Source: Akkermansia massiliensis
GTDB lineage: Bacteria > Verrucomicrobiota > Verrucomicrobiia > Verrucomicrobiales > Akkermansiaceae
DNA length: 64,000 nucleotides
Assembly: GCF_018847375.1 (NCBI RefSeq)
Contig: NZ_CP072036.1
Span: 992,001 to 1,056,000, forward strand
Direction of reading: 5' to 3'
The notes beneath the pieces were generated by a model, which searched no databases, was not told the DNA's origin, and saw only the letters and a program-made list of their open reading frames with translations. The translations under genes were made by a program, and so were the position numbers. Shown in pieces: positions 1 through 64,000 of this stretch (position 1 is its first letter; each line of letters begins with the position of its first letter).

Positions 1-105
1 ACTACCGCGGACATCCGCGGCCTGGAAGAAGCCAACCCTTCAAAAGTATTTTTCAGCATCAGGGACCTGTCGCATTTCCTGCTCCGGACGCGGGAAAACA
101 CATAA
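1..105 (+). CDS. C-terminal end of an unidentified protein (partial)
   Basis: An open frame enters from the left edge in frame 1 and stops at a TAA at 103-105, giving the last 34 residues, which end in LRTRENT. The start lies outside the window. The remaining piece shows no recognisable motif, so no function is given. Codon use is GC-rich like the neighbouring genes. The AEC carrier gene starts 54 bases downstream on the same strand, so the two could be co-transcribed. Confidence 0.6.
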   Translation, partial: TTADIRGLEEANPSKVFFSIRDLSHFLLRTRENT

Positions 106-159
106 CCTGTTCCGTTTTTTTATTTGCCTTAATCAATCGCGCCCTGCAATCCTGCCGCC

Positions 160-1146
160 ATGGACACCGGTTCCATCATCCTCACTTCCTTCCTCTCCAC
201 CATTCCCGTTTATCTTTTCTTCGCCACGGGTTTCTATCTGCGCCACAAGCAGGTCATCCAGGCGGACCATGACGCGCCCATCATGCGCATCGCGATGGAT
301 GTGGCCTATCCCTGCCTCGTCTTCCACAGCATCATGAAGTACATGGTGCTCTCCGGGAATGAAACGCTCAGCAGCGTTTCCTTTTCCCTCCAGGCTATTG
401 CAGCCGGAGCGCTGGAACTTCTGCTGGGCATCGCGTCCGCATGGCTGGTCGCCAAAATGCTGCGCATGCGCATCGGCACGGGCCTGCGCACCTTCACCCT
501 GACGGCGGGGGTGCAGAACTACGCCTTTTTCGTCATTCCCATTATCCAGATGCTGTTCACGGCCAGCAATGACCCCACGCTGGGCGTCCTTTTCGTCCAC
601 AACGTGGGGTGTGAACTGGTCGTATGGAGCATCGGCGTCATCATCATCGCAGGCGGTCCGGGCAACCTGAACATGGGCGTCTTCTTCCGCGGCCCCCTGC
701 TGGCGGTCATCGTGGGCCTGGCACTCGCCTGGTCTGGCCTGGGAACCTATGTAGCCCAGCCGCCTCTCATGAAAACCTTTGAAATGATCGGCAACTGCGC
801 CACGCCCCTGTGCCTGATCCTGTTCGGCTGTTCCATGAGAGACCTGTGGCACAACATGAAGTGGGAGCCCAAACCCATCATCTGCGGGCTGCTGACGCGC
901 TTGGGACTGGCTCCGGCGCTGCTGCTCCTGATGGCCTATTTCCTGCCGGTGGACGACTATATCAAGCGCGTCATCATCATCCAGGCGGCGATTCCCTCCG
1001 CCGTCATCCCGGTCATTCTGGCCAAACGCTTCGGCGGCCATCCCGACCTGGGCACCCAAATCCTGCTGACCACTACCGTGGCTTCCTTCCTTACGCTGCC
1101 CTGCTGGCTGGCTCTGGGTTCCTCACTGGTCGTGCCGTTGTATTAA
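160..1146 (+). CDS. AEC-family (auxin efflux carrier type) transporter
   Basis: This 328-residue, very hydrophobic protein has about ten predicted membrane segments in two halves of five, with polar breaks rich in N and P near the middle of each half (for example NYAFFVIP around residue 121 and PSAVIPVI near 279). This is the pattern of the AEC/BART carriers, secondary transporters that move small organic acids or other anions across the inner membrane. The substrate cannot be read from sequence. Length is normal for the family (about 310-330). The ATG at 160 is the first in the frame and sits just before the hydrophobic start. Family is fairly sure; substrate is unknown. Confidence 0.8.
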   Translation: MDTGSIILTSFLSTIPVYLFFATGFYLRHKQVIQADHDAPIMRIAMDVAYPCLVFHSIMKYMVLSGNETLSSVSFSLQAIAAGALELLLGIASAWLVAKMLRMRIGTGLRTFTLTAGVQNYAFFVIPIIQMLFTASNDPTLGVLFVHNVGCELVVWSIGVIIIAGGPGNLNMGVFFRGPLLAVIVGLALAWSGLGTYVAQPPLMKTFEMIGNCATPLCLILFGCSMRDLWHNMKWEPKPIICGLLTRLGLAPALLLLMAYFLPVDDYIKRVIIIQAAIPSAVIPVILAKRFGGHPDLGTQILLTTTVASFLTLPCWLALGSSLVVPLY

Positions 1147-1372
1147 AGGCGGCGCGGCAGCGTCATCGCCCGGCTGGGACACGGGGCAGTCAAACGGGCC
1201 AGCTCCGTGCTTCCGGAACCTTTCCCGTTCATGGATGCGGTTCCCTTGTTGGATACTCCATCAGCAGAACCATTCCAGTCCTGGAACGCCTTTATTCTTT
1301 CTGGGCCCCACCACATTTCCATGCTGAAGCTTTCCCACCTTTGTGTTGACTCCCCCGGCGGATGTGTATTGA

Positions 1373-1864
1373 ATGGGCTCCATGAAGTTTCCTGCTCCCC
1401 TTTGCACTGCCGCCGTACTGCCGGTCCTGTTTTCCTGTGCGGAGCAGGTTTCCCGGATTGAACATGTGCGGGAGGTTCCCTTGAAAACCACGGTGGTTCC
1501 TGCAGAAGATGTAGGCATGCACCGCTCCCAGGCTACTTACCTGCTGCATGGCGCCGTCTCCCAGCAACAGCGCCTCCAGCGTCTGGGCCAATACTACTTC
1601 GTCACCTGGAATGATGCGAACCCGGAACAGGCGGCCACCCTGGTCATGATGTACCGCCAGGGAAAAACAGGTTCAGCCGTCCTGACGAAATCCATTTCCT
1701 ACCCTGCCGGGAGAAAGGGAGGCACGCAAAATTCCGTTTTTGAATTCATCGGGGATGAAGCCAAAACAAAAGGGGAGATTCTCGCATGGAAGCTCGTCCT
1801 GAAGGACAACCACGGCAAAACAATCTCCGAACGCCATTCCTACCTGTGGGGAGACGACCATTGA
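1373..1864 (+). CDS. Predicted lipoprotein of unknown function
   Basis: This 163-residue protein starts with a short signal peptide that ends at a cysteine near residue 22 (VLFSC), a plausible though not ideal lipobox. The second ATG at 1382 (MKFPAPL) may be the real start, giving 160 residues. The mature part is polar, with a predicted beta-rich stretch (YYFVTW, VFEFIG, AWKLVLKD) and no catalytic motif I recognise. It is probably anchored to a membrane facing the periplasm. Neighbours do not suggest a role: it lies between a carrier gene and the convergent DAHP synthase gene. Confidence 0.6.
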   Translation: MGSMKFPAPLCTAAVLPVLFSCAEQVSRIEHVREVPLKTTVVPAEDVGMHRSQATYLLHGAVSQQQRLQRLGQYYFVTWNDANPEQAATLVMMYRQGKTGSAVLTKSISYPAGRKGGTQNSVFEFIGDEAKTKGEILAWKLVLKDNHGKTISERHSYLWGDDH

Positions 1865-1981
1865 CCCTCCGGCAAAAACGCCGAAGGGCCAATGAAAAGT
1901 AACCAGATATAAAGGATTGGAACTACGGCTTCCGGGTACAATCACCCAAGGCGTACCCCCTGGTCCTTAATCACTAGGAAT

Positions 1982-2004
1982 GTCTTCCGCCAACACCGGA
2001 AGAC
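1982..2004 (-). terminator. Hairpin just after the DAHP synthase stop codon
   Basis: GTCTTCCG at 1982-1989 and CGGAAGAC at 1997-2004 form a perfect 8-bp stem with a 7-base loop. It abuts the stop codon of the minus-strand DAHP synthase gene. There is no clear T-run after it on the minus strand, so it may be a weak terminator or an mRNA 3' end stabiliser. It lies in the short gap between two convergent genes. Confidence 0.45.
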
Positions 2005-3072
2005 TTACGCTTCCTGCCGTTTGGCACGGCGCTTGCGGACGGCGGCGGCAAGGTTTTCCAGCACTTCCACCGTGGTGTCCCAGCCGATGCACTGGTCCGT
2101 GATGCTCTTGCCGTACACCAGGTCGGAGCTCAGCGGCTGGGCCCCTTCCACGATGTTGCTCTCAATCATTACGGCCACCACCTGGTCGGAACCGTCGGAA
2201 ATCTGTTCCGCGATGCTGGCGGCCACCGCCGGCTGTTTGCGGTAATCCTTGCAGCTGTTGCCGTGGGAGCAGTCCACCATAATGCGGTTGTTGATGCCGG
2301 CCTTCTGCAAGGCTTCCGCTGCTTCCTTCACATGTTGGTCATCGAAATTCGGGCCCAGGGAGGAACCGCGCAGAATCAGGTGGCAGGACTTGTTGCCCGT
2401 GGTGGAAACGATGGCGGAAACACCCTGCTTGGTCACGGAAAGGAAGCAGTGCGGGCAGGAGGAGGAAATGATGGCGTCCACGGCAATCTGGAGACTGCCG
2501 CTGGTGCCGTTCTTGAATCCCACGGGCATGGAAAGCCCGGAGGCCAGTTCACGGTGCACCTGGCTTTCCGTGGTGCGCGCGCCAATGGCTCCCCACGTAA
2601 TCAGGTCCGCTATATATTGCGGGGTGATGGTGTCCAGGAACTCCGTGGCGGCGGGAATCCCCATGTCACCCAGGCGCAGCAACAGCCCGCGGGCCATGTG
2701 GAGGCCGCGGTTAATGTCAAAGGTATGGTTCATGAACGGGTCATTGATGAGGCCCTTCCAGCCCACCGTGGTGCGGGGTTTTTCAAAATACACGCGCATG
2801 ATGATCACCAGATCCTTTTCAAAGCGCGCCATCTGCTCCTTCAGGCGGGAGGCATAGTCCACTGCGGCCTGGGGATCATGGATGGAGCACGGCCCCACCA
2901 CCACCAGCAGGCGGTCGTCGTGGCCGGAAATGATGTTCTCCGCATTCTTGCGGGTCGTAGCCACCATTTTGGCGATTTCCGTGGTCGCCGGATAATCCTT
3001 GATCAGGATGGCGGGGGAAATCAGGGGCTCGATGTCTTGAATGCGTACGTCGTCTGTTTTGAACCAGTTCAT
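2005..3072 (-). CDS. aroG: 3-deoxy-7-phosphoheptulonate synthase (class I DAHP synthase)
   Basis: This 355-residue protein condenses phosphoenolpyruvate and erythrose 4-phosphate to DAHP, the first step of the shikimate pathway. It shows the class I (AroF/G/H) signatures: VVVGPCSIHDP near residue 58, MRVYFEKPRTTVGWKG near 92, a FKNGTSG loop near 186 and the metal-binding DCSHGNS motif near 264. Length matches the E. coli enzymes (about 350). It appears to be a single-gene unit. The GC-rich body and full set of motifs make the function sure. Which aromatic amino acid inhibits it cannot be told from the sequence, so the G in the symbol only marks the family. Confidence 0.93.
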   Translation of the reverse strand: MNWFKTDDVRIQDIEPLISPAILIKDYPATTEIAKMVATTRKNAENIISGHDDRLLVVVGPCSIHDPQAAVDYASRLKEQMARFEKDLVIIMRVYFEKPRTTVGWKGLINDPFMNHTFDINRGLHMARGLLLRLGDMGIPAATEFLDTITPQYIADLITWGAIGARTTESQVHRELASGLSMPVGFKNGTSGSLQIAVDAIISSSCPHCFLSVTKQGVSAIVSTTGNKSCHLILRGSSLGPNFDDQHVKEAAEALQKAGINNRIMVDCSHGNSCKDYRKQPAVAASIAEQISDGSDQVVAVMIESNIVEGAQPLSSDLVYGKSITDQCIGWDTTVEVLENLAAAVRKRRAKRQEA

Positions 3073-3152
3073 GTCTGGGACTTATTGAGGGGTTTTTGAG
3101 AGTGGTTGAAAAGAAAAAAATACGGTTTGGAGGCAATATGCCTGAATATATC

Positions 3153-3186
3153 GCGGGGCCTCGCGGCCATAAGCCGGAAGCCCCGC
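3153..3186 (-). terminator. GC-rich hairpin downstream of the pseudopilin gene
   Basis: GCGGGGC at 3153-3159 pairs with GCCCCGC at 3180-3186, and inner bases can extend the stem. It lies about 45 bases past the pseudopilin stop codon and upstream of nothing on the same strand except the DAHP synthase gene. There is no T-run, so its role as a terminator is only suggested. Confidence 0.4.
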
Positions 3187-3230
3187 AAAATAAATCGGTC
3201 CCGTCTCTCAACAGGCGGTCCCGGAATGCG

Positions 3231-3872
3231 TTACCAGGAAGTCACGTTGTCTTCCGTCATTTCCGGATTGTTGATGTGGCCATCCTCCGTGCTGCCCTGC
3301 TTGTCCTTGCCGACGCTGTAAACGGCCACGTTCTTGGTCACCATGCGGGAACCGACCTGGACGCGGGGGGTGCGGTCGTCGGGATTGGCATTCAAAATGA
3401 TGTGGTAGGGGGATTCCCACGGGTCCATCAGGCCCACGCGGCCGCGGCTTTCAAAGAACAGGCCGGGAGAACCTTCCACATCCGTGGTCGTGGTGTTGAA
3501 ATAGGCCGTTTTCTTGGGATTCAGCTTCCTATCTTCATCCCCGCGGTCCATGTAGTTGGTCAGGATGCTCATGATGCGGCTGTCGTCATCCACGGCGGTC
3601 GTCATGTAATACTGTCCGTCCTTGCGGGCCTGCTTGGCCATTTCCCGTCCGCTCCAGGCTACGGGAACGCGGCCGTTGTCCAGCATGTAGTTCTCAACGG
3701 CTGTCTGCAAACCGTTGCAATCGCTCCGCGCCGTGGTAACCCGTGATTTTTCCATCACGCCGTTCACCACCGTCATGGCAATGCCGGCCAGCGTCAGGAT
3801 AATGGCGATCACCACAAGCAATTCAATCAACGTGAATCCCTTGGATTTACGGTTCAAAAAAGGTGCCTTCAT
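3231..3872 (-). CDS. Type II pseudopilin-like protein (prepilin N-terminal methylation domain)
   Basis: The start chosen (ATG whose first base is at 3872) gives about 213 residues beginning MKAPFLNRKSKGFTLIEL. The GFTLIELLVVIAII motif is the classic prepilin peptidase cleavage and N-methylation site, followed by one membrane helix. The longer frame starting at 3893 adds seven residues and is less likely. The rest is a pilin-like globular domain with conserved DPW(ES)PYH near the C terminus, as in GspG/GspH-like pseudopilins. It probably works in type II secretion or a pilus-like fibre. Verrucomicrobia encode many such single pseudopilins, and no secretion genes are adjacent here. A GC-rich hairpin follows downstream (3153-3186). 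Confidence 0.85.
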   Translation of the reverse strand: MKAPFLNRKSKGFTLIELLVVIAIILTLAGIAMTVVNGVMEKSRVTTARSDCNGLQTAVENYMLDNGRVPVAWSGREMAKQARKDGQYYMTTAVDDDSRIMSILTNYMDRGDEDRKLNPKKTAYFNTTTTDVEGSPGLFFESRGRVGLMDPWESPYHIILNANPDDRTPRVQVGSRMVTKNVAVYSVGKDKQGSTEDGHINNPEMTEDNVTSW

Positions 3873-3988
3873 ACTTTGCCAAGAGTAGCGCAATTACGGT
3901 TCAGGGCAAGCGGAAAACAACCGGAACCGCCAATTTCAAAGCGCGTTTCCGGAGCGGCAAACATGCGGCGCATGACCCCGGCATGCAA

Positions 3989-4020
3989 ACGCCCCGGCTG
4001 TCGGAGGACGGCCGGGGCGT
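3989..4020 (-). terminator. Strong hairpin terminator after secG
   Basis: ACGCCCCGGC at 3989-3998 and GCCGGGGCGT at 4011-4020 form a perfect 10-bp stem with a 12-base loop, followed on the minus strand by TTTGC. It closes the nrnA-truB-ribF-panD-secG run, whose last stop codon is 18 bases upstream. An A/T-rich tail on the plus-strand side (TTTAAAAA) could make it work in both directions. Confidence 0.75.
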
Positions 4021-4037
4021 TTAAAAAGAACATTCTT

Positions 4038-4517
4038 TTAATTAGCGGGAGCGGGAGCTTCCGGAGAGACAGGAGCGGGAGCTTCCGGCACAGCGGGAGC
4101 CGGAGCCTGTGAAGAAGCGGCTTCCGCCTCAGCGGCGCGCCTGCGCAGCTCCTCCTGCTGGAGTTCTTCCGGCGTCTTGGCGGGAACGGAGGCTTCCTGC
4201 TTGGCGGCGGCCTTCATCATTTCCGGGCTCAGCAGACTTTCCGAGCTCTTGACGTGCTGGCGGTTGATCAGCATGCCCAGCACCAGGCAAAGAATCATGA
4301 AGGCGGAGCCGAAGTACACCGTAGCTTTTTTCAGCACATCCGTAGTCCGCGCGCCGAAGGCCTGGTCCGTGATGGCGGCGCCGAAAGCGGCTCCCAGCCC
4401 TTCCTGCTTGGGTCTCTGCATAAGCACCACGCCCAGGAGGAGAAGTGACACAATCACCAGAACGGCAAAGAGTAACTGAATGCTGATATTAAGTGAATTT
4501 GCTAAAAAAAGGTTCAT
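4038..4517 (-). CDS. secG: Preprotein translocase subunit SecG with a long Pro/Ala tail
   Basis: This 159-residue inner-membrane protein is the small accessory subunit of SecYEG. The first half holds two membrane helices (about residues 8-30 and 65-85) joined by the conserved loop LLGVVLMQRPKQEGLGAAF near residues 27-45, the SecG hallmark. The second half, past about residue 95, is a charged stretch followed by a low-complexity Pro-Ala-Glu tail with APAPV repeats. Canonical SecG is 75-110 residues, so the tail is extra. It is the last gene of the run that includes panD (42 bases upstream) and is followed by a strong hairpin. Confidence 0.88.
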   Translation of the reverse strand: MNLFLANSLNISIQLLFAVLVIVSLLLLGVVLMQRPKQEGLGAAFGAAITDQAFGARTTDVLKKATVYFGSAFMILCLVLGMLINRQHVKSSESLLSPEMMKAAAKQEASVPAKTPEELQQEELRRRAAEAEAASSQAPAPAVPEAPAPVSPEAPAPAN

Positions 4518-4558
4518 GAACGCGGGGAGTATGTGTGAATTCAGATGGTTTGTAAAGT

Positions 4559-4897
4559 CTAGGAAATGATTTCGTTATGCTCGTTGCAAACGATTTTCTT
4601 GGGAACGATGGGCTTGTCCGACAGGGCAAAGCTCATGATAACCACCCGTTCGCCCGTCTTGATCAAATGGGCCGCGCCGCCGTTCATGATGATGTTCCCC
4701 GTACCGGCAGGCCCCTGCAGGGCATACGTTTCCAGACGGTTTCCGGACGTGACGGACGCCACGAGGACCTTTTCTCCGGGCCACAGGTCCACAGCGGCCA
4801 TCAAATCGGCAGGAATTTCAATACTGCCTTCATATTGAACATCGCCACGGGTAATCATGGCGCGATGGATTTTTGATTTTAACTGCTCAACCAACAT
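4559..4897 (-). CDS. panD: Aspartate 1-decarboxylase proenzyme
   Basis: This 112-residue protein converts L-aspartate to beta-alanine for pantothenate and CoA synthesis. It is made as a proenzyme that cuts itself at Gly24-Ser25 (in YEGS) to form the pyruvoyl cofactor. Lys9 (SKIHRA), Arg54, Thr57 and Tyr58 (RLETY) match the known active-site positions, and the NGGAAHL segment near residue 72 is the conserved INGAAAHL. The length is normal for the family, and numbering coincides with the E. coli protein. It sits between ribF and secG on the same strand. Confidence 0.93.
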   Translation of the reverse strand: MLVEQLKSKIHRAMITRGDVQYEGSIEIPADLMAAVDLWPGEKVLVASVTSGNRLETYALQGPAGTGNIIMNGGAAHLIKTGERVVIMSFALSDKPIVPKKIVCNEHNEIIS

Positions 4898-4970
4898 GAC
4901 GTCCGAACAACAAACCCCCGATCGCTCTTTCGGTCAAGCCGTCATCCTCCATTTTACGGTTTTCTGTGTC

Positions 4971-5906
4971 TTACTCACCCCGTTTCAACACTTCAGCGGC
5001 ATGGGCGGCGTCCCGGGCAAGCTGGTTTTTCAGTTCTTCCAAAGAGGGGAATTTGGCCTCCGGCCTCAGGAACCGGACCGGCTCCACTTCCATTTCCTGC
5101 CCGTAAATGTCCCCCGGCCGGCCGAATAAATGCGTTTCCAGCAACAGTTCCCCCGCATCCCCCTCCACCGTGGGACGCACCCCCAGGTTGGCGACGCCCC
5201 CATATTCCGCCCCGTTCACCCGGGCGCGTACGGCGTAAACGCCATGAGGAGGCTGCAACCCGCAGCCGGGCTTCATATTGGCCGTGGGGTAGTCCAGCAG
5301 GCGTCCCAATTGGCGTCCATGAATCACCGGGCCCCTCCAGCGGTAGGGACGGCCCAGCATGCCGGCCGCCTGTAAAAAATCCGCCGCACGCACGGCTTCG
5401 CGAATCCGGGTGCTGCTCACGCGCTCCCCGTCCCGCAGGATGGGCGGAACGGCCGTCACTCGGAACCCGTAGCGGCCGGACAAAAGGCGCAGGGTTTCCA
5501 CATCGCCCGCGCGGCCTCGGCCAAAGTGCCAGTCTTCCCCCACGGCAATCTCCGCCACGCGGCAGGAGGCGCAGAGCTCCCTGATGAATTCCTCCGGGCT
5601 CATGGAAGCCAGCCGGGAGGAAAATTCCAGCGTCAGCACCATCTTCACCCCCAGCTCTTCCATCAGGGCGAACTTTTCCGCATCCACCGCCATAATGGCA
5701 GGCGGCACGCTTTCCGGGCGGACACGGGCCAGCGGATGAGTGCGAAACGTCAGCACGGCGGCAATGCCTCCGTCACGGGCCGCGCCTTCCACCGCTGCGG
5801 CAATCACTCCGGCATGCCCCAGGTGCAGCCCGTCAAACATCCCCATGGCCCAGTGCACGGGGGAAGAAACACCCTTCAGTTCCTTGAACTCCCGGTAAAT
5901 GACCAT
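4971..5906 (-). CDS. ribF: Bifunctional riboflavin kinase / FMN adenylyltransferase
   Basis: The protein of about 311 residues makes FMN and FAD from riboflavin. The N-terminal FAD synthetase half has the nucleotidyltransferase motif GMFDGLHLGHAGVI near residue 20 and the STRIREAV motif near 165. The C-terminal riboflavin kinase half has GRQLGRLLDYPTAN near 200 and GVANLGVRPTV near 235. The ATG at 5906 (MVIYREF) is chosen over the one at 5921 because it lies four bases after the truB stop codon, at a normal distance from an AGG sequence. This tight arrangement suggests translational coupling with truB. Confidence 0.93.
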   Translation of the reverse strand: MVIYREFKELKGVSSPVHWAMGMFDGLHLGHAGVIAAAVEGAARDGGIAAVLTFRTHPLARVRPESVPPAIMAVDAEKFALMEELGVKMVLTLEFSSRLASMSPEEFIRELCASCRVAEIAVGEDWHFGRGRAGDVETLRLLSGRYGFRVTAVPPILRDGERVSSTRIREAVRAADFLQAAGMLGRPYRWRGPVIHGRQLGRLLDYPTANMKPGCGLQPPHGVYAVRARVNGAEYGGVANLGVRPTVEGDAGELLLETHLFGRPGDIYGQEMEVEPVRFLRPEAKFPSLEELKNQLARDAAHAAEVLKRGE

Positions 5907-5910
5907 GCTG

Positions 5911-6645
5911 CTACCTGGCAATCAGAATGTCCGCCAGCTCCTCCAGGGAAAGCATGGCCCGGAACAGCTCCTCCCTGGGGGCGGTTTTCAGGGTGTCCAC
6001 CGTAACGGCGCGCTCCAGCGTAAAAGAGCCGGACCTGATGCGCCGGAGGGCGCTCAAATGCGCTCCGCAGCCCAGCGCCTTCCCGATGTCATACGCATAG
6101 GAACGCACGTAAAAACCCTTGGAGCATTGAACGGTAAAGTCCACTTCCGGAACGGCCACGCGGGAAATTTGATGGCCGAACACCTCCACGGGCCGCGGCT
6201 CCCTCACAACTTCCTGCCCCTTGCGGGCCAGCTTGTACAGCGGGACGCCGTCCTTTTTAATGGCGGAAACCATCGGGGGAATCTGCTCAAAAGCGCCGTC
6301 AAACCGGTCAAACGCCTCGCGCACGGCCTGTTCCGTCACGCCGTCCACGGAATACTCCGCCACCACTTCCCCCATGGCGTCCTGGGAAGAGGTCTCCACT
6401 CCCAGCGTGAGGGTTCCGGCGTATTCCTTGTGTTCGCACATCAGCTTGTCCTGAAGCTTGGTCGCCTTTCCCACCACCAGCATCAGCAGCCCCGTAGCCA
6501 TGGGGTCCAGCGTGCCGCAGTGGCCGATCTTCTTAATCCCCAGGGAGCGGCGCGCAATCGCCACCACGTCGTGGGAGGTCATGTCCTGCGCCTTGTCAAT
6601 CAACAGGACGCCCGAGGGAGCTTGCATGGAATCTGAAGCGTTCAT
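5911..6645 (-). CDS. truB: tRNA pseudouridine(55) synthase
   Basis: This 244-residue enzyme makes pseudouridine 55 in the T-loop of tRNAs. Visible signatures are GVLLIDKAQDMTSHDVV near residue 12, KIGHCGTLDPMATGLL near 36 with the catalytic Asp in GTLDP, the Tyr-containing YAGTLTLG near 70, and the CSKGFYVRSYAYDIG motif near 174. It is shorter than the E. coli enzyme (314) and lacks a PUA domain, as is usual in this lineage. Its ATG overlaps the nrnA stop codon in an ATGA arrangement. Confidence 0.92.
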   Translation of the reverse strand: MNASDSMQAPSGVLLIDKAQDMTSHDVVAIARRSLGIKKIGHCGTLDPMATGLLMLVVGKATKLQDKLMCEHKEYAGTLTLGVETSSQDAMGEVVAEYSVDGVTEQAVREAFDRFDGAFEQIPPMVSAIKKDGVPLYKLARKGQEVVREPRPVEVFGHQISRVAVPEVDFTVQCSKGFYVRSYAYDIGKALGCGAHLSALRRIRSGSFTLERAVTVDTLKTAPREELFRAMLSLEELADILIAR

Positions 6646-7655
6646 GAAATCTGCTGTTGGAGCACGCGTTCCACTTCCTCCTGCATGGCCTTCAGGATGG
6701 TGAGGCGCACTTCTTCAATGGGTCCCCTGATGCGCACTCCGGCGGCCATGGCATGTCCGCCGCCTCCAAAACGGGAGGCAAGCTCCGCCACGGATATTTC
6801 AGGGGTCTTGGACCTCAGGGAAATGCGGATACGGGGATCGTCCTCCGCCTCCTCCAGATAAGCGGCCAGCCAGACTCCCTGCACGGAACGCAAAAGGTCG
6901 ATCAGGCCTTCCGTGTCCTCCGGACGGCTGCCGATCCGTGCCTTCGCCTCATTCGTCAGGCAGAACGTGCAAATCCTGCCGTCCGGCGTCAGCCTCATGC
7001 CGTTCAGAGCCTCGCGCATCAGCTGCATCTTCACCCAGGGCTTTTCCTGGTAAAGCTGGCGGTTGATGTCCTGGACGTCAACGCCCATCCGGATCAAATC
7101 CGCGGCCAGCTCCATCACGGCCGCCGTCGTCATCTGGTACTGGAAGGAACCCGTATCCGTGCTGACGGCCACGTATAGGGCGTCACGCATTATCGGGGTA
7201 ACGGGAACGCCCAGATACTTGAAAAAATAATACAGCACCGCACCCGTGGCGCACTCGTCCGGCAGAACGCATTGCACGTCCCCGAACAATTCATTAGTCT
7301 GGTGGTGGTCGATGTTCGCCCACACCTTCACTCCCGCCAGGGCCTTCAGACTGCGTTCGCCCAGCCTCTTGAACGCGCCGTTGTCCACGGAAACGGCCAC
7401 TTCCACGTCCACCGGCTCATCGGGCGTGGGGATGATATTTTCCACGCCCGGCATAAAGGCCAGATTGGAAGGCACGCCGTCCTCGTTCATCATCACCACC
7501 TTCTTGCCCATCTGCTTCAGGGCTTCCCCCAGCGCCAGCGTGGAACCGATGGCGTCACCGTCCGGATGCACGTGCGCAATTACCGCAAAGCTGTCATGTC
7601 TGCGGAACAGGTCCGCCAAAGGCGCAAATTTGGGACAATGTTTCCAATCTTCCAT
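6642..7655 (-). CDS. nrnA: DHH-family phosphoesterase, NrnA-like oligoribonuclease / pAp phosphatase
   Basis: The protein of about 337 residues degrades nano-RNAs and dephosphorylates pAp in its family. The DHH domain shows AHVHPDGDAIGS, the DNG and NIDHHQTN metal ligands and STDTGSFQYQ. The C-terminal DHHA1 domain ends with RFGGGGHAMAAG. The start at 7655 (MEDWKHC) is preferred, because the upstream in-frame ATG at 7697 lies inside the terminator hairpin of the preceding gene. It appears to be the first gene of the nrnA-truB-ribF-panD-secG run. Confidence 0.88.
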   Translation of the reverse strand: MEDWKHCPKFAPLADLFRRHDSFAVIAHVHPDGDAIGSTLALGEALKQMGKKVVMMNEDGVPSNLAFMPGVENIIPTPDEPVDVEVAVSVDNGAFKRLGERSLKALAGVKVWANIDHHQTNELFGDVQCVLPDECATGAVLYYFFKYLGVPVTPIMRDALYVAVSTDTGSFQYQMTTAAVMELAADLIRMGVDVQDINRQLYQEKPWVKMQLMREALNGMRLTPDGRICTFCLTNEAKARIGSRPEDTEGLIDLLRSVQGVWLAAYLEEAEDDPRIRISLRSKTPEISVAELASRFGGGGHAMAAGVRIRGPIEEVRLTILKAMQEEVERVLQQQIS

Positions 7656-7668
7656 ATGTTCTGCCGCA

Positions 7669-7713
7669 TTTTTATAGAAAAAGCCGCACTTGGACAATCA
7701 CCAAGTGCGGCTT
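7669..7713 (-). terminator. Intrinsic terminator of the small lipoprotein gene
   Basis: AAGCCGCACTTGG (7681-7693) and CCAAGTGCGGCTT (7701-7713) form a perfect 13-bp stem with a 7-base loop, followed on the minus strand by TTTCTATAAAAA. It lies 30 bases after the stop of the small lipoprotein gene and just ahead of nrnA, so it separates the two transcription units. Confidence 0.88.
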
Positions 7714-7742
7714 GAAAAGTCGTACCTAATCCCGGAAGAGGA

Positions 7743-7910
7743 TTACTTCTTGGACTTCATGACCACCGGAGCCACATCCACGGCGGGCTGGTTCAGGTCA
7801 TTGAACTTGGGAAGGGGGGTCAGGGGGGGAGCACCCTGATCCTGACAGCAGCAGGAAGCCATGATGCTCGCCGCAAAAGCGGCAAGAGCCATAACGGTAA
7901 TCTTCTTCAT
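7743..7910 (-). CDS. Small predicted lipoprotein
   Basis: From the ATG at 7910 (MKKITVMALAAFAASIMASC) this is a 55-residue protein. It has a textbook signal peptide and a lipobox ending in three consecutive cysteines (SCCCQ). The mature part is only about 35 residues, Pro-rich, and ends MKSKK. A longer frame from 7961 would add 17 residues that look non-coding. It has its own terminator and appears monocistronic. Function is unknown; small abundant envelope lipoproteins are one possibility. Confidence 0.65.
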   Translation of the reverse strand: MKKITVMALAAFAASIMASCCCQDQGAPPLTPLPKFNDLNQPAVDVAPVVMKSKK

Positions 7911-8130
7911 ATGCGTGGTTAAATGATGGGTGATAAAGGATATGGAAATATCTTGGAGCATAAAAGCATACCATGCGGGCGCCCGTCAATCAAATTTGCT
8001 AAAATCTCCCAAGGGGGCGCCTTTCCGCCTGCTTCTCCCCGCAATCGGGCCTTTCTCAAATGGCAAGACGCATAAATCGCTCGCCTGCGGTCCTCAGGAA
8101 TTATAGTCTCTGCCAAGCCGCTTCCCTTCC

Positions 8131-8982
8131 ATGCCCTTCTCCGTCAGAATACTCCGGCTTTTCGGCACCCTGCTGCTGGGCGTCTGCGCGCTCGGCGTAG
8201 CCGGCATTACCTGGGCGTACCTGATAGAACCCAATCTTCTGTTCGTCCGGAAGGTGGACTACCGCGTCCCCCAGTGGAACGGCCGCGGAAAACCCGTTAA
8301 AGTCGTCATTGCCGGAGACCTTCACCTGATGCCCACGGCCTTTGATGAAGTGAGGGCGCTGCGCTACGTCCGGAGAATCATGCAGCTTCAGCCGGACTTG
8401 ATCCTGCTGGTAGGGGATTATGCCCGCGGCGCCAGCAGAAACGCCAGCATGAGCCCCGCCGCGGCCGCCCGGCTGCTGCGGGGGCTGGCAGCGCCCTGCG
8501 GCGTCTTCGCCATCCAGGGGAACCATGACTTCACCTTCGGCTGGGACAACTGGCGCAAGGAACTGACCCGGGCCGGCATCACGGTGCTGGAAGACCAAAG
8601 CGCGCTTGTCACGTTCAAGGACGGCAGGCAGCTCCAGCTATCCGGAATGCTGGACACCTCGCGCAATTCCAAAAAACGGCTCCCCAAGCGCCAGTCCCCG
8701 GATATACCCCATTTCCTGCTTTCCCACCGTCCGGAAGCGGATCACATGCTTTCCCATGGGGACGCGGACATCGTCATCAGCGGCCATACCCACGGCGGCC
8801 AGATACGCCTTCCCTTCAATCTCCTGTGGTTTGAAGCCAGCCCGGAACACGCCCAGCCCTACACCTACCCCTGGCATATTTCCGGCGGCAACACCTATCT
8901 GATTACCAAGGGGGTGGGAACCAGCACGCTCCCCCTCCGCTTCAACTGCCCTCCGGAGATCTATCTGCTGGAACTGCACTGA
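8131..8982 (+). CDS. Membrane-anchored metallophosphoesterase (YkuE/YaeI-like)
   Basis: This 283-residue protein starts with one membrane helix (about residues 5-27) and then a calcineurin-like phosphoesterase domain. Metal-binding motifs are in order: AGDLHL near residue 58, LLVGDYARG near 91, QGNHDFTFG near 127, LSHRPEAD near 195 and SGHTHGGQIRLP near 216. This spacing matches the YkuE/YaeI group, which in E. coli includes a UDP-2,3-diacylglucosamine pyrophosphatase-like activity. The true substrate here cannot be told. It stands alone on the plus strand. Confidence 0.85.
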   Translation: MPFSVRILRLFGTLLLGVCALGVAGITWAYLIEPNLLFVRKVDYRVPQWNGRGKPVKVVIAGDLHLMPTAFDEVRALRYVRRIMQLQPDLILLVGDYARGASRNASMSPAAAARLLRGLAAPCGVFAIQGNHDFTFGWDNWRKELTRAGITVLEDQSALVTFKDGRQLQLSGMLDTSRNSKKRLPKRQSPDIPHFLLSHRPEADHMLSHGDADIVISGHTHGGQIRLPFNLLWFEASPEHAQPYTYPWHISGGNTYLITKGVGTSTLPLRFNCPPEIYLLELH

Positions 8983-9094
8983 CGCCGGCAGCCCTTTTCA
9001 TGCCGGACTAGACGGCGGCGGGAAAAGGATTTTTCTTTGTTTCTTGATTTTTCGCGGCCATGGACCAGCATGGAGAATGGTTCTGCTGTTTTCC

Positions 9095-10129
9095 ATGATG
9101 ACTACTTCCACCAATACCAAATCCACCCTCAGAAAGAACGCCGTCCTGTTTGGCAACGGTTTGATCCGCACACTGGGAAGCCCAAGCAGCATTGACCTGC
9201 TCAAGGAAACCGTCTGCCCTCCCTGCAACGGCGGTGAAGGCTGCAAGCAAGACATCTATTGCCCGTTCAGGGACCAGGGGGATTATCTGCCTTTTCCCCT
9301 GATTTACGAGTATTTGATCCTGAAAAAACAAAAACGGCATCCGGAAGCCGACATGGGCAAAGTATCCTCCGATGTGCGTGACCGGCTCAAGAAGAAACTG
9401 GAAGAGTTCACCCCGCAGAAATATCCCGGCTCCGTTTTACACCAGCTTGCCGCCCTTCCAATAGACGACTATCTGACCACCAATTACGACACGTTCCTGG
9501 TGCAGATCCTGGAATCACAGCATTACAAGACAAGCCAGCGCCGGAATTCGGAAACCAAATACAGCATCCGCCGCCATGTCTGCATGGAGAAGGAACGCCG
9601 CTCCCTCCGCATCTGGAACATTCACGGCACCTATAATGAAAAACCCTCCTCCTTCACGATTCAATACGGGTATGAGCACTATTGCGGCTGCATCGGTAAA
9701 ATTGACAGCTATTTAAAGGGAACCTACACTTACTGGGTCCAAAAACAGAAAAAAGAAATAGCGGGCATCCCGGAAAAGCTGCGCAAGCCGCAGCTTCAAC
9801 TGGAGGAATCATGGATTGACCTGTTTTTCTTTTCCAACGTTTACATCATGGGGCTGAATCTTTCTTCGGAAGAAATAGACCTGCTGTACATCCTGAACCT
9901 CCGGTCACGATGGCTGCGCGATTCAAAAAAGGCGCGCTGCATTCAAAACCGCATCGTTTTCTACGGCCAGCCCGCCAAAGCCATGAAAGCCCTTCTGGAA
10001 GAATTTGATGTGGAGGTTTGCTCTTCTTCGCCCACGCCTCCCGGAAAAAACGCGAAAGGTACGGATTACGAGAAGTATTACCGGGCGGTTTTACGTGATA
10101 TCCAGTCCAGAATAGAACAGGAACATTAA
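9095..10129 (+). CDS. Stand-alone SIR2-like domain protein
   Basis: The protein of about 344 residues has the layout of bacterial SIR2_2-type NAD-binding domains: a GNG motif at residues 20-22 (LFGNGLIRTLG), LTTNYDTFL at 127-135 and WNIHGTY at 174-180. A cysteine cluster (CPPCNGGEGC and more, residues 41-56) looks like a small metal site inserted near the N terminus. In known defence systems (Thoeris, DSR, SIR2-HerA) such domains are NADases. No partner gene is adjacent here. The start is uncertain: ATGs at 9044, 9077, 9095 and 9098 share the frame, and I chose 9095 because the similarity begins just after it. Confidence 0.72.
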   Translation: MMTTSTNTKSTLRKNAVLFGNGLIRTLGSPSSIDLLKETVCPPCNGGEGCKQDIYCPFRDQGDYLPFPLIYEYLILKKQKRHPEADMGKVSSDVRDRLKKKLEEFTPQKYPGSVLHQLAALPIDDYLTTNYDTFLVQILESQHYKTSQRRNSETKYSIRRHVCMEKERRSLRIWNIHGTYNEKPSSFTIQYGYEHYCGCIGKIDSYLKGTYTYWVQKQKKEIAGIPEKLRKPQLQLEESWIDLFFFSNVYIMGLNLSSEEIDLLYILNLRSRWLRDSKKARCIQNRIVFYGQPAKAMKALLEEFDVEVCSSSPTPPGKNAKGTDYEKYYRAVLRDIQSRIEQEH

Positions 10130-10142
10130 CCCGCATCCGGCT

Positions 10143-11126
10143 TCAGGAGCATGTGCCATCCTCCTTCTCAAACTGCTTTTGAAGCCTGAGAATTTTATTC
10201 CTGGTCATCCGGTAAACAGGCCTGTAAAGGTGCTTTTTCAGGATGGCCGGGAGGGTTCTTCCGGGCAGCGGGCCATGCAGCAGCCCGGCTTCACGCATGG
10301 CGCGTTCGTAACGTTCCCCTTCATAGCGCCAATTATACCGCCAGGGCTTGTGCACCCCCTGGTAATGCAGAATGCCCGGTTCCAGCGCCGCTTCCACCGC
10401 CTGGCGCGGCGTCACTCCTCGCCAGAACCGTTCCCTGGGGTCGTTCTTCAGGATGCGGCGCGTCAGGCCGTCATGCCAGTTCCAGCGCGGATGCAGCGGC
10501 ACGGTCAGCTCGCACAGGGCGCCGTTCAGCGCGTCCTGGTCCGGGCAGGTCAGCCTGTCCCGGTGGCTGACGGCATAATCCAGCACGGCCCTGACCAGGT
10601 TCTTTTCCCGGAATACGTCCACATTCATCAGCAGCACGCCGGAATTGAAATACCCCGTGCAGGTCAGCGGCATCTCCAGGCGTTCGTTGAAATGGGAACC
10701 GGGCCTGGAAAAATTCTCAAACACCACTCCCACCGCCTTCCCGGACATATCCGTCCGGAACAGCTCCGTCAAATCCCGGCAAACCAGAACGTCAATATCC
10801 AGATACAGGATGTTGCCCCGCTCCTCCTTCAATAACTCCGGGATGAACACGCGGCCCCAGGCGGGCACGGGCCACTGTTCCGTATGGGGAAAGTCGTGCT
10901 CCTCCAGAATGCCGGAAACGTCTATGAACTCCAACCGGCACTCAAACGGGGCCGCCAGGCGCTCAATGCTGTTCCGGTTCTCCCCGTCAATGCCGTCGGA
11001 AAGGATGTAAATCTTGTAAAAGGTTTCCGGAGCAGCGGTGCTCAGCAGGGAAAACACGGTAACGCTCAAAGGCAGGATGCCCCGGTTGTCACTGGCCAGG
11101 ACGACGGCAAATTCATTCTTCTTCAT
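10143..11126 (-). CDS. Glycosyltransferase family 8 protein
   Basis: This 327-residue protein resembles GT8 enzymes, which transfer glucose or galactose in LPS core synthesis. It shows the N-terminal nucleotide-sugar strand FAVVLASDN near residue 6, the metal-binding DxD in YLDIDVLVC near 108, FNSGVLLMN near 160, CPDQDALN near 195 and HYQGVHKPW near 254, all typical of the family. It is the last gene of a minus-strand glycan run (hldD, GT9, GT2, GT8), 21 bases after the GT2 gene. The acceptor is unknown. Confidence 0.88.
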   Translation of the reverse strand: MKKNEFAVVLASDNRGILPLSVTVFSLLSTAAPETFYKIYILSDGIDGENRNSIERLAAPFECRLEFIDVSGILEEHDFPHTEQWPVPAWGRVFIPELLKEERGNILYLDIDVLVCRDLTELFRTDMSGKAVGVVFENFSRPGSHFNERLEMPLTCTGYFNSGVLLMNVDVFREKNLVRAVLDYAVSHRDRLTCPDQDALNGALCELTVPLHPRWNWHDGLTRRILKNDPRERFWRGVTPRQAVEAALEPGILHYQGVHKPWRYNWRYEGERYERAMREAGLLHGPLPGRTLPAILKKHLYRPVYRMTRNKILRLQKQFEKEDGTCS

Positions 11127-11147
11127 CGGTCGATCGTTCGGGTGGTG

Positions 11148-12173
11148 TCAGCGGCGCAGCAGCCGGGCGCCCGCTTTGCGCATTCTCTTCCAGTAATAGG
11201 AAAAGTCCAAGCCGGATTTTCCGGCCAGCCAGGTTTTCAGCAGTTTTTCTTCCCGGCGGGACAGGCGGGAATCCTCCTCTCCGGGACGGTACAGGTTTTC
11301 TTCACGGAGCATTCGGGACACTTTCCGGGTGACCTCTTTCTGGACGGCATGGGGGGCGTACTTGCGGATATTCCGCACGCCCATCACCAGCATTTTCAGA
11401 AAAGGCGTCCTGTATTCCTCCAGGATTCCGGCTCGTTTCCACTCTTCCAGCACCAGTTGCGCCACCGTCAGGTAATCCAGCGACTGAAGGGAACTGCCGG
11501 ACGCAAAGCCGCTGGTGATGGACCCGGCGCGCTTGCGGTAAACGTATGCCGCCCTGCTGACCACACACACCCTTCTGCACCGCGGAAAGGCGACATAGTG
11601 GAAATACAGGTCCTCGCAGGCAACGCCCTCGGGGAACCGGATGCCATGCTCCTCCACAACGGAACGCCGTATCATCATGCCGCCCGCTCCATGGTGTATT
11701 TTACCGATGGTTTCCGGCGTACAGGGAATCCATCCCTTTCCGGGGGGCGCGATGTCCTCCGGCAGGAACCGGTCCTCCCTTCCGGGGTCGGACTCATAAT
11801 AATACCGGAACCCGCACACCAGCTTGTCGGCGTCCAGCGCCTTCGCACGGCTGTACATCTCCTCCAGCAAATCCGTTTCCAGCCAGTCGTCTGAATCCAC
11901 CAGCACCAGGTATTCTCCCTGCGCATAGCTCATCGCCAGGTTCCGGGTGCGGGAAAGGCCGCCGTTTTCCGGGGCCTGCACCACTTTCACCCGCTGGTCC
12001 CGCTCCGCAAACTCCCGCAGGATGGACAGGGACCCGTCCGTGGAAGCGTCGTCCACGCAAACCACTTCCAGCTCCCGGAGCGTCTGTGCGCAGATGCTTT
12101 CCAGGCACTGGGCCAGATACGGTTCCACATTGTAAACCGGAACCAGCACGGAAATTTTCACGGGAGCCGTCAT
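11148..12173 (-). CDS. Glycosyltransferase family 2 protein
   Basis: This 341-residue GT-A fold enzyme shows VLVPVYNVEPYLAQCLESI at the N terminus, CVDDASTDGS near residue 38, AMSYAQGEYLVLVDSDDW near 81 (the DxD site) and a CEDLYFHY motif near 195. No membrane helix is seen, so it should act at the inner face of the inner membrane. Its ATG overlaps the stop of the GT9 gene, which points to translational coupling. It is likely part of lipooligosaccharide or capsule assembly. Sugar specificity cannot be predicted. Confidence 0.9.
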   Translation of the reverse strand: MTAPVKISVLVPVYNVEPYLAQCLESICAQTLRELEVVCVDDASTDGSLSILREFAERDQRVKVVQAPENGGLSRTRNLAMSYAQGEYLVLVDSDDWLETDLLEEMYSRAKALDADKLVCGFRYYYESDPGREDRFLPEDIAPPGKGWIPCTPETIGKIHHGAGGMMIRRSVVEEHGIRFPEGVACEDLYFHYVAFPRCRRVCVVSRAAYVYRKRAGSITSGFASGSSLQSLDYLTVAQLVLEEWKRAGILEEYRTPFLKMLVMGVRNIRKYAPHAVQKEVTRKVSRMLREENLYRPGEEDSRLSRREEKLLKTWLAGKSGLDFSYYWKRMRKAGARLLRR

Positions 12174-13144
12174 GACGCCTGCGGAGTGGCCGCCATTTTT
12201 GCAGGTTCAAGCTCTTCCTGCGGGGGCAGGAAGGGCTCCAGCGTGGACCACGCCTGGTCCACCGTAATTTCCTCAATAGAGCCGGGGGAAATCAGGTTGG
12301 AAATGCACCGGGCCGTAATGGCGGACTTGCGCGTCCGGTGGCAGAAAATAGCGGTCACCGGGACCCCGGCATAGGCGCACATGTGCGTAGGCCCCGTATC
12401 ATTGCCCACACAGGCCAGGGAACGGAGCGCCATCTGGGGAATATCCATCAGGGTGGACTTGCCCAGAAAACTGACGGCCAGGGGGGAGCTGGCGGCAATG
12501 GCCTCCACCTCCGCGGCCTCCGCCCGGGTGCCGATCACGACGGAGGAAATGCCCCTTTCCGCCAGGCGCCGAGCCAGGGCGCAAAAATTCTCCACGGGCC
12601 AGCGCTTGTAGGGATGGCTGGGGGAACAGCCCGGAATCATCATCACGTAGCGTTCCGGAAGCTCGTCAAAATGCAGCCCTTCCCCGTGCATGAAGGAGAG
12701 GTCCGTCAGGACGCGTTCCAGGTGGAACGGCTCCTTCACCACCCTGCCAAACCGGAAGCCGCCTTTTTTCAGCAGCCTTCGCCGTTCCCCGGAATTGCAG
12801 GCCACCCAGTCCATGTCATGGTCCAGCAGGAAGCGCACGGCGGGATAATAACGCTTCCTGGTGCGGGAAGATTCCTGGAGGTCGTACACCACGTCAAAAT
12901 TCCCTTTCACGATGGAACGGATGGCCCCCCACGTGGCGCCCAGCTTCCGGTAGGGCAGGCGGTTGTCCACAATGAAATCGTCAAACACCCCGAGCTGTTC
13001 CGCCATGGGAACAAACATCCCCATGGTCATCAGGGTGATATGCGCCTCCGGATGGAGCTCCCGGAGCCGCTTCATCGTCCCCATGGCAAGCACCACGTCG
13101 CCAAGGGCGCCGTGCTTGATCATCAGAATGCGCTGTGCGGGCAT
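12170..13144 (-). CDS. Glycosyltransferase family 9 (heptosyltransferase-type)
   Basis: This 324-residue GT-B fold protein starts ILMIKHGALGDVVLAMG, the GT9 signature, and carries CVGNDTGPTHMCAYAGVP near residue 250, the conserved acceptor and donor-binding motif of LPS heptosyltransferases. It lies 21 bases after hldD, which makes ADP-heptose, the usual donor. The pairing supports true heptosyl transfer. The predicted site is the cytoplasmic face of the inner membrane. Confidence 0.9.
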   Translation of the reverse strand: MPAQRILMIKHGALGDVVLAMGTMKRLRELHPEAHITLMTMGMFVPMAEQLGVFDDFIVDNRLPYRKLGATWGAIRSIVKGNFDVVYDLQESSRTRKRYYPAVRFLLDHDMDWVACNSGERRRLLKKGGFRFGRVVKEPFHLERVLTDLSFMHGEGLHFDELPERYVMMIPGCSPSHPYKRWPVENFCALARRLAERGISSVVIGTRAEAAEVEAIAASSPLAVSFLGKSTLMDIPQMALRSLACVGNDTGPTHMCAYAGVPVTAIFCHRTRKSAITARCISNLISPGSIEEITVDQAWSTLEPFLPPQEELEPAKMAATPQAS

Positions 13145-13165
13145 GGGCGGAAAAAGGAATGCGGG

Positions 13166-14152
13166 TTAAACGTAGCTGTCCTCCCTGTCCAGATACTTCT
13201 GCACGTACTGGCGCACGCCGTCCTCCAGGGAAGTCATGGGAGCTGCATAGCCGGCGGCGCGCAGCCTGGAAAGGTCCGCCTGCGTATAATACTGGTACTT
13301 GCCCTTGAGTTCTTCAGGCATCTCCCGGTAGGCGATCTTTTCCTGGAGCCCCAGCGCATTGAACGCCGCCTTCGCCAGATCGTAGAAGGAGCGCGCCTCC
13401 CCGGACCCCACATTGAACAATCCGCTCACCTCCGGATGGTCCAGCAGCCAGAGCACCACGTTCACGCAGTCACCCACCCACACGAAGTCCCGGAGCTGCC
13501 AGCCGTCCCGGTAGTCGGGATGGTAGGACTTGAACAGCTTCACCGTTTCATTCACCTTCACCTGGGGGAAAATGTGGGCCACCACGCTCTTCTGCCCCCC
13601 CTTGTGGTATTCATTGGGGCCGTACACGTTGAAAAACTTGAGCCCGGCGTACTGGGGAGGAACCGGCCGCCCTTCCTTCACCTCCCGGGCCACCTTGCGG
13701 TCAAACAGGGCCTTGCTCCAGCCATACGCGTTCAGGGGGCGCAGGGCATTGACGTGCTCCAGGGAGGAGTCATCGTCAAACCCCATGGAGCCGTCCCCGT
13801 ACGTGGCCGCAGAAGAGGCGTAAATAAACTGCTTGCCGTACAGGGCGCAGAACTCCCACAGGCGCCAGCTCAGCGTGAAATTCGTCCGGATGATCAGATC
13901 GGCGTCCGTCTCCGTGGTGGCGGAAATGGCCCCCATGTGAATGACGGCCTCAATTTCCTCCGCATGCGCCTCCATGTAGTCAAGCATGTCCTCCGGAGGA
14001 ATCACGGCGCACAGCTCTCTCTTGGCGATGTTTTTCCACTTGTCGGAAGAGCCCAGCTCATCCACCACCACAAGATCCTTTTTACCGGCCTTTTCCAGAG
14101 CGGCGACAATGTTTGAGCCGATGAAGCCGGCCCCACCCGTGACAATAATCAT
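13166..14152 (-). CDS. hldD: ADP-L-glycero-D-manno-heptose 6-epimerase
   Basis: From the ATG at 14152 (MIIVTGGAGFIGSN) this is a 328-residue NAD(P)-dependent epimerase of the extended SDR family. It converts ADP-D-glycero- to ADP-L-glycero-manno-heptose. It shows the Rossmann GGAGFIGS motif, YASSAATYGDGS near residue 114, the catalytic YGWSK near 142, and the HldD-typical GLKFFNVYGPNEYHKG near 167. The frame could be extended to 14215, but the added 21 residues are not part of the family. It heads the minus-strand heptose run. The match to HldD is strong. Confidence 0.92.
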   Translation of the reverse strand: MIIVTGGAGFIGSNIVAALEKAGKKDLVVVDELGSSDKWKNIAKRELCAVIPPEDMLDYMEAHAEEIEAVIHMGAISATTETDADLIIRTNFTLSWRLWEFCALYGKQFIYASSAATYGDGSMGFDDDSSLEHVNALRPLNAYGWSKALFDRKVAREVKEGRPVPPQYAGLKFFNVYGPNEYHKGGQKSVVAHIFPQVKVNETVKLFKSYHPDYRDGWQLRDFVWVGDCVNVVLWLLDHPEVSGLFNVGSGEARSFYDLAKAAFNALGLQEKIAYREMPEELKGKYQYYTQADLSRLRAAGYAAPMTSLEDGVRQYVQKYLDREDSYV

Positions 14153-14412
14153 AAGAGAAGAATAAATGAAGAAGTTGTACGGCCTTTTGTACCACATCCA
14201 CCCGGCCCTAGGCAACTGCCATTTGAGGCGTTCCCGGACTCCAAATTCTCAACGAATTTACAATCCGGATACTCCAACCCCTGGCCGGACCATGCGGAAA
14301 ACCGTTGGAACGCAATCCCCGCGCATCCCGCGGAATCCCCGGCCTTCATCCCCTCTTTTCATGCTGACAACGTTAAAAACCTTCGGTAATATTTATCTTG
14401 CAAAAATTATCA

Positions 14413-14441
14413 TTGACCACGGATTGTAAATCCGTTACATA
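14413..14441 (+). promoter_or_regulatory. Sigma-70-type promoter for the plus-strand GT2 gene
   Basis: TTGACC at 14413-14418 and TACATA at 14436-14441 are separated by 17 bases. The predicted transcription start falls about 6 bases ahead of the ATG at 14454, so the 5' leader would be very short. The spacer holds the imperfect repeat GGATTGTAAATCC. Confidence 0.6.
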
Positions 14442-14453
14442 CATTATAAGCTT

Positions 14454-15608
14454 ATGCGTCCCGACGTTTCCATCATCGTTCCCTGCTACAATGTAGCCGC
14501 TTATGTGGACGACTGTCTGGACAGCCTGGTTCGGCAGACCCTCCGGAACATTGAAATCATCTGCATCAATGACGGCTCCATGGACGATACCTGGGCGCAC
14601 CTGCTCCGCTGGAAGGAAAAGGACGGCAGAATCATCCTTCTGAACCAGCAGAACGCGGGCGTTTCCGCCGCAAGGAACGCGGGGCTGGATGCGGCGCGGG
14701 GCCTTTACGTCGGCTTTGCGGACCCGGACGACTACGTGGACCCGGAAATGTACTCCCGCCTTTTTTCCGCGGCCCTGGAACATGATGCGGACATCGTGGA
14801 GTGCGGCAACCATGTCTTCGAGGACTCGTCGGACCGGCTCATTGAGGCCAGAAGGAGGTCGCCCTCCTGGCATTTTGAAAAGGACGCCTCCCCGGCCAGC
14901 TTCTTCCGGGACTCCATCTGGGGGAAAATGGACATCTGCGTATGGAGCAAGCTGTTCCGGAAAAGCATGCTGGACGCCCACCGCCTCCGCTTCAATGTGA
15001 ACCTGAAATCCGGCGCGGAGGATGAAACCTTCCGGCTGATGGCCGTCCCCCACGCCTCCCGCCTCCTGTTCATTCCGGACTGCCTGTATTACTACCGCCT
15101 CATGCGGAGCGGTTCCCTTTCCCGCCGCTGCAATGACCCCACCTACTTCAAATGCGTGCAGGAATTCCAGCGTCTGCTGTACATCGTGGACTACTGGAAG
15201 GAACACGGATGGCAGAATGAAGGCCTGTTCGCCTACGGCGTGCGGAAAATCAGGCCTTTCTTCGTTTCCAAGCATCCTCTTTTCCACCAGATGACCGCCG
15301 TTCAGCAACAGTCCCTGCTGGACTGGTGGCACCTGTTCTACCGGAACGCGGAAGGGGCTCGGTTCCTCTCCGTCCTGCCGGGCCGGGACAGGCAACTGGT
15401 GGACCTGCTGAACTCGGCGCAGCCGCCATCCAACGGCTGGGGCCGCATCCTGCTGGCGGCCTGTTCCCTGCTTCCCGGACAGAAGGGACGCTATTATTCC
15501 TGCAAAAGAATGCTCGCGGAACATTTTTCCCAAGCGCATTCCAACGGTTCCCAAGGGAAAAACGCCTCGCCGGAAGAGCCGTTTGACACATCGCCGCCTT
15601 CCCTGTAA
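14454..15608 (+). CDS. Glycosyltransferase family 2 protein
   Basis: This 384-residue GT2 starts VSIIVPCYNVAAYVDDCLDSL and has CINDGSMDD near residue 38, SAARNAGLDAARG near 71 and GFADPDDYVDPEMY near 86. The DxD is present as DPDD. A KSGAEDETFRLMA stretch near 186 matches the family's second catalytic region. The C-terminal about 120 residues are helical and basic. It is transcribed away from hldD from its own promoter. Specificity is unknown. Confidence 0.9.
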   Translation: MRPDVSIIVPCYNVAAYVDDCLDSLVRQTLRNIEIICINDGSMDDTWAHLLRWKEKDGRIILLNQQNAGVSAARNAGLDAARGLYVGFADPDDYVDPEMYSRLFSAALEHDADIVECGNHVFEDSSDRLIEARRRSPSWHFEKDASPASFFRDSIWGKMDICVWSKLFRKSMLDAHRLRFNVNLKSGAEDETFRLMAVPHASRLLFIPDCLYYYRLMRSGSLSRRCNDPTYFKCVQEFQRLLYIVDYWKEHGWQNEGLFAYGVRKIRPFFVSKHPLFHQMTAVQQQSLLDWWHLFYRNAEGARFLSVLPGRDRQLVDLLNSAQPPSNGWGRILLAACSLLPGQKGRYYSCKRMLAEHFSQAHSNGSQGKNASPEEPFDTSPPSL

Positions 15609-15611
15609 ATT
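15583..15611 (+). promoter_or_regulatory. Promoter overlapping the end of the GT2 gene
   Basis: TTGACA (15583-15588), a 17-base spacer and TAAATT (15606-15611) form a near-consensus promoter. The -35 element and most of the spacer are inside the last codons of the upstream gene. It serves the gene that starts at 15635. Confidence 0.7.
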
Positions 15612-15634
15612 GCCTTATCCCTACCTTCCGGACA

Positions 15635-16441
15635 ATGAACCGCTTTCTCTCATTCGCAGACTCCCGCATGGCGGCCGCCCTGGAACGGCTGGGCAGGCAG
15701 GCGGAAGCGCTGGATTTTTTCGATGAGATCACGCTGTTCACGGAACATGACCTTTCCGCGGAATTCACCGGCCGCATGGGCAAATACCTGACGCCGTCCT
15801 GCCGGGGATTCGGGTACTGGTCCTGGAAACCCTGGTCCATCCACCACGTCCTGCAGGACATGCAGGAAGGCGACCGCCTCCTGTACCTGGATGCAGGCTG
15901 CCATATCAACATTAACGGAGCGAAGCGTTTCCGGGAATATGTGGACATGCTGGACCGGGACAGCCGCGGCATGCTGGTTTTCACCAACGGGCAGCCGGAA
16001 TACAAATGGACCAAGGGGGACATCCTGCGCCACTTCGGCGTTTCCGGGGAAGACGTCCATGTCACGCACACCCAGCAAATTGCGGGAGGGCACGTCTTTC
16101 TGAAAAAGAACCCGGTCACGGAAAACCTGATCCGGGACTGGCTCCATGTCTTTTACGACCATCTGCACCTGGCGGACAATTCTCCCTCCGCCTCTCCCAA
16201 CCTGCCGGGCTTTGTAGAAAACCGGTATGACCAGAGCATCTTCTCCATCCTGTGCAAGCTGCAGGGCATCACCGCCCTGGACGGTACGGAAACCTATGCG
16301 GAGGACTGGGAACAGCTTTCCTCCTTTCCATTCCAGGACAGGCGCGACATGGGAATCCCGCGGACCGCAAAAAAAGGCTGGCTGCAAAAATGCAGGCAAC
16401 TTCTTCTTCCCGCCAAAAAGGGCGGATTAGGAATCCGGTAA
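15635..16441 (+). CDS. Uncharacterised protein of glycan loci, possible glycosyltransferase
   Basis: This 268-residue soluble protein has the pattern GFGYWSWKPW near residue 68, LLYLDAGCHININ near 88 and AGGHVFLKKNP near 150. The LDAG segment, lying after a hydrophobic strand, recalls the DxD strand of GT-A enzymes, and proteins with the GYWSWKP motif are often found beside capsule or LOS genes. I do not recognise a characterised family member. Position between GT2 and GT4 genes, with its own promoter, supports a part in the same glycan pathway. Function is inference. Confidence 0.55.
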   Translation: MNRFLSFADSRMAAALERLGRQAEALDFFDEITLFTEHDLSAEFTGRMGKYLTPSCRGFGYWSWKPWSIHHVLQDMQEGDRLLYLDAGCHININGAKRFREYVDMLDRDSRGMLVFTNGQPEYKWTKGDILRHFGVSGEDVHVTHTQQIAGGHVFLKKNPVTENLIRDWLHVFYDHLHLADNSPSASPNLPGFVENRYDQSIFSILCKLQGITALDGTETYAEDWEQLSSFPFQDRRDMGIPRTAKKGWLQKCRQLLLPAKKGGLGIR

Positions 16442-16893
16442 GGATGCCACAGCTCGGAAAAGCTCTCCTTTTCCCCCCTCCGGGATGGTCCAATTGCCGC
16501 TCCATCAACATTCTCCCCATCTCCCTTTCATGGTCGCGTACCTCCCGGGAGCCACGGCCTCCCGGCCCTGATACCTATCGCCTCCGGAACGCAGCAACGG
16601 CTATTTAATATTATTTATACTATTATATACAATGAGTTATATCTATTATAGCCAGAAATCTTCCGCTCCCAGGCGCCGAAGCCGCAAAACACCGTCAATC
16701 AAAATATCCTTTCACAGCCGCGGCCCCTCCGTGAGCCAGCTTCCCCTGCTTCTTGTTGAAAGAAGAAGCCTCCCTGACATCAGGGCCAGCGTCTGCCGGT
16801 TCACGGAATAACGGCAAGCGAAATCTTCCCAAAACGTTTTTCTTTCAGATTTGCAGGCTTGACGCCGGATTCCTAATCCTCATACTCCCCTAT
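16442..16893. other. 450-bp non-coding gap in the glycan locus
   Basis: No convincing gene is seen. The centre (about 16600-16665) is very AT-rich, with TATTATTTATACTATTATAT and similar runs that could hold a promoter. Near-palindromic 15-bp sequences, inverted copies of each other, lie at its two edges: 16424-16438 and 16865-16879 (GGATTAGGAATCCGG and its complement). The gap suggests a former insertion or deletion between separately regulated glycan genes. Confidence 0.5.
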
Positions 16894-18168
16894 GTGACTT
16901 CTCCTCAACGCAGGACAGTATTCCAAGTCTCCCACAGCGTATCGGCCAGCTCCGCTCCCTACCGGTTGAATGATGCCCTGAACCGGAATATTTCCGATAT
17001 GGAATCCGTCCTTCTGCTCAGGAGGCGCAAGGGAATAGACGGCCTGGAAATCAGCAGATCCGCCGCCAGAAGAGCTACGGACGCGCTGCGCCGCCATCTG
17101 GCGCATGGATTTGACGCCCTGCTGCCGGAAAGAAGGAGGGACCTGCCCTTCTCCCTGAACGTGCTGGGCATGGGGTTCGACACCGCCCAGATGGAGAAAG
17201 CCGACCTGGTGCACCTGCACTGGATAGGCGGCCGAACGGTGGATTTCACGCGGCTGAGCCACATCCGCCGCCCGCTGGTCTATACGCTGCACGACATGTT
17301 TGCCTGCACCGCGGGGTGCCACTGCACCATGGACTGCGACCGATTCCGGGACGAATGCCGCGGCAGTTGCCCCCAGCTCGGCACTCCCCGCCTCTTCCGC
17401 GGCCTTCCGGCGTGGCTGTTCTCCCGCAAGCGCCGCTCCTTCGCCCGCATACCGTCCCTGACGCTGGTGACGCCCTCCCTCTGGCTGAAAAGGGAAGTGG
17501 AAAAAGGCTGCATGTTCCCCGGAAGAAGGATTGTCCAGATTTACAACCCCGTGGATACGGACCTCTTCCGCCCGGCGGAAGACCGGGAGGCCATCCGTGC
17601 GGCCCTGGGCATCCCGTCCGGAGCCTTTGTCATTGCCTGCGGCGCAACCGGCCTGTTCAATCCGGTCAAGGGAGGCCATTTCATCCCCCTGGTGCTGGAG
17701 GAACTGTACCGGCGCGGGCACAGGAACCTTCATCTGCTGCTCTTCGGCAACCAGGAAAAGAACGTGGAATTCCCCTTCCCCAGCACAAATGCCGGCTTCA
17801 TTACGGACATGAACAAGCTGGCCGGGCTTTACAGCGCGGCGGACATCTTCCTGAATCCCACGCTTCAGGACGTCCTTTCCAACGTAGCTCTGGAATCCAT
17901 GGCCTGCAAGACCCCCTCCGTCACCTTCCGGACGGGCGGAGTTCCGGAAGTGGTCCTGGACGGCAGGACGGGGCTGGTGGCTCCCCAGGGAGACCTGAAT
18001 CAAATGGCAGGCCACTGCGAACGGCTCATCCGGGACGGAAAGCTCCTGCTGGCCCTGGCGGAGGAAGGCCGCCAACACGCCGAACAAACGTTTTCCTACC
18101 CCGTCATTGCCGCGCGGCACGCCGCCCTGTATGAAGAAACGCTCCGGGAATACCGTCGCGAAGGGTGA
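16894..18168 (+). CDS. Glycosyltransferase family 4 protein
   Basis: The C-terminal half is a typical GT4 domain: VTPSLWLKREVEKGC near residue 195, IYNPVDTDLF near 218, FNPVKGGHF near 253 and the donor-binding NPTLQDVLSNVALESMACK near 330 with its E-x7-E-like spacing. The N-terminal half begins VFQVSHSVSASSAPYRLNDAL, the usual opening of this subgroup. I chose the GTG at 16894 as start (424 residues) because the conserved part begins nine residues later. The frame is open back to an ATG at 16753, but those residues look non-coding. The start needs confirmation. Confidence 0.82.
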   Translation: MTSPQRRTVFQVSHSVSASSAPYRLNDALNRNISDMESVLLLRRRKGIDGLEISRSAARRATDALRRHLAHGFDALLPERRRDLPFSLNVLGMGFDTAQMEKADLVHLHWIGGRTVDFTRLSHIRRPLVYTLHDMFACTAGCHCTMDCDRFRDECRGSCPQLGTPRLFRGLPAWLFSRKRRSFARIPSLTLVTPSLWLKREVEKGCMFPGRRIVQIYNPVDTDLFRPAEDREAIRAALGIPSGAFVIACGATGLFNPVKGGHFIPLVLEELYRRGHRNLHLLLFGNQEKNVEFPFPSTNAGFITDMNKLAGLYSAADIFLNPTLQDVLSNVALESMACKTPSVTFRTGGVPEVVLDGRTGLVAPQGDLNQMAGHCERLIRDGKLLLALAEEGRQHAEQTFSYPVIAARHAALYEETLREYRREG

Positions 18169-18235
18169 AAAAGGCTGATGTTTAACCGCCGGGCAACCTT
18201 CCCCCAACACGCCCGGCCGGCCCCTGCCTTTGTCA

Positions 18236-18263
18236 TTGACAAGAAAGAGCCGCCCCATACACT
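18236..18263 (+). promoter_or_regulatory. Promoter of the first GT10-like gene
   Basis: TTGACA (18236-18241) and TACACT (18258-18263) are 16 bases apart. The ATG of the GT10 gene is 28 bases past the -10 box. The same element pair and spacing occur at 21496-21523, ahead of the second GT10-like gene. Confidence 0.7.
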
Positions 18264-18290
18264 CTCAACCACTCCGACCCGCCTTCTCCC

Positions 18291-19289
18291 ATGAAAACGC
18301 TTAAAATCTCCTTTTTACAGTCCACTCCGGATTTCGGCAGGGAAGGCATTTACCAGCTCCTGAAAGACCGTTACCGCGTGGTGGAAGACGATTCCGACTT
18401 CGACTACCTGATCGCCACCCCCTGGTTTTACGTCAACCGGGAAGCGTTTTACGATTTTCTGGAACGGGCCCCCGGCCATATCACCGTCATGTACGGCTGC
18501 CATGAAGCCATCGCGCCGGACTTCATGCTGTTTGACTACTACATCGGGCTGGATGCGGTGCCCGGAAGCGACCGCACCGTCAAACTCCCCTTCCTGCGCC
18601 ACCATTTGCAGGAAGTGCACGGCGGCAAGGCAGGCCTGGACGTCCGCGCCCTCCTGGCCTCCAAAACGGGCTTCTGCAACTTCATTTACGCCAACCGCAA
18701 ATCCCATCCCAACCGGGACGCCATTTTTCACAAGCTCTCCTCCGTCCGGTTCGTCAACTCCCTGGGGCCCCACCTCAACAACACGCCGGGCGACGGCCAC
18801 CGGTCGGAAGACTGGTACGCCTCCTCCATCCGGATGAAAAAGCCGTACAAATTCTCCATTGCCTTTGAAAACGCTTGGTACCCCGGCTACACCAGCGAGA
18901 AAATCGTCACCAGCATGCTTGCGGGCACCATCCCCATTTACTGGGGCAATCCGGACATCGGAAGGGAATTCAACTCCGCCGCGTTCATCAACTGCCACGA
19001 CTTCCCCACCCTGGACGACGCCGCGGCCTACGTGAAGAAAGTGGACAAAGACGACGGCCTGTGGTGTGAAATCATGTCCCGCCCCTGGAAAACCCTGGAA
19101 CAGGAAGCCCTCTTCCTGGAAGAAACGGAACGTGAAACAGCCAAACTCTACCGGATATTCGACCAGTCTCCGGAAGAAGCGCGCCGCAAGGGGGACGGCA
19201 CATGGATTGCCTACTACCAGCGCTTTTTAAAACGCGGCCACAGGCTGCGCCTGGCATGGCGGCGGCTGAAGAACCGCCTGCGCCACTGA
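18291..19289 (+). CDS. Glycosyltransferase family 10 (alpha-fucosyltransferase-like)
   Basis: This 332-residue protein carries the GT10 donor-binding block FSIAFENAWYPGYTSEKIV near residue 185, followed by MLAGTIPIYWGNPDI and EFNSAAFIN, all hallmarks of alpha-1,3/1,4-fucosyltransferases. It has no membrane helix, as in bacterial enzymes such as those of Helicobacter, so it likely uses GDP-fucose at the cytoplasmic face. The basic C terminus (RRLKNRLRH) could bind membrane. It has its own promoter and is followed directly by the acyltransferase gene. Confidence 0.87.
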   Translation: MKTLKISFLQSTPDFGREGIYQLLKDRYRVVEDDSDFDYLIATPWFYVNREAFYDFLERAPGHITVMYGCHEAIAPDFMLFDYYIGLDAVPGSDRTVKLPFLRHHLQEVHGGKAGLDVRALLASKTGFCNFIYANRKSHPNRDAIFHKLSSVRFVNSLGPHLNNTPGDGHRSEDWYASSIRMKKPYKFSIAFENAWYPGYTSEKIVTSMLAGTIPIYWGNPDIGREFNSAAFINCHDFPTLDDAAAYVKKVDKDDGLWCEIMSRPWKTLEQEALFLEETERETAKLYRIFDQSPEEARRKGDGTWIAYYQRFLKRGHRLRLAWRRLKNRLRH

Positions 19290-19381
19290 CCCAGGCTCCC
19301 GGACAGTTCAACTCCATCCCGGCTTCTCTCGCTTCCTCTTCACTTTCTCCCCCATCCCTGTATTTGCCTTCTTTCCGCCTC

Positions 19382-21457
19382 ATGAACAAATGCCTTTCTG
19401 AAAACTTTTGTTCACCTTCCCTCCATCAGGCCGGAAATGCCGCCCACGGAACCTACTTTCCGCACATCGACGGCCTGCGCACCTTTGCCGTGCTGGCCGT
19501 CGTCCTGTACCATTTGCAGGAATGGATCTGCCCGGGAGGGTACACGGGCGTGGACATCTTCTTCGTCATCTCCGGCTACCTGATCGGCAGCGGCCTTGTC
19601 CGCAGCCTGAAGGAAGGGAACTTCTCCCTGTCCTCCTTTTACTACCGGAGAATCAGGCGCATCATGCCCGCCTATTTCTGCCTGATTGCGGTCGTGCTGG
19701 CCTTCGGGTGCGTGGTGCTGGCCTGCGACGACCTGCGGACCCTGGGGCGCACCGTGAGGTCAAGCGCCCTCTTCATCACCAACATTTATTTCAGCAGGAC
19801 CGCAGGAAACTATTTCAGCCCGGCCGCAGAAGAAAACCCGCTGCTGAACCTGTGGTCCCTGAGCGTGGAGGAGCAATTCTACCTGACGATTCCGCTCGCC
19901 CTGTGGCTGCTCTGGAAATTCAGGAAAAACGCCGTCAAGCCCGTTCTCTGCGGAGCCCTGGCGCTCTCCCTGTTCGCCGCCGTCTACCACATGGGGAATC
20001 TGGAGCATAACAAGGCCTTTTACCTGCTTCACTGCCGCGCCTGGGAACTCCTGGCAGGCTGTCTCCTGGCCCTGGCTCCCGCCGCTACGGAACAGGGCCG
20101 GGGAATACGCTGGCTGCGGCTGGCGGGGTGGGCCGGCATTCTGCTCCCCTTTGCCTGTTATTCCTCCTCCACGCCCTTTCCGGGTTATACGGCCATTCCT
20201 TCCGTCGCGGGGGCGGCCCTTCTGATCCGCTACGGAAGCCACGGCTGGTCCGGGCGCATCCTCAGGCATCCGCTCAGCACGGGCATCGGCAAAATCTCCT
20301 ACTCCCTGTACCTGTGGCACTGGCCCGTCATCGTGTACTGGACCTACTTCTGCTTCAATGAATGCGGTCCGCGGGACTATGCGGGCATGTTCCTTCTCTC
20401 CCTTCTTCTCGGTTTCCTTTCCTGGAAATTCGTGGAAACCCCCTTCAGGACAGCCGCCGCATGGCGGAAGCCCGCAAAAGCGTTCCTGCTCACGGCGGCA
20501 GGGTGCCTCACGCTGGATTTTGCCGGAGAATGGCTCAAATGGACGGACGGCGCACGGGACTACTGGCACGTGGCCGCCAACAACATATCATTCCCGGAAT
20601 ACTGGAAGGGGCCGGCCTTCCCGCCCTCCTTCGGCATCACGCCCCCTGACCGTGCGGTGGTGGAAAAGGGAAACGCCATCCAGCCCCATCATCCGGAGCT
20701 GGGAGACGTGACGGACTACCCCTTTGTACTGCTGGGTAAAACCGGGCAGCCCCCTTCCTTCCTGCTTATGGGAGACAGCCATGCCATGGCCAGCTCTCCG
20801 GGCTTTGACGACGCCGCCCGGCTCCTCAACCGGTCAGGCCTGTTCTACCGGGCGCGGCTATGCCCCCTGAGCGGCATTTCCGAGTCCGGAGACGCGGATT
20901 CCCTCACGCTGCTGCGCATGATGTACCCGCACTGGGAGCACAACATGGACCTGATTCTGGACTGGCTGGAAAACACTCCCCAGATACACACCGTATTCAT
21001 CCACAACCGCTGGATTGAACTGGTCAACAGCCACCGGGACATGCGCCTGAAACAACTGGTTGCGGACGGCCTGCTCCACACCTGCGCACGCCTTCGCAAG
21101 GCCGGCAAGCAAATCGTGCTGCTGGGTCCCGTGCCTGAATGGACCTTCGGCCCGCGCAAACTCATGCGGCGCAATGCGCTGCTGAACGCCAACCGCGCGG
21201 ACCGCCTGCTGGGCGGAGACTTCATCACGCGGCAGCGCCCCGTATTCGCCCTGCTGGAGCACATGGAATCCACGGGCCTGTGCCGCTTTATCCCGCTGCA
21301 CGGCGCCTTCCATAAAAACGGGCGGTGGCTGGAAGAAGACGAGGGGCACCTGATGTACTGTGACGACAACCACCTTTCCCCCTACGGTTCCAGGAAAATG
21401 GTTTCCGGCATCCTCGACCAGCTTTTTCCGGGGATGGAAAGCACGGTGTCCAACTGA
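19382..21457 (+). CDS. Acyltransferase-3 (OafA/YrhL-like) with C-terminal SGNH domain
   Basis: From the ATG at 19382 this is a 691-residue protein. The N-terminal part (about residues 25-380) has some ten membrane helices and the family motifs YFPHIDGLRTFAVLAVVLYH and GVDIFFVISGYLI. The soluble C-terminal part has the SGNH hydrolase blocks LLMGDSHA near residue 461 and YCDDNHLSPYGS near 660. Such fusions O-acetylate surface polysaccharides, as OafA does for O-antigen. Its frame extends upstream to 19202, overlapping the GT10 gene, but that part has no family similarity. It probably modifies the glycan made by the neighbours. Confidence 0.88.
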   Translation: MNKCLSENFCSPSLHQAGNAAHGTYFPHIDGLRTFAVLAVVLYHLQEWICPGGYTGVDIFFVISGYLIGSGLVRSLKEGNFSLSSFYYRRIRRIMPAYFCLIAVVLAFGCVVLACDDLRTLGRTVRSSALFITNIYFSRTAGNYFSPAAEENPLLNLWSLSVEEQFYLTIPLALWLLWKFRKNAVKPVLCGALALSLFAAVYHMGNLEHNKAFYLLHCRAWELLAGCLLALAPAATEQGRGIRWLRLAGWAGILLPFACYSSSTPFPGYTAIPSVAGAALLIRYGSHGWSGRILRHPLSTGIGKISYSLYLWHWPVIVYWTYFCFNECGPRDYAGMFLLSLLLGFLSWKFVETPFRTAAAWRKPAKAFLLTAAGCLTLDFAGEWLKWTDGARDYWHVAANNISFPEYWKGPAFPPSFGITPPDRAVVEKGNAIQPHHPELGDVTDYPFVLLGKTGQPPSFLLMGDSHAMASSPGFDDAARLLNRSGLFYRARLCPLSGISESGDADSLTLLRMMYPHWEHNMDLILDWLENTPQIHTVFIHNRWIELVNSHRDMRLKQLVADGLLHTCARLRKAGKQIVLLGPVPEWTFGPRKLMRRNALLNANRADRLLGGDFITRQRPVFALLEHMESTGLCRFIPLHGAFHKNGRWLEEDEGHLMYCDDNHLSPYGSRKMVSGILDQLFPGMESTVSN

Positions 21458-21495
21458 CGGAAGCTCCGCACGGAAAAACGCCCAATCCTTTGACA

Positions 21496-21523
21496 TTGAC
21501 AAGGAAGGAAGGCCCCCTACACT
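21496..21523 (+). promoter_or_regulatory. Promoter of the second GT10-like gene
   Basis: TTGACA (21496-21501), a 16-base purine-then-C-rich spacer and TACACT (21518-21523) match the promoter at 18236-18263 in boxes, spacing and part of the spacer. The leader to the ATG at 21616 is about 85 bases. It holds a 29-codon open frame (21530-21619) whose stop overlaps the next start as ATGA; whether it is translated is unknown. Confidence 0.65.
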
Positions 21524-21615
21524 GACGTCATGCAGCGCCGCCGCCGCGATGCTTCCGGACGGGTTGCCCGACGTACGGCGGAAAGCCCGCGCGCCGCTTC
21601 AACGCCTCCATTCCC

Positions 21616-22647
21616 ATGACGGATTCCTCCCGCCCCATACGCATCAAGGTCATCAGAAAATCCACCAAGGCCTCCCCGGATAAAACGGAATCCCTGCTGT
21701 GGGGCGACTGCCTGTTCTGCACGGACGCCGCCATGACGGACTATGACTGGGTACTAGTATACGATGAATTCCCCAGGAACTCCATAGGCACCATCAAGGA
21801 TGAAACGGAACCCCTGCTCTGTCCCCCGGACCAGACCATCCTGATCACGGTGGAACCCCCTTCCATTAAAATCTACAGCCGGGCATACACCGGCCAGTTC
21901 GGCACCGTGCTGACTACCCACTCCGTCCGGGACCTCCCGCACCCCAACCATACCCTGGGCCGCGGATGCCTGGAATGGCTGTACATCAAGCCCATGCAGG
22001 AGATTCTGGACCAGACGGAATTTCCGAAAACCAAGATGCTTTCCACCATCTGTTCCGCCAAGCAGCACACGCATACCATGCATAAAATGCGTTATGACCT
22101 CACGCGCTACCTGGCGGACCGCCTGCCGGAGCTGGACTGGTTCGGGCATGGCATTCAGGAAATAGAAAACAAAACCGTCGCCATGGACGGCTACAAGTAC
22201 CATCTGTGCGTGGAAAACCATCTGGAACCCCATCACTGGACGGAAAAACTGTCCGACGCCTTCGTCGCCATGACCCTTCCCTTTTACGCCGGGGACCCGC
22301 TGGCGACGGAATGCTTCCCGCAGGAAAGCTTCATCCCCATCCCCCTGGACGATCCGCAAAAAGCCTTTGAAATTATCCGCAAGGCCATGGACGGCGGGGA
22401 ATACGAAAAGCGGCTTCCCGCCATTCGCGAGGCTAGACGCCTGGTGCTGGAAAAGTACAACATGTTCGCCCAGACAGCCGCCGTCATCCACAACCACCGG
22501 GGAACGGGAACCGTCCGGCCCGGCGCCACGCTGAAAGGGCGCCACGTCCTGCGGAAAAACCCGCTCAACGCCCTCCGGGAGCTGGCGGATACGCTGGCCT
22601 ATAAAATCAGGTCACGCGGCAGGCGCGGGACCGGAGCCGGAGTGTAG
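21616..22647 (+). CDS. GT10-like glycosyltransferase (divergent fucosyltransferase fold)
   Basis: This 343-residue protein contains HLCVENHLEPHHWTEKLSDA near residue 195 and LPFYAGDP near 222. These correspond to the FEN...TEK and P(I/L)YWG blocks of GT10. It is divergent: YWG is replaced by FYAG, and the acceptor half differs from the other GT10 protein at 18291. The tail is strongly basic (KIRSRGRRGTG). It is the last gene of the plus-strand glycan run. The fold assignment is fairly safe, but a fucosyl donor is only inferred. Confidence 0.75.
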   Translation: MTDSSRPIRIKVIRKSTKASPDKTESLLWGDCLFCTDAAMTDYDWVLVYDEFPRNSIGTIKDETEPLLCPPDQTILITVEPPSIKIYSRAYTGQFGTVLTTHSVRDLPHPNHTLGRGCLEWLYIKPMQEILDQTEFPKTKMLSTICSAKQHTHTMHKMRYDLTRYLADRLPELDWFGHGIQEIENKTVAMDGYKYHLCVENHLEPHHWTEKLSDAFVAMTLPFYAGDPLATECFPQESFIPIPLDDPQKAFEIIRKAMDGGEYEKRLPAIREARRLVLEKYNMFAQTAAVIHNHRGTGTVRPGATLKGRHVLRKNPLNALRELADTLAYKIRSRGRRGTGAGV

Positions 22648-22687
22648 CCCGGCTGCCGTCCCCAGGATAAGGGCCAAAACTCCCCCC

Positions 22688-23200
22688 CTACCAGTAAATG
22701 GAAGTGCTGGACGGCATTTTGCCGATGGCCTTGCGGCAGGCGGACCGGGCCGCCTCCATGCGGTGGAAGGATTCGGAAGGAACGCTTTCCCCCTGGTATT
22801 CAGCCAGCTTCCTGCCCGCCAGATTATGCACGGTCACGGTAACCTTCGTCCTGTAGCCGGGCCGCGTATTGGGACCGGGCAGCGTGGTGAAATAATTCCC
22901 GTTGCGAATCAGCACATGCTCCTGCGCCGTCTTGCTGACGGTCGCCACGGCTCCGTAGCCGTCTTCTCCGGGGTACATGACCCGGAATCCCTTGGACGAG
23001 AGGGAGGCGGCAGCCGTATCCGCCATCTCCCAGTCGGAGCACTGGACCCTGATCTTGCGGTATTTGACCCGGCGTTCGGCGGCGGCCCGCTGATTCTGCT
23101 CCATCTCCTTGTTAAACTGGGCCCATTCTTCCGCCGTACATGCAGCCAGGGAGGCAAACACGGCCGCAGCGGCCCATCTGGTCCAAATTCCGTATCTCAT
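22688..23200 (-). CDS. Predicted lipoprotein of unknown function
   Basis: From the ATG at 23200 (MRYGIWTRWAAAAVFASLAAC) this 170-residue protein has a clear signal peptide with lipobox LAAC. After it comes a short helical charged segment (EEWAQFNKEMEQNQRAAAER) and then a compact alpha/beta domain, with WEMADTAAASLSSKGFRVM resembling the strand-helix pattern of periplasmic lipoproteins that act on envelope stress. A frame start at 23215 adds five residues. No partner gene is evident. Function is unknown. Confidence 0.65.
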   Translation of the reverse strand: MRYGIWTRWAAAAVFASLAACTAEEWAQFNKEMEQNQRAAAERRVKYRKIRVQCSDWEMADTAAASLSSKGFRVMYPGEDGYGAVATVSKTAQEHVLIRNGNYFTTLPGPNTRPGYRTKVTVTVHNLAGRKLAEYQGESVPSESFHRMEAARSACRKAIGKMPSSTSIYW

Positions 23201-23285
23201 CGCTTTAACAGGCATACGTTCTCCCTCCAGCCTGAACCCGGTTCAAGCCGTCTGAAAAACAGATTGTCAACGAAGCCGTAAAACC

Positions 23286-23519
23286 TTAATCGGATTTGCG
23301 GGAGGCGTGCTTCCTGGCCCGTTCCTCCTCCTTCTGCTTCTTCAGGTCCTCCTTCATCTTGGTCTTCTCCTCGGAATCCAGCTTGCCGTCCTTATTGGTA
23401 TCATACTTTTCAAGGAGGGCGGCCTTCTTTTCCGCGGAAGTCATTCTCTTGGGAGCGTCTTCCTCCGCCATGGAGGGCATGGCGAACGCAGCGGCCATAA
23501 TAATAAGCAAGTACTTCAT
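23286..23519 (-). CDS. Small exported protein with one EF-hand motif
   Basis: From the ATG at 23519 (MKYLLIIMAAAFAMPSMAEED) this 77-residue protein has a cleavable signal peptide. A canonical EF-hand calcium loop, DTNKDGKLDSEE, lies near residues 40-51, and the protein ends with a highly charged Lys/Glu helix (KEDLKKQKEEERARKH). Single EF-hand exported proteins are common in Planctomycetota and Verrucomicrobiota. Calcium binding is a family inference and its partner is unknown. It stands alone between a lipoprotein and the SLC13 gene. Confidence 0.7.
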   Translation of the reverse strand: MKYLLIIMAAAFAMPSMAEEDAPKRMTSAEKKAALLEKYDTNKDGKLDSEEKTKMKEDLKKQKEEERARKHASRKSD

Positions 23520-23645
23520 CATTAAATGGGGGTTCTTAAACAATCCTCTTCTACTCCCACGCGCTTCCCTTGTCTCTCTTTTTTTAGTAATGCATGTAAA
23601 TTACACTGCCATGCGCCCTTTCCGCCTCGTGAACGGCTCTCCGGC

Positions 23646-25511
23646 CTAGGCTTTCACGAACGGGAAAAACAGAGGGATCACCACCACCATGACCAGCCCC
23701 ATGATCACCTGGAGGGGAACCCCTACCTTCACGTAATCCATGAACGTGTACTTGCCCGCCGGCATGACCAGGGCATTGGGCGGCGTGGAAAAGGGAGAGG
23801 CAAAACACATGCTGGTGCCCACGGAAACCGCCAGCAGCAGCGGATAGGGGCTGATGCCCATGCTCACCGCGGATTGCAGGGCGATGGGAGCCAGCAGCAC
23901 CGCCGTGGCCGTATTGCTGATGAACATGGTCAGCAGGGAGGCCGTGAAATAAACGCCCGCCATCAGGGCGAACGGCCCGAATCCCCCCAGGCCGGCCACC
24001 AGGCCGTGGGAGATGACCTCCGAGGTGCCGGTCTTCTCCAGCGCCACGGACATCGGCAGCATGGCGGCAATCAGCACGATGCTCTCCCAGTTGATCGTCC
24101 GGTACGCCTCCTCCACGTTGCGCAGGCATCCGCACAGCACCATCAGGACGGCGGCGATCAGCACCGCGGCCACCGCGGGCACCCAGTTGAACACCATGGC
24201 CGCAATCATCAGCAGCATGATGCCAGCGGCCAGCGGGGCCTTGTGCGTCAGGGTCACCTTGGACGCCTCCGCCAGCGGCTGGCCCACCACGACCCATTCA
24301 AAGGTTTTCTCACTCAGGCGCGCAATATCCGCCCAGGTTCCCTGAATCAGCAGCGTATCCCCGTACTGGAGCTTCACATCCTTCAAATTGTGGAAAATGT
24401 AATGGTTGTCCCGCTGGATGGCCAGAATGTTGACCCCGTACTTGGCGCGGAGCCCGGAAGACTTCACGGGCATGTTGATGAGGTCCGAGTTGCGCATGAG
24501 CAGCATCTCCGCAATGCCTATCTCGTCAAACTTCAATTTGCTTTTCAGCAGGGAATCCGTATCTTCCGACGTCTTCCGGTTAATCATCACCGCCCCGTAT
24601 TCCCGGGCGAAACGGTCCACGTCCTCAAACTCCCCCATCACGTAAATGACGTCTCCCCGCGCCACCCGCGTGTCCGAGCCCGCCATGGTCTGGCTGACCG
24701 TTTGCAGGAAGGAATGCCGACTGGAATGCCTGCGGCGCACTTCCACGATGTTCACGTGGTAGCGGTCCGGTATCTGGAGGTCGTGCAGGGGGTTCTCCGT
24801 CAGGGCGGAATCCTCCAGCACCCGGAGACGGTAAAGATTGCTGATGATCTGGTACTCGTCTATCAACTGGCTGAGGGACTTGCCCTTGGCCTCGTGTTCC
24901 GTCTTGTCGTCATGACGGCCCAGGAACTTCCTGCTCAGGGGAATCAGCAGCAGGACGCCCGTCACGATGCAGACGAGGCCGATGGGGGTGAACGAGAAAA
25001 AGCCCAGCCCCTCCATTCCCGCCTCCTGAAGCTGGTTGTTGATGACCAGGTTGGGGGGCGTGCCGATCAGCGTCAGCATGCCGCCCATGCTGCTGGCAAA
25101 CGCCATGGGCATAAGCAGGCGGCTCGTCTGGATGCCGCCGTCCGCGGCCAGGCTCACCAGAATGGGCAGCATCAGCGCCACCGTTCCCGTATTGCTGACA
25201 AACGCTCCGATACCCGCCGTGACAAGCATGGTCAGCACCAGCAGGCGCAGCTCGCTCTTGCCGGCCAGCTTCATGATCCTGCCGCCCAGCATCTTGGCCA
25301 GTCCCGTCCGGAAAATGGCTCCCCCCACCACGAAAAGCCCCACCATCATGACTACGATGGAGTTGGAAAAGCCGGAAAGCGCCTGCTCCGGGCTTAAAAT
25401 CCCGAACACGATCAGGCACAGCAGGGAACACAGCGCGACAATATCTGAACGGATTCTCCCCTGGACGAACAAAACGGCGGATACTCCCAGAATGAGCAGC
25501 GTGGTCAACAT
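23646..25511 (-). CDS. SLC13-family permease with two internal RCK_C (TrkA-C) domains
   Basis: This 621-residue inner-membrane protein has two blocks of helices (about 1-180 and 400-621) around a soluble centre of about 200 residues. The centre holds two TrkA-C-like modules (NIVEVRRRHSS and GVNILAIQRDNHY, each followed by GDxI/L...G). The membrane parts contain the family's pseudo-repeats SNTGTVALMLPI and SNTATAVLLAPI. This layout is found in the DASS/SLC13 group often listed as sulfate or dicarboxylate carriers. The substrate is not resolved by sequence. The gene stands alone. Confidence 0.87.
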   Translation of the reverse strand: MLTTLLILGVSAVLFVQGRIRSDIVALCSLLCLIVFGILSPEQALSGFSNSIVVMMVGLFVVGGAIFRTGLAKMLGGRIMKLAGKSELRLLVLTMLVTAGIGAFVSNTGTVALMLPILVSLAADGGIQTSRLLMPMAFASSMGGMLTLIGTPPNLVINNQLQEAGMEGLGFFSFTPIGLVCIVTGVLLLIPLSRKFLGRHDDKTEHEAKGKSLSQLIDEYQIISNLYRLRVLEDSALTENPLHDLQIPDRYHVNIVEVRRRHSSRHSFLQTVSQTMAGSDTRVARGDVIYVMGEFEDVDRFAREYGAVMINRKTSEDTDSLLKSKLKFDEIGIAEMLLMRNSDLINMPVKSSGLRAKYGVNILAIQRDNHYIFHNLKDVKLQYGDTLLIQGTWADIARLSEKTFEWVVVGQPLAEASKVTLTHKAPLAAGIMLLMIAAMVFNWVPAVAAVLIAAVLMVLCGCLRNVEEAYRTINWESIVLIAAMLPMSVALEKTGTSEVISHGLVAGLGGFGPFALMAGVYFTASLLTMFISNTATAVLLAPIALQSAVSMGISPYPLLLAVSVGTSMCFASPFSTPPNALVMPAGKYTFMDYVKVGVPLQVIMGLVMVVVIPLFFPFVKA

Positions 25512-25704
25512 GTCAATAAACGGCAGAGATGAAAAATCGGCAAGAGAGAATATCTAACATGTCCTGCGCGCCTTGTCGATAGGCTGAACAAGTCATCCGC
25601 CTCCCCATCCTCCGAGCGCATGCTCGTTTCCTGCTTCTCCTACAGGGCGGCGATTCCCTTTTCCCGTTGAACATCACGAACCCGCAACCGCGGAAACAAT
25701 AAAA

Positions 25705-25729
25705 AACGCGTTCTTCCGGAGAACGCGTT
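25705..25729 (-). terminator. Terminator of the tRNA-Tyr gene
   Basis: AACGCGTTCT (25705-25714) and AGAACGCGTT (25720-25729) form a perfect 10-bp stem with a 5-base loop. On the minus strand it is followed by TTTTTTATTG. It lies 14 bases past the CCA end of tRNA-Tyr, so the tRNA is a single-gene unit. Confidence 0.9.
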
Positions 25730-25742
25730 ATGAAAGTAAAAG

Positions 25743-25828
25743 TGGTGGGTAGAGAAGGATTCGAACCTTCGAAAGCGAATGCTAACAGATTTACAGTCTG
25801 CCCCCTTTGACCGCTCGGGAATCTACCC
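25743..25828 (-). tRNA. tRNA-Tyr (anticodon GTA)
   Basis: An 86-base class II tRNA with CCA encoded. The 7-bp acceptor stem is GGGTAGA/TCTACCC. The anticodon loop reads CTGTAAA, giving anticodon GTA. A long variable arm is present, as expected for tRNA-Tyr, and the T-arm contains GGTTCGAATCC. It is transcribed on the minus strand and followed by a strong terminator. Confidence 0.95.
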
Positions 25829-26036
25829 ACTTGAAGTGATGTGCGGCGAATGTATAGGGATTCCGGCGCCTTAGCAAGTTTTTTTTGTAAAAAGTAGGTA
25901 TGCCCAAGGACCGGAAAATCTTATGCCGCAATCATGCCTCCGGGCGGCAAACCGGAAGACGGTTCCTCAAGCCGCCGCCGCGCCGGATGGCGTGCCCGGG
26001 AGGCGGGAAAAGGTCCGGCAGCCGGAAGCGCCGTTC

Positions 26037-26522
26037 CTACGGCTCTCCCACATACACCGGCGCGCGGCTGTCCGGGGAATCCGCGTCCAGCTGTTCCAGC
26101 TGGGGCAGGATGTTCTCCATGCTTTCCCAGACGGCGGGAACAATCTTGATTCCGGTCCCGAACTGGGCCGCAATCATCAGGGCGTCCGACGGGCGGGCGT
26201 CCAGCTCCACCAGCTTGTCCATGACCTCGTTGGCGGCCTCCACCGCCACGCGGGCGTAAAAAACTTCATCCTTGCGGCCATTGATGAGCACCAGCCTCAC
26301 CCGGCACTCCATGGCGGATAAAAAATGGGACAGCAGGGAGGACGTGTCCGGCCGCACCGGGCGTTCCCCGTTCAGGCTGCGCTCCAGCGCCATGCCGTCC
26401 GCCAGCTCCATGAAGATAACGCCCGCCTTGCCGGTCAGCGGATCACGCAGGCACACACCTGCCCCGGCCCGGGTATAGAGCAGGGCGTACGGTTCCAGGG
26501 TGATCAGCTTTTCATCCGGCAT
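26037..26522 (-). CDS. Bifunctional nuclease (BFN, DUF151) domain protein
   Basis: This 161-residue protein has the BFN/DUF151 domain, with FMELADGMALE near residue 36, the FYARVAVE strand near 88 and the signature ELDARPSDALMIAAQF near 107-122. The family includes a plant protein with RNase and DNase activity and bacterial homologues of unsure role. It lies 19 bases after the gamma carbonic anhydrase gene on the same strand, so they are likely co-transcribed. Confidence 0.83.
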   Translation of the reverse strand: MPDEKLITLEPYALLYTRAGAGVCLRDPLTGKAGVIFMELADGMALERSLNGERPVRPDTSSLLSHFLSAMECRVRLVLINGRKDEVFYARVAVEAANEVMDKLVELDARPSDALMIAAQFGTGIKIVPAVWESMENILPQLEQLDADSPDSRAPVYVGEP

Positions 26523-26541
26523 GGCGTGCGGAAATCAAATG

Positions 26542-27078
26542 TTAAAAACCGGGATTGATGACTCGCTCCGTATACCGGGCAGCGACCTTGACGTATTTCT
26601 CCGCCCACTTGCGGTTATTATCCGCGGATTCCGGGCCCAGGTCCTTCACCACTTTGGCGGGGGACCCCAGCACCAGGGAATTGGGCGGAATGACGGTGCC
26701 CTTGGTGATCAGCGCGCCCGCGCCCACTACGGATCCCTGGCCGATGACCGCGCCGTCCAGAATGATGGACCCCATGCCGATCAGGCAGTTGTCCTCCACC
26801 GTGCAGGCGTGCAGAATCACGCCGTGGCCCACGGTCACGTACTTGCCTACATAGCAGCCGAAGTCGTCCGCCAGATGGATGCAGCTATTATCCTGGATAT
26901 TGGAGTAATCTCCAATGACGATCTTGTTGATGTCCGCGCGCAGCGTGGTGTGGTACCAGATGCTGGCGTGCTCTCCAATGGTGACATCTCCGATCAGGTC
27001 GGCGCTTTCCGCCACAAAAGCGGTATCCGCCACTTTGGGCCAGAAGTTCGCGTAAGGTTCTCTTGCCATATAGGTCAT
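26542..27078 (-). CDS. Gamma-class carbonic anhydrase family protein
   Basis: This 178-residue left-handed beta-helix protein is built of hexapeptide repeats. All three zinc ligands of the gamma class are present: His in SCIHLADD near residue 69, and two in GHGVILHAC near 86-92. The conserved DD-x-GCYVG loop is also visible. The family (YrdA/PaaY) includes both true carbonic anhydrases and acyl-CoA-linked proteins, so activity is likely but unproven. An alternative start is the second Met (MAREPYANF). Confidence 0.85.
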   Translation of the reverse strand: MTYMAREPYANFWPKVADTAFVAESADLIGDVTIGEHASIWYHTTLRADINKIVIGDYSNIQDNSCIHLADDFGCYVGKYVTVGHGVILHACTVEDNCLIGMGSIILDGAVIGQGSVVGAGALITKGTVIPPNSLVLGSPAKVVKDLGPESADNNRKWAEKYVKVAARYTERVINPGF

Positions 27079-27205
27079 GTATTAGTTGAAGATAAGACAG
27101 CATTCCAGCCTAAAAACGTTCATTCCACGGGTATGCCGCAGCCGGAGGCGGCCAGGGCCGCGCGCCTGGGGAAATGATGGGTGGGGCCGCAGGCGGCCTG
27201 CCGGG

Positions 27206-29434
27206 CTATCCCTCCTCCCGGATGCCCTTCTTGCTGTTCTTCTCCCGCTTCTCCGCGTCCTTGCGCAGGGAAGCGGCCTTCTTTTCATTGCCACCCTTTT
27301 CATAATATCCGGCTATCTTCCTCTGGATGGCAACCTCCTTCTTCACCTTGAAGTAGTCGTCCGACTTGGTTCGGATATAGCGGTTGTAGGAGGATTCCGC
27401 CTCCTTGGCGAGCTGAAGAACGGCCTCCGGCTCCTGGGAGACATACCGGTAATACTGCCCCATCAGCGCCTCGAACACTTCCGCGCGGCGCGCGTAATCC
27501 TTCATGGACTTGCGGTACAGGGAAGCCACGCCGGCCTTGTCCCCGTTCTCCATCAGGATGTCCGCCTGCCGCTTGATGGCGGCGGAAGTCAGATCGCTGC
27601 GGCCCTCGTCCGTCTCCTTTTCCAGCTTTTTCAGGTCCCGGGCCACATTGCGCTTGTTGGTGGAGGCGTCCCTCATGGGGAAAATGTATTCATCCTCCAC
27701 GCGGGCGGCCATGGCCAGGTAATCCGGCCGGGAGCGGAACTTGCGCTTGATCATGGTCACCAGCACATCCCATTCCTCCAGCTTCGTGCCGCTTTCCGGA
27801 CGGCTCATCAGCGCGATCAGGCGTTCCCAGCCCAGAGGGCTTCCGGGGGTGGCCTGCGTGGCGGCTTCCAGCATCACCCGGACGCAATCCGGCTTCTGCA
27901 TCTCTTCAAACAGGTCCGCCAGGGAAAGGTAATCCAGGGAGGTGTCCAGCCGGGAGCCGTTCACCTTCTTGTCCATGCCCTGTAGAAGAGTGGATTCATG
28001 CTTTGACTTGCGGTTGTGCGGATGGGAAAAATGCCCCGTATTGTACCCATACCCGCCATAGGACTGCCAGGTTTCGTCCGTCGTCAGCAGATTGATCCAG
28101 GCGTGCGGGCCGCGGTTGCCGTCCCCGGTGACGTAGGCGGAGGGAATGCCGTTGCATTTGGCGGTATTCACGGCAAAATAGGCCTGGTCCATGCAGATGC
28201 CGCCTTCATCCAGAATCTCCTGGAAGGTGTAATTCGTGTAAGGATCCTTGCCCAGGGCGGCGCGGTCCATCCGGTAGCGGATCATGGAATAGGCACCGCC
28301 CCAGCCCTTCCGGGTAAGGCGCACCTTCTTGCGCGCCCAGTCCATCTCCGACCTCGGCAGGCGCACGTCCACCACGAACAGCAGCTCGGAAGGGCTTAAT
28401 TTGGTAATATCCGTAAGAAGTTCATGGGCTTCATCCATCTCCACGAAGTACTCGAACACCTGTTCCAGCGTCAGGGGAGTAGTGGAAATGTTGGTGGAAG
28501 AAGAGGCCCGCAGCCTGGACGGACTGGAGGCGATGCGGGGGTCCAGCATGGCGCAGGCCAGCGCCAGGGAGGAATACTTGCTCCGGGGCATGGCGGAGGT
28601 TTTCATCCAGAACTCCGCCCACTTCCGCAGGATGCCTCCCCATTCCTCCCTGGGAGTCTGTTCCCGCGCCATCGTGCGCAGGAAGAGCCGCAGAGGGTCG
28701 GAGGGGTCTGAAAAAAGCCACGGATAAAAATATCTGGGGGAACTCTCCTTGAGCTGCTCCTGAATGGTTTCCGCCCCCACCTTGCTGATGAGCTGGTACA
28801 GTTCATTGGCGCGCATGAGATACGGGCTTTGGTCATACATGGACACGTCGAATTTGCCGAATTTAATGACCTTCACGGCGTCACGTTCCAGATTGGACCG
28901 CAGGAAACCGGCGTACAAGTCATAGCGGCCCGTCTCCAGGGCCAGATTGAAGGCGTCCGTAAACAGCTTTCTATTGGCGGCGTTATTGGCCTTCAGGCTG
29001 ACCAGCAAAACGGGCTTTTTGAAAATCTCCAGGCGCGGGTCTTCCTCCCGGACCACGGGCTCTTCCTTCGGCTCTGCGGGAGCCGGCTCCACCGCCTCCG
29101 GTTCCTTCTGCTGCCGTTTTCTGGCGGCCTCTTCCGCAGCCAGGCGTTCCGCTTCCAGCCGTGCTTTTTCCGCCGCCTCCGCACGCGCCCGTTCCTCCGC
29201 CGCCTTGCGCGCCGCCTCCAGCTCCGCAGCCTTCCGTGCGCGCGCCGCTTTCGCTTCCGCGTCCCTTCTGGCCGCCAGCTCTGCGGCCTCCGCCTCCCGT
29301 TGAACGGAAATGCGGTGGTAAACCACTCCGCCGCCGGCAAGAGCCAGCACCAGGATAATGGTCATGACAATTCCCCCGGAGGAGGATTTTTTACGCTTGG
29401 GAGAACCGGGACGCAAGGGATTGACAGGATTCAT
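27206..29434 (-). CDS. Membrane-anchored protein with coiled coil and transglutaminase-like domain
   Basis: This 742-residue protein has a short cytoplasmic N terminus, one membrane helix at about residues 21-39, and then a long Ala/Glu/Arg-rich coiled coil (about 43-112). A Pro/Glu linker leads to an extracytoplasmic region. The transglutaminase-like core carries Cys414 (GGICMDQAYFA), His444 (GPHAWINL) and an upstream aromatic region, the expected thiol triad pattern. The C-terminal 250 residues are helical with repeat-like character (TPR-like). It may act on cell-wall or envelope peptides, which is inference. It is a single-gene unit. Confidence 0.72.
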   Translation of the reverse strand: MNPVNPLRPGSPKRKKSSSGGIVMTIILVLALAGGGVVYHRISVQREAEAAELAARRDAEAKAARARKAAELEAARKAAEERARAEAAEKARLEAERLAAEEAARKRQQKEPEAVEPAPAEPKEEPVVREEDPRLEIFKKPVLLVSLKANNAANRKLFTDAFNLALETGRYDLYAGFLRSNLERDAVKVIKFGKFDVSMYDQSPYLMRANELYQLISKVGAETIQEQLKESSPRYFYPWLFSDPSDPLRLFLRTMAREQTPREEWGGILRKWAEFWMKTSAMPRSKYSSLALACAMLDPRIASSPSRLRASSSTNISTTPLTLEQVFEYFVEMDEAHELLTDITKLSPSELLFVVDVRLPRSEMDWARKKVRLTRKGWGGAYSMIRYRMDRAALGKDPYTNYTFQEILDEGGICMDQAYFAVNTAKCNGIPSAYVTGDGNRGPHAWINLLTTDETWQSYGGYGYNTGHFSHPHNRKSKHESTLLQGMDKKVNGSRLDTSLDYLSLADLFEEMQKPDCVRVMLEAATQATPGSPLGWERLIALMSRPESGTKLEEWDVLVTMIKRKFRSRPDYLAMAARVEDEYIFPMRDASTNKRNVARDLKKLEKETDEGRSDLTSAAIKRQADILMENGDKAGVASLYRKSMKDYARRAEVFEALMGQYYRYVSQEPEAVLQLAKEAESSYNRYIRTKSDDYFKVKKEVAIQRKIAGYYEKGGNEKKAASLRKDAEKREKNSKKGIREEG

Positions 29435-29723
29435 GGGATAAGGCTTGAACGGGTTGGAGCAAATTGGGCAGGGAAGGAAAAAAGATTTCCATCCCTGTTC
29501 CGTTTGACATAAAAGCGCAATACCCTCCCAAGGTCAACTTGAAACAACGGTCTTTTCCGGTGAGTCCATCTTCCGGAACCCGTTAAGAATCAAACCAAGG
29601 GATTTTTCCTTGTGTTTTCATAGCCATTTTATAGGATTAGGTTTTCACGTGTTCCCAAAAACATGAGAAAAATACAAGTATCCTGCTAATTATTCCATCA
29701 TCTTTATCCGTCTTTCGCCGCCT

Positions 29724-30377
29724 ATGAATATTTCTCATGCTCTCAGCCCGCTTCTGGCCGTCATTTCGGGAAGCCTCCTCTCCGGAACGGCCCTCAGTGA
29801 CAACATCGTGCTGCCTCCGCCGGACAAAAAGGGCGGCAGGCCGCTCATGCAGGTCCTGAATGAACGGCATTCCACCAGATCCTTCGCAGACAAGCCCATT
29901 CCGATGGAAATCCTGTCTTCCCTGCTCTGGGCGGCTCAAGGCGTCAACCGGGACGATCCTGATTACCGTACGGCGCCGTCCTCCCGGAATTCCAACGAAA
30001 TAGAAATCTATGCCGTCCTGCCGCAGGGCGCCTATCTTTACAAGCCGGAAACCCACCAGTTGGAGCGAGTGGTTCAGGGCGATATGCGTGCCGCCACGGG
30101 AACGCAGGAATTCGCGGCTACCGCGCCGCTGAACCTGGTCTATGTGGTGGACCAGTCCAAACAGCCCGGAGACTTTGACGCCAAAAGAAAACTGGTCACG
30201 GCCTGCACGGGCGTGGGATTCATCGGAGAAAACGTCTATCTTTTCTGTACTTCCGCGGGCCTCGGCACCGTCTTCCGCGCCATGATTGACGCCGACTATA
30301 TCCAGCGGCGCTTGAAACTCCCCGTCTTTAAAAAAGTCCTGTACGCCCAGAGCGTCGGTTACCCGTCCGATTCCTGA
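29724..30377 (+). CDS. Exported SagB-type nitroreductase-family protein
   Basis: This 217-residue protein has a signal peptide (about 25 residues, ending near SGTALS) and then a nitroreductase-fold domain with LNERHSTRSFADKPIP near residue 47, LLWAAQGVNR near 71, TAPSSRNSNEIEIYAV near 86 and VGFIGENVYLFCTSAGLGTV near 162. These match the SagB/ThcOx-like FMN oxidoreductases. Export of a flavin enzyme of this type is unusual but is seen in this phylum. The stop is 8 bases before the start of the phosphatase gene, so the two form a pair. Confidence 0.8.
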   Translation: MNISHALSPLLAVISGSLLSGTALSDNIVLPPPDKKGGRPLMQVLNERHSTRSFADKPIPMEILSSLLWAAQGVNRDDPDYRTAPSSRNSNEIEIYAVLPQGAYLYKPETHQLERVVQGDMRAATGTQEFAATAPLNLVYVVDQSKQPGDFDAKRKLVTACTGVGFIGENVYLFCTSAGLGTVFRAMIDADYIQRRLKLPVFKKVLYAQSVGYPSDS

Positions 30378-30385
30378 AAGAAACC

Positions 30386-30958
30386 ATGAACCGGAACGCT
30401 GTGATACTCGCCGTTCTGGCGGCGCCTCTTCCCCTTGCCTGCGCAGAAACCTTGATGGAAACCCCCGCTCCCATCAAGGTAAAAGACGCCAGAAACTGCT
30501 ACCGCCTCAGCCCGGAGCTGTACCGTTCCGGACAACCCGGCGGCGACGGGTTCAAGGCCCTGGAAAAGCTGGGGCTCAAATCCGTCCTGAACCTGCGGGA
30601 ATACCACAGCGACGCCGATGAGGCGGAACATACCGGACTGCGCCTGTACCGCATTAAACTGGCGGCAGGGAAAGTGACCCGGGAAGAACTCATGGACTGC
30701 CTGCTGGTCATCAGCAGCGCGCCCAAGCCCGTTCTGGTGCACTGCTGGCACGGGTCCGACCGCACCGGCATTGTCTGCGCCGCCTACCGCATCGTCATGC
30801 AGGGCTGGACGCCGGAAAAGGCGCTTGAAGAGCTGATGGACGAACGCTTCGGGCACCACCGGTCCTACTACTCCAACCTCGCGGAACTGGTCAGAGACAC
30901 GGACTGGAAGGCGTTCAAAGAGGAATTCCGGAGAAAAAGACAGGCTCAGGGCGTCTGA
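30386..30958 (+). CDS. Exported dual-specificity / tyrosine phosphatase-like protein
   Basis: This 190-residue protein has a signal peptide ending near CA-ETL (residue 20) and a cysteine-dependent phosphatase fold with LYRSGQPGGDGF near 46 and the P-loop HCWHGSDRTG (Cys120, Arg126 of the CX5R motif). An acidic segment, EYHSDADE, lies where the general acid is expected. It belongs to the DSP/DUF442-like exported group. It is probably transcribed with the nitroreductase gene 8 bases upstream. Its substrate, protein or small phosphoester, is unknown. Confidence 0.82.
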   Translation: MNRNAVILAVLAAPLPLACAETLMETPAPIKVKDARNCYRLSPELYRSGQPGGDGFKALEKLGLKSVLNLREYHSDADEAEHTGLRLYRIKLAAGKVTREELMDCLLVISSAPKPVLVHCWHGSDRTGIVCAAYRIVMQGWTPEKALEELMDERFGHHRSYYSNLAELVRDTDWKAFKEEFRRKRQAQGV

Positions 30959-31040
30959 CACCCAGGCTGCGGCTCCCCCCATGGCGCGGGTTCATGGAAA
31001 AAAGCTTTTTCCAGTGACGCGGGCAGAAGACCCGGCGGTT

Positions 31041-32972
31041 TTACCACTGGTTGTCCAAGTTTTTGGTATCTATCTTTCCAGGCTCCTTGTTGCGCTCCTT
31101 CATGCCGCGGATGGGCTTGGGCTCCTTCTCGTGAAGGTCCAGGACATCAATCACATTCTCCCCTTTTTTCAGGAAGGGGGCCGGAACGTACAGCCTTAAT
31201 TGAGGCCCCACATTCCAATACCGCCCCACATTCACGCCGTTCACCCACACGTATCCCTTGGCATAGCGGGACATGTCCAGGAACGTGTCCTGCGGCTCTT
31301 CAATGTTCACGACGGCCCGGAAATGCGCTCCTTCCCGTTTCCGGGAAGGGCCCTTTCCCTTGGGTGCCTGGACAATGGAGTCAGCCTTCAGGGGAAGGGC
31401 CCTCACCGTCCAGTTCTTCAACTCGCGCGTTCCCAGCTTCACAGGGCCGTGCAGTCCCTTGCGGTCGCTCTCCATGCTGATGTGGAAATTGATATGTCCC
31501 ATGGCCTCCACCAGGATTTCCAGCGTTCCCGGCTTCTTGCGCTCCGGCAGCTCCACGCTCTTCTGTCCCAGGCGTCGGTCCAGCGTGCCGACCGGCTCTC
31601 CGTTCAGGTACACCTGGGCATAGTCATTGACGTTGGTGAATTCCAGCGTTTCAGGCGGTCCGGCCGGAACGGTGGCGCTGTAAACGGCGATGCCCTGGTT
31701 CTGGTTCCACTGTTCGAAATAGGGCGGCTGCGGGAACTTGGACTGGAAGGGCTTGGGCAGGTTCTCCCAAAGGCCGGCATGGACCACGGGCGTGAACTCC
31801 GGAATCTCCATGGCCGGGATGTCCGCGGGAGGTTCCGGCACGGCGGCTTCCGGAGGCAGTTTTTCCAGGATGATTTCCCTCATCTGGGCGTAATATTCAT
31901 TCATCCGGCCCTGTTCGTCCACGGGAGAGCCGTAATCGTAACTCGTCAGGTCCGGCTGGTATTTTCCCGGCCCCCCGTTGTTGGCGCCCGCCGTAAACCC
32001 GAAGTTGGTGCCACCGTGGAAAACGAACAGGCTGAAGGAGCGCCCCTTGTCCATAAACCAGCGGACGTGGTTGACAATGCCTGGGGTGGGGGCCCAGTTC
32101 CCCTCCCCCCAGTGCCGCAGCCAGCCCGGATACGTTTCCGAGGAAAAAACGGGAACGCCCGGATTGCACTTATTAGCCACCTCCCAGTGGCCGTCGTTCA
32201 GCCCCGGGTCCAGTCCCACGGCCACGCCGGGAAGCACCACCCCTTTCAGGAAATGTTCCCCCGCGCCGTCGGACGTGTAAAAGGGGCCGAAGCCCTTCCT
32301 GGTCCAGAACGCTTTCAGCCACTCCATGTACTTGCGGTCCTTCCTCTGGTAGCTCCCGTATTCGTTCTCAAGCTGGGTCATCAGGATAGGGCCTCCGTTT
32401 TTGACCAAAAAGGGCTCCGCCACACGGGCCACGGCTTCCAGATACCGCGTCTGCGCCTTCATGAATTTGGCGTCTTCCGTAGTCCTCAATTTGGCCTTGG
32501 GATCCTTCAGCAGATAATGGGGCAACCCTCCCAGGTCCCATTCCCCGCACACATAGGGACCGGGGCGGAACAGAACCCACATGCCTTCCTCCTGGCATAT
32601 CTTGAGAAACTCTCCCAGATCGCGGTTGCCCGTCTTGAAGTCAAAGCTGCCGTCCGGCTGTTCATGGTCGTTCCAGAACACGTAAAACGCAATGGTGTTC
32701 AAGCCCATGGCCCGGGCAGTCCTGATGCGGTGCCTCCAGTACTCCCTGGGGATGCGCTGGGGATGCATCTCCGCTCCGCGTATCTGGAACGGTTTTCCAT
32801 TCAGCATGAACTCCTGGTTCCCTTCCCCGCCGAACTTGAACACGGCGGGAGCTCCACCGGAAGGAGCGGGCTTCTGCACATTCCGGACAGCCCCGGGACC
32901 GGCCCATGCCAATGCTCCCACTCCGGCGGCCATCAGGGCGGCAGCCCAACTGAAACCATATTGCTTCATCAT
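31041..32972 (-). CDS. Secreted glycoside hydrolase family 35 beta-galactosidase
   Basis: This 643-residue protein removes terminal beta-galactose, in this setting plausibly from mucin or milk glycans. After a signal peptide (about 24 residues) comes the GH35 barrel, with FRPGPYVCGEWDLGGLP near residue 136, the acid/base Glu204 in QLENEYGSY and the likely nucleophile Glu279 in FSSETYPGW. Beta-sandwich domains follow, with GYVWVNGVNVGRYWNVGPQ near 580. The full catalytic set is present and the length is typical. It is a single-gene unit. Confidence 0.92.
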   Translation of the reverse strand: MMKQYGFSWAAALMAAGVGALAWAGPGAVRNVQKPAPSGGAPAVFKFGGEGNQEFMLNGKPFQIRGAEMHPQRIPREYWRHRIRTARAMGLNTIAFYVFWNDHEQPDGSFDFKTGNRDLGEFLKICQEEGMWVLFRPGPYVCGEWDLGGLPHYLLKDPKAKLRTTEDAKFMKAQTRYLEAVARVAEPFLVKNGGPILMTQLENEYGSYQRKDRKYMEWLKAFWTRKGFGPFYTSDGAGEHFLKGVVLPGVAVGLDPGLNDGHWEVANKCNPGVPVFSSETYPGWLRHWGEGNWAPTPGIVNHVRWFMDKGRSFSLFVFHGGTNFGFTAGANNGGPGKYQPDLTSYDYGSPVDEQGRMNEYYAQMREIILEKLPPEAAVPEPPADIPAMEIPEFTPVVHAGLWENLPKPFQSKFPQPPYFEQWNQNQGIAVYSATVPAGPPETLEFTNVNDYAQVYLNGEPVGTLDRRLGQKSVELPERKKPGTLEILVEAMGHINFHISMESDRKGLHGPVKLGTRELKNWTVRALPLKADSIVQAPKGKGPSRKREGAHFRAVVNIEEPQDTFLDMSRYAKGYVWVNGVNVGRYWNVGPQLRLYVPAPFLKKGENVIDVLDLHEKEPKPIRGMKERNKEPGKIDTKNLDNQW

Positions 32973-33175
32973 GCTGAACTGTTAATCCATTTGAAGACGG
33001 TTGCCAATCACAATTTTACCCGCCGCCGCCGCACCTGTGAGGCGTCCTTCCCCTCCTCCGGCGGACTGCCGGGGCCGGACGGCAGGAATTTCTCCTGCGG
33101 CGGGGAATATTATCACGTCATACGCCTCCATTCCTTTGCGCGAAAGCCGGAGGGCGCCTGTCTAAATTCAGCGAT

Positions 33176-33940
33176 ATGAAAACAATTGTTCTTCTGCGCC
33201 ATGGAGAAAGCACGTGGAACCGTGAAAACAGGTTCACCGGATGGACGGATGTGGACCTGACGGAACTGGGGATAGAGGAAGCGAATCATGCGGGCGACCT
33301 GCTGAAAGACAAGGGCATGGCTTTTGACCAGGCTTACACCTCCTACCTCAAGCGCGCCGTGAAGACGCTTAACTGCGTGCTGGACCGTCTGGACCAGGAC
33401 TGGCTGCCCGTCGCCAAAAGCTGGCGGCTGAATGAAAAGCACTACGGCATGCTCCAGGGGTTGAACAAAAGTGAAACGGCCCAAAAATACGGAGACGAGC
33501 AGGTGCTGATCTGGCGGCGCAGCTATGACGTGGCGCCCCCTCCCCTGGCGGAGGACGATCCCGCCAACCCCAAGTGGGACCCCCGCTACAAGGGGGTGCC
33601 GGATAACGAACTTCCGCGGACGGAATCCCTGAAGGAGGCCATTGACCGCATGATTCCCTACTGGGAGGGAACCATCCTCCCCTCCCTCCGGACGCTGGAC
33701 AATATCCTGATCGTGGCCCACGGCAACACGCTGCGCGGCATGATCAAGTACCTGAAAAACATCCCCAACGACCAGCTTCTTTCCCTGAACCTTCCCACCG
33801 CCATTCCCTATGTGTTTGAATTTGACGATTCCCTGAACCTGGAGAAAGACTACTTTCTGGGAGATCCGGAAGAAATCCGCAAACGCATGGAAGCCGTCGC
33901 CAGCCAGGGAAGCGCGAAAAAAAAACCGCCGATCGCCTAA
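33176..33940 (+). CDS. gpmA: 2,3-bisphosphoglycerate-dependent phosphoglycerate mutase
   Basis: This 254-residue glycolytic enzyme interconverts 3- and 2-phosphoglycerate. It has the RHGESTWN motif with phosphohistidine His9, Glu87 in [14 protein letters not shown], the [11 protein letters not shown] block near 114 and the second His182 in [10 protein letters not shown]. The length (about 250) and the C-terminal tail fit the dPGM type. It lies 16 bases upstream of the D-lactate dehydrogenase gene; the two make a short unit of glycolysis and fermentation genes. Confidence 0.94.
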
Positions 33941-33956
33941 CCCCCCTCCCTTCCGC

Positions 33957-34979
33957 ATGACCGACCATTCCTGCCGCATTGCGTTTTTTGACGCCAAGCC
34001 CTACGACCGGGACTCCTTCAACCCGATCAACGAGCGCGAATTCCATTACGACATCCGCTACTTCAAGGGGCACCTCACCCCGGACAGCGTGCCGCTGACC
34101 CGCGGCACGGACGTGGCGTGCATCTTCGTCAACGACACGGCAAACCGGGAAGTGATCCGGAGCCTGAAGGAAAACGGCGTCAAACTGCTGGCCCTGCGCT
34201 GCGCCGGATTCAACAACGTGGACCTGAAAGCGGCGGAAGAAGCGGACCTGCCCGTCGTCAGGGTCCCCCAATACTCCCCCTATGCGGTGGCGGAACACGC
34301 CGTAGCCCTGATGCTCTCCCTGAACCGCAAGATACACCGCGCGTACTGGCGCACCAGGGACGGCAACTTTTCCCTGCACGGGCTGATGGGCTTTGACATG
34401 AACGGGAAAACGGCCGGCATCATCGGAACGGGGAAAATCGCCAGAATCCTCATCCGCATCCTCAAGGGGTTCGGCATGAACATCCTGGCCTACGATCCGT
34501 ACCCCGACCAGCGCTTTGCGGAAGAAGCCGGCATTACGTACACCACGCTGGACGACCTGTACGCCCGGTCCGACATCATTTCCCTGCACTGCCCCCTCAC
34601 CCCGGAAACGGAATACCTGATTAATGCGGACTCCATCGGCAAAATGAAGGACGGCGTGATGATCATCAACACGGGACGCGGCAAGCTGATTAACACGGAA
34701 ATGCTGATTGACGGCCTGAAATCAAAAAAAGTGGGGTCCGCCGGCCTGGACGTGTATGAAGAGGAAGGGGAATATTTTTACGAAGACAAGTCCGACCGAA
34801 TCATTGACGACGACACCCTGGCGCGCCTGCTCTCCTTCAACAACGTCATCCTGACCTCCCACCAGGGCTTTTTCACGAAGGAAGCCCTGCACAACATTGC
34901 GGAAGTCACCCTGCACAACATCCGGGACTTCCTGGAAGGCAAGCCGCTGGCCAACCGCGTATCGCTCCAGTCACACTGA
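33957..34979 (+). CDS. ldhA: D-lactate dehydrogenase (2-hydroxyacid dehydrogenase family)
   Basis: This 340-residue NAD-dependent enzyme reduces pyruvate to D-lactate. The NAD fold has GIIGTGKIARILIRILKGFG near residue 160. Catalytic Arg lies in NTGRGKLINTE (near 240), with Glu and the His of TSHQGFFTKEAL (near 300). The specific segment EEEGEYFYEDKSD matches the fermentative LdhA type rather than phosphoglycerate dehydrogenase. It follows gpmA closely. Confidence 0.9.
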   Translation: MTDHSCRIAFFDAKPYDRDSFNPINEREFHYDIRYFKGHLTPDSVPLTRGTDVACIFVNDTANREVIRSLKENGVKLLALRCAGFNNVDLKAAEEADLPVVRVPQYSPYAVAEHAVALMLSLNRKIHRAYWRTRDGNFSLHGLMGFDMNGKTAGIIGTGKIARILIRILKGFGMNILAYDPYPDQRFAEEAGITYTTLDDLYARSDIISLHCPLTPETEYLINADSIGKMKDGVMIINTGRGKLINTEMLIDGLKSKKVGSAGLDVYEEEGEYFYEDKSDRIIDDDTLARLLSFNNVILTSHQGFFTKEALHNIAEVTLHNIRDFLEGKPLANRVSLQSH

Positions 34980-35178
34980 ACGCACCCGGCACCTGCTTCC
35001 GTGAGGGGAATGCGCGCGGCCTCCCATCCGTGTTTTCCCCGCAGGGCCGCCGCACCGGCATCCGTATGCCGGACGGCGCATGAAGTTCATGCGCCAGGGA
35101 ATGCGCCCCGGCGGAGTGAGCGGAAAAGACGCCGCCGCTTTTCCGCGCTAAAGGACAGGCACGTCATAGGAAACAGTT

Positions 35179-35842
35179 TCACCCCCCCTGTTTCTCCACT
35201 ACCTGCCGCCTGACCACGCGCATCACATTCCCTTCATAATCCCAGCTCTCCAGCGACCACCGCACGTTGTAAATGGCCGGAACCCGGTACACGCATTCCA
35301 CGGAAAGCTCCGGTATCCGGTACGGCGGGAAGCGTGCCTTCCACTCTCTTCAGGTTCTTGAAAGCGGCACGGCAAATTTCATACGCCTTTTCCGGATTCT
35401 CATAAGTATTCCCCGGAAGCAGGGCGTCCCGGAGCAGCGCGGCGGGAAGGGAGCCGGAAAACAACAGCCTTGAACCAACTGGGAGAACGGGTTGCCGGGC
35501 ATCCTGGAACAACTGCCTCCCCAGGGTAATGGAACAGCCGTTCAACTGGAAAAACAATTCGTCGGCAATCCAGTCCGTTCCCGCCTTTCCATTCAGGCCC
35601 GGCCATCTGTTTGCGGCCACCTCCACCACTTGCAGCAAGCACGGCACGGACGGCTTTTCCCGTTCCGCCGGCGGAAGGCTCTCCATATAGGCCGCCACAG
35701 GCGACAGGCGCGTTTTTTCAGGCAGGATTACGGGCTGTTCAAAAGGTTCCTCGTCAAAGCCGTCCAGGACCTTTTCAGCTTTCAGCGCTCCCGCGCCCAT
35801 TCCGGACAGGAGGAAAATCAGCAAATAACGTTGCATCATCAA
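35179..35842 (-). pseudogene. Secreted protein gene interrupted by a frameshift
   Basis: The frame from the ATG at 35842 encodes a signal peptide and about 165 normal residues up to FKNLKRVEG, then runs into low-quality residues and stops at 35234. In the adjacent frame, starting at about 35340, a well-formed C terminus continues (FPPYRIPELSVECVYRVP, later NVRWSLESWDYEGNV) and stops at 35179. A single-base change near 35335-35345, in ACGCTTCCC on the minus strand, would join them into one protein of about 220 residues. It may be a real mutation or a sequencing error. Function is unknown; a TonB-like or beta-sheet periplasmic ending is possible. Confidence 0.68.
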
Positions 35843-36179
35843 TCATCAGGGCAGCCAGGGGGTATTCCGGCCATCGTTGATTAAATGCTCTTGACGCATG
35901 GAGAACAAGCAGCTTTTCCTCTTTCTTCCTTCTCAACATACTACTGGAAATTTCCGGAAAATTATCCGGCCCAGCGTCAAGCTTCCCAGCTGTAAAAACT
36001 CCCTTGTTAAGTCCCTCCGGAGGCCGGAGAATCGCCGGCCCTCTCGCCATTCCGGAACCATATCCGGAGGGAAGGCACGAAAAATCCTGCCCACTTTTTT
36101 ATTGACGGCAACAGCGTCTTGAAGGACAAGATGGAATAGATTAACATCTGTCTTTCAACTCCAACCATCCATATCCAAC
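35843..36179. other. 337-bp gap between divergent genes
   Basis: No gene is supported here. It lies between the 5' ends of the minus-strand frameshifted gene and the plus-strand secreted protein gene, so it should hold promoters for both. A TTGACG at about 36104 is a possible -35 box for the plus-strand gene, but I see no good -10 at the right distance. Confidence 0.4.
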
Positions 36180-37070
36180 ATGAAACTGCTCTTAATGCTG
36201 AATGCCTCCCTCCTGCTCTGCGCAGCCGTCCAGGCCAAATTCCCGGCGGACGGACTGATTAAAACGGCAGCCTCCGGCGCCATTCAGGGGAAGACCGTCC
36301 TGATGAAGGCTGAAAATGCGGAACTTTCCAAAAGCAAGCTGGCAAAAATACGGTCCGTCAAATTCATCGCCGGCATGGCGGAAAAAGACTCCGGCGCAAG
36401 CTGGGAAATCAACGTCGCCCAAGACGGGGAATACATCCTTGAAGCCTGGTACACGTTCCCCTGGACGGCTACCGCTTCCGCCCGCTATGAACTGAAATGC
36501 GGCAACAGCGCCCCCTTCCTGTGGAATGTGCCCACTTCCGGCGGCGGTGAGGCCGATGGGGGAATCTACCATCTGGGCCGCATGAACCTGGTTAAGGGAA
36601 AACAAACCTTTACGCTCAAGAAAAAAGGGAGGGACGGCATTTACATCCGCTATATCCGGCTCATTCCCGTCTCCATCTTCCCGGTAGTCCAGCCGGCGGC
36701 CAGCGGCAAAATCACGCTCTTGCCTGAAAACTGCCTCATCACGCATGCCCTGGCAAAAGATGCGGGAAAATTCAACATCCTGTCCCACTTCAGCTCCGTC
36801 AGCTGGGAAATCTTCACCAAAAACGGAGGAACCTATACGGTAACGACGGATTATGCCATTGCCGATCCCGCCTCCACCCTGTTCAAGCTGGGTTATTCCA
36901 TCAATGACAAGCTGACGGAATTCACTTTTCCGGGAACCGGCGGATGGTCCCGGTTCGTAAAGCACTCCCCCGGCGTCCTTACCCTGCCGCCGGGAAAATG
37001 CACCCTGACCGTCAAGGGAATCACCAGCGGCGCGGAAACAAAGTCCATTGTACTTGCCCCCGCGCCGTAG
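36180..37070 (+). CDS. Secreted protein with two beta-sandwich domains, unknown function
   Basis: This 296-residue protein has a signal peptide ending near VQA (residue 19). Two similar domains follow, about residues 40-160 and 180-292. Each has an aromatic-rich beta pattern: SWEINVAQDGEYILEAWYTF and SWEIFTKNGGTYTVTTDYA are internal repeats of each other, as are the later LVKGKQTFTLKKKG and LPPGKCTLTVKG. This looks like tandem carbohydrate-binding (CBM6/35-like) modules without a catalytic domain. Glycan binding is inference. A hairpin, CGGCTTGCC/GGGCAAGCCG, lies about 110 bases downstream. Confidence 0.68.
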   Translation: MKLLLMLNASLLLCAAVQAKFPADGLIKTAASGAIQGKTVLMKAENAELSKSKLAKIRSVKFIAGMAEKDSGASWEINVAQDGEYILEAWYTFPWTATASARYELKCGNSAPFLWNVPTSGGGEADGGIYHLGRMNLVKGKQTFTLKKKGRDGIYIRYIRLIPVSIFPVVQPAASGKITLLPENCLITHALAKDAGKFNILSHFSSVSWEIFTKNGGTYTVTTDYAIADPASTLFKLGYSINDKLTEFTFPGTGGWSRFVKHSPGVLTLPPGKCTLTVKGITSGAETKSIVLAPAP

Positions 37071-37334
37071 GCGCCGGGCCTCTTTTCCTCCGGAATCCGG
37101 CTCTTTAAAGGAAAAAGGGAGAAGGAACAGCCTTCATCATTTTTCTTTACGTCTCACGCCGTCTGTGGAAGATAGGAAACGGCTTGCCTGTCCGCCGGGC
37201 AAGCCGTCTCAGTACCAGCCTGTACCGGGACTTTCCCTGCGGAAAAACCCGTTCCGGGGTTCCGCGGCCGCGCACGTAAAATACGCATCGCCCCTTTTTC
37301 TGTAAGCACAATCACTTTTCGCCGTACTTATACC

Positions 37335-38492
37335 ATGAGCACTCCGGCCCCTCTCTCTCCCTCCGTTCTGGCTCCCAAACCTCATTATGCCGCCCTGGAC
37401 GGCCTGCGCGGCGTAGCCGCCGTCATGGTGGTCCTGTTCCACATGTTTGAAGGAAGTGCCAGGGACTTCCAATTCCACACGGACCAGATCATCAACCACG
37501 GCTATCTGTCCGTGGACTTCTTCTTCATGCTGTCCGGCTTCGTCATCGGGTATGCCTATGACGACCGCTGGGGAAAGATGAGCCTGTGGAATTTCTGCAA
37601 GCGGCGGCTGGTGCGCCTTCAACCCATGGTGGTCATGGGGATGCTGCTGGGTGGAGCCCTCTTTTACTTCCAGGGGTCTGAAATCTTCCCGAACATCGCA
37701 CAGACCCCCGTATGGAAAATGCTGCTGGTCATGACCGTGGGGTTCACGCTGCTGCCCGTCCCCGTTTCCCTGGATATTCGCGGATGGACGGAAATGCACC
37801 CGCTGAACGGTCCGGCCTGGTCCCTCTTCTTCGAATACATCGCCAACATCCTTTACGCCGTGCTCATCAGGAAATTCACCAGCCGGTGGCTGGCGGTCCT
37901 GGTCTTCCTGGCGGCCTGCGCCCTCATCCACCAGTGCTACACGCAGGGCAACAACATCGGCGGCTGGACGCTGGACGTGGAACAGTGCCGCGTGGGATTG
38001 ACGCGGCTCATGTTCCCCTTCTTCGGCGGCCTGCTCCTGTTCCGCCTGTGCAAGCCCGGCCGGGTCAGGCACGGCTTCTGGTGGTGCAGCCTGCTTCTGG
38101 TGGGAGCGCTGGCCATGCCGCACGTGGGCGGGGCGGAAAACTTCCATCTGAACGGCCTGTATGACGCCTTCTGCATCATCGTCATCTTCCCTGCGGTGGT
38201 CTTTCTGGGAGCCAGCGACATCCCAGGCGATATCTCCTCCCGGGCCAGCCGGTTCCTGGGAAACATCTCCTACCCCCTTTACATCACCCACTACCCCATC
38301 GTTTACCTGTACCTGGCCTGGGTGCACGATGCGGAAGTGCCCTTTTCCCGCGCTCTCCCGGTGGCGGTGGGCGTCCTGTTCATCTGCATTGCCGTGGCCT
38401 ACGGGTGCCTGAAGCTTTATGACGAACCTGTGCGCGCATGGCTTTCCAAACGCGTGCTGGCGCGGCGCGCACCGGAACAGCCCAGGCCGTAA
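37335..38492 (+). CDS. Acyltransferase-3 family membrane protein
   Basis: This 385-residue protein has about ten membrane helices and the family motifs YAALDGLRGVAAVMVVLFHM near residue 20, SVDFFFMLSGFVIGYAYD near 60 and SYPLYITHYPIVYLYLAW near 310. Unlike the protein at 19382 it has no SGNH domain. Such enzymes transfer acetyl or other acyl groups to sugars or small molecules at the membrane. The target is unknown. It is followed on the same strand by the MFS exporter gene after 116 bases. Confidence 0.87.
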   Translation: MSTPAPLSPSVLAPKPHYAALDGLRGVAAVMVVLFHMFEGSARDFQFHTDQIINHGYLSVDFFFMLSGFVIGYAYDDRWGKMSLWNFCKRRLVRLQPMVVMGMLLGGALFYFQGSEIFPNIAQTPVWKMLLVMTVGFTLLPVPVSLDIRGWTEMHPLNGPAWSLFFEYIANILYAVLIRKFTSRWLAVLVFLAACALIHQCYTQGNNIGGWTLDVEQCRVGLTRLMFPFFGGLLLFRLCKPGRVRHGFWWCSLLLVGALAMPHVGGAENFHLNGLYDAFCIIVIFPAVVFLGASDIPGDISSRASRFLGNISYPLYITHYPIVYLYLAWVHDAEVPFSRALPVAVGVLFICIAVAYGCLKLYDEPVRAWLSKRVLARRAPEQPRP

Positions 38493-38608
38493 AACGGAGC
38501 CCAGGGCATAACGGCGGTTCCGGGGCGCCCGGAAAACAACGGGAGCGCCGGGACAAACATCTGCCTTGCCCCCGGCGCGGCCCAGCCGGATACTGGCGGC
38601 GGTCTTCC

Positions 38609-40018
38609 ATGGAAAAACTGCCGACATCCTCCAAAGCGCTGCGCTACCTGCCCTTTCTTGTGGCATCGGCATTCTTCATGCAGATGCTGGATGCCACCAT
38701 CCTGAACACGGCCATCCCCACCATCGCCCGCAGCTTCAACAGCCACCCGCTGCAGCTTCACTCCCTGGTGACGGCCTACATGCTTACCGTCTGCGTCCTG
38801 ATACCGGCCTCCGGATGGATATCCGACAAGCTGGGCTCGCGCCGCACTTTTCTCTTCGCCATCTCCGTTTTCTCCGCGGGGTCCCTGCTGTGCGCCCTCT
38901 CCACCTCCGTCGCCATGATGACGGCGTGCCGCGTCATCCAGGGAATCGGGGGGGCCTTCCTGATGCCCGTAGGGCGTCTGGTCGTCCTGCGCTCCTATCC
39001 GCGCTCCATGTTCGTCAACGTTCTGAACATCGTGACGATTCCGGCGCTGCTGGGGCCTCTCCTGGGGCCGGTGCTGGGCGGCATCATCGTCCAGTACGCC
39101 TCCTGGCACTGGATCTTCCTGATCAACATTCCGGTGGGCATCGCAGGCCTGTGGGCCACCTGGAAGCTGATGCCGGACCTGAAAGCGGTCCGGGAACAGA
39201 AATTCGACTGGGCGGGCTTCTTCCTCTTCTCCTCCTCCGCCGTGCTGGTCACCATGGGCCTCTCCACCGCAGGAGGCGCAGCCGACAAGACGCGCATGGC
39301 CCTGCTCCTGTCCGCCGGAGGCGTGTTCCAGCTCCTGTACTGGGTGCTGGCGTTCCGTTCAAAGGCGCCCATCTTCAGCCCCTCCCTGTTCCGCATCAGG
39401 AACTTCGCCATCGGCATCGCCGGCAACATCGTCTGCCGCCTGGGGGGAAGCTGCCTGCCGTACCTGATTCCGCTCTTCTTCCAGGTGGTGCTGGGTTACT
39501 CCGCCCTCCAGTCCGGCATGTCCCTGATTCCCCTGGCGCTGAGCAACCTGCTGGCAAAAACGGTCGCGCCGCGCCTGCTCGGCAAATTCGGCTACCGGAA
39601 CATCATGGTCGTCAATACCTTTACCATCGGGACACTGCTGGCCGCCTTCTACTTCATCAGCCCCGGCACCCACGAACTCACCCTGCTGGGCATGCTCGCC
39701 CTGCTGGGCGCGGCCAACTCCATTCAATTCACCTGCATGAACACCCTGACGCTGATTGACCTCCCCAACGCGGACGCCAGCAGCGGCAACTCCCTGCTCT
39801 CCACCATCATGCAGCTCTCCATCGCCGTCAGCATTGCCGCGGCCTCCCTGCTGCTGGACAGCTTCGGCGGCCATTCAGCCACCTCCGGAAAGGCTGTGGA
39901 AGCCGCCTTCCACGCCACCTTCGTCACCATCGGCGCCATTGCCGCGGCCAGCTCCTTCATCTTTGCCCTGGTGGATAAAAACAAGGGCATCACCCGCAGG
40001 CGGAAAAAAGCGGCCTGA
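38609..40018 (+). CDS. MFS transporter, DHA2 (EmrB/QacA-like) family
   Basis: From the ATG at 38609 (MEKLPTSSKALRY) this is a 469-residue protein with about 14 membrane helices. Diagnostic parts are MQMLDATILNTAIPTIARSF near residue 25, the motif A loop SDKLGSRRTF near 72 and GPLLGPVLGGIIVQYASWHW near 151 (motif C). It should export drugs or lipophilic compounds using the proton gradient. The frame is open upstream to 38438, overlapping the acyltransferase gene, but that part is not conserved. Substrate is unknown. Confidence 0.88.
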   Translation: MEKLPTSSKALRYLPFLVASAFFMQMLDATILNTAIPTIARSFNSHPLQLHSLVTAYMLTVCVLIPASGWISDKLGSRRTFLFAISVFSAGSLLCALSTSVAMMTACRVIQGIGGAFLMPVGRLVVLRSYPRSMFVNVLNIVTIPALLGPLLGPVLGGIIVQYASWHWIFLINIPVGIAGLWATWKLMPDLKAVREQKFDWAGFFLFSSSAVLVTMGLSTAGGAADKTRMALLLSAGGVFQLLYWVLAFRSKAPIFSPSLFRIRNFAIGIAGNIVCRLGGSCLPYLIPLFFQVVLGYSALQSGMSLIPLALSNLLAKTVAPRLLGKFGYRNIMVVNTFTIGTLLAAFYFISPGTHELTLLGMLALLGAANSIQFTCMNTLTLIDLPNADASSGNSLLSTIMQLSIAVSIAAASLLLDSFGGHSATSGKAVEAAFHATFVTIGAIAAASSFIFALVDKNKGITRRRKKAA

Positions 40019-40046
40019 CGCGCGGGAACGCGGCTCCCGCCTCTGT

Positions 40047-40514
40047 TCAGGAACAGGAAACGCTGTCCCCTGTTTCAAGGGAGCAGCACTGCGCGAACTG
40101 GGCGCGGGACTCTTCCAGGGTAATCGGCTTCTTGTCCGCCCCCAGGGCCACGTAAACCAGCTCCGCCTCCGTAATCTTGGCAATATTATTGCAGAGCTTC
40201 GTCAGGCGTTCCGCGTACACCTCCACCTTTACGGTGACGGAGGTGCGCCCCACCTTGATAATCTCCGTATAAAAGGAAACCACATCACCCACCAGCACGG
40301 GAGCTTCAAACGTCAGGCTGCTGACTGCACGCGTCACGATGTAGCGGCTCAACGCATAACGCATGGCCGTATTGGCTCCCGCCAGGTCCACCTGGCTCAT
40401 CACCCAGCCGCCGAACACTTCCCCGCTCTGATTGGTGTCCGCAGGCATCGGTTCCACGCGCAGGGCGGGAATGCGTCCCTCCGGAAGCTGGGTATGGTGG
40501 TATGTATTTTCCAT
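40047..40514 (-). CDS. Acyl-CoA thioesterase (hotdog fold, YciA-like)
   Basis: The protein of about 155 residues hydrolyses acyl-CoA esters in its family. It shows RVEPMPADTNQSGEVFGGWVMSQVD (with the NxxGxxFGG pattern near residue 28 and the following Asp), and the strand block VGDVVSFYTEIIKVGRTSVTV near 75. These match YciA/BACH-type thioesterases. The length is normal, with a short Cys-rich C terminus (CCSLETGDSVSC) as an extra feature. The start at 40514 (MENTYHH) is preferred over 40526. Confidence 0.87.
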   Translation of the reverse strand: MENTYHHTQLPEGRIPALRVEPMPADTNQSGEVFGGWVMSQVDLAGANTAMRYALSRYIVTRAVSSLTFEAPVLVGDVVSFYTEIIKVGRTSVTVKVEVYAERLTKLCNNIAKITEAELVYVALGADKKPITLEESRAQFAQCCSLETGDSVSCS

Positions 40515-40692
40515 AAATAAGAACAATTATAAATTAACGGACTCATGCTCATCTATCCCGGCCCTCTTGTAAAGAGCAAAACGCGGAAACGGAAGGCGGA
40601 CAGCCCCGGAGGATTCCTCCAAGAAAGGGGAATACGTTTTCGCAGGACAATAAAGTATTGACGATAGATGTGTTATCAGTTTAAAAGGAACC

Positions 40693-41334
40693 ATGCGGAT
40701 TCCTCCTTCCCCGCCCATTGCCCTCGTCTCCCTTTCCCTGCTGGCCGTGCCGGTTTCCATGGCTGATACAACAGACTCCGGAACCTCCCCTTCCATTCAA
40801 AATGAGGGAAAAGAAAAAAAGGCGCCTCAATTCAAATTCACGCTGAGGGAATATACCCATCCCGGCGGAGAAGCTACCTGCGTGTTACGGGACAGTTCCT
40901 TCCCTTATCCCAAAGACTACATGCTGCAGGATTACCTGGCGGCCCTGGAGCAATTCCTGGAAGAACAGCAGGCCAGGGGAATGCCGCTGGAAAAAATCAC
41001 TTGCTTTTCCACGCCTTCCCTAGGGCGGGCAAAGGACGTCCAGGAAAAATTCAAGCAGCTGGCGAGGGAGGGGAAAAGCCGTGTCTCCAAAAAGGACGGC
41101 CATTACATGAGCGTCTGCGTGAGGCTGGTACGGGAGGAAAAACTGCTCGCCCCCTACAGGGAAACCTTCAAGCGCTTCGGATTGAAGGTGGACGACACCC
41201 TTTTTGGAGAATCCAAAATGGCAAGGGCTCCCTTGGACGTGCCGGGAAGAAAAACTCCCGTCTATTATTTTACGGGAGGGATGGTGAACCTGAAGCTGGC
41301 TCCCCTGAAACCGCTGGAACAAAAGGCTCCATAA
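40693..41334 (+). CDS. Predicted exported protein of unknown function
   Basis: This 213-residue protein has an N-terminal signal peptide (about 22 residues, ending SMA-DTT). The mature part is basic and helix-rich in the middle (MLQDYLAALEQFLEEQQARG) and ends with a beta-rich part (PVYYFTGGMVNLKLAPL). I see no known catalytic motif. A weak promoter, TTGACG-17-TTAAAA, lies at 40658-40686. The gene at 41413 follows on the same strand. Confidence 0.6.
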   Translation: MRIPPSPPIALVSLSLLAVPVSMADTTDSGTSPSIQNEGKEKKAPQFKFTLREYTHPGGEATCVLRDSSFPYPKDYMLQDYLAALEQFLEEQQARGMPLEKITCFSTPSLGRAKDVQEKFKQLAREGKSRVSKKDGHYMSVCVRLVREEKLLAPYRETFKRFGLKVDDTLFGESKMARAPLDVPGRKTPVYYFTGGMVNLKLAPLKPLEQKAP

Positions 41335-41412
41335 AAAATAAAAATGCGCCGGGACAAGCCGCTTTTACACCGGACGGTTGAATTTGTGCGTCTTATCCCG
41401 GCCTTTTTTACA

Positions 41413-41703
41413 ATGGCCCGCAAGGACGGTTGTCCATTCCTTATGGACCGCGACCATGAACCCAAAATGAAAAAAGTGGACGGGGAGGAACATCCCGCTT
41501 CCGACTTCGCCTATGTTCCCGACCCGGAAAAGCCCTCCACCTGGAAACTGCCGATTTTCAACATGCATCATGTAGGGGGCGCCCTGGCCGCCATGACCAG
41601 TGACTACCGCGGCAATCCCGTGGAAATCCCGGAAGGAGACCGCCACGCCGTCATGAAAAAAATCCTGGCCCGGAAAGCGGAGCTGGAACAGGAAGAAAGC
41701 TGA
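41413..41703 (+). CDS. Small soluble protein, DUF-type, unknown function
   Basis: From the ATG at 41413 (MARKDGCPFLMDRDHEPK) this is a 96-residue protein. It contains SDFAYVPDPEKPSTWKLPI, a pattern seen in short proteins of phage and chromosomal origin, followed by HHVGGALAAM and RGNPVEIPEGD. I do not recall a proven function for this family. The frame is open to 41344, but the similarity starts later. It ends at a strong terminator. Confidence 0.6.
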   Translation: MARKDGCPFLMDRDHEPKMKKVDGEEHPASDFAYVPDPEKPSTWKLPIFNMHHVGGALAAMTSDYRGNPVEIPEGDRHAVMKKILARKAELEQEES

Positions 41704-41791
41704 CCCCGGCTTCTTGCATTCCTTTTTTCTTCCGCCTGGAAACAAGCCGGGAAGGATGGTTTTCTCCCCCGGCTCCCTTGATTCTTTGCCA

Positions 41792-41824
41792 TCCGGCAGG
41801 GTAAAACCTGCCGGACTTTTTTTG
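41792..41824 (+). terminator. Intrinsic terminator
   Basis: TCCGGCAGG (41792-41800) and CCTGCCGGA (41807-41815) form a 9-bp stem with a 6-base loop, followed by a run of eight Ts (41817-41824). It closes the unit that ends at 41703. The remaining gap up to 42085 shows no gene. Confidence 0.92.
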
Positions 41825-42085
41825 TTCCGCCGCCTGCTGCGCGCCGCGGGAGGCTCCGCAATTGTTCCCCCCCGCTTATAAAAGCGGCAGACCTTCACCT
41901 CTTTTCTCCCCTTTATCCATGTAATGGCATGGCCTTCCACCGCCGCCTGTGATAGAATCCCTCCACCCCTTATTCCGGGAAAACGGGAACGGCGCGGCGT
42001 TCAGCCGCCTTTTCCCGGACAACGGCTGCCGAATTTCCCGCAAAGGCGGAATACCCGGAACGCCATTCCTTCCTCTTTAAACGCC

Positions 42086-42655
42086 ATGACCGGAGAAAAA
42101 GTGAAAAAATGCCTTTGGCTCTTCTGGATCAACCTCTTTATCGGGGCATTCACGTTCGGGGGCGGCTACATTGTCGTGCCGATGATCAATAAATACTTTG
42201 TCTGGAAAAAACGGCTGTTTTCCAAAGAGGAGCTTCTCTCCATGGCCGCCATCGCGCAATCCACGCCCGGAGCCATTGCCGTCAACCTCTCCGCGCTGGC
42301 GGGGCACCGCACCGCAGGCATGGCCGGAGTCATTTGCAGCTGCCTGGGCGCCATCATCCCGCCGCTGGTCATTCTGTCCATCATCACCGTCTGGTATGAC
42401 GCCTTCAGTTCCAATACCGCCGTGGAAGCGGTCCTCCGGGGAATGCAGGCAGGCGTGGCGGCCCTCATTGTGGACATAGTCGTGGACATGTGGCAGATGA
42501 TCCTGCGCAGAAAATCCGCCCTGCTGAACGCGCTGGTTCCGGGCGCGTTCCTCGCCAGCTTCGTCTTTCACGCCAACATCGCCGCCATTCTGGCCGTGTG
42601 CTGCCTCCTGAGCCTGTGGCACGTCCGGAAAACGCTGGGAAGGAGGGCCGGATGA
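42086..42655 (+). CDS. Chromate transporter family protein, first half (CHR domain)
   Basis: From the ATG at 42086 (MTGEKVKKCLW) this is a 189-residue membrane protein. It has the CHR motif FTFGGGYIVVPMI near residue 20 and the conserved QSTPGAIAVNLSALAG near 61. It is the short-chain type: two separate CHR proteins form the working carrier. The family exports chromate in some species, but many members have other anions as likely substrates. Its stop overlaps the next ATG (GGATGA), giving translational coupling. Confidence 0.88.
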   Translation: MTGEKVKKCLWLFWINLFIGAFTFGGGYIVVPMINKYFVWKKRLFSKEELLSMAAIAQSTPGAIAVNLSALAGHRTAGMAGVICSCLGAIIPPLVILSIITVWYDAFSSNTAVEAVLRGMQAGVAALIVDIVVDMWQMILRRKSALLNALVPGAFLASFVFHANIAAILAVCCLLSLWHVRKTLGRRAG

Positions 42656-43218
42656 CTCAGGCATTATGGCAGCTTTTCAGCGTCTTTCTCCAGATCGGAG
42701 CGTTCAGCATCGGAGGCGGCTACGCCGTCATCCCGATGATCCGGGACCAGGTGGTCATTCACCAGGGCTGGATTACCCAGAAGGTTTTTACCGATATCAT
42801 CACGATTTCCCAGATGACGCCAGGCCCTCTGGCCATCAACACCTCTACCTTCGTCGGGCTGCAAATCGCCGGCATTCCCGGCGCCGTGGCGGCCACCCTG
42901 GGCTGCATCATTCCCGGCGTGGCGGCGGCGCTGCTGCTGCACCTTTTCTTCCAAAGGCATAAAAAATCCGCTTATGTTTCCGGGGTGCTGGAAGGGCTGA
43001 AAGCGGCTTCCGTGGGCCTGATCATGTCCGCGGGCGGCACCATCCTGCTGCTGACCTTCTGCAGCACCTTTGACTGGCACGCCATCGCGGAAGTGGACTT
43101 CCCGAGCATTCTCCTGTTCGGCGCGGCCCTGTTCGTCCTGCGGAAATGGAAAATGAACCCCATCCTGCTGATGACCCTGACGGGAGTGGTCGGATACTTC
43201 ATTTACGGACTGTCCTGA
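42652..43218 (+). CDS. Chromate transporter family protein, second half (CHR domain)
   Basis: From the ATG at 42652 this is a 188-residue membrane protein with FSIGGGYAVIPMIRDQVV near residue 18 and ISQMTPGPLAINTSTFVG near 52, the same CHR signatures as its upstream partner at 42086. It has about six helices. The pair is expected to assemble as an antiparallel heterodimer. The four-base overlap with the first gene supports joint expression. Confidence 0.88.
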   Translation: MTQALWQLFSVFLQIGAFSIGGGYAVIPMIRDQVVIHQGWITQKVFTDIITISQMTPGPLAINTSTFVGLQIAGIPGAVAATLGCIIPGVAAALLLHLFFQRHKKSAYVSGVLEGLKAASVGLIMSAGGTILLLTFCSTFDWHAIAEVDFPSILLFGAALFVLRKWKMNPILLMTLTGVVGYFIYGLS

Positions 43219-43612
43219 AATCCGGCGCGGACGCGCTGAAAAACGGAGGCAGGTTCCCGCCCTCCCTCGGCGCAAATAGGATGAAAGGATCAAATCATTT
43301 GATCATCAAGCGGGTTAATCAGCACAATATAGCGGCTTTTCCCGAAAACGGATTGGAGAAATTCAACAGGATTCAAGGAAGACCAGTGAATGAACGGCTC
43401 TATCAGGATCAATGGAAATAACATTCAGAATAATCCTATATAAGTGAATATCAATGACATGCTGAAATAAAAGCATGTCTTCCCTTGAACAGGCCATCCA
43501 AATCCCGGTCATCACGGATAGGAAATGCGGAACACCGGAGAAAGGGACGCGGCCAGCTATCTTACGCATGGCGGGCGGCGCCTTCCTTCTCCCGGCAGTT
43601 TCACGCCAAAAC
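43219..43612. other. Non-coding gap ahead of the SDR gene with two palindromes
   Basis: No gene is supported. The perfect palindrome GATCAAAT-C-ATTTGATC is at 43288-43304. A second inverted repeat, GACATGCT/AGCATGTC, lies at 43456-43479. The segment 43420-43480 is AT-rich and likely holds the promoter of the SDR gene. Either palindrome could be an operator. Confidence 0.5.
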
Positions 43613-44527
43613 ATGACTGATGAAAAAATGAGCACTAAAGACATTCACGAAATGCAGGACCCGCGCGACGAATTCCGCCAGGAAGGGTATGAAAAACAGC
43701 AGCAGAAAGCTCCCGGGCTCCAGTCCGAAATGGAACCCGTGCCGGACGCCGGAGAACAAAGCTATCATGGCTGCGGCAAGCTCCGTGGACGGAAGGCCCT
43801 GGTCACGGGGGGAGATTCAGGCATAGGCCGTGCGGCCGCCATTGCGTATGCACGCGAAGGAGCCGACGTAGCCCTGAACTACCTTCCCGAAGAACAGAGC
43901 GATGCCGAGGAAGTGGCGGAGCTCATCAGGAAGGAAGGGCGGAACGCCGTTCTGCTGCCGGGCGACCTCAGCGATGAAGCCTTCTGTCAAAAACTCGTCA
44001 GGGACGCTCTGGAAAAACTTGGCGGCCTGGACATTCTGGCCCTGGTGGCCGGCAAGCAGGTAGCGGTGGAGGACATTCAGGACATTACCACGGAGCAATT
44101 GACCAAGACATTTGAAGTGAATGTTTTCTCCCTGTTCTGGATTGCCAAGGAAGCCCTTCCGCACCTCAAGCCGGGAGCGAGCATCATCACGTGTTCTTCC
44201 ATCCAGGCCTACCAGCCCGGCAAGAACCTGGTGGACTATGCCTCCACGAAAGCGGCCATCATCGCCTTCAGCCGCGCCCTGGCCAAGCAGGTAGCCTCCA
44301 AGGGCATCCGGGTGAACGTGGTAGCTCCCGGCCCCATCTGGACGGCTCTGCAAGTGACCGGAGGCCAGTTGCAGAAGGACCTGCCGGAATTCGGGCAGAA
44401 AACGCCCCTCAAGCGGGCCGGACAGCCCGTGGAGCTCTCCGGCCTGTACGTCTTCCTCGCCTCCCAGGAATCCAGCTTCATCACTGCGGAAGTCTTCGGC
44501 GTCACCGGCGGCATGCATCTGGCCTGA
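43613..44527 (+). CDS. YghA-like short-chain dehydrogenase / aldehyde reductase
   Basis: This SDR protein of about 304 residues closely resembles E. coli YghA along its length: an N-terminal arm with [16 protein letters not shown], then [43 protein letters not shown], the catalytic YASTKAA with a Tyr and Lys, and a GGMHLA C terminus. YghA reduces glyoxal and other aldehydes with NADPH. The start is either 43613 or 43628 (MSTKDIH); the frame upstream is less conserved. It is a single-gene unit, ended by a hairpin. Confidence 0.87.
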
Positions 44528-44594
44528 TACGGAAATCCGCGGCCCGGGAAAAGGCTTCATGCTGCCTGCCCGGCAACCCCGGAACCATGGCCCG

Positions 44595-44622
44595 TTCCCT
44601 TTCCGGACTCCCGGAAAGGGAA
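44595..44622. terminator. Two-way terminator between SDR gene and feoB
   Basis: TTCCCTTTCCGG (44595-44606) and CCGGAAAGGGAA (44611-44622) form a perfect 12-bp stem with a 4-base loop. On the plus strand it is followed by ACTTTTGCC. It lies between two convergent genes. Confidence 0.8.
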
Positions 44623-44671
44623 ACTTTTGCCGCCTTCATCCCTCCGCGGAAGCATGAACTCCATTCATCCG

Positions 44672-46825
44672 TCAGGCAAACCCCAGCAGGCGCGCCGTTC
44701 CCGCCACCAGAAGGCACATCACGACGCCGCAGGCCGTCGGAATGGCGAAGGCAAGAACAGCCCACTTCCATTTGCCCGTCTCCTTGCGGACGGTGAGAAG
44801 AGCCGTTGAACACGGCCAGTGCATCAGGGAAAACAGCATGGTGCATAACGCCGTCACCCAGGTCCAACCGTTATTGGTCAGGAGGGACTTCAGCTCGTTC
44901 ATATCGTCCATGTCCATCATGTTGTCGGAAGCCAGGTAACCCATGATGATGAGGGGGAAAACGATTTCATTGGCCGGAATGCCGAGGATGAACGCCATCA
45001 GGATCACGCCGTCCAGACCCATCAGCCGCCCGGCGGGGTCCAGCCACTGCGTGCCGTGGACAAGCAGGCTGGAGTCTCCAACGCGGATATTCGCCATCAG
45101 CCAGATGACGATTCCCGCCGGAGCCGCCACCATTACCGCGCGCCACAGGACCGCCAGGGTTCTGTCCAGAAAGGAGCGGACGATCACGCGGCCGATCTGG
45201 GGCTTGCGGTAGGGGGGCAGTTCCAGGGTAAAGGAAGACGGAGTTCCCTTGAGAATCGTATGGGACAGGAGGGCCGTTATCGCAAACGTCATTCCCACGC
45301 CCAGCCCGATCAGCAGCACCAGGCCCGCCACGGAAGCCAGCGGCTGCAACCCGGACGCCACCGTCCCCGCAAAAAACATGGTCATGAGGGCAATCAGCGT
45401 CGGGAACCTGCCGTTGCAGGGGACGAAATTATTCGTCAAAATGGCTACGAGCCGCTCCCGGGGGGAATCGATAATCCGGCATCCGGTGATGCCCGCGGCA
45501 TTGCAGCCGAACCCCATGCACATGGTCAGCGCCTGCTTGCCGCAGCCGCAGCACTTCTGGAACACCTTGTCCATGTTGAACGCCACGCGGGGCAGATAAC
45601 CGGAATCCTCCAGCAGCGTGAAGAGGGGGAAAAAGATGGCCATGGGCGGCAGCATGACGGACACGACCCACGCCACCACGCGGTAAACGCCCAGCACCAG
45701 CACGCCGTGCAGCCATTCCGGAGCATGCGCCAGGCGGAACAGGTCCGTCAGCGCCTCCTGGCCTTTTCCAAGCAGGTCGGCCAGCCATTGGGAAGGATAA
45801 TTCGCCCCCACGATGGTGATCCAGAAAATCAGCACCATCAGGGCGAACATCAGGGGATAAGCCGTCCACCGCCCCATCAGCACCTTGTCGATGCGCCTGT
45901 CGCGCCCCAGCCCCCCTCCGTCCGGCAAAGCGACCACTCCCCTGCACAGGCGTTCCGCCTGTTCCACGAATACCGCCGCCACGCGGTCGCCAAAAGAACT
46001 GCCTGAAGAACCGGCCTCCGCGGCGGCGGCCTCACGGAGAATCTCCTGCACCTCCTTCTCCTCTCTCAAACCGGTTCCCGCGTACTGCTCCAGAAGCCGC
46101 AACGTTCCCTCGTCCCCTTCCAGCAGCTTGACGGCTGCCCAGCGGGGCGACAAACCGCGCCACGGAAGACGCCCGGCCAACATTTCCAAACGCGCCAGCC
46201 ACGGTTCCACGTGCTCCCCATAGGGCAGCCGGAGGGGGGGCCGCCTCTCTCCAGACCACGCCATCCGCTGCACCGTATCAGCCAGAACGTCCAGGCCTTC
46301 ACCTTTCGCCGCCGATGCCGGAACCACGGGAACCCCCAGGCGTTTTTCCAAAAGCGGGCAGTCGATGCGGATGCCCTTCCGCCGGGCCTCATCCATTAAA
46401 TTGACGCAGACCACTACATTTCCCGTCGTTTCCATCACCTGGAGGGCCAGGTTCAAATCCCGTTCCAGATTGGTGGCGGAACAGACGACAATGACGGCAT
46501 CCGCGTCACCGAAACAAATGAAATCCCGTGCCGCCTCTTCATCCGAAGAACAGGCCAGCAGGGAATACGTGCCCGGCGTATCCACCAAAAGGTACTCCCG
46601 GGGACCACGCCCCACAATGCCTTCCGCGCGGACGACCGTCTTGCCGGGCCAATTCCCGGTATGCTGCCTCAGCCCCGTCAGCGCATTGAACACCGTGCTC
46701 TTTCCCACGTTGGGAGCGCCCGCCAGGGCCACGGCGGGCATGCGTTCTTCCGCCGCGCCGGAAGATCCGCCCTTCTCCGTTCCGCTGTCCAGCCTCACCC
46801 GTTCTCCTTCCATGGCTGATTTCAC
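44672..46825 (-). CDS. feoB: Ferrous iron transport protein B
   Basis: This 717-residue protein imports Fe2+ at the inner membrane. The N-terminal G domain has the P-loop GAPNVGKS at residues 36-43, the DTPGTYSL G3 motif near 79 and the NLMDE G4 motif near 140. The membrane part shows the CMGFGCNAAGITGCRI Gate-like motif and FVPCNGRFPTLIALM. It is coupled to feoA: the start overlaps the feoA stop in ATGA. Confidence 0.95.
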   Translation of the reverse strand: MKSAMEGERVRLDSGTEKGGSSGAAEERMPAVALAGAPNVGKSTVFNALTGLRQHTGNWPGKTVVRAEGIVGRGPREYLLVDTPGTYSLLACSSDEEAARDFICFGDADAVIVVCSATNLERDLNLALQVMETTGNVVVCVNLMDEARRKGIRIDCPLLEKRLGVPVVPASAAKGEGLDVLADTVQRMAWSGERRPPLRLPYGEHVEPWLARLEMLAGRLPWRGLSPRWAAVKLLEGDEGTLRLLEQYAGTGLREEKEVQEILREAAAAEAGSSGSSFGDRVAAVFVEQAERLCRGVVALPDGGGLGRDRRIDKVLMGRWTAYPLMFALMVLIFWITIVGANYPSQWLADLLGKGQEALTDLFRLAHAPEWLHGVLVLGVYRVVAWVVSVMLPPMAIFFPLFTLLEDSGYLPRVAFNMDKVFQKCCGCGKQALTMCMGFGCNAAGITGCRIIDSPRERLVAILTNNFVPCNGRFPTLIALMTMFFAGTVASGLQPLASVAGLVLLIGLGVGMTFAITALLSHTILKGTPSSFTLELPPYRKPQIGRVIVRSFLDRTLAVLWRAVMVAAPAGIVIWLMANIRVGDSSLLVHGTQWLDPAGRLMGLDGVILMAFILGIPANEIVFPLIIMGYLASDNMMDMDDMNELKSLLTNNGWTWVTALCTMLFSLMHWPCSTALLTVRKETGKWKWAVLAFAIPTACGVVMCLLVAGTARLLGFA

Positions 46826-47046
46826 GCGGACTTAACGGTAATCATTTTCAGATCGGAAGACCTGAACGCCATGACCGTTCCGCGCACAAGAAAAGCGACG
46901 GGGTCTCCGAACGGCCCCCGTTCCAGGCATTCCACCCGGGTGCCGGGAATCATGCCTATATCCATCAACCGCCGTCTCAAACGGCCTTCCATCCCGAGAG
47001 ACTCAATCCTGGCGGTCTCCCCTTCAGGCAACTGGTTCAATGTCAT
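46822..47046 (-). CDS. feoA: Ferrous iron transport protein A
   Basis: This 74-residue SH3-like protein assists FeoB in Fe2+ uptake. It reads LPEGETARIESLGMEGRLRRRLMDIGMIPGT, the canonical FeoA pattern, and ends FRSSDLKMITV. A good ribosome binding site (GGAG) lies about 10 bases ahead. It is the middle gene of dtxR-feoA-feoB. Confidence 0.94.
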   Translation of the reverse strand: MTLNQLPEGETARIESLGMEGRLRRRLMDIGMIPGTRVECLERGPFGDPVAFLVRGTVMAFRSSDLKMITVKSA

Positions 47047-47074
47047 TGTTAATTTTCTCCTTTCCGTTAATTGT

Positions 47075-47731
47075 TCATGCAGAAACTTCCACGAGGATGG
47101 CGTCAGCGGCGGCGGCAGGCAATTCCAGCCGCTGTCCTTCTTCCGCCTTCACCAGAAACGCTCCGCTGTGCGCTTCCGCCTCCATCAGGGCTACCGTTTC
47201 ATGAAGATGGATGCCCAGGGAGGTGAGAAGCTCCAGCAGCTCTTTCGATTCGGGAACGCGCCTGATCACGGCCGGAATCCCTGCCGGGATGTCGGACAGG
47301 CGGGAAAGCGGCCCTTCCGGCAGCGGCCCGTCCTCCCTCCCCGGAATCCTCCTTCCGTGGGGGCACATTTCCGGATAACCGAGAAAACGGTCCAGTTTTT
47401 CCATCAAGCGGGGGGAAGCCGCATGTTCCAGCTTCTCCGCCTCTTCATGAACGTCCCCCCACGAATACCCGAGATGTTCCACCAGGAAAACCTCCCACAG
47501 CCGGTGAATGCGCACCAGCTGCATGGCGGCTTCCTCTCCCTTCCGCGTCAGGCGGATGGAGCGTCTTTCCATGCTCTCCACCAGGCCTTCCTTCTCCATC
47601 TTCCGGATAATCTCGCTGACGGAAGCGGCAGAAACGCCCAGATAATCAGCAATATGCCTGTTGCCGACCCTCTCCCTGCTCCGCTGGAGCTCGGCGATCG
47701 CTTTCAAATAATCTTCACGGCTGCTGGTCAT
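47075..47731 (-). CDS. DtxR/MntR-family metal-dependent repressor
   Basis: This 218-residue protein has an N-terminal winged helix (REDYLKAIAELQRSRERVGN, then DYLGVSAASVSEIIRKME with the recognition helix), a dimerisation domain with the metal-site pattern HRLWEVFLVEHLGYSWGDVHEEAEKLEH near residue 80-105, and a C-terminal FeoA/SH3-like domain. It should sense Fe2+ or Mn2+. Being first in the operon with feoAB, and with a palindromic operator upstream, it most likely represses iron uptake and itself. The metal is inferred from context. Confidence 0.9.
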   Translation of the reverse strand: MTSSREDYLKAIAELQRSRERVGNRHIADYLGVSAASVSEIIRKMEKEGLVESMERRSIRLTRKGEEAAMQLVRIHRLWEVFLVEHLGYSWGDVHEEAEKLEHAASPRLMEKLDRFLGYPEMCPHGRRIPGREDGPLPEGPLSRLSDIPAGIPAVIRRVPESKELLELLTSLGIHLHETVALMEAEAHSGAFLVKAEEGQRLELPAAAADAILVEVSA

Positions 47732-47754
47732 GGCTCTGATGATCTCCTTCGTTA

Positions 47755-47768
47755 TAAGGTATACCTAA
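47755..47768 (-). promoter_or_regulatory. Candidate DtxR-family operator
   Basis: TAAGGTATACCTAA has a perfect 10-bp palindromic core AGGTATACCT and one mismatch in the outer pairs. It lies 24 bases ahead of the repressor start codon, between gene and promoter. It resembles known DtxR/MntR boxes (inverted AGGT halves). This supports autoregulation of dtxR-feoA-feoB. Confidence 0.7.
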
Positions 47769-47923
47769 CAAAATGATATTTCGCTCAAACAAAAAAGCCT
47801 CTCCCGTGTCAGCAGAGCCATTTTTTCCATCACGCAAACGGCAGGGAACGGCTTTGAAAAGGAATTAGGCGCATTCCTTCATTTCCCGGTTGTCCCCGCA
47901 GAAAGTTCCTGCTTGAATAAGGC

Positions 47924-48946
47924 ATGTCCTTCGGCGGCACTACTCTGTCTTTTCTTCTTTTAACGGCCCTGCTCCTTCCCACGGCGCATGGCGGCCCGCT
48001 GGATGCTCCCGTCATCACCCTTGGAGAGAAAAAAAGCCTGTTCGGAGAAAAGGCGCAGGCTAATGAATACGTCAGCTATGCCCTCTACTACTGGCCTGAC
48101 CCCGCCAATCCGGAAGGCCCCTACAAGCCCATTGACGGCAAAAAGAACCAACAGCTCCGCAGCATGGACGACAGCGGCAAGATGGCCGCTTTTATCGGTA
48201 CGGTTTGCAGCCTGGGACGCCAGTACGAACTCAACAGGGACCCGCGAGCCGCTTCCCGTGCCGGGGAATGGCTGAGAGCCTGGTTCATTGCTCCGGCAAC
48301 CCGCATGCAGCCCCACCTGAAATACGCCCAGATCCGCCCCGGACACCGGACGGAAGGCGACGGAGGCGGCATCATAGACCTTTACCGCATGCCTGATTTT
48401 CTGGATGCCCTGGCGGCGTTGAAACGCTCCGGGGCCTTGACAAAAGAGGAATGGAAGCGGGTGGACGCGTGGCTGAACCAGTACTACGCATGGCTGGCCA
48501 CCAGCAGGCAGGGCAGGCATGCGCATACGCGCAGCAACAACCATTACCTGTTCTATGTGGCGCAATGCGCCCATCTGGCTCACTTTCTGGGCCGCGACAA
48601 CGAAGCGCGCCAATGGCTGGCGGAAGCCTTCGCCAACATGGACCGCCACATTGCCCCCGACGGTTCCCAGCCGGAAGAACTCAAGCGGGCGGAACCATGG
48701 CAATACAGTGTTTACACCCTTCAGGCCTGGGGCTACCTCGTGCAAATTGCGGAACGCATGGGAGATAATAACTACCGTTACCGGAAAACGGCCGCCGGGG
48801 CTTCCATCCAGAAAGCTGCGGACTACCTCCTGCCGTTCCGTACCCATCCGGAAGCGTGGCCCTGGAAAGGCTCCAGGGCAGGAACCCCGCTTCCCGCCAT
48901 CTTTGAACCGTCCCGGCCGGATAAGGAAAAACAGGACCGCCCTTGA
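47924..48946 (+). CDS. Secreted alginate-lyase-family protein (PL-type alpha/alpha toroid)
   Basis: This 340-residue protein has a signal peptide ending near HGG (residue 24). The pattern LYYWPDPANPEGPY near 54, WFIAPATRMQPHLKYAQIRPG near 120 and SNNHYLFYVAQ near 205 match the family Pfam calls Alginate_lyase (helical toroid). The NNH motif is at the usual catalytic site. Alginate is not a likely substrate for a gut commensal, so another uronate-bearing glycan is possible. The gene has no close partners. Confidence 0.8.
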   Translation: MSFGGTTLSFLLLTALLLPTAHGGPLDAPVITLGEKKSLFGEKAQANEYVSYALYYWPDPANPEGPYKPIDGKKNQQLRSMDDSGKMAAFIGTVCSLGRQYELNRDPRAASRAGEWLRAWFIAPATRMQPHLKYAQIRPGHRTEGDGGGIIDLYRMPDFLDALAALKRSGALTKEEWKRVDAWLNQYYAWLATSRQGRHAHTRSNNHYLFYVAQCAHLAHFLGRDNEARQWLAEAFANMDRHIAPDGSQPEELKRAEPWQYSVYTLQAWGYLVQIAERMGDNNYRYRKTAAGASIQKAADYLLPFRTHPEAWPWKGSRAGTPLPAIFEPSRPDKEKQDRP

Positions 48947-49040
48947 ACAACGACAGCTATTAAAATTGCCTTTGATTCATTGGAAAACCCCTTGTTCGGC
49001 ATCATCACGGCACCCGGAAAGAGACGTTTTCCCGGGCAAC

Positions 49041-49541
49041 CTATTCAGTAAGGAACTTTCCGGCGGCATCTTCCCTTCTCTTCGCGGCTTTCCATTCCCA
49101 CGGCGGGATGGGATTCGGCTCCGCCCAAAGGCCTTTTTTGGACTTCCTGGCCTCCGCTTCAAGGGAAGCGAGTTTCCGGCTGGGGGAAAATTTTTTATAG
49201 ATCCACGCCCATCCATCCTTCACCAACTCCTCATTGACGAACACCTTTCCATACCAGACTTCCCCCAAAATACGGCCGTACCTGTCATGCTGGCTGTACT
49301 TGACTGTAACCGTCTCTCCCCAAATCAGATTTTCCAGATACTCCTTGGCTCCTTCATACCCGTTTTGCCCCCTTTCCGGCGTATCAATTCCTTCAAGCCG
49401 TATCCGGCAGGTCCGCTTCTGTTCGGGCGTTTTTTCCAGGAGAGTAATGGTATCGCCGTCAATCACGTTAATCACAACTCCCCTGATACTTTCACCAAAA
49501 GCCATGCAAGAGCTCATCAGGAAAACCAGCAGCCATCTCAT
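49041..49541 (-). CDS. Exported thermonuclease-like (SNase domain) protein
   Basis: From the ATG at 49541 (MRWLLVFLMSSCMAFGE) this is a 166-residue protein with a signal peptide and a staphylococcal nuclease fold: VVINVIDGDTITL near residue 23, IRLEGIDTPERGQ near 46 with Arg and Asp of the active site, and YGRILGEVW near 88. It should cut DNA or RNA outside the cytoplasm with calcium. The upstream extension to 49661 is not conserved. AT-rich DNA just before the start likely holds the promoter. Confidence 0.85.
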   Translation of the reverse strand: MRWLLVFLMSSCMAFGESIRGVVINVIDGDTITLLEKTPEQKRTCRIRLEGIDTPERGQNGYEGAKEYLENLIWGETVTVKYSQHDRYGRILGEVWYGKVFVNEELVKDGWAWIYKKFSPSRKLASLEAEARKSKKGLWAEPNPIPPWEWKAAKRREDAAGKFLTE

Positions 49542-49913
49542 AAAAAAATGATATAATTCAAAAAATTGCAACAAGCAATCATTCTTTGGAGAAAGTCTTT
49601 CCCGCACCGTCCGTCCGGTCGCAAATGAAAACAAACATCCATGGCAGCACCGTTGGAACATGAGGTTCCAGAACGTTCATTGCGCTTCCCGGCACACCAC
49701 ACCGCAACCCCTGAACCTATTCCGAACCTGGCCGGAGCATTGATAGGCCAGACTGCATCACTGCTCCGCGCGGAAAAGCCTGCATTCCGCTGCCGGCTTA
49801 AGGATAACAGGAAGTTTCATGCAGTTACCCATGAAACCGCTTGAGAAAACCGCGCGTCCAGCAGGGAACCGGATGCCCGGCGGCATTCAGCAGGATGAAA
49901 CACGGAACCCTGT
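49542..49913. other. 372-bp gap at the edge of the Ibr-like cassette
   Basis: I see no supported gene. The left 60 bases are AT-rich and fit the promoter of the minus-strand nuclease gene. The rest has no repeat or hairpin of note. It marks the step from conserved genes to an accessory cassette. Confidence 0.4.
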
Positions 49914-50108
49914 TCACTTCTTCAATTCCTCGGCAATTCTGCCGAGGTTCTTTTCCGTTGCCTTCCTCAACTTTTCCTGCTGTTTCCAGTTCCAGGCTGT
50001 TCTTTCGGATACTCCGGCCTGTTCCGCCAGCCAGCGCACGGCGCCGCTCGTGTCACAGCCCGTTTTCTTCTGGATGACTTCCAGCAGTTGAGTGACATAT
50101 TTGTTCAT
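49914..50108 (-). CDS. Small helix-turn-helix protein
   Basis: From the ATG at 50108 (MNKYVTQLLEVIQKKTG) this is a 64-residue protein with an HTH pattern, AVRWLAEQAGVSERTAWNWKQQEK, of the Cro/phage-regulator kind. It is the last gene of the 69-aa/IbrA/IbrB unit, 17 bases after the IbrB-like stop. It could regulate the cassette. A longer frame from 50243 overlaps the IbrB gene and is unlikely. Confidence 0.7.
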   Translation of the reverse strand: MNKYVTQLLEVIQKKTGCDTSGAVRWLAEQAGVSERTAWNWKQQEKLRKATEKNLGRIAEELKK

Positions 50109-50125
50109 GGTTTCCCGGGTTGACG

Positions 50126-50642
50126 TTATTTCGATTCCCACGCCCGGCTGAATTCGCCGTCCCGGAACAGGGCCGCAATGCCGCTGAGCTGCTTGAGGCG
50201 CAACAACTCCTCCGCGTCCATGCCGAGGTTTTTGAGTATCCACGCATCCGACATGCCCGCTTCCGTCAGTTCCTGGATAATGCTGGTCATCAGTCCGATA
50301 TTGTGAGACCCACGGGCACGGTTGTGCCTAATAGTGGAGGCCATGCGGTTTCCAAGAGGCTTGTCGATAACGGCCACCGGCATCATGCCATCCTCCCGTT
50401 CGTAGATGTCGCGGTAAGTTTTCATGATCTGGCAGCGGTGGAAGCCGTCAACGATTTCATAGGTGCCGTCCTCCAGTTGATAGCAGACAATCGGCATCGT
50501 GTAGCCGTCCTCCTTGATGCTCTGGTAGAGGAGCTTCATTTCAGGCGGCGCCACACTGTTCGGGTTATAGGCATTGGAGCGGATTTGGTCCAGCGGAACG
50601 CGCCGGATTTGATAAACGGGGGATTGATAGGGGGGGGTTCAT
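50126..50642 (-). CDS. ibrB: IbrB-like ParB-domain protein, out of frame at a C8 tract
   Basis: The in-frame part from the ATG at 50554 codes 142 residues with the ParB/sulfiredoxin-like signature IVDGFHRCQIM and then NRARGSHNIGLM. The same frame runs upstream in good codons (VYQIRRVPLDQIRSNAYNPN) but meets a stop. An ATG at 50642 overlaps the IbrA stop as ATGA and is followed by AA and eight Cs (50630-50637). Removing one C would give a full 172-residue protein starting MNPPYQ. The gene is thus either phase-off, mutated or misread. IbrB acts with IbrA as a regulator in E. coli mobile elements. Confidence 0.75.
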
Positions 50643-51934
50643 GAAATGTTGCGGTATTTGTTGACGGCGGCACGGCGCCGGGCAATCGCTCCCTTGGTTG
50701 GACTGAATCCGGCATATCTGCAGAAATAGTCATTTTTCATGATGCAGATGCACATGCGCTTGTAAGAGGGCACCTGCCGGAAATTGCTGACGGGCATGTC
50801 GTCGGGATAACCCATGAATTGAACGATATCGCGTCCATCGTAGCGGCCCGATTTTCCCGTCACGGCAGCCAGCGGGTAGGCCGCCAGCACTTCATCGGCG
50901 GTTCCGGGATCGACGGTTCCCCCCTGCATCCAGTACCTTTTGGATTTTTCCAGGATGTTGTTGTAGTGGGCCGCCGTCCTCGCATCCATCGTGGAAAGCA
51001 GGAATTCATAATACGATTTCCAGGTATGGCCGGGCGGCAGCTTGATGGTTTTCCAGCCCATGGCCGTCGTGCCTCCGTACAGGCCCGTAAAATTGACGCC
51101 GTTGACCCGGCCGATCATGCGCGCCCAGTTGGAGGGATCGATCACTTTGTAGAGCTTCAGGCTTTCCTGGGCACAGTCGTTGAACGGGCTTGCCACCCGC
51201 ATCTGCCCGGCAGTAAGGCCCGCCTGGTACAAGAGGTCATAAAGACGGTTGTAGTCAAAACCAAAGCGGGCGGTGGCCGTCCAAATATCGCTGACGCGCC
51301 AGTCGTAAAGAGGGTAAACGTTGGCCGTCACGGCACTGGTCTGCGTAATCCACTTCCTGCCCTCGTAGGATCTCCTTTTTTTGCCGCGTGCCACGGCCGC
51401 GTACCTGTTGAGGCTTTCATCCGCCCGCAGCCCCACCATGACGGCGGTGGTGCCGCGCTTTTTGGCAAAATGGCGCGAGAGTTTGTCCTGGAATTCGTAG
51501 TCCACCATGCCGTGCCGGAACGGAACGTCCAGATTCCCTTCGTGAACCACATAGGGATTTTCCGGCATGGCCCGCACCCACAGTTTTTTTTTGGCGGCGT
51601 CCCACGGCGTCCAGTAAGGTTCCCCCAGGGCGCATGCCGACTGGGCCTTGATCGGCACGCAGTACCACATTTTACGAATGCCTGGGAACTGTTCCAGGAA
51701 CGTCCGGGTCACATACTCGGTCGTCATCTGGTACTGGGCCTCATAATCAAGGTGGTACATGGTCAGCTTGTCCAGCAGACCATGTTCGTTGGCGTAATCG
51801 TAGCACAGATTGAGCATGACGCCGCTGTCCTTGCCGCCCGAGAAGGCCACCAGAACATTATCAAACTCCTGGAAGCAATAGGCTATGCGCTCCAGGGCCG
51901 CTTCATAGACGTTTTTGTCCAGGTAGGTTTTCAC
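50639..51934 (-). CDS. ibrA: IbrA-like PAPS-reductase-family (DUF3440) PP-loop protein
   Basis: This 431-residue protein has the PP-loop SGGKDS at residues 32-37 (VLVAFSGGKDSGVM), MVGLRADESLNR near 166 and YPLYDWRVSDIW near 208, as in PAPS reductase and the DndC group, followed by the DUF3440 extension. In E. coli, IbrA with IbrB activates eib genes; the biochemical activity is not known. The ATG overlaps the stop of the 69-residue gene, and the stop overlaps the ibrB start, so the three are translationally coupled. Confidence 0.88.
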   Translation of the reverse strand: MKTYLDKNVYEAALERIAYCFQEFDNVLVAFSGGKDSGVMLNLCYDYANEHGLLDKLTMYHLDYEAQYQMTTEYVTRTFLEQFPGIRKMWYCVPIKAQSACALGEPYWTPWDAAKKKLWVRAMPENPYVVHEGNLDVPFRHGMVDYEFQDKLSRHFAKKRGTTAVMVGLRADESLNRYAAVARGKKRRSYEGRKWITQTSAVTANVYPLYDWRVSDIWTATARFGFDYNRLYDLLYQAGLTAGQMRVASPFNDCAQESLKLYKVIDPSNWARMIGRVNGVNFTGLYGGTTAMGWKTIKLPPGHTWKSYYEFLLSTMDARTAAHYNNILEKSKRYWMQGGTVDPGTADEVLAAYPLAAVTGKSGRYDGRDIVQFMGYPDDMPVSNFRQVPSYKRMCICIMKNDYFCRYAGFSPTKGAIARRRAAVNKYRNIS

Positions 51935-52140
51935 AATTCTTCCAGAGCCTTTCTTCCGTCACCCATCGTCAATTCCCTGCCGGGCGGAAATACGCCGGCA
52001 CGGATACTATTGACGGAGGACATGTACTTTTTATGAAGTTCTTTTAGTGGCTTGCAGTCGATAGGGATATCCCATGCTTTTCCAAACAGGGCTGCAACGC
52101 CTTTATGCCCGCATAAGTAAATAACATCATGTTTTTCCAT
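51931..52140 (-). CDS. Small protein heading the Ibr-like cassette
   Basis: This 69-residue soluble protein (MEKHDVIYLCGHKGVAALFG...) has no motif I know. Its stop overlaps the IbrA-like start (ATGA), which is good evidence that it is expressed. A CGHKG segment and two charged helices are the only notable features. It is the first gene of the four-gene cassette; AT-rich DNA upstream (52140-52260) likely holds the promoter. Confidence 0.65.
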   Translation of the reverse strand: MEKHDVIYLCGHKGVAALFGKAWDIPIDCKPLKELHKKYMSSVNSIRAGVFPPGRELTMGDGRKALEEL

Positions 52141-52784
52141 GTTTTAAAATACGCAGTAGGTGATTGTTCGCTGTTTTCCTGCAACAACGCCAACCTACTC
52201 AATTATTATAGCAGGTCAATGCTTTTACTGCAATTATTTCAGTAATTTTATTTCCATTCGACTTCTTCTCAAAATACCTATGCTTTTTAGCGAGTAACGC
52301 CATTCCCGACGTTCCGCGCCCATGACGGCATGGCCACCTTCTCTTTTCCGGAGCGTCCGCATCATTTTCAGCATCAATGTTCCGCTATGGGAATCACGGC
52401 CCTGAGCCTGGGGATGCAGGAGCAATTACATCCTTGGGCGTCACGTTGAATGGACAAATTCTGCGATGACGGCGTTATGCCCGGTCTCTCGTCACGAACG
52501 TTTTTCCCAAGCGCCATCCTGCGTCCGCATTTTTCAGATTGGCGAGGCAGCCTGCTGTTCCCTATTGAAGGAAAGATATCTGGCCTTTCTTTTTCAAAAG
52601 CCAGGAAGCCTGGCGGAATACGGCTCTGCCAGTCACGCTTTGAGCAAGTTGCCAAGTTCGCCTTCAGCGTTTCATGATGCCCTCCGGCACGCCAATTTCA
52701 TGCCAAGACGGAATCAAAATCATGCTTCACTATGATTCACGGCCGATTTCGCATGAATTCCGCCTTTTTCACCCTGAACCGGGC
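52141..52784. other. Non-coding stretch between Ibr-like cassette and tRNA-Asn site
   Basis: About 640 bp with no supported gene. Short open frames exist on both strands, but none has coding character or a family match. The first 120 bases are AT-rich and likely carry the cassette promoter. The rest may be decayed remains of earlier insertions at this tRNA hotspot. Confidence 0.45.
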
Positions 52785-52823
52785 AAAAAACAACCCTCAC
52801 AATCAGTTGAACTTGTGAGGGTT
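52785..52823 (-). terminator. Terminator of the original tRNA-Asn gene
   Basis: AACCCTCACAA (52792-52802) and TTGTGAGGGTT (52813-52823) form a perfect 11-bp stem with a 10-base loop, followed on the minus strand by GTTTTTTGCC. It lies 10 bases past the CCA of the tRNA-Asn piece and confirms that the chromosome lies on the left of the junction. Confidence 0.88.
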
Positions 52824-52833
52824 AGAAAATTAA

Positions 52834-52881
52834 TGGCTCCCCCGGTTGGGCTCGAACCAACGACCTAGTGATTAACAGTCA
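52834..52881 (-). other. attL: 3' part of a tRNA-Asn gene, split by the integrative element
   Basis: Read on the minus strand, this 48-bp piece runs from the anticodon stem-loop (CTGTTAA, anticodon GTT) through a complete T-arm (GGTTCGAGCC) to GGGGGAGCCA with CCA encoded. The D-arm and acceptor 5' strand are missing: beyond 52881 the sequence is unrelated to tRNA. A tyrosine integrase gene starts about 90 bases away. The piece is therefore taken as the left attachment site, with the whole tRNA expected at the far end of the element. Confidence 0.85.
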
Positions 52882-52973
52882 TTCCGAATCGCTTATTCTG
52901 TAAGAATTTATTGCCAATGGTCAGAAAAAAGTCAGAAAAAGAGATTCCTTTATGATCCGTTTTGGGTACTGTA

Positions 52974-54272
52974 ATGAGCATGGGAAAGGTCTCGTCATAC
53001 AAAACAGGTGACATTGCACAGAATATCTATGAGCGAGTAAAAATCCAGATTCCGGGCATCTACATCCTCCACCAACCCAAAAGGAAGAGCCCATGGTATA
53101 TCCAGATCAAACGGGATCTTCCTGCCGGGGTGAAGAAGAATCATTTTTATCGTACTGTGGATGAAGCCATTGAAGCATACAATCGATTCGCAGATATCGT
53201 CGTCAGGCAAGAAGCAGAATTTTTGCTGACTCCAACAGAAAGACAAGCAATTCGCCTTTGGCGCAGACACCGGGAGAAGCGCATGCAGGAAGGTAAGAAA
53301 TCACAGACGCTGGAGGAGGCTATTCGGTACGCTATGGATGCGGAACATAAACAGGATATAGCCCGGCGAACGATTGAAGACCTGTTCCACGAATATAGCC
53401 TTTATAAAGAAAAAGAAGCTGAAACCAGAAAGGCCGATACCGCCGTCAAGCAATGCAGGCGCAACCTGGCCGATACGAAAAGGACGTTGGATTTGTCTGA
53501 CGCTATTTACATTGATGAACTTGGTTCCGTAGAAGCTCTTGAAGAAGTCGAATCTCTCCTGCGTGATACTGTGGTTGGCAGAGATGGAGGCCTTCCGTCT
53601 CAAACGACCATCAAACATTACCGAACAGCCCTGAATACATTCCTGAATTGGTGCGAAAAGCGGGCCTATATCGCGAGGAACCCGATAGTCCTGCTTCCCC
53701 CTATTCAGGCAGAAGAACCTACCCGGGAATCCTATGCTCCACAAGAACTCTCATCCCTGCTTCACACAGCCATCGGTGTATGTCCCAAAGCCATTCCCTG
53801 GTTGATAACGGCAGCATTTATGGGAGTTCGCCCTAGAGAATTGACTCGTTTGACATGGAGAGAAATAGGGCAAGCCCTTGGAAACGGTTTCCTGAAAATA
53901 GAGCATGTTAAATCAAAGACTGGCCAAGACCGGCTTATCCCCGTTAATGAAGCATTCCGTGCCTGGATGACATGGTGGCTTCAGAAAAAAGGCAAACAAT
54001 CGGGCTACCTGCTGGCGGGGGATACGAGAGAGCAACGGGAATGGAATCAGGGCCGGGATATCATGGCGTTAAAAGAAGCAGGCATTGAATGGAAAAAAGA
54101 TGGGCTACGGCATTCTTACGGAACCTACATGTGTGCCATTGAACCGAATACTTCAGTTGTTGCCAAAGCCATGGGCAACAGCGTGGAGATTTTGCTTAAG
54201 CACTATGTCCAAGCGAGAACAGACAAGGAGGGAGAAGGCTATTTTGCTATTCGGCCCCAAAATCAACAATAG
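52974..54272 (+). CDS. int: Tyrosine-type site-specific integrase
   Basis: The protein of about 432 residues has an N-terminal arm-binding region, a SAM-like core-binding domain (about 130-235) and the catalytic domain with Arg in MGVRPRELTRLTW near residue 286, the Lys region HVKSKTGQDRLIPV, the box GLRHSYGTYM and the nucleophile Tyr in LLKHYVQ. The first His of the usual HxLRH box is replaced (DGLRH), which is common in this group. ATG at 52974 is chosen over an upstream TTG. It drives excision and integration at tRNA-Asn. Confidence 0.92.
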   Translation: MSMGKVSSYKTGDIAQNIYERVKIQIPGIYILHQPKRKSPWYIQIKRDLPAGVKKNHFYRTVDEAIEAYNRFADIVVRQEAEFLLTPTERQAIRLWRRHREKRMQEGKKSQTLEEAIRYAMDAEHKQDIARRTIEDLFHEYSLYKEKEAETRKADTAVKQCRRNLADTKRTLDLSDAIYIDELGSVEALEEVESLLRDTVVGRDGGLPSQTTIKHYRTALNTFLNWCEKRAYIARNPIVLLPPIQAEEPTRESYAPQELSSLLHTAIGVCPKAIPWLITAAFMGVRPRELTRLTWREIGQALGNGFLKIEHVKSKTGQDRLIPVNEAFRAWMTWWLQKKGKQSGYLLAGDTREQREWNQGRDIMALKEAGIEWKKDGLRHSYGTYMCAIEPNTSVVAKAMGNSVEILLKHYVQARTDKEGEGYFAIRPQNQQ

Positions 54273-54281
54273 AAGCTATTC

Positions 54282-55484
54282 ATGAGTGACAACGATACAA
54301 GGCCATCACTAGAATCGATCTTATTTCCTTGCCCAGAACAGAACGGCGGAGGGAGATTAAGACTAAGAGAATGTGATGTGGTAATGGGGCAAAGCTCCGG
54401 CAGGATTGAATTGCTTTATAATCATAACCTTAACATCCAAGCCAAGTTCGAAGATTCTTCGACTCGACAGTCTCCTCAAAAAGGAAAGCGTATCCTCAAA
54501 GTATCAATACCTTCTATCTCATCACATCAACTTGTTGTACACATCTGTTGCCGTCATTATACTCGTATTCAAAGAAGCAAAAAACCGAGCCGTTTGCCTT
54601 CTGAAATAAAATCTCCTCCAGGAACACTTGAATTTATTTTCCATAAAAGCGATAATGGCAGATACGATATTAAAGTTCGATTTATAGATGCAAGTGTTTT
54701 CAAGCAAGATCCTATTTATTTTTGGTATGGCGAAGCATACAATTTATATTCAATGGGTATTTGGTCACCTCGTCATGGTTGGAACAATGCCTTTCTAGAA
54801 TATGTATGGAGCCATGCAGAATTGTTCGGTATGCGCCCAGAATCGGTATATCGACGTCAACTATATGATCAAGAAGGATATGAGCCAGATGAAGCTGATC
54901 TAGCTATTAATAACTGGTTGCAGCTTGAAAATCTACATCAACAGACGATCAAACTACAACATGAACACGAGATAGCTTCCGATATTTTGTCTGACACTCT
55001 TTTCTGGCTAATGTTAAAGTACTGCAAAGAGCCACTTGATAAAGAGATAAAAGATATAAGGCAAATGATCAAAGGTCTTAGTCCAAGAAAACCTATATCC
55101 CCTGTATGGGAATATTCCATAAAGGAATTTATTGTATTTAATAAATTTGATTCTGAATCGTTCTTAAAGAGAATCCCGTGGTTTGCTCCTTGGACTTATA
55201 TTCAAAAATGGCATGAAATAAGTCGTCCAGGGTTGAGGTGGCTTCTGGATCGAATTAAGGAAGTAATGTCAGTGTATATGGATTACCCTCTACGTCCGAA
55301 ACAAATGGAGAATATGGAAAAGATTCTTACATTTTTACACAATCACACTCAAATGAATCCCTCTGAGAAAAAAATCACAATCCCATGGCCTCGTGCAGGA
55401 GATATAGGGGGAACTCCACGTTCCCTGACGGATGCGGGAATGGGCTGGCTTGTGTGTGGACGAGGTAAGCGCGCAACATGCTAG
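54282..55484 (+). CDS. Unknown AT-rich cargo gene next to the integrase
   Basis: This 400-residue protein is coded by DNA clearly poorer in GC than the rest of the window. It has no membrane segment or family motif I know. Visible features are a beta-rich N-terminal third, WYGEAYNLYSMGIWSPRHGW near residue 160, a helical middle (LQLENLHQQTIKLQHEHEIASD) and a Trp/Pro-rich end (IPWFAPWTYIQKWHEISRPG). It follows int after 9 bases, so may be expressed with it. The position is typical for a recently gained cargo or defence gene. No function is assigned. Confidence 0.6.
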   Translation: MSDNDTRPSLESILFPCPEQNGGGRLRLRECDVVMGQSSGRIELLYNHNLNIQAKFEDSSTRQSPQKGKRILKVSIPSISSHQLVVHICCRHYTRIQRSKKPSRLPSEIKSPPGTLEFIFHKSDNGRYDIKVRFIDASVFKQDPIYFWYGEAYNLYSMGIWSPRHGWNNAFLEYVWSHAELFGMRPESVYRRQLYDQEGYEPDEADLAINNWLQLENLHQQTIKLQHEHEIASDILSDTLFWLMLKYCKEPLDKEIKDIRQMIKGLSPRKPISPVWEYSIKEFIVFNKFDSESFLKRIPWFAPWTYIQKWHEISRPGLRWLLDRIKEVMSVYMDYPLRPKQMENMEKILTFLHNHTQMNPSEKKITIPWPRAGDIGGTPRSLTDAGMGWLVCGRGKRATC

Positions 55485-55959
55485 TTCCAGAGCATGCTTC
55501 GGGATATCTACAATAGTCCTGATCTGCTTACTTCCATTATAACGCTTGTGCCATTTTATCAGATCGGATTTTTTGGTACTTTTCCAAGCAGGCAAGTTCG
55601 GTTGTTTTCGGAGCACTTCTCACTGATCTCCTCCGCCAGTAGGACGAATCCTATCCAAGCACCGAGAAAATGTGGTGTCGATTCCCGCGTGACTACCTGA
55701 GAGATTACAGTATGACAAAATCAGCATATTCATCACAAGTATTTCATAATGTTCATTATACGTAATTAAACGCATATTCTATTAATACATCCCATTATGT
55801 TCACTTTTTGCTCAGAAATCGAGGATATTCCTCGCTGTAAAAGGCCTAATAAACCCTACTATTTCTTAATTAAACGCAATATATAAACATTGCAAACGTC
55901 TTATTATTAGCAGTATATGACGTGTTGACATTCTGCAGAGAAAATTCAATTCTCCGCAC
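55485..55959. other. AT-rich regulatory gap before the excisionase-like gene
   Basis: No gene is supported in these 475 bp. A 12-bp direct repeat TAATTAAACGCA occurs at 55763-55774 and 55867-55878. A short hairpin, CGAGGA-TAT-TCCTCG, is at 55820-55834. A second loosely repeated piece, AT(A/T)ATGTTCA, occurs near 55746 and 55793. This looks like a control or replication-start region with protein-binding repeats. Confidence 0.6.
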
Positions 55960-56193
55960 ATGTCACCGACAAAACCACAGAGACAACTTCGAGATTTGGG
56001 CGGCATTGCCCATATCATGGATAGGGCCGAACTGGCTCAACACTTGAAGATCTCGACCAAGAAGGTAGACGAACTCGTAAAATGCGGACTTCCCTACTTT
56101 TTGGTCCAGAACAACCGCCGTGGTGGAATCAAAAGGTTCCGCCTTTTGGATGTCCACGCATGGCTTGACCGCCAAACCGAATTGGCAAAATAA
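55960..56193 (+). CDS. Excisionase-like / MerR-type HTH protein
   Basis: This 77-residue protein contains a helix-turn-helix of the HTH_17/excisionase kind, DRAELAQHLKISTKKVDELVKCGLP, followed by a wing (RRGGIKRFRLLDVHAWLDRQ). Such proteins help the integrase in excision or regulate element genes. It sits just after the repeat-rich gap and is followed by the primase gene after 101 bases. The exact role is inferred. Confidence 0.78.
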   Translation: MSPTKPQRQLRDLGGIAHIMDRAELAQHLKISTKKVDELVKCGLPYFLVQNNRRGGIKRFRLLDVHAWLDRQTELAK

Positions 56194-56294
56194 GAAACCC
56201 CGCCCGCGCATGCTGCGATCAGGCGGAGTTCCAAGGATGGGTATCCTCGAATATCCTACCAAATCACAGCTGCCGGGCAACCACAAAGAACACA

Positions 56295-57416
56295 ATGTTT
56301 ATTGACTATCAAAACATCAAGAAAGACCTGACAGCATTCAACGCTACCTTGGCTCACATCTATAAAGAAAGAGGGCGTAGTCTGTACCTCAACGAACTCT
56401 ATAGTAATCACCCAGGGCATCAGCAGACCGTTTGTTGTCCCATTCATAACGATCATAATCCATCCTGCTCTTTCAGCGTCACGGAGGACGGAACTATTCT
56501 GTTCAACTGCTTTGCTTGCGATGCAGCAGGAACAATTTTCGACCTGGTGTGCGCTCACAAGCAATGGACGATGCAGGAGAATTATTCCGACATCATCCAT
56601 TTCATCAAGGAAAGTATGCAGTCGGATAACGATTTCTCCGCAATTCCTGAGTTACAACCCGCAGTTAAGGCTGTCATATCCAAGGAAACACAGCCTCTAA
56701 CCAATATTGAGGAAATGGGATGTGAAAGCCTTCGTATGGCTATTTTCCTAGAACACCTCAAGGTCCAGCGAATGGCGCTTATTCTTGGTTTTGCTGAAGA
56801 AACCCTGATGTACATGGCCGCCAGGCCATGGTATGCGTTAGGCTTAAGCCCGGAAGGAGGGCTTTGCTTCCTCTATACAGACGAGAATGGAAAGTATATC
56901 GGGGTCAAAGCTCGCTTGAAAGAACCCTGGGCCACCCGATTTGGATTCAGTATGAATGGGAATCCTTACACCATTCCCGGTCCTACTGACAGCCCTTTCA
57001 TGAAAGTTTGCGGGACAGTAACCATGTGGGGCATTCATGCCATCCCTGGGTCTACCCACTGCATTATTACGGAGGGAGAAACCGATGCCATCGCTGCCAT
57101 GGATGCCATTCTTCACTCGGGCATGCCTGAAAAAGAGTTCCCTGCTATCGTCTCCATTAACGGTGTGAAGAGTTTTAATCCTGAACGGGCGGAATATTTT
57201 CGAGGTAAGCATGTCCTTTTGGCCTTTGATGCAGACGAGGCAGGAGAAGAAGGGAAAGCCAAGGCGACGAGTCTCCTGGCAGGTATTGCCGCTTCTGTTC
57301 ACGCTTTAATATTGCCCAACGGTAAAAAGGATGTTCGAGAGGCCAATATAAGCCACCAGAACTATTTGATCGGGGAGATTCTTTCTTTCACGGCTATCGG
57401 AAAGGAGGTCATCTGA
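56295..57416 (+). CDS. Element DNA primase (CHC2 zinc finger plus TOPRIM)
   Basis: This 373-residue protein has a CHC2-type zinc finger, with Cys48-Pro-Ile-His51 and Cys72-x2-Cys75 (NCFACDAAGTIFDLV). A TOPRIM domain follows, with Glu260 in ITEGETDAIA and the DADEAG motif at 312-317. This matches primases of phages, plasmids and integrative elements rather than the 600-residue chromosomal DnaG. It primes replication of the element together with the ATPase encoded 2 bases downstream. Confidence 0.87.
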   Translation: MFIDYQNIKKDLTAFNATLAHIYKERGRSLYLNELYSNHPGHQQTVCCPIHNDHNPSCSFSVTEDGTILFNCFACDAAGTIFDLVCAHKQWTMQENYSDIIHFIKESMQSDNDFSAIPELQPAVKAVISKETQPLTNIEEMGCESLRMAIFLEHLKVQRMALILGFAEETLMYMAARPWYALGLSPEGGLCFLYTDENGKYIGVKARLKEPWATRFGFSMNGNPYTIPGPTDSPFMKVCGTVTMWGIHAIPGSTHCIITEGETDAIAAMDAILHSGMPEKEFPAIVSINGVKSFNPERAEYFRGKHVLLAFDADEAGEEGKAKATSLLAGIAASVHALILPNGKKDVREANISHQNYLIGEILSFTAIGKEVI

Positions 57417-57418
57417 TC

Positions 57419-58885
57419 ATGCAACAGCTCATTCCGCCCTGTGAACCACAGCGACCCGATATTTCGTTCCCAACGGAACTATTGCCGGAAGTTCTGAAAA
57501 GAACCGTACAAAATGTTGTCGAGGCCTTTCGAGTACCGGAAAACATTGTAGGAGTTCAGGTTCTTGGCCTGCTCTCGGGATGTCTCGGGAAAGTCTACTC
57601 CCTGCAATTCAACGGAAACAGGGTCCGATCCAATCTGTTTTTACTGATTGTTGAAGGCTCTGGAGTAGGGAAATCGCGTCCTATGGATTACCTGAGAAAA
57701 GTCATCACAGAAATAGAAACAGCCAGGGAGTATTCCCTGGCGACACAAAAATCTCTGTGGAAACGGGAAAAAAAGAGGCTCGATGAACAATACCGCAAAC
57801 TGGGGGACTCAATGCCACGACCATCTCCGGATTTACAGGAAGAGGCAATGCAAGAAAGAGCCGACCTGTTACTCAAAATTCATTCTCTGGAGCGGCGGCT
57901 TGCCTGCCATGGTGATATTACCATTGAAGACATTACCCCGGAGGCTTTAGTCCAAAAATTATCCGATTCACCAGACCAATCCTTATTGTCAGCTTCATCC
58001 GAAGCTCGTGAACAAGTCAAGAAAGTCATGGTGGGGTATGGCGGTAACAATCTGTCAGGAGAAAAACCATATCTGGCCGGCTTCAGCGGCGATGCGATCA
58101 AAACAGACCGTATCGGGCGATCTGGAGACCGGGTCAACAGTCCATGTCTTGCCCTGGTATGGGCAACCCAATATGACTCCAGGGAACAAGTCCTGGGGGA
58201 TAAAGGAATGCTTCAATCCGGTTTCATGGCCCGTTGCCTGGTCTCATCAAGCTTTCGGGACCTGGAACGGGGGCAAATCGTTACCTATGAACCAGACAAA
58301 AATCCGGACCCCGACCTTAACGGATGGAACGCCCTGATCAAAAATATTTTAGCCCGTCGACCCATAATGATTGATGAATCGGATACGATTTCTTTTGTAG
58401 AAGCTAAAGTAGATAACCCAGAACTGGTACTAAATGCAATTTGTAATCTGAAAGCCCTGTGTGTGACGTATCATGCTGAAGTAGAACATGAGGCGCGAAT
58501 CATGGAAATAGCTTACCGCTTGTTGCTTGTGTTGGCTGTGGCAGATCACCCGGATCAACCTGTCGTAACAATCGACCATGCTCGTTGTGTTCGTGAACTT
58601 GTCAGACACTTTCTCTCATGCAGTAGCCGTTTGACAGGAGACTCCTTCCATGACCGGCTACGTACATTACTGGGATACATTTACAAGGAGGCTCAGAAGA
58701 AAAACTGGCCTTTGAATGGAAAGGCTCCCATACGCAGCGGACAGATTACACGCTCACGCAAGGTTAAACTCGACGACATCAAGGAAATGGCCCGTTTGTT
58801 CCCAGGTGACTTGCGCATCGAAGAAACGGATCGTTGCGATTCCTTTCTGGTGTACCTCCTCCAGAAGGAACTCCGGGGTTGTTGA
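57419..58885 (+). CDS. DUF3987-type ATPase, putative element replicative helicase
   Basis: This 488-residue protein has a Walker A, GSGVGKS, at residues 80-86 (LFLLIVEGSGVGKS), a charged coiled region (about 100-160), and later ALVWATQYDSREQVLGDKG with a Walker-B-like hydrophobic strand. These mark the DUF3987 group, often next to primases in satellites and integrative elements. The ATG lies 2 bases after the primase stop, behind a strong AGGAGG. Helicase activity is inferred from this pairing. Confidence 0.8.
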   Translation: MQQLIPPCEPQRPDISFPTELLPEVLKRTVQNVVEAFRVPENIVGVQVLGLLSGCLGKVYSLQFNGNRVRSNLFLLIVEGSGVGKSRPMDYLRKVITEIETAREYSLATQKSLWKREKKRLDEQYRKLGDSMPRPSPDLQEEAMQERADLLLKIHSLERRLACHGDITIEDITPEALVQKLSDSPDQSLLSASSEAREQVKKVMVGYGGNNLSGEKPYLAGFSGDAIKTDRIGRSGDRVNSPCLALVWATQYDSREQVLGDKGMLQSGFMARCLVSSSFRDLERGQIVTYEPDKNPDPDLNGWNALIKNILARRPIMIDESDTISFVEAKVDNPELVLNAICNLKALCVTYHAEVEHEARIMEIAYRLLLVLAVADHPDQPVVTIDHARCVRELVRHFLSCSSRLTGDSFHDRLRTLLGYIYKEAQKKNWPLNGKAPIRSGQITRSRKVKLDDIKEMARLFPGDLRIEETDRCDSFLVYLLQKELRGC

Positions 58886-58914
58886 AACGGAAAAATATGA
58901 CATAACAAGCTATG

Positions 58915-59039
58915 AATGAATAACTACAATACTCCGTTTACTACAAGGGAGATACCATCTATTATATTATTTCATATACTAAATATGAATTTATCCAGGT
59001 TCCCCCTTCGTAGTTCAGGGAGTTCTGTAGTTATTCATT
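58915..59039. repeat. 42-bp imperfect inverted repeat around an AT-rich core
   Basis: Arms are 58915-58956 and 58998-59039. They share AATGAATAACTACA, ACTCC and ACTAC blocks in the same order; about 30 of 42 positions match. The 41-bp centre is nearly pure A/T. It sits between the convergent ends of the ATPase gene and the AbiEi-like gene. It could be a two-way terminator, a replication origin or a small insertion-derived element. Confidence 0.75.
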
Positions 59040-59121
59040 ATCAATAATCAAGAAAGACAGCAATATTTCTGAAGGTTGGACGGTGTTTCTTAAAAAACGC
59101 CGTCCAACCTTCCATTTACAT

Positions 59122-59898
59122 TCAGGAAAGCCCGAAAGGCATATAACGGGGGAACTCCCGTTCCAGCTCTTCCGGCACCGTGATCCTGAAATCAGGAACG
59201 TACATTCCCGGTGTGTGCAGAGAATATATGCTGTTCGACAGGGCTTTCCGGACAACCGAGTCCCGGGTACAAGCCCATGCCCAATCCCGCGACACCTTGG
59301 AGGCAAGGTAGAAGAACCAGCGCTTGACCTTTTCCCTCTGGCAGCATTCCAGGACCTGCCCCAGATCATCCATGTCCATTTCTTCCAGTTGCTCCATGGC
59401 CCGGATGATGATACGGCAATCATCAAGATTCCTGATCATGTCAATGCTCTCAAGCAATGCCCGGGCGGGAGTAGACCAGTACAGTCCGTCACGTTCGATG
59501 ATACCGCAGCATTCATCAAAAAAGTATTCGTCGTTGAATATTCTGTATGGAACTGTATGAATCCGCCCCGAAAAATTAAAAACATCTGGATATTTTCCCG
59601 TTTCCCGGCGATCAAACAATTGTATTCGTTCCGGTTCGGGAGCTCCGAGCAGAAGGTGCAGAATGGTCCGTCCACCTATGTGGCCGCTCTGCGATTCTTT
59701 CTGGAATGTTTTCAGCGCTTCATACAGACAGAGAGGAACGTGACGAGCCCAAACTCCGTACCCGCAATGGACAAGAACACCTTCTTTCCCGGCACGGGTC
59801 AGATCCTGGTTGGTAAAGCCTCGCTGCCTGAGTTCCTTCGTCGTCATCACGGCATTGACAGGCAGCTGGTTCATTTTCTGCATTTTCGTCATCTTCAT
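59122..59898 (-). CDS. AbiEi-family antitoxin-like protein
   Basis: This 258-residue protein opens with a winged-helix of the AbiEi N-terminal type, AVMTTKELRQRGFTNQDLTR, then a GVLVHCGYGVWAR wing. The rest is the longer DNA-binding and dimer domain, with the STPARALLESIDMIRNLDDC segment typical of AbiEi proteins. In type IV systems AbiEi represses its operon and offsets the AbiEii nucleotidyltransferase. No AbiEii follows here; the next gene downstream is the ATPase on the other strand. It overlaps the upstream gene's stop (TAATG). Confidence 0.75.
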   Translation of the reverse strand: MKMTKMQKMNQLPVNAVMTTKELRQRGFTNQDLTRAGKEGVLVHCGYGVWARHVPLCLYEALKTFQKESQSGHIGGRTILHLLLGAPEPERIQLFDRRETGKYPDVFNFSGRIHTVPYRIFNDEYFFDECCGIIERDGLYWSTPARALLESIDMIRNLDDCRIIIRAMEQLEEMDMDDLGQVLECCQREKVKRWFFYLASKVSRDWAWACTRDSVVRKALSNSIYSLHTPGMYVPDFRITVPEELEREFPRYMPFGLS

Positions 59899-60821
59899 TA
59901 TTGTTCGTGGTTGGAGGTGAGGGGAACCGGTTCCCGGGGGATGTCGTTCATGTTGCGGTTCAGGGATTCCACTTTGTTCCGGGCAAGTTGTTCCAGCTCC
60001 TGCTTCATCGTATCCCCGAGGCTGATCAGTTGACCAAATCCATCGGGCTTGACCTGATGCGCTGCATTGACGGCGACCTGTCTGATGACAGGACCCAGGG
60101 GATGCCGGGAGCTGTTGGCTATGCCCATTCCGGTTGCCATGGCGGCCCGCTCCAGCATGTCCCGGCAGATCCGGTCTGTTTTCTCGGCATTGTTTCCCTG
60201 GGCATAGGGGCTGGCCATTTGCAGCCCGGCAAGGAAGGCCGTCTGCCTGACGGTACTGTTGAATCCAGTCCGGAGAAGCAATTCCCTGTTGCCCGCTGCG
60301 TCGAAATAATCTGGACGCAGTTCGTCGATTCTTCCATTGGGGTAGACAATGCCGGAGAGGTAAGTTTGTTCATCCCGGCGATCCCTGACGTTGAAGAAGA
60401 GTTCTTCGTGAGCACGAATAACCTCCTGTGGAATTCCGCTGATCCGACTGATTTCGTCGTAATTACATCCGTCATTCAGGAGGAGGGCGTGAATAAGATT
60501 GCATGCCCCTGCTGCCATCTCGCCTGAAAGAGCGATGGCTTCCATCAGGACGGCATTGTTTTCTTTACCCATGAGGAGTTTGATTGTTCTGCGTATTGTC
60601 TGTTCCTTGAACCAGGCTGGCGGCATGATTTCTTCCCGGGCATATGACTTGGCGATGATCCACCCGGCATCGGGACGTCCCAGCAAGGTCTGAATCCTCC
60701 TGATTCTATTCGCCATCGCCAAAGGGATAACCCGAAGAACAGAGTCGTCATGATCCGGGGAAAGCCATGTATCGGGATGAGGGACCAGTGGGGCGATTCT
60801 TTCGATGATTGCGCGTTTCAT
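59898..60821 (-). CDS. Unknown element protein coupled to the AbiEi-like gene
   Basis: This 307-residue, mainly helical soluble protein has no motif I recognise. It has two repeated helical parts with conserved LIHALLLNDGCNYDEISRISG and an HTH-like look near residue 115-130, and a TAFLAGLQMASPYAQGN segment near 195. Its stop overlaps the AbiEi-like start, so the two are translationally coupled. A role as partner, regulator or toxin is possible, but not shown by sequence. Confidence 0.6.
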   Translation of the reverse strand: MKRAIIERIAPLVPHPDTWLSPDHDDSVLRVIPLAMANRIRRIQTLLGRPDAGWIIAKSYAREEIMPPAWFKEQTIRRTIKLLMGKENNAVLMEAIALSGEMAAGACNLIHALLLNDGCNYDEISRISGIPQEVIRAHEELFFNVRDRRDEQTYLSGIVYPNGRIDELRPDYFDAAGNRELLLRTGFNSTVRQTAFLAGLQMASPYAQGNNAEKTDRICRDMLERAAMATGMGIANSSRHPLGPVIRQVAVNAAHQVKPDGFGQLISLGDTMKQELEQLARNKVESLNRNMNDIPREPVPLTSNHEQ

Positions 60822-60905
60822 GAAGGAATTTTAAATTCAGCGCCTGCAAAAAGCAACACATTGATATTCAGATTGAAAACAAAGGATTTTTCATGACTGA
60901 CAGCT

Positions 60906-60940
60906 AAAAAACAGCTCTCCTTCATGATGAAGAAGAGCTG
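60906..60940 (-). terminator. Terminator of the DUF932 operon
   Basis: CAGCTCTcCTTCAT (from 60912) and ATGAAGaAGAGCTG (to 60940) form a near-perfect stem of about 13 bp, followed on the minus strand by a TTTTTT run (60906-60911). It closes the unit that ends with the 43-residue gene and separates it from the unit starting at 60821. Confidence 0.85.
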
Positions 60941-60953
60941 CTGAATGGAGGCC

Positions 60954-61085
60954 TTATCCGTCCTTGGCTTCCAGCGTCCTGACAATGGCCTGAGCCCCTC
61001 GTTTGTACACGGTCACGGCCAACAGCTCTCCGTCTTGAAAGACGGCCCAGAAGCGGGTGCCCTTGTACTTTTCAATCGTCAGCAT
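60954..61085 (-). CDS. 43-residue element protein (too short for most gene finders)
   Basis: Start ATG at 61085, stop TAA at 60954. The sequence MLTIEKYKGTRFWAVFQDGE and then VTVYKRGAQAIVRTLEAKDG is a compact beta-rich protein with the pattern RFWAV...VTVYKRGA, which I recall from short proteins of plasmids and integrative elements. Its start overlaps the end of the upstream gene by 14 bases. Function is unknown. Confidence 0.7.
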   Translation of the reverse strand: MLTIEKYKGTRFWAVFQDGELLAVTVYKRGAQAIVRTLEAKDG

Positions 61086-61476
61086 CAGGCAACACCTCCT
61101 TTCCGGGATGATGGCGGGACTTGAGCAGATGTCTCAGTACGGCCCCGATATTGGCCTCATACATGTCCCGTGTGTGCTTGTTGCAGGCGACGGCATACAG
61201 ATACCGGACATCAAGAATGTCGATGGCTTCACCGCAGAGCCGGATGCAGCTTTCAAGGGTAGCCAGCTCCGCCTCCGGAATCGGCGAATCCAGCAGGATG
61301 CTTTCGTCGTCGTCCAGAGACTTCTGCTGTTCTTCCGTCAGTTCCGGGAGATTCACCAGAGCCGTCATGGACGGCCCGTGAATCGTCAGCGTGCTCAGCC
61401 CCAGCGATGGATCGTTCTGATGACTGCTGCAAAGCGACACTGCCTTCCCGATCCGGGCCAATAGCTCCGTATCCAC
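61072..61476 (-). CDS. Unknown element protein, 134 residues, start unsure
   Basis: The frame starts with GTG at 61476 (VDTELLARIGKAV) and has no ATG. Upstream in the same frame are good codons (ADPIRTYLEV), ending at a TGA at about 61542. That TGA overlaps the ATG of another frame, 61543, which starts MKTMPIIAQLRSTS. A frameshift near 61490-61515 would join them to a protein of about 156 residues. The body is acidic and helical with a Ser/His-containing end. No family is recognised. Confidence 0.6.
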   Translation of the reverse strand: MDTELLARIGKAVSLCSSHQNDPSLGLSTLTIHGPSMTALVNLPELTEEQQKSLDDDESILLDSPIPEAELATLESCIRLCGEAIDILDVRYLYAVACNKHTRDMYEANIGAVLRHLLKSRHHPGKEVLPDADD

Positions 61477-61571
61477 TTCCAGATACGTCCGTATCGGATC
61501 CGCTCGTGGAACGCAGTTGCGCGATGATGGGCATCGTCTTCATGTCTCGTTCTCTTCCTTTCCTGTCGGAG

Positions 61572-61730
61572 TTACTTGCAGAAGAAGGCGATGACGCCCA
61601 TGAGCAACAGCACGGCTAGCAGGTACGGTGCTACGGCCACCAGAGCCGACAGGACGCCGACGACAATCGGTCCCAGCAGACACAGCAGTACGAGCGCCAC
61701 CAGGGCGATCATGATGCCTTTCATGTTCAT
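61572..61730 (-). CDS. Small membrane protein of the element
   Basis: Start ATG at 61730 (MNMKGIMIALVALVLLCLLG). This 52-residue protein is almost wholly hydrophobic, with two membrane helices joined by a short Gly/Pro turn, and ends AFFCK. It overlaps no other gene and fits the unit with the wHTH gene, whose stop is 8 bases upstream. Function is unknown; a holin-like or accessory role is possible. Confidence 0.62.
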   Translation of the reverse strand: MNMKGIMIALVALVLLCLLGPIVVGVLSALVAVAPYLLAVLLLMGVIAFFCK

Positions 61731-61738
61731 GACGTGCC

Positions 61739-62071
61739 TCATGCGGGAATTCTTGTCCGGGATGATCGACGAACCGGAGCGGCAGCGGACACCCATTGCC
61801 TGAGCGCCTGCCGTCCGGCATAGGTAATCAGCCAGCAATCGGACCGAAGCAGAAATTCCTCTTCCTTTGTGCGGATGATGAACTCCCGCCCGGCCAGACC
61901 TCGGACGGAATGCCTGACGCTTTCCTGCTTGATGCCATGGCATTCCGCCATGATCTCCTTGTCACTGCGTTCAAAGTCGCCGTGAAGGTACAGGAGAATG
62001 GACAGCTCCAGTCCGGTCAGGGACGGAGCCCGCCCCAGACGTTTCAACCGTAGATGTTGTTTTCTTCTCAT
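61739..62071 (-). CDS. Small winged-helix (MarR-like) DNA-binding protein
   Basis: This 110-residue basic protein has a winged-helix pattern: LELSILLYLHGDFERSDKEIMA, then GIKQESVRHSVRGLAGREFI (recognition helix) and a wing with TKEEEFLLRSDCWLIT. It is likely a regulator of the DUF932 unit. It follows the DUF932 gene by 12 bases. Confidence 0.72.
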   Translation of the reverse strand: MRRKQHLRLKRLGRAPSLTGLELSILLYLHGDFERSDKEIMAECHGIKQESVRHSVRGLAGREFIIRTKEEEFLLRSDCWLITYAGRQALRQWVSAAAPVRRSSRTRIPA

Positions 62072-62083
62072 GGTCGTTTCAGA

Positions 62084-62695
62084 TCAGTTGTTCAGGGTAT
62101 AGCTGTCGGCCAGATCCCAGAGCTCCCGGTTCAGGCGTGTGTTTCCGTCAATGCCATTGAGCGCACGCAGGGAGCGGCGACGATATACGCCGTCCGTCTG
62201 CGGTTTTAAAGGAACGCCTCCCCGGATCAGGTTTTCCTGAACCCGGTTGAAGCACTGCCAGACGGTAGCTGGTCCTCCCGCCGTAAAGCCGATGTCGTTC
62301 CAGCGCCGGGGCGACAGAAGGGCTTCGGGACGTATTTTGTCTTCGTAGTCGTCTCCCATTCGCAGCTGTGCCGCTTCATGAACGAAGTCCACCTGACGCT
62401 TGTAGGGTAGTTCGACTCCCTGCATGCGGTGAATGTCGTCCATGATCCGGGGCGTTTCAGAGGCCAGCCGGAGACTGGCGGCGATCACCTCTTCTCCGGT
62501 ATGACCCATGTGACGAATGTTGATCGCGGCAATACGCGCCCCGACAATCAGACCGTTGGTACACACCAGCCGGAAGATACCGGCCATGAGCTGGTAGGAG
62601 CAGCTGCCGTTGTGACTGTTGATCATGACCACTTCGATGCGCTGCTCACGGTTGCGATAGAGTTCACGAGTGGATGTATGAGTATTCATATTCAT
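62084..62695 (-). CDS. DUF932-family element protein
   Basis: This 203-residue protein has the DUF932 features SHNGSCSYQLMAGIFRLVCTNGLIVG near residue 27 and WQCFNRVQENLIRGG near 146. The family occurs on plasmids, satellites and integrative elements (for example YfjQ/YafZ in E. coli), usually with 250-300 residues, so this copy is short at the N terminus. It is the first gene of the minus-strand unit and lies behind a terminator-like hairpin. Function is not known. Confidence 0.78.
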   Translation of the reverse strand: MNMNTHTSTRELYRNREQRIEVVMINSHNGSCSYQLMAGIFRLVCTNGLIVGARIAAINIRHMGHTGEEVIAASLRLASETPRIMDDIHRMQGVELPYKRQVDFVHEAAQLRMGDDYEDKIRPEALLSPRRWNDIGFTAGGPATVWQCFNRVQENLIRGGVPLKPQTDGVYRRRSLRALNGIDGNTRLNRELWDLADSYTLNN

Positions 62696-62716
62696 TGATG
62701 ATTGGTTTGTTGCAAC

Positions 62717-62752
62717 AAAAAGGCCGCCTCCCGGAACAAGGCCGGGAGGCGG
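62717..62752 (-). promoter_or_regulatory. Terminator-like hairpin in the leader of the DUF932 operon
   Basis: CCGCCTCCCGG (62724-62734) and CCGGGAGGCGG (62742-62752) form a perfect 11-bp stem with a 7-base loop. On the minus strand it is followed by CCTTTTTG. It lies 22 bases ahead of the DUF932 start codon, with no minus-strand gene before it. It may stop transcription in the leader (attenuation) or insulate from antisense transcripts. Confidence 0.65.
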
Positions 62753-62893
62753 GCACAGGCAGGAAGCAGAGAAAGCTACTTCCTCAGGGATATATGACGT
62801 GAGAAGAGAGTGATTTTCAGGATGTCAGCAACTCTTTGTAAATATATGAATGCAATGATACATATTTTATATGTACAAGAGCATATCCGTGTG

Positions 62894-62899
62894 TATAAT
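62894..62899 (+). promoter_or_regulatory. -10 box just ahead of the AbiEi-like gene
   Basis: A consensus TATAAT ends 6 bases ahead of the ATG at 62906. Transcription would start at or next to the start codon, giving a leaderless mRNA. A weak -35 may lie near 62870. The DNA around is AT-rich. Confidence 0.55.
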
Positions 62900-62905
62900 A
62901 CTGTT

Positions 62906-63892
62906 ATGAGTATGTGGGAACCTTGGCAAAAAATCTGGATCAGGCTGTTCCATGAGTCCCTTCAGATAGAACTTGTTGATGGAGCAAAGCTGCCTTTGTC
63001 CCTCATCAAGCGTTTCCAATATGCCTACGCTTCTTGCCGGGGTAACAGGTTTTTGGCCGCTATGGACATGGATGTTGCAACTCCCAATCTTTACAGGCAG
63101 AACCTTCAACAGTTGGAAACTCTTTTCAAGCTTCCTGTTGTTTTTTTCCTGACCCGGACCCCGTCTTACCAGCGTAGCCGTATGATCAAGGCTAATGTCC
63201 CGTTCATGACCATGGACGGGTACGCGTATATGCCGCAGTTTTACATTCACTTGAAGACATGGGAACAGCATAAAAAAATTGAAAAGGAACCTCGTGAATT
63301 TCTCTCTCCCGTGGCTCAAGTCCTTGTGCTACGTCATATTCTTTTCCATGATATTCACGACCAGAATCTGCGACAAATAGGTTCCAGATTACCTTATTCG
63401 GCCATGTCGCTCAGTAATGCCAAAAATGAACTCGTCACCCATGGTCTGTGTCATTACGACGGGGTAACCACCAGGGGGCGCTTCAATATGAATCTTCCTG
63501 GTAATGTCTTGTGGGAAAAGGTGCTTCCCTTGCTGAGAAGCCCTGTTCAAAAACAACTTCACGTTCGTTTGCTTCCATTTCAGAGACGATTGCCTTTGGC
63601 GGGAGAGTCGGCGTTGAGCAGGCAGACTCTCCTTGTTGACGGAAACATCCCTACATATGCTGTGGGCAAACAGTCGATTCGGGAACTCTTTCTTCCCGGA
63701 GATCATCCGGAATCCGAACACGAGGAGGCTCAGGCCATCATCCAGCAATGGATGTATCCACCGGAAATACTCATGCAGCCGGGTGGCAAGTGGGTGGATC
63801 CTCTTTCGCTTTACCTTTCCCTTCGGGATTCATCGGACGATCGCGTCATTCAGGAACTCAATAAACTGCCCCTCTCATGCTTCGAAAAATAG
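62906..63892 (+). CDS. AbiEi-like antitoxin / wHTH protein of a type IV toxin-antitoxin pair
   Basis: The protein of about 328 residues has an alpha/beta N-terminal domain (PVVFFLTRTPSYQRSRMI near 77), a winged-helix with LRQIGSRLPYSAMSLSNAKNEL near 160, and a C-terminal part with PLAGESALSRQTLL near 232, a pattern seen in AbiEi-like regulators. Its end overlaps by 16 bases the start of an AbiEii-like gene. This order and coupling fit a type IV toxin-antitoxin system. The start at 62906 (MSMWEPW) is chosen because a TATAAT sits just before it. Confidence 0.7.
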   Translation: MSMWEPWQKIWIRLFHESLQIELVDGAKLPLSLIKRFQYAYASCRGNRFLAAMDMDVATPNLYRQNLQQLETLFKLPVVFFLTRTPSYQRSRMIKANVPFMTMDGYAYMPQFYIHLKTWEQHKKIEKEPREFLSPVAQVLVLRHILFHDIHDQNLRQIGSRLPYSAMSLSNAKNELVTHGLCHYDGVTTRGRFNMNLPGNVLWEKVLPLLRSPVQKQLHVRLLPFQRRLPLAGESALSRQTLLVDGNIPTYAVGKQSIRELFLPGDHPESEHEEAQAIIQQWMYPPEILMQPGGKWVDPLSLYLSLRDSSDDRVIQELNKLPLSCFEK

Positions 63893-64000
63893 AACATTTC
63901 TGCCACTACTTCGCCGAGTACAGTAATGCCTATGCGCTCATCGGAGGCGCGGCATGTACAGCATGGTACTCCGATCATATTCCTTCCTTTCGAGGGACGG
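63877..64000 (+). CDS. AbiEii-like nucleotidyltransferase toxin (partial, cut by window)
   Basis: The first 41 residues are in view. They contain NAYALIGGAACTAW and end FRGT, matching the GG...(R)xTxD opening of AbiEii/AbiGii-type nucleotidyltransferases (the metal-binding DxD would follow outside the window). The ATG lies inside the last codons of the AbiEi-like gene. Such toxins modify tRNA ends or other targets in related systems. The call rests on a short stretch plus context. Confidence 0.68.
   Translation, partial: MLRKIEHFCHYFAEYSNAYALIGGAACTAWYSDHIPSFRGT

Follow-up and report, generated by a model that had tools for sequence, protein, structure and literature searches.

A run of eight cytosines at the start of an ibrB-like gene of Akkermansia massiliensis: recent slippage, sequencing error or switch

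The stretch of Akkermansia massiliensis DNA analysed here (the window, 64,000 nucleotides) carries on its minus strand a gene pair resembling ibrA and ibrB, and a run of eight cytosines (C8) lies just behind the start codon of the second gene. This position raises the question of whether the run is a phase-variable switch, a recent mutation or an error in the assembly. The best explanation, in which our confidence is about even, is that C8 truly exists and arose very recently by strand slippage, at a C run of chance origin in one Akkermansia lineage; that the run is an evolved switch is not shown. The sequences, reading frames, relatives and selection on the gene are observed, and the reality of the eighth C is inferred. 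The features of the locus are collected in Table 1.

Table 1. Features of the ibrAB locus, with positions in the window
Feature	Position	Strand	Remark
69-aa upstream ORF	51931..52140	-	end overlaps ibrA start; in 5 of 8 close genomes
ibrA-like gene	50639..51934	-	431 aa; PAPS_reduct and DUF3440; intact
A9 run inside ibrA	51584..51592	-	homopolymer, in frame
ibrB start codon ATG	50640..50642	-	overlaps ibrA stop TGA (50641-50639) as ATGA
ATG frame with eight Cs	50565..50642	-	25 residues, then stop
C8 run	50630..50637	-	nt 6-13 from the A of the ibrB ATG
IbrB-like frame, ParB_N domain	50126..50638	-	170 residues and stop; open, without own start here
Longest common-start ORF left in the IbrB frame	50126..50554	-	GTG start, 142 aa; no Shine-Dalgarno match
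64-aa downstream gene	49914..50108	-	follows ibrB in all 8 close genomes

The ibrA-like gene encodes a protein with matches to PF01507 and PF11922 and with weak PADLOC matches to DndC and BrxP. A sequence search for solved chains returned none for it at E 0.01 or better, and the gene was matched from end to end in four of the close genomes described below. The frame behind it matches PF02195 above the cut-off (30.8 against 26.3 bits) and also phrog_2159; its name is the one given by NCBI to a relative, P0045, that is 74% identical. A structure model of this frame (mean pLDDT 83, first strand at residues 11–15) matched in the PDB, in this order, Noc, ParB, KorB and then sulfiredoxin and SbnI, with moderate query-normalised TM-scores (0.33–0.46 among the 50 matches listed), and the sole solved chain reached by sequence at E 0.01 or better is ParB 4umk (E 0.0022). 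Judged by sequence and model, the product is predicted to be an IbrB-like protein with the ParB/Srx fold: the frame combines the ParB_N domain and this fold with an adjoining upstream PAPS-reductase/DUF3440 gene and an ATGA overlap. The domain and homologue matches support the naming of the two genes as IbrA-like and IbrB-like in the preliminary description. In an alignment of 40 sequences picked from the matches, residues N22, Y24, N25, P26 and N27 are invariant.

Small ORFs lie on both sides of the pair. The downstream gene gave no Pfam match and possibly encodes a DNA-binding protein, a guess from its sequence. The upstream ORF is present in the genomes G001, G066, G060, G061 and G062; the 69-aa query gave no match in G063, G064 or G065, nor in the locus L006, which resembles G064 and for which the 4000 bases before ibrA were included. 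The A9 run inside ibrA is also A9 in G001 and G066, is A8 behind a C in four close genomes and is interrupted in two.

Across the end of ibrA and the start of ibrB, the minus strand reads ...CGCAACATTTC ATGA A CCCCCCCC TATCAATCC, with AA between the ATG and the C run, which is exactly eight bases long at 50637-50630 and occupies codons 2–5 of ibrB. The preliminary description had placed an ATG at 50642 that overlaps the IbrA-like stop and is followed by AA and eight Cs, and had proposed that the frame is lost with eight Cs and opens into a full ParB-like protein with seven. The sequence confirms the layout; the ATG frame stops after its 25 residues and leaves the IbrB frame (50638-50126) startless, and the nearest genome, G001, has seven Cs at the same place and an intact, open ibrB. 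The IbrB frame begins directly behind the ibrA TGA, and the C8 state puts IbrB in phase with ibrA.

No Shine-Dalgarno-like match occurs in the 20 nt before the ibrB ATG, and ibrB is probably translated by coupling to ibrA. The product of the GTG at 50554 would be without residues 1–28, and N22, Y24–N27 and the first strand are missing from it. Because the first strand would be dropped along with N22, Y24, N25, P26 and N27, all of them invariant, a downstream GTG or ATG was rejected as the true ibrB start. The ATG at 50497, residue 48 of the IbrB frame, is preceded by AAGGAGG; translation of a shorter IbrB could begin here, or the match may be chance.

An IbrB relative was found in 10 of 76 Akkermansia genomes, eight of them close (92–100%) and two distant (G016 and G014); G001 carries a second, distant copy in addition. 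In the genome collection, three Akkermansia muciniphila loci (L005, L006 and L007) have IbrA identities of 90–97%, and the other 19 loci of the collection reach at most 49%. All eight close genomes share the ATGA start, so the possibility that homologues start elsewhere does not hold for close relatives. The comparison of the tract in related genomes, proposed in the same description, gave a divided answer: the in-frame C7 of G001 agrees with a frame-setting tract, but seven of the eight close genomes lack a long C run, G066 having C5 and the remaining six C2.

The survey of ibrB starts was extended to 160 loci from genomes and viral contigs, from which three without an ibrB match and 30 duplicates were removed. 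An in-frame start before residue 9 is present in all 127 other distinct ibrB loci, and a G/C run of at least 6 near the start is present in one of them, that of G001. The C run is thus a novelty of the lineage of the window and G001, a tract conserved across ibrB genes is ruled out, and there is no sign that selection kept the tract in relatives. The first residues of ibrB are unconserved, and a C run may have been free to lengthen in these codons.

At the protein level, 28 of 120 listed representatives were examined; six begin MNPPYQ and one MNPPGQ, in frame as in the lineage of the window. None of the 120 is shorter than 151 aa, and so no second C8 copy was seen among them. By our estimate the 142-aa product of a C8 copy should have scored into this list, and it is possible that such products are clustered under longer representatives. 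P0017 (151 aa, 9 members) is without the normal N-terminus, has a few foreign residues joined at about residue 26 and does not fit the C8 product; presumably its N-terminus is an adapter or contig-end artefact. An exact pattern search of viral contigs gave seven matches, none of them encoding an ibrA or ibrB relative.

Selection on IbrB bears on the age of the break. The window and G001 differ by seven synonymous and no nonsynonymous changes over 160 codons. When polarised with G066, G063, G064, G065 and G060, the changes at codons 13, 36, 102, 103 and 144 fall on the branch of the window and are all synonymous (at least five synonymous, no amino-acid change); codon 13 is CGC also in G060, codon 109 is unpolarised and codon 141 changed in G001. 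Synonymous sites make up about 22% (105/480), and five of five changes being synonymous by chance would have a probability of about 0.0005, mutation bias ignored. The dN/dS between close species is 0.03–0.10 (six pairs tried). Since only synonymous changes and low dN/dS are found, IbrB was needed along the branch of the window almost to the present, and the ParB-like protein of the preliminary description experienced strong purifying selection until recently. The absence of amino-acid changes in IbrB after the divergence from G001 led us to reject a long-dead pseudogene. This leaves a break that is very recent, reversible, tolerated or an error.

We propose the following course for the recent slipped-strand change that we prefer. 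The C5 and C2 of relatives and the C7 of G001 suggest that base changes made the run longer, within early ibrB codons that are not conserved; the strain sequenced here would then have acquired its eighth C by slippage. After completing ibrA, which stays intact, ribosomes that begin again at the overlapping ATG would in this state give a 25-residue peptide, and full IbrB would be lost or much reduced. The state would probably be leaky, with some IbrB expected from +1 slippage; in E. coli, CCC-C right after AUG is reported to give up to about 1% +1 frameshifting (PMC4519876). The same slippage could restore C7, and the change would be reversible in principle. Against this explanation, the eighth C is seen in a single assembly of unknown make, and a second C8 genome was not found.

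The window and G001 align over about 44.7 kb in three stretches, with 98.8–99.5% DNA identity. Positions 1-8087, 35333-35439 and 52882-64000 of the window are without a G001 counterpart, and the comparison of frame breaks below covers the aligned part. Beside ibrA, the alignment ends at 52881, and the region 52962-64000 encodes a tyrosine integrase (52962-54272), a primase-like protein (CHC2/Toprim) and a DUF3987 protein; it is probably an integrated mobile element that is not at this place in the compared G001 segment. Beside tRNA-Tyr (25743-25828), at 25729-25756 of the window, G001 is about 12 kb longer (11,970 bases; the arms overlap by 28 bases in the window), and the extra DNA has the appearance of an element that integrated at the end of tRNA-Tyr.

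The main rival is a sequencing or assembly error, possible although less probable than a real change; the strain would then truly have seven Cs and an intact ibrB. Only one base would be wrong, and it would lie in the window's longest G/C run, where sequencing errs most; G001, the only near-identical genome, has C7. The otherwise unchanged 160 codons of IbrB also favour it, as do the in-frame MNPP starts of seven of the 28 representatives examined and the lack of any representative as short as the C8 product among the 120 listed. On the other side stands the comparison with G001, in which no other gene was shown to be broken. The aligned 44.7 kb contain 11 indels, and the one in ibrB is counted as gene-breaking because the ATGA start is common to the eight close genomes. 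Six of the others lie outside ORFs of at least 200 aa, three near the breakpoint at 25.74 kb beside tRNA-Tyr and three at 35.02–35.19 kb, and the indels at 41866 and 47827 are also outside such ORFs. The indel at 35685 falls in an ORF that gave no Pfam match and is unequal in length between the window and G001 (202 against 167 aa), and here a small broken gene is possible; the indel at 38521 lies upstream of an MFS transporter domain and leaves the frame open in the window and in G001 alike (526 and 469 aa).

The lengths of homopolymers were compared in the same alignment. Three of 79 homopolymers of at least 6 in the aligned window differ in length from G001, namely C8/C7 in ibrB, C7/C6 between genes and T6/T7 at 47827. 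All 12 A/T runs of 7–9 and all 20 G/C runs of 6 match G001 in length, which speaks against an error, and two of the seven G/C runs of at least 7 differ. General homopolymer noise in the assembly is unsupported by this comparison. As a pattern, the differences resemble what natural slippage of the longest G/C runs would leave, and the two of seven would be expected from both natural slippage and homopolymer error.

The frequency of long runs shows how far the C8 run is unusual in itself. No other G/C run of this length occurs in the window, against 13.1 expected from dinucleotide shuffles, and such runs are thus depleted rather than enriched. In G001, C8 matches on both strands of 3.3 Mb number 63 overlapping ones, that is 50 distinct runs or about one per 66 kb, and by this rate one C8 run in a window of 64 kb is ordinary. 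What is unusual is the place of C8 and the broken frame, rather than the existence of the run. From the G001 runs, 20 stretches holding 21 of the 50 were sampled (all seven of at least 9, and 14 runs of 8 from contig C1 in list order), and 18 of the 21 lie inside a mechanical ORF of at least 200 aa, shadow ORFs possibly included. One is a G9 run in frame within dnaG, a likely essential gene (L098, G001:C1:522910-525910, 1500-1508), and would be a useful negative control for tract-based switch calls; another G9 run is in frame within an aminotransferase gene. Because such runs stand in frame in ordinary genes of G001, a long run alone is weak evidence of a switch. The longest C/G run found in G001 is a C12 upstream of a 213-aa ORF (L102, G001:C2:309800-312800, 1495-1506), a better tract than C8 for testing length variation. 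A G11 run (L100, G001:C1:1478290-1481290, 1495-1505) stands shortly before an ORF with RHS repeats that starts at 1529; the reading around this run resembles ATP synthase beta chain, as we take it.

It is improbable that the run is a selected contingency locus, with populations alternating between an on state (C7) and an off state (C8) of IbrAB-dependent regulation and the A9 run of ibrA perhaps taking part. The run lies at the very 5′ end of ibrB, and ibrAB holds two of the four runs of at least 8 in the window, a count noticed after the fact. Tract length does change the frame of a conserved gene, out of frame with C8 in the window and in frame with C7 in G001, but these are two sequences only, with one genome for each length. 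G9 phase variation is reported in A. muciniphila (PMC13055324), and in the available text of an Akkermansia genome paper long mononucleotide runs are over-represented at gene ends, with runs >8 bp in 17 genes (PMC3048395); in meningococci, runs of at least 8 are described as predominantly variable (PMC5084427). Against a contingency locus, the tract is restricted to one lineage, C7–C8 is short, runs of equal or greater length stand in frame in G001 genes such as dnaG, and no second C8 was found among the 120 listed representatives, the viral-contig matches and the close genomes. The slipped-strand layout of the preliminary description thus stands in so far as the tract alters the frame of a conserved gene, and falls short in that the tract is not conserved and long runs are common in G001. 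IbrAB of E. coli ECOR-9 is reported to activate prophage eib (immunoglobulin-binding) genes, and nothing in this analysis extends that result to Akkermansia.

Altered frames among ibrAB representatives were also considered. In one ibrA representative, P0132, the frame seems to be shifted at the A run, which would favour a contingency locus, but this protein has other small changes too and may be an error. Frame-altered-looking ibrAB representatives include P0005, P0008, P0011, P0014, P0131 (22 members) and P0132 (42 members), and those of a DtxR-like control (P0246, P0250, P0255, P0259 and P0260) are all singletons. Such counts were rejected as a gauge of natural ibrAB decay, since members of 90% clusters may be contig-end fragments. 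In P0006, P0007, P0011 and P0014, IbrB runs into the downstream 64-aa gene through differing changes near the end of ibrB, and these are natural fusions or errors.

A fuller form of the contingency locus has a young two-tract system, in which C7/C8 and perhaps A9 flip a regulator in the gut and the off state is leaky through CCC-C +1 slippage or through rare IbrA-IbrB fusions by TGA read-through; such fusions are conceivable because the IbrB frame of the C8 state continues the ibrA frame, and we rate this form a little lower still. A selected switch is possible but unsupported, a minority hypothesis that can be tested. Very unlikely is a tolerated frame change, in which CCC-C +1 slippage, polymerase slippage, TGA read-through or the internal start at ATG 50497 gives enough product: +1 slippage at CCC-C beside a start codon does occur in E. 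coli, at a rate of at most about 1% (PMC4519876), IbrB shares the frame of ibrA past the TGA and AAGGAGG precedes the ATG 50497, but the known slippage rate is low and internal starts drop invariant residues.

The recent slipped-strand change would matter in different ways according to its nature. If real and reversible, it would add a further phase-variable gene to Akkermansia, a putative regulator rather than a surface-polysaccharide gene, and strains that naturally differ in the on and off state could then serve to identify the targets of ibrAB. Should it prove to be an error or a chance mutation, the case shows that C8 behind a start codon does not suffice for calling a switch. No study known to us has tested what ibrAB does in gut commensals, and, judged by title, a tract in ibrB was not found in the literature on IbrA/IbrB or on Akkermansia homopolymer phase variation.

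Slipped-strand changes in a G/C run close to the beginning of a gene have precedents, in Akkermansia among others. The available text on Amuc_1413 (PMC13055324) describes a case from the same genus in which a 5′ G/C homopolymer gains one base and the product is truncated; over 1,000 generations of A. muciniphila MucT the change from G9 to G10 recurred, reached 87–91% of reads and was accompanied by loss of mucin binding. In 100 public A. muciniphila genomes the tract was 9G in 32, 8G in three and 10G in one, and read fractions and the mucin-binding phenotype were tested. The ibrB tract differs in being shorter, in having its off length in one genome and in being known from sequence alone. The ybdN-ybdM operon of E. 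coli K-12 is alike by description, with a DUF3440 PAPS reductase-like gene and a ParB-like gene, and unlike in its repression by YbdO/CitR; the available text mentions no tract (PMC9068703). The ibrA/ibrB pair is reported to be carried by phages and prophages (PMC4490671, PMC4541368, PMC8813620). The Akkermansia genes share with that pair, and with the pair of E. coli ECOR-9, the order of PAPS_reduct and DUF3440 followed by a ParB fold in adjacent, co-oriented genes, and they differ from the ECOR-9 pair in the 64-aa gene conserved behind ibrB and in the 69-aa ORF that precedes ibrA in five of the eight close genomes.
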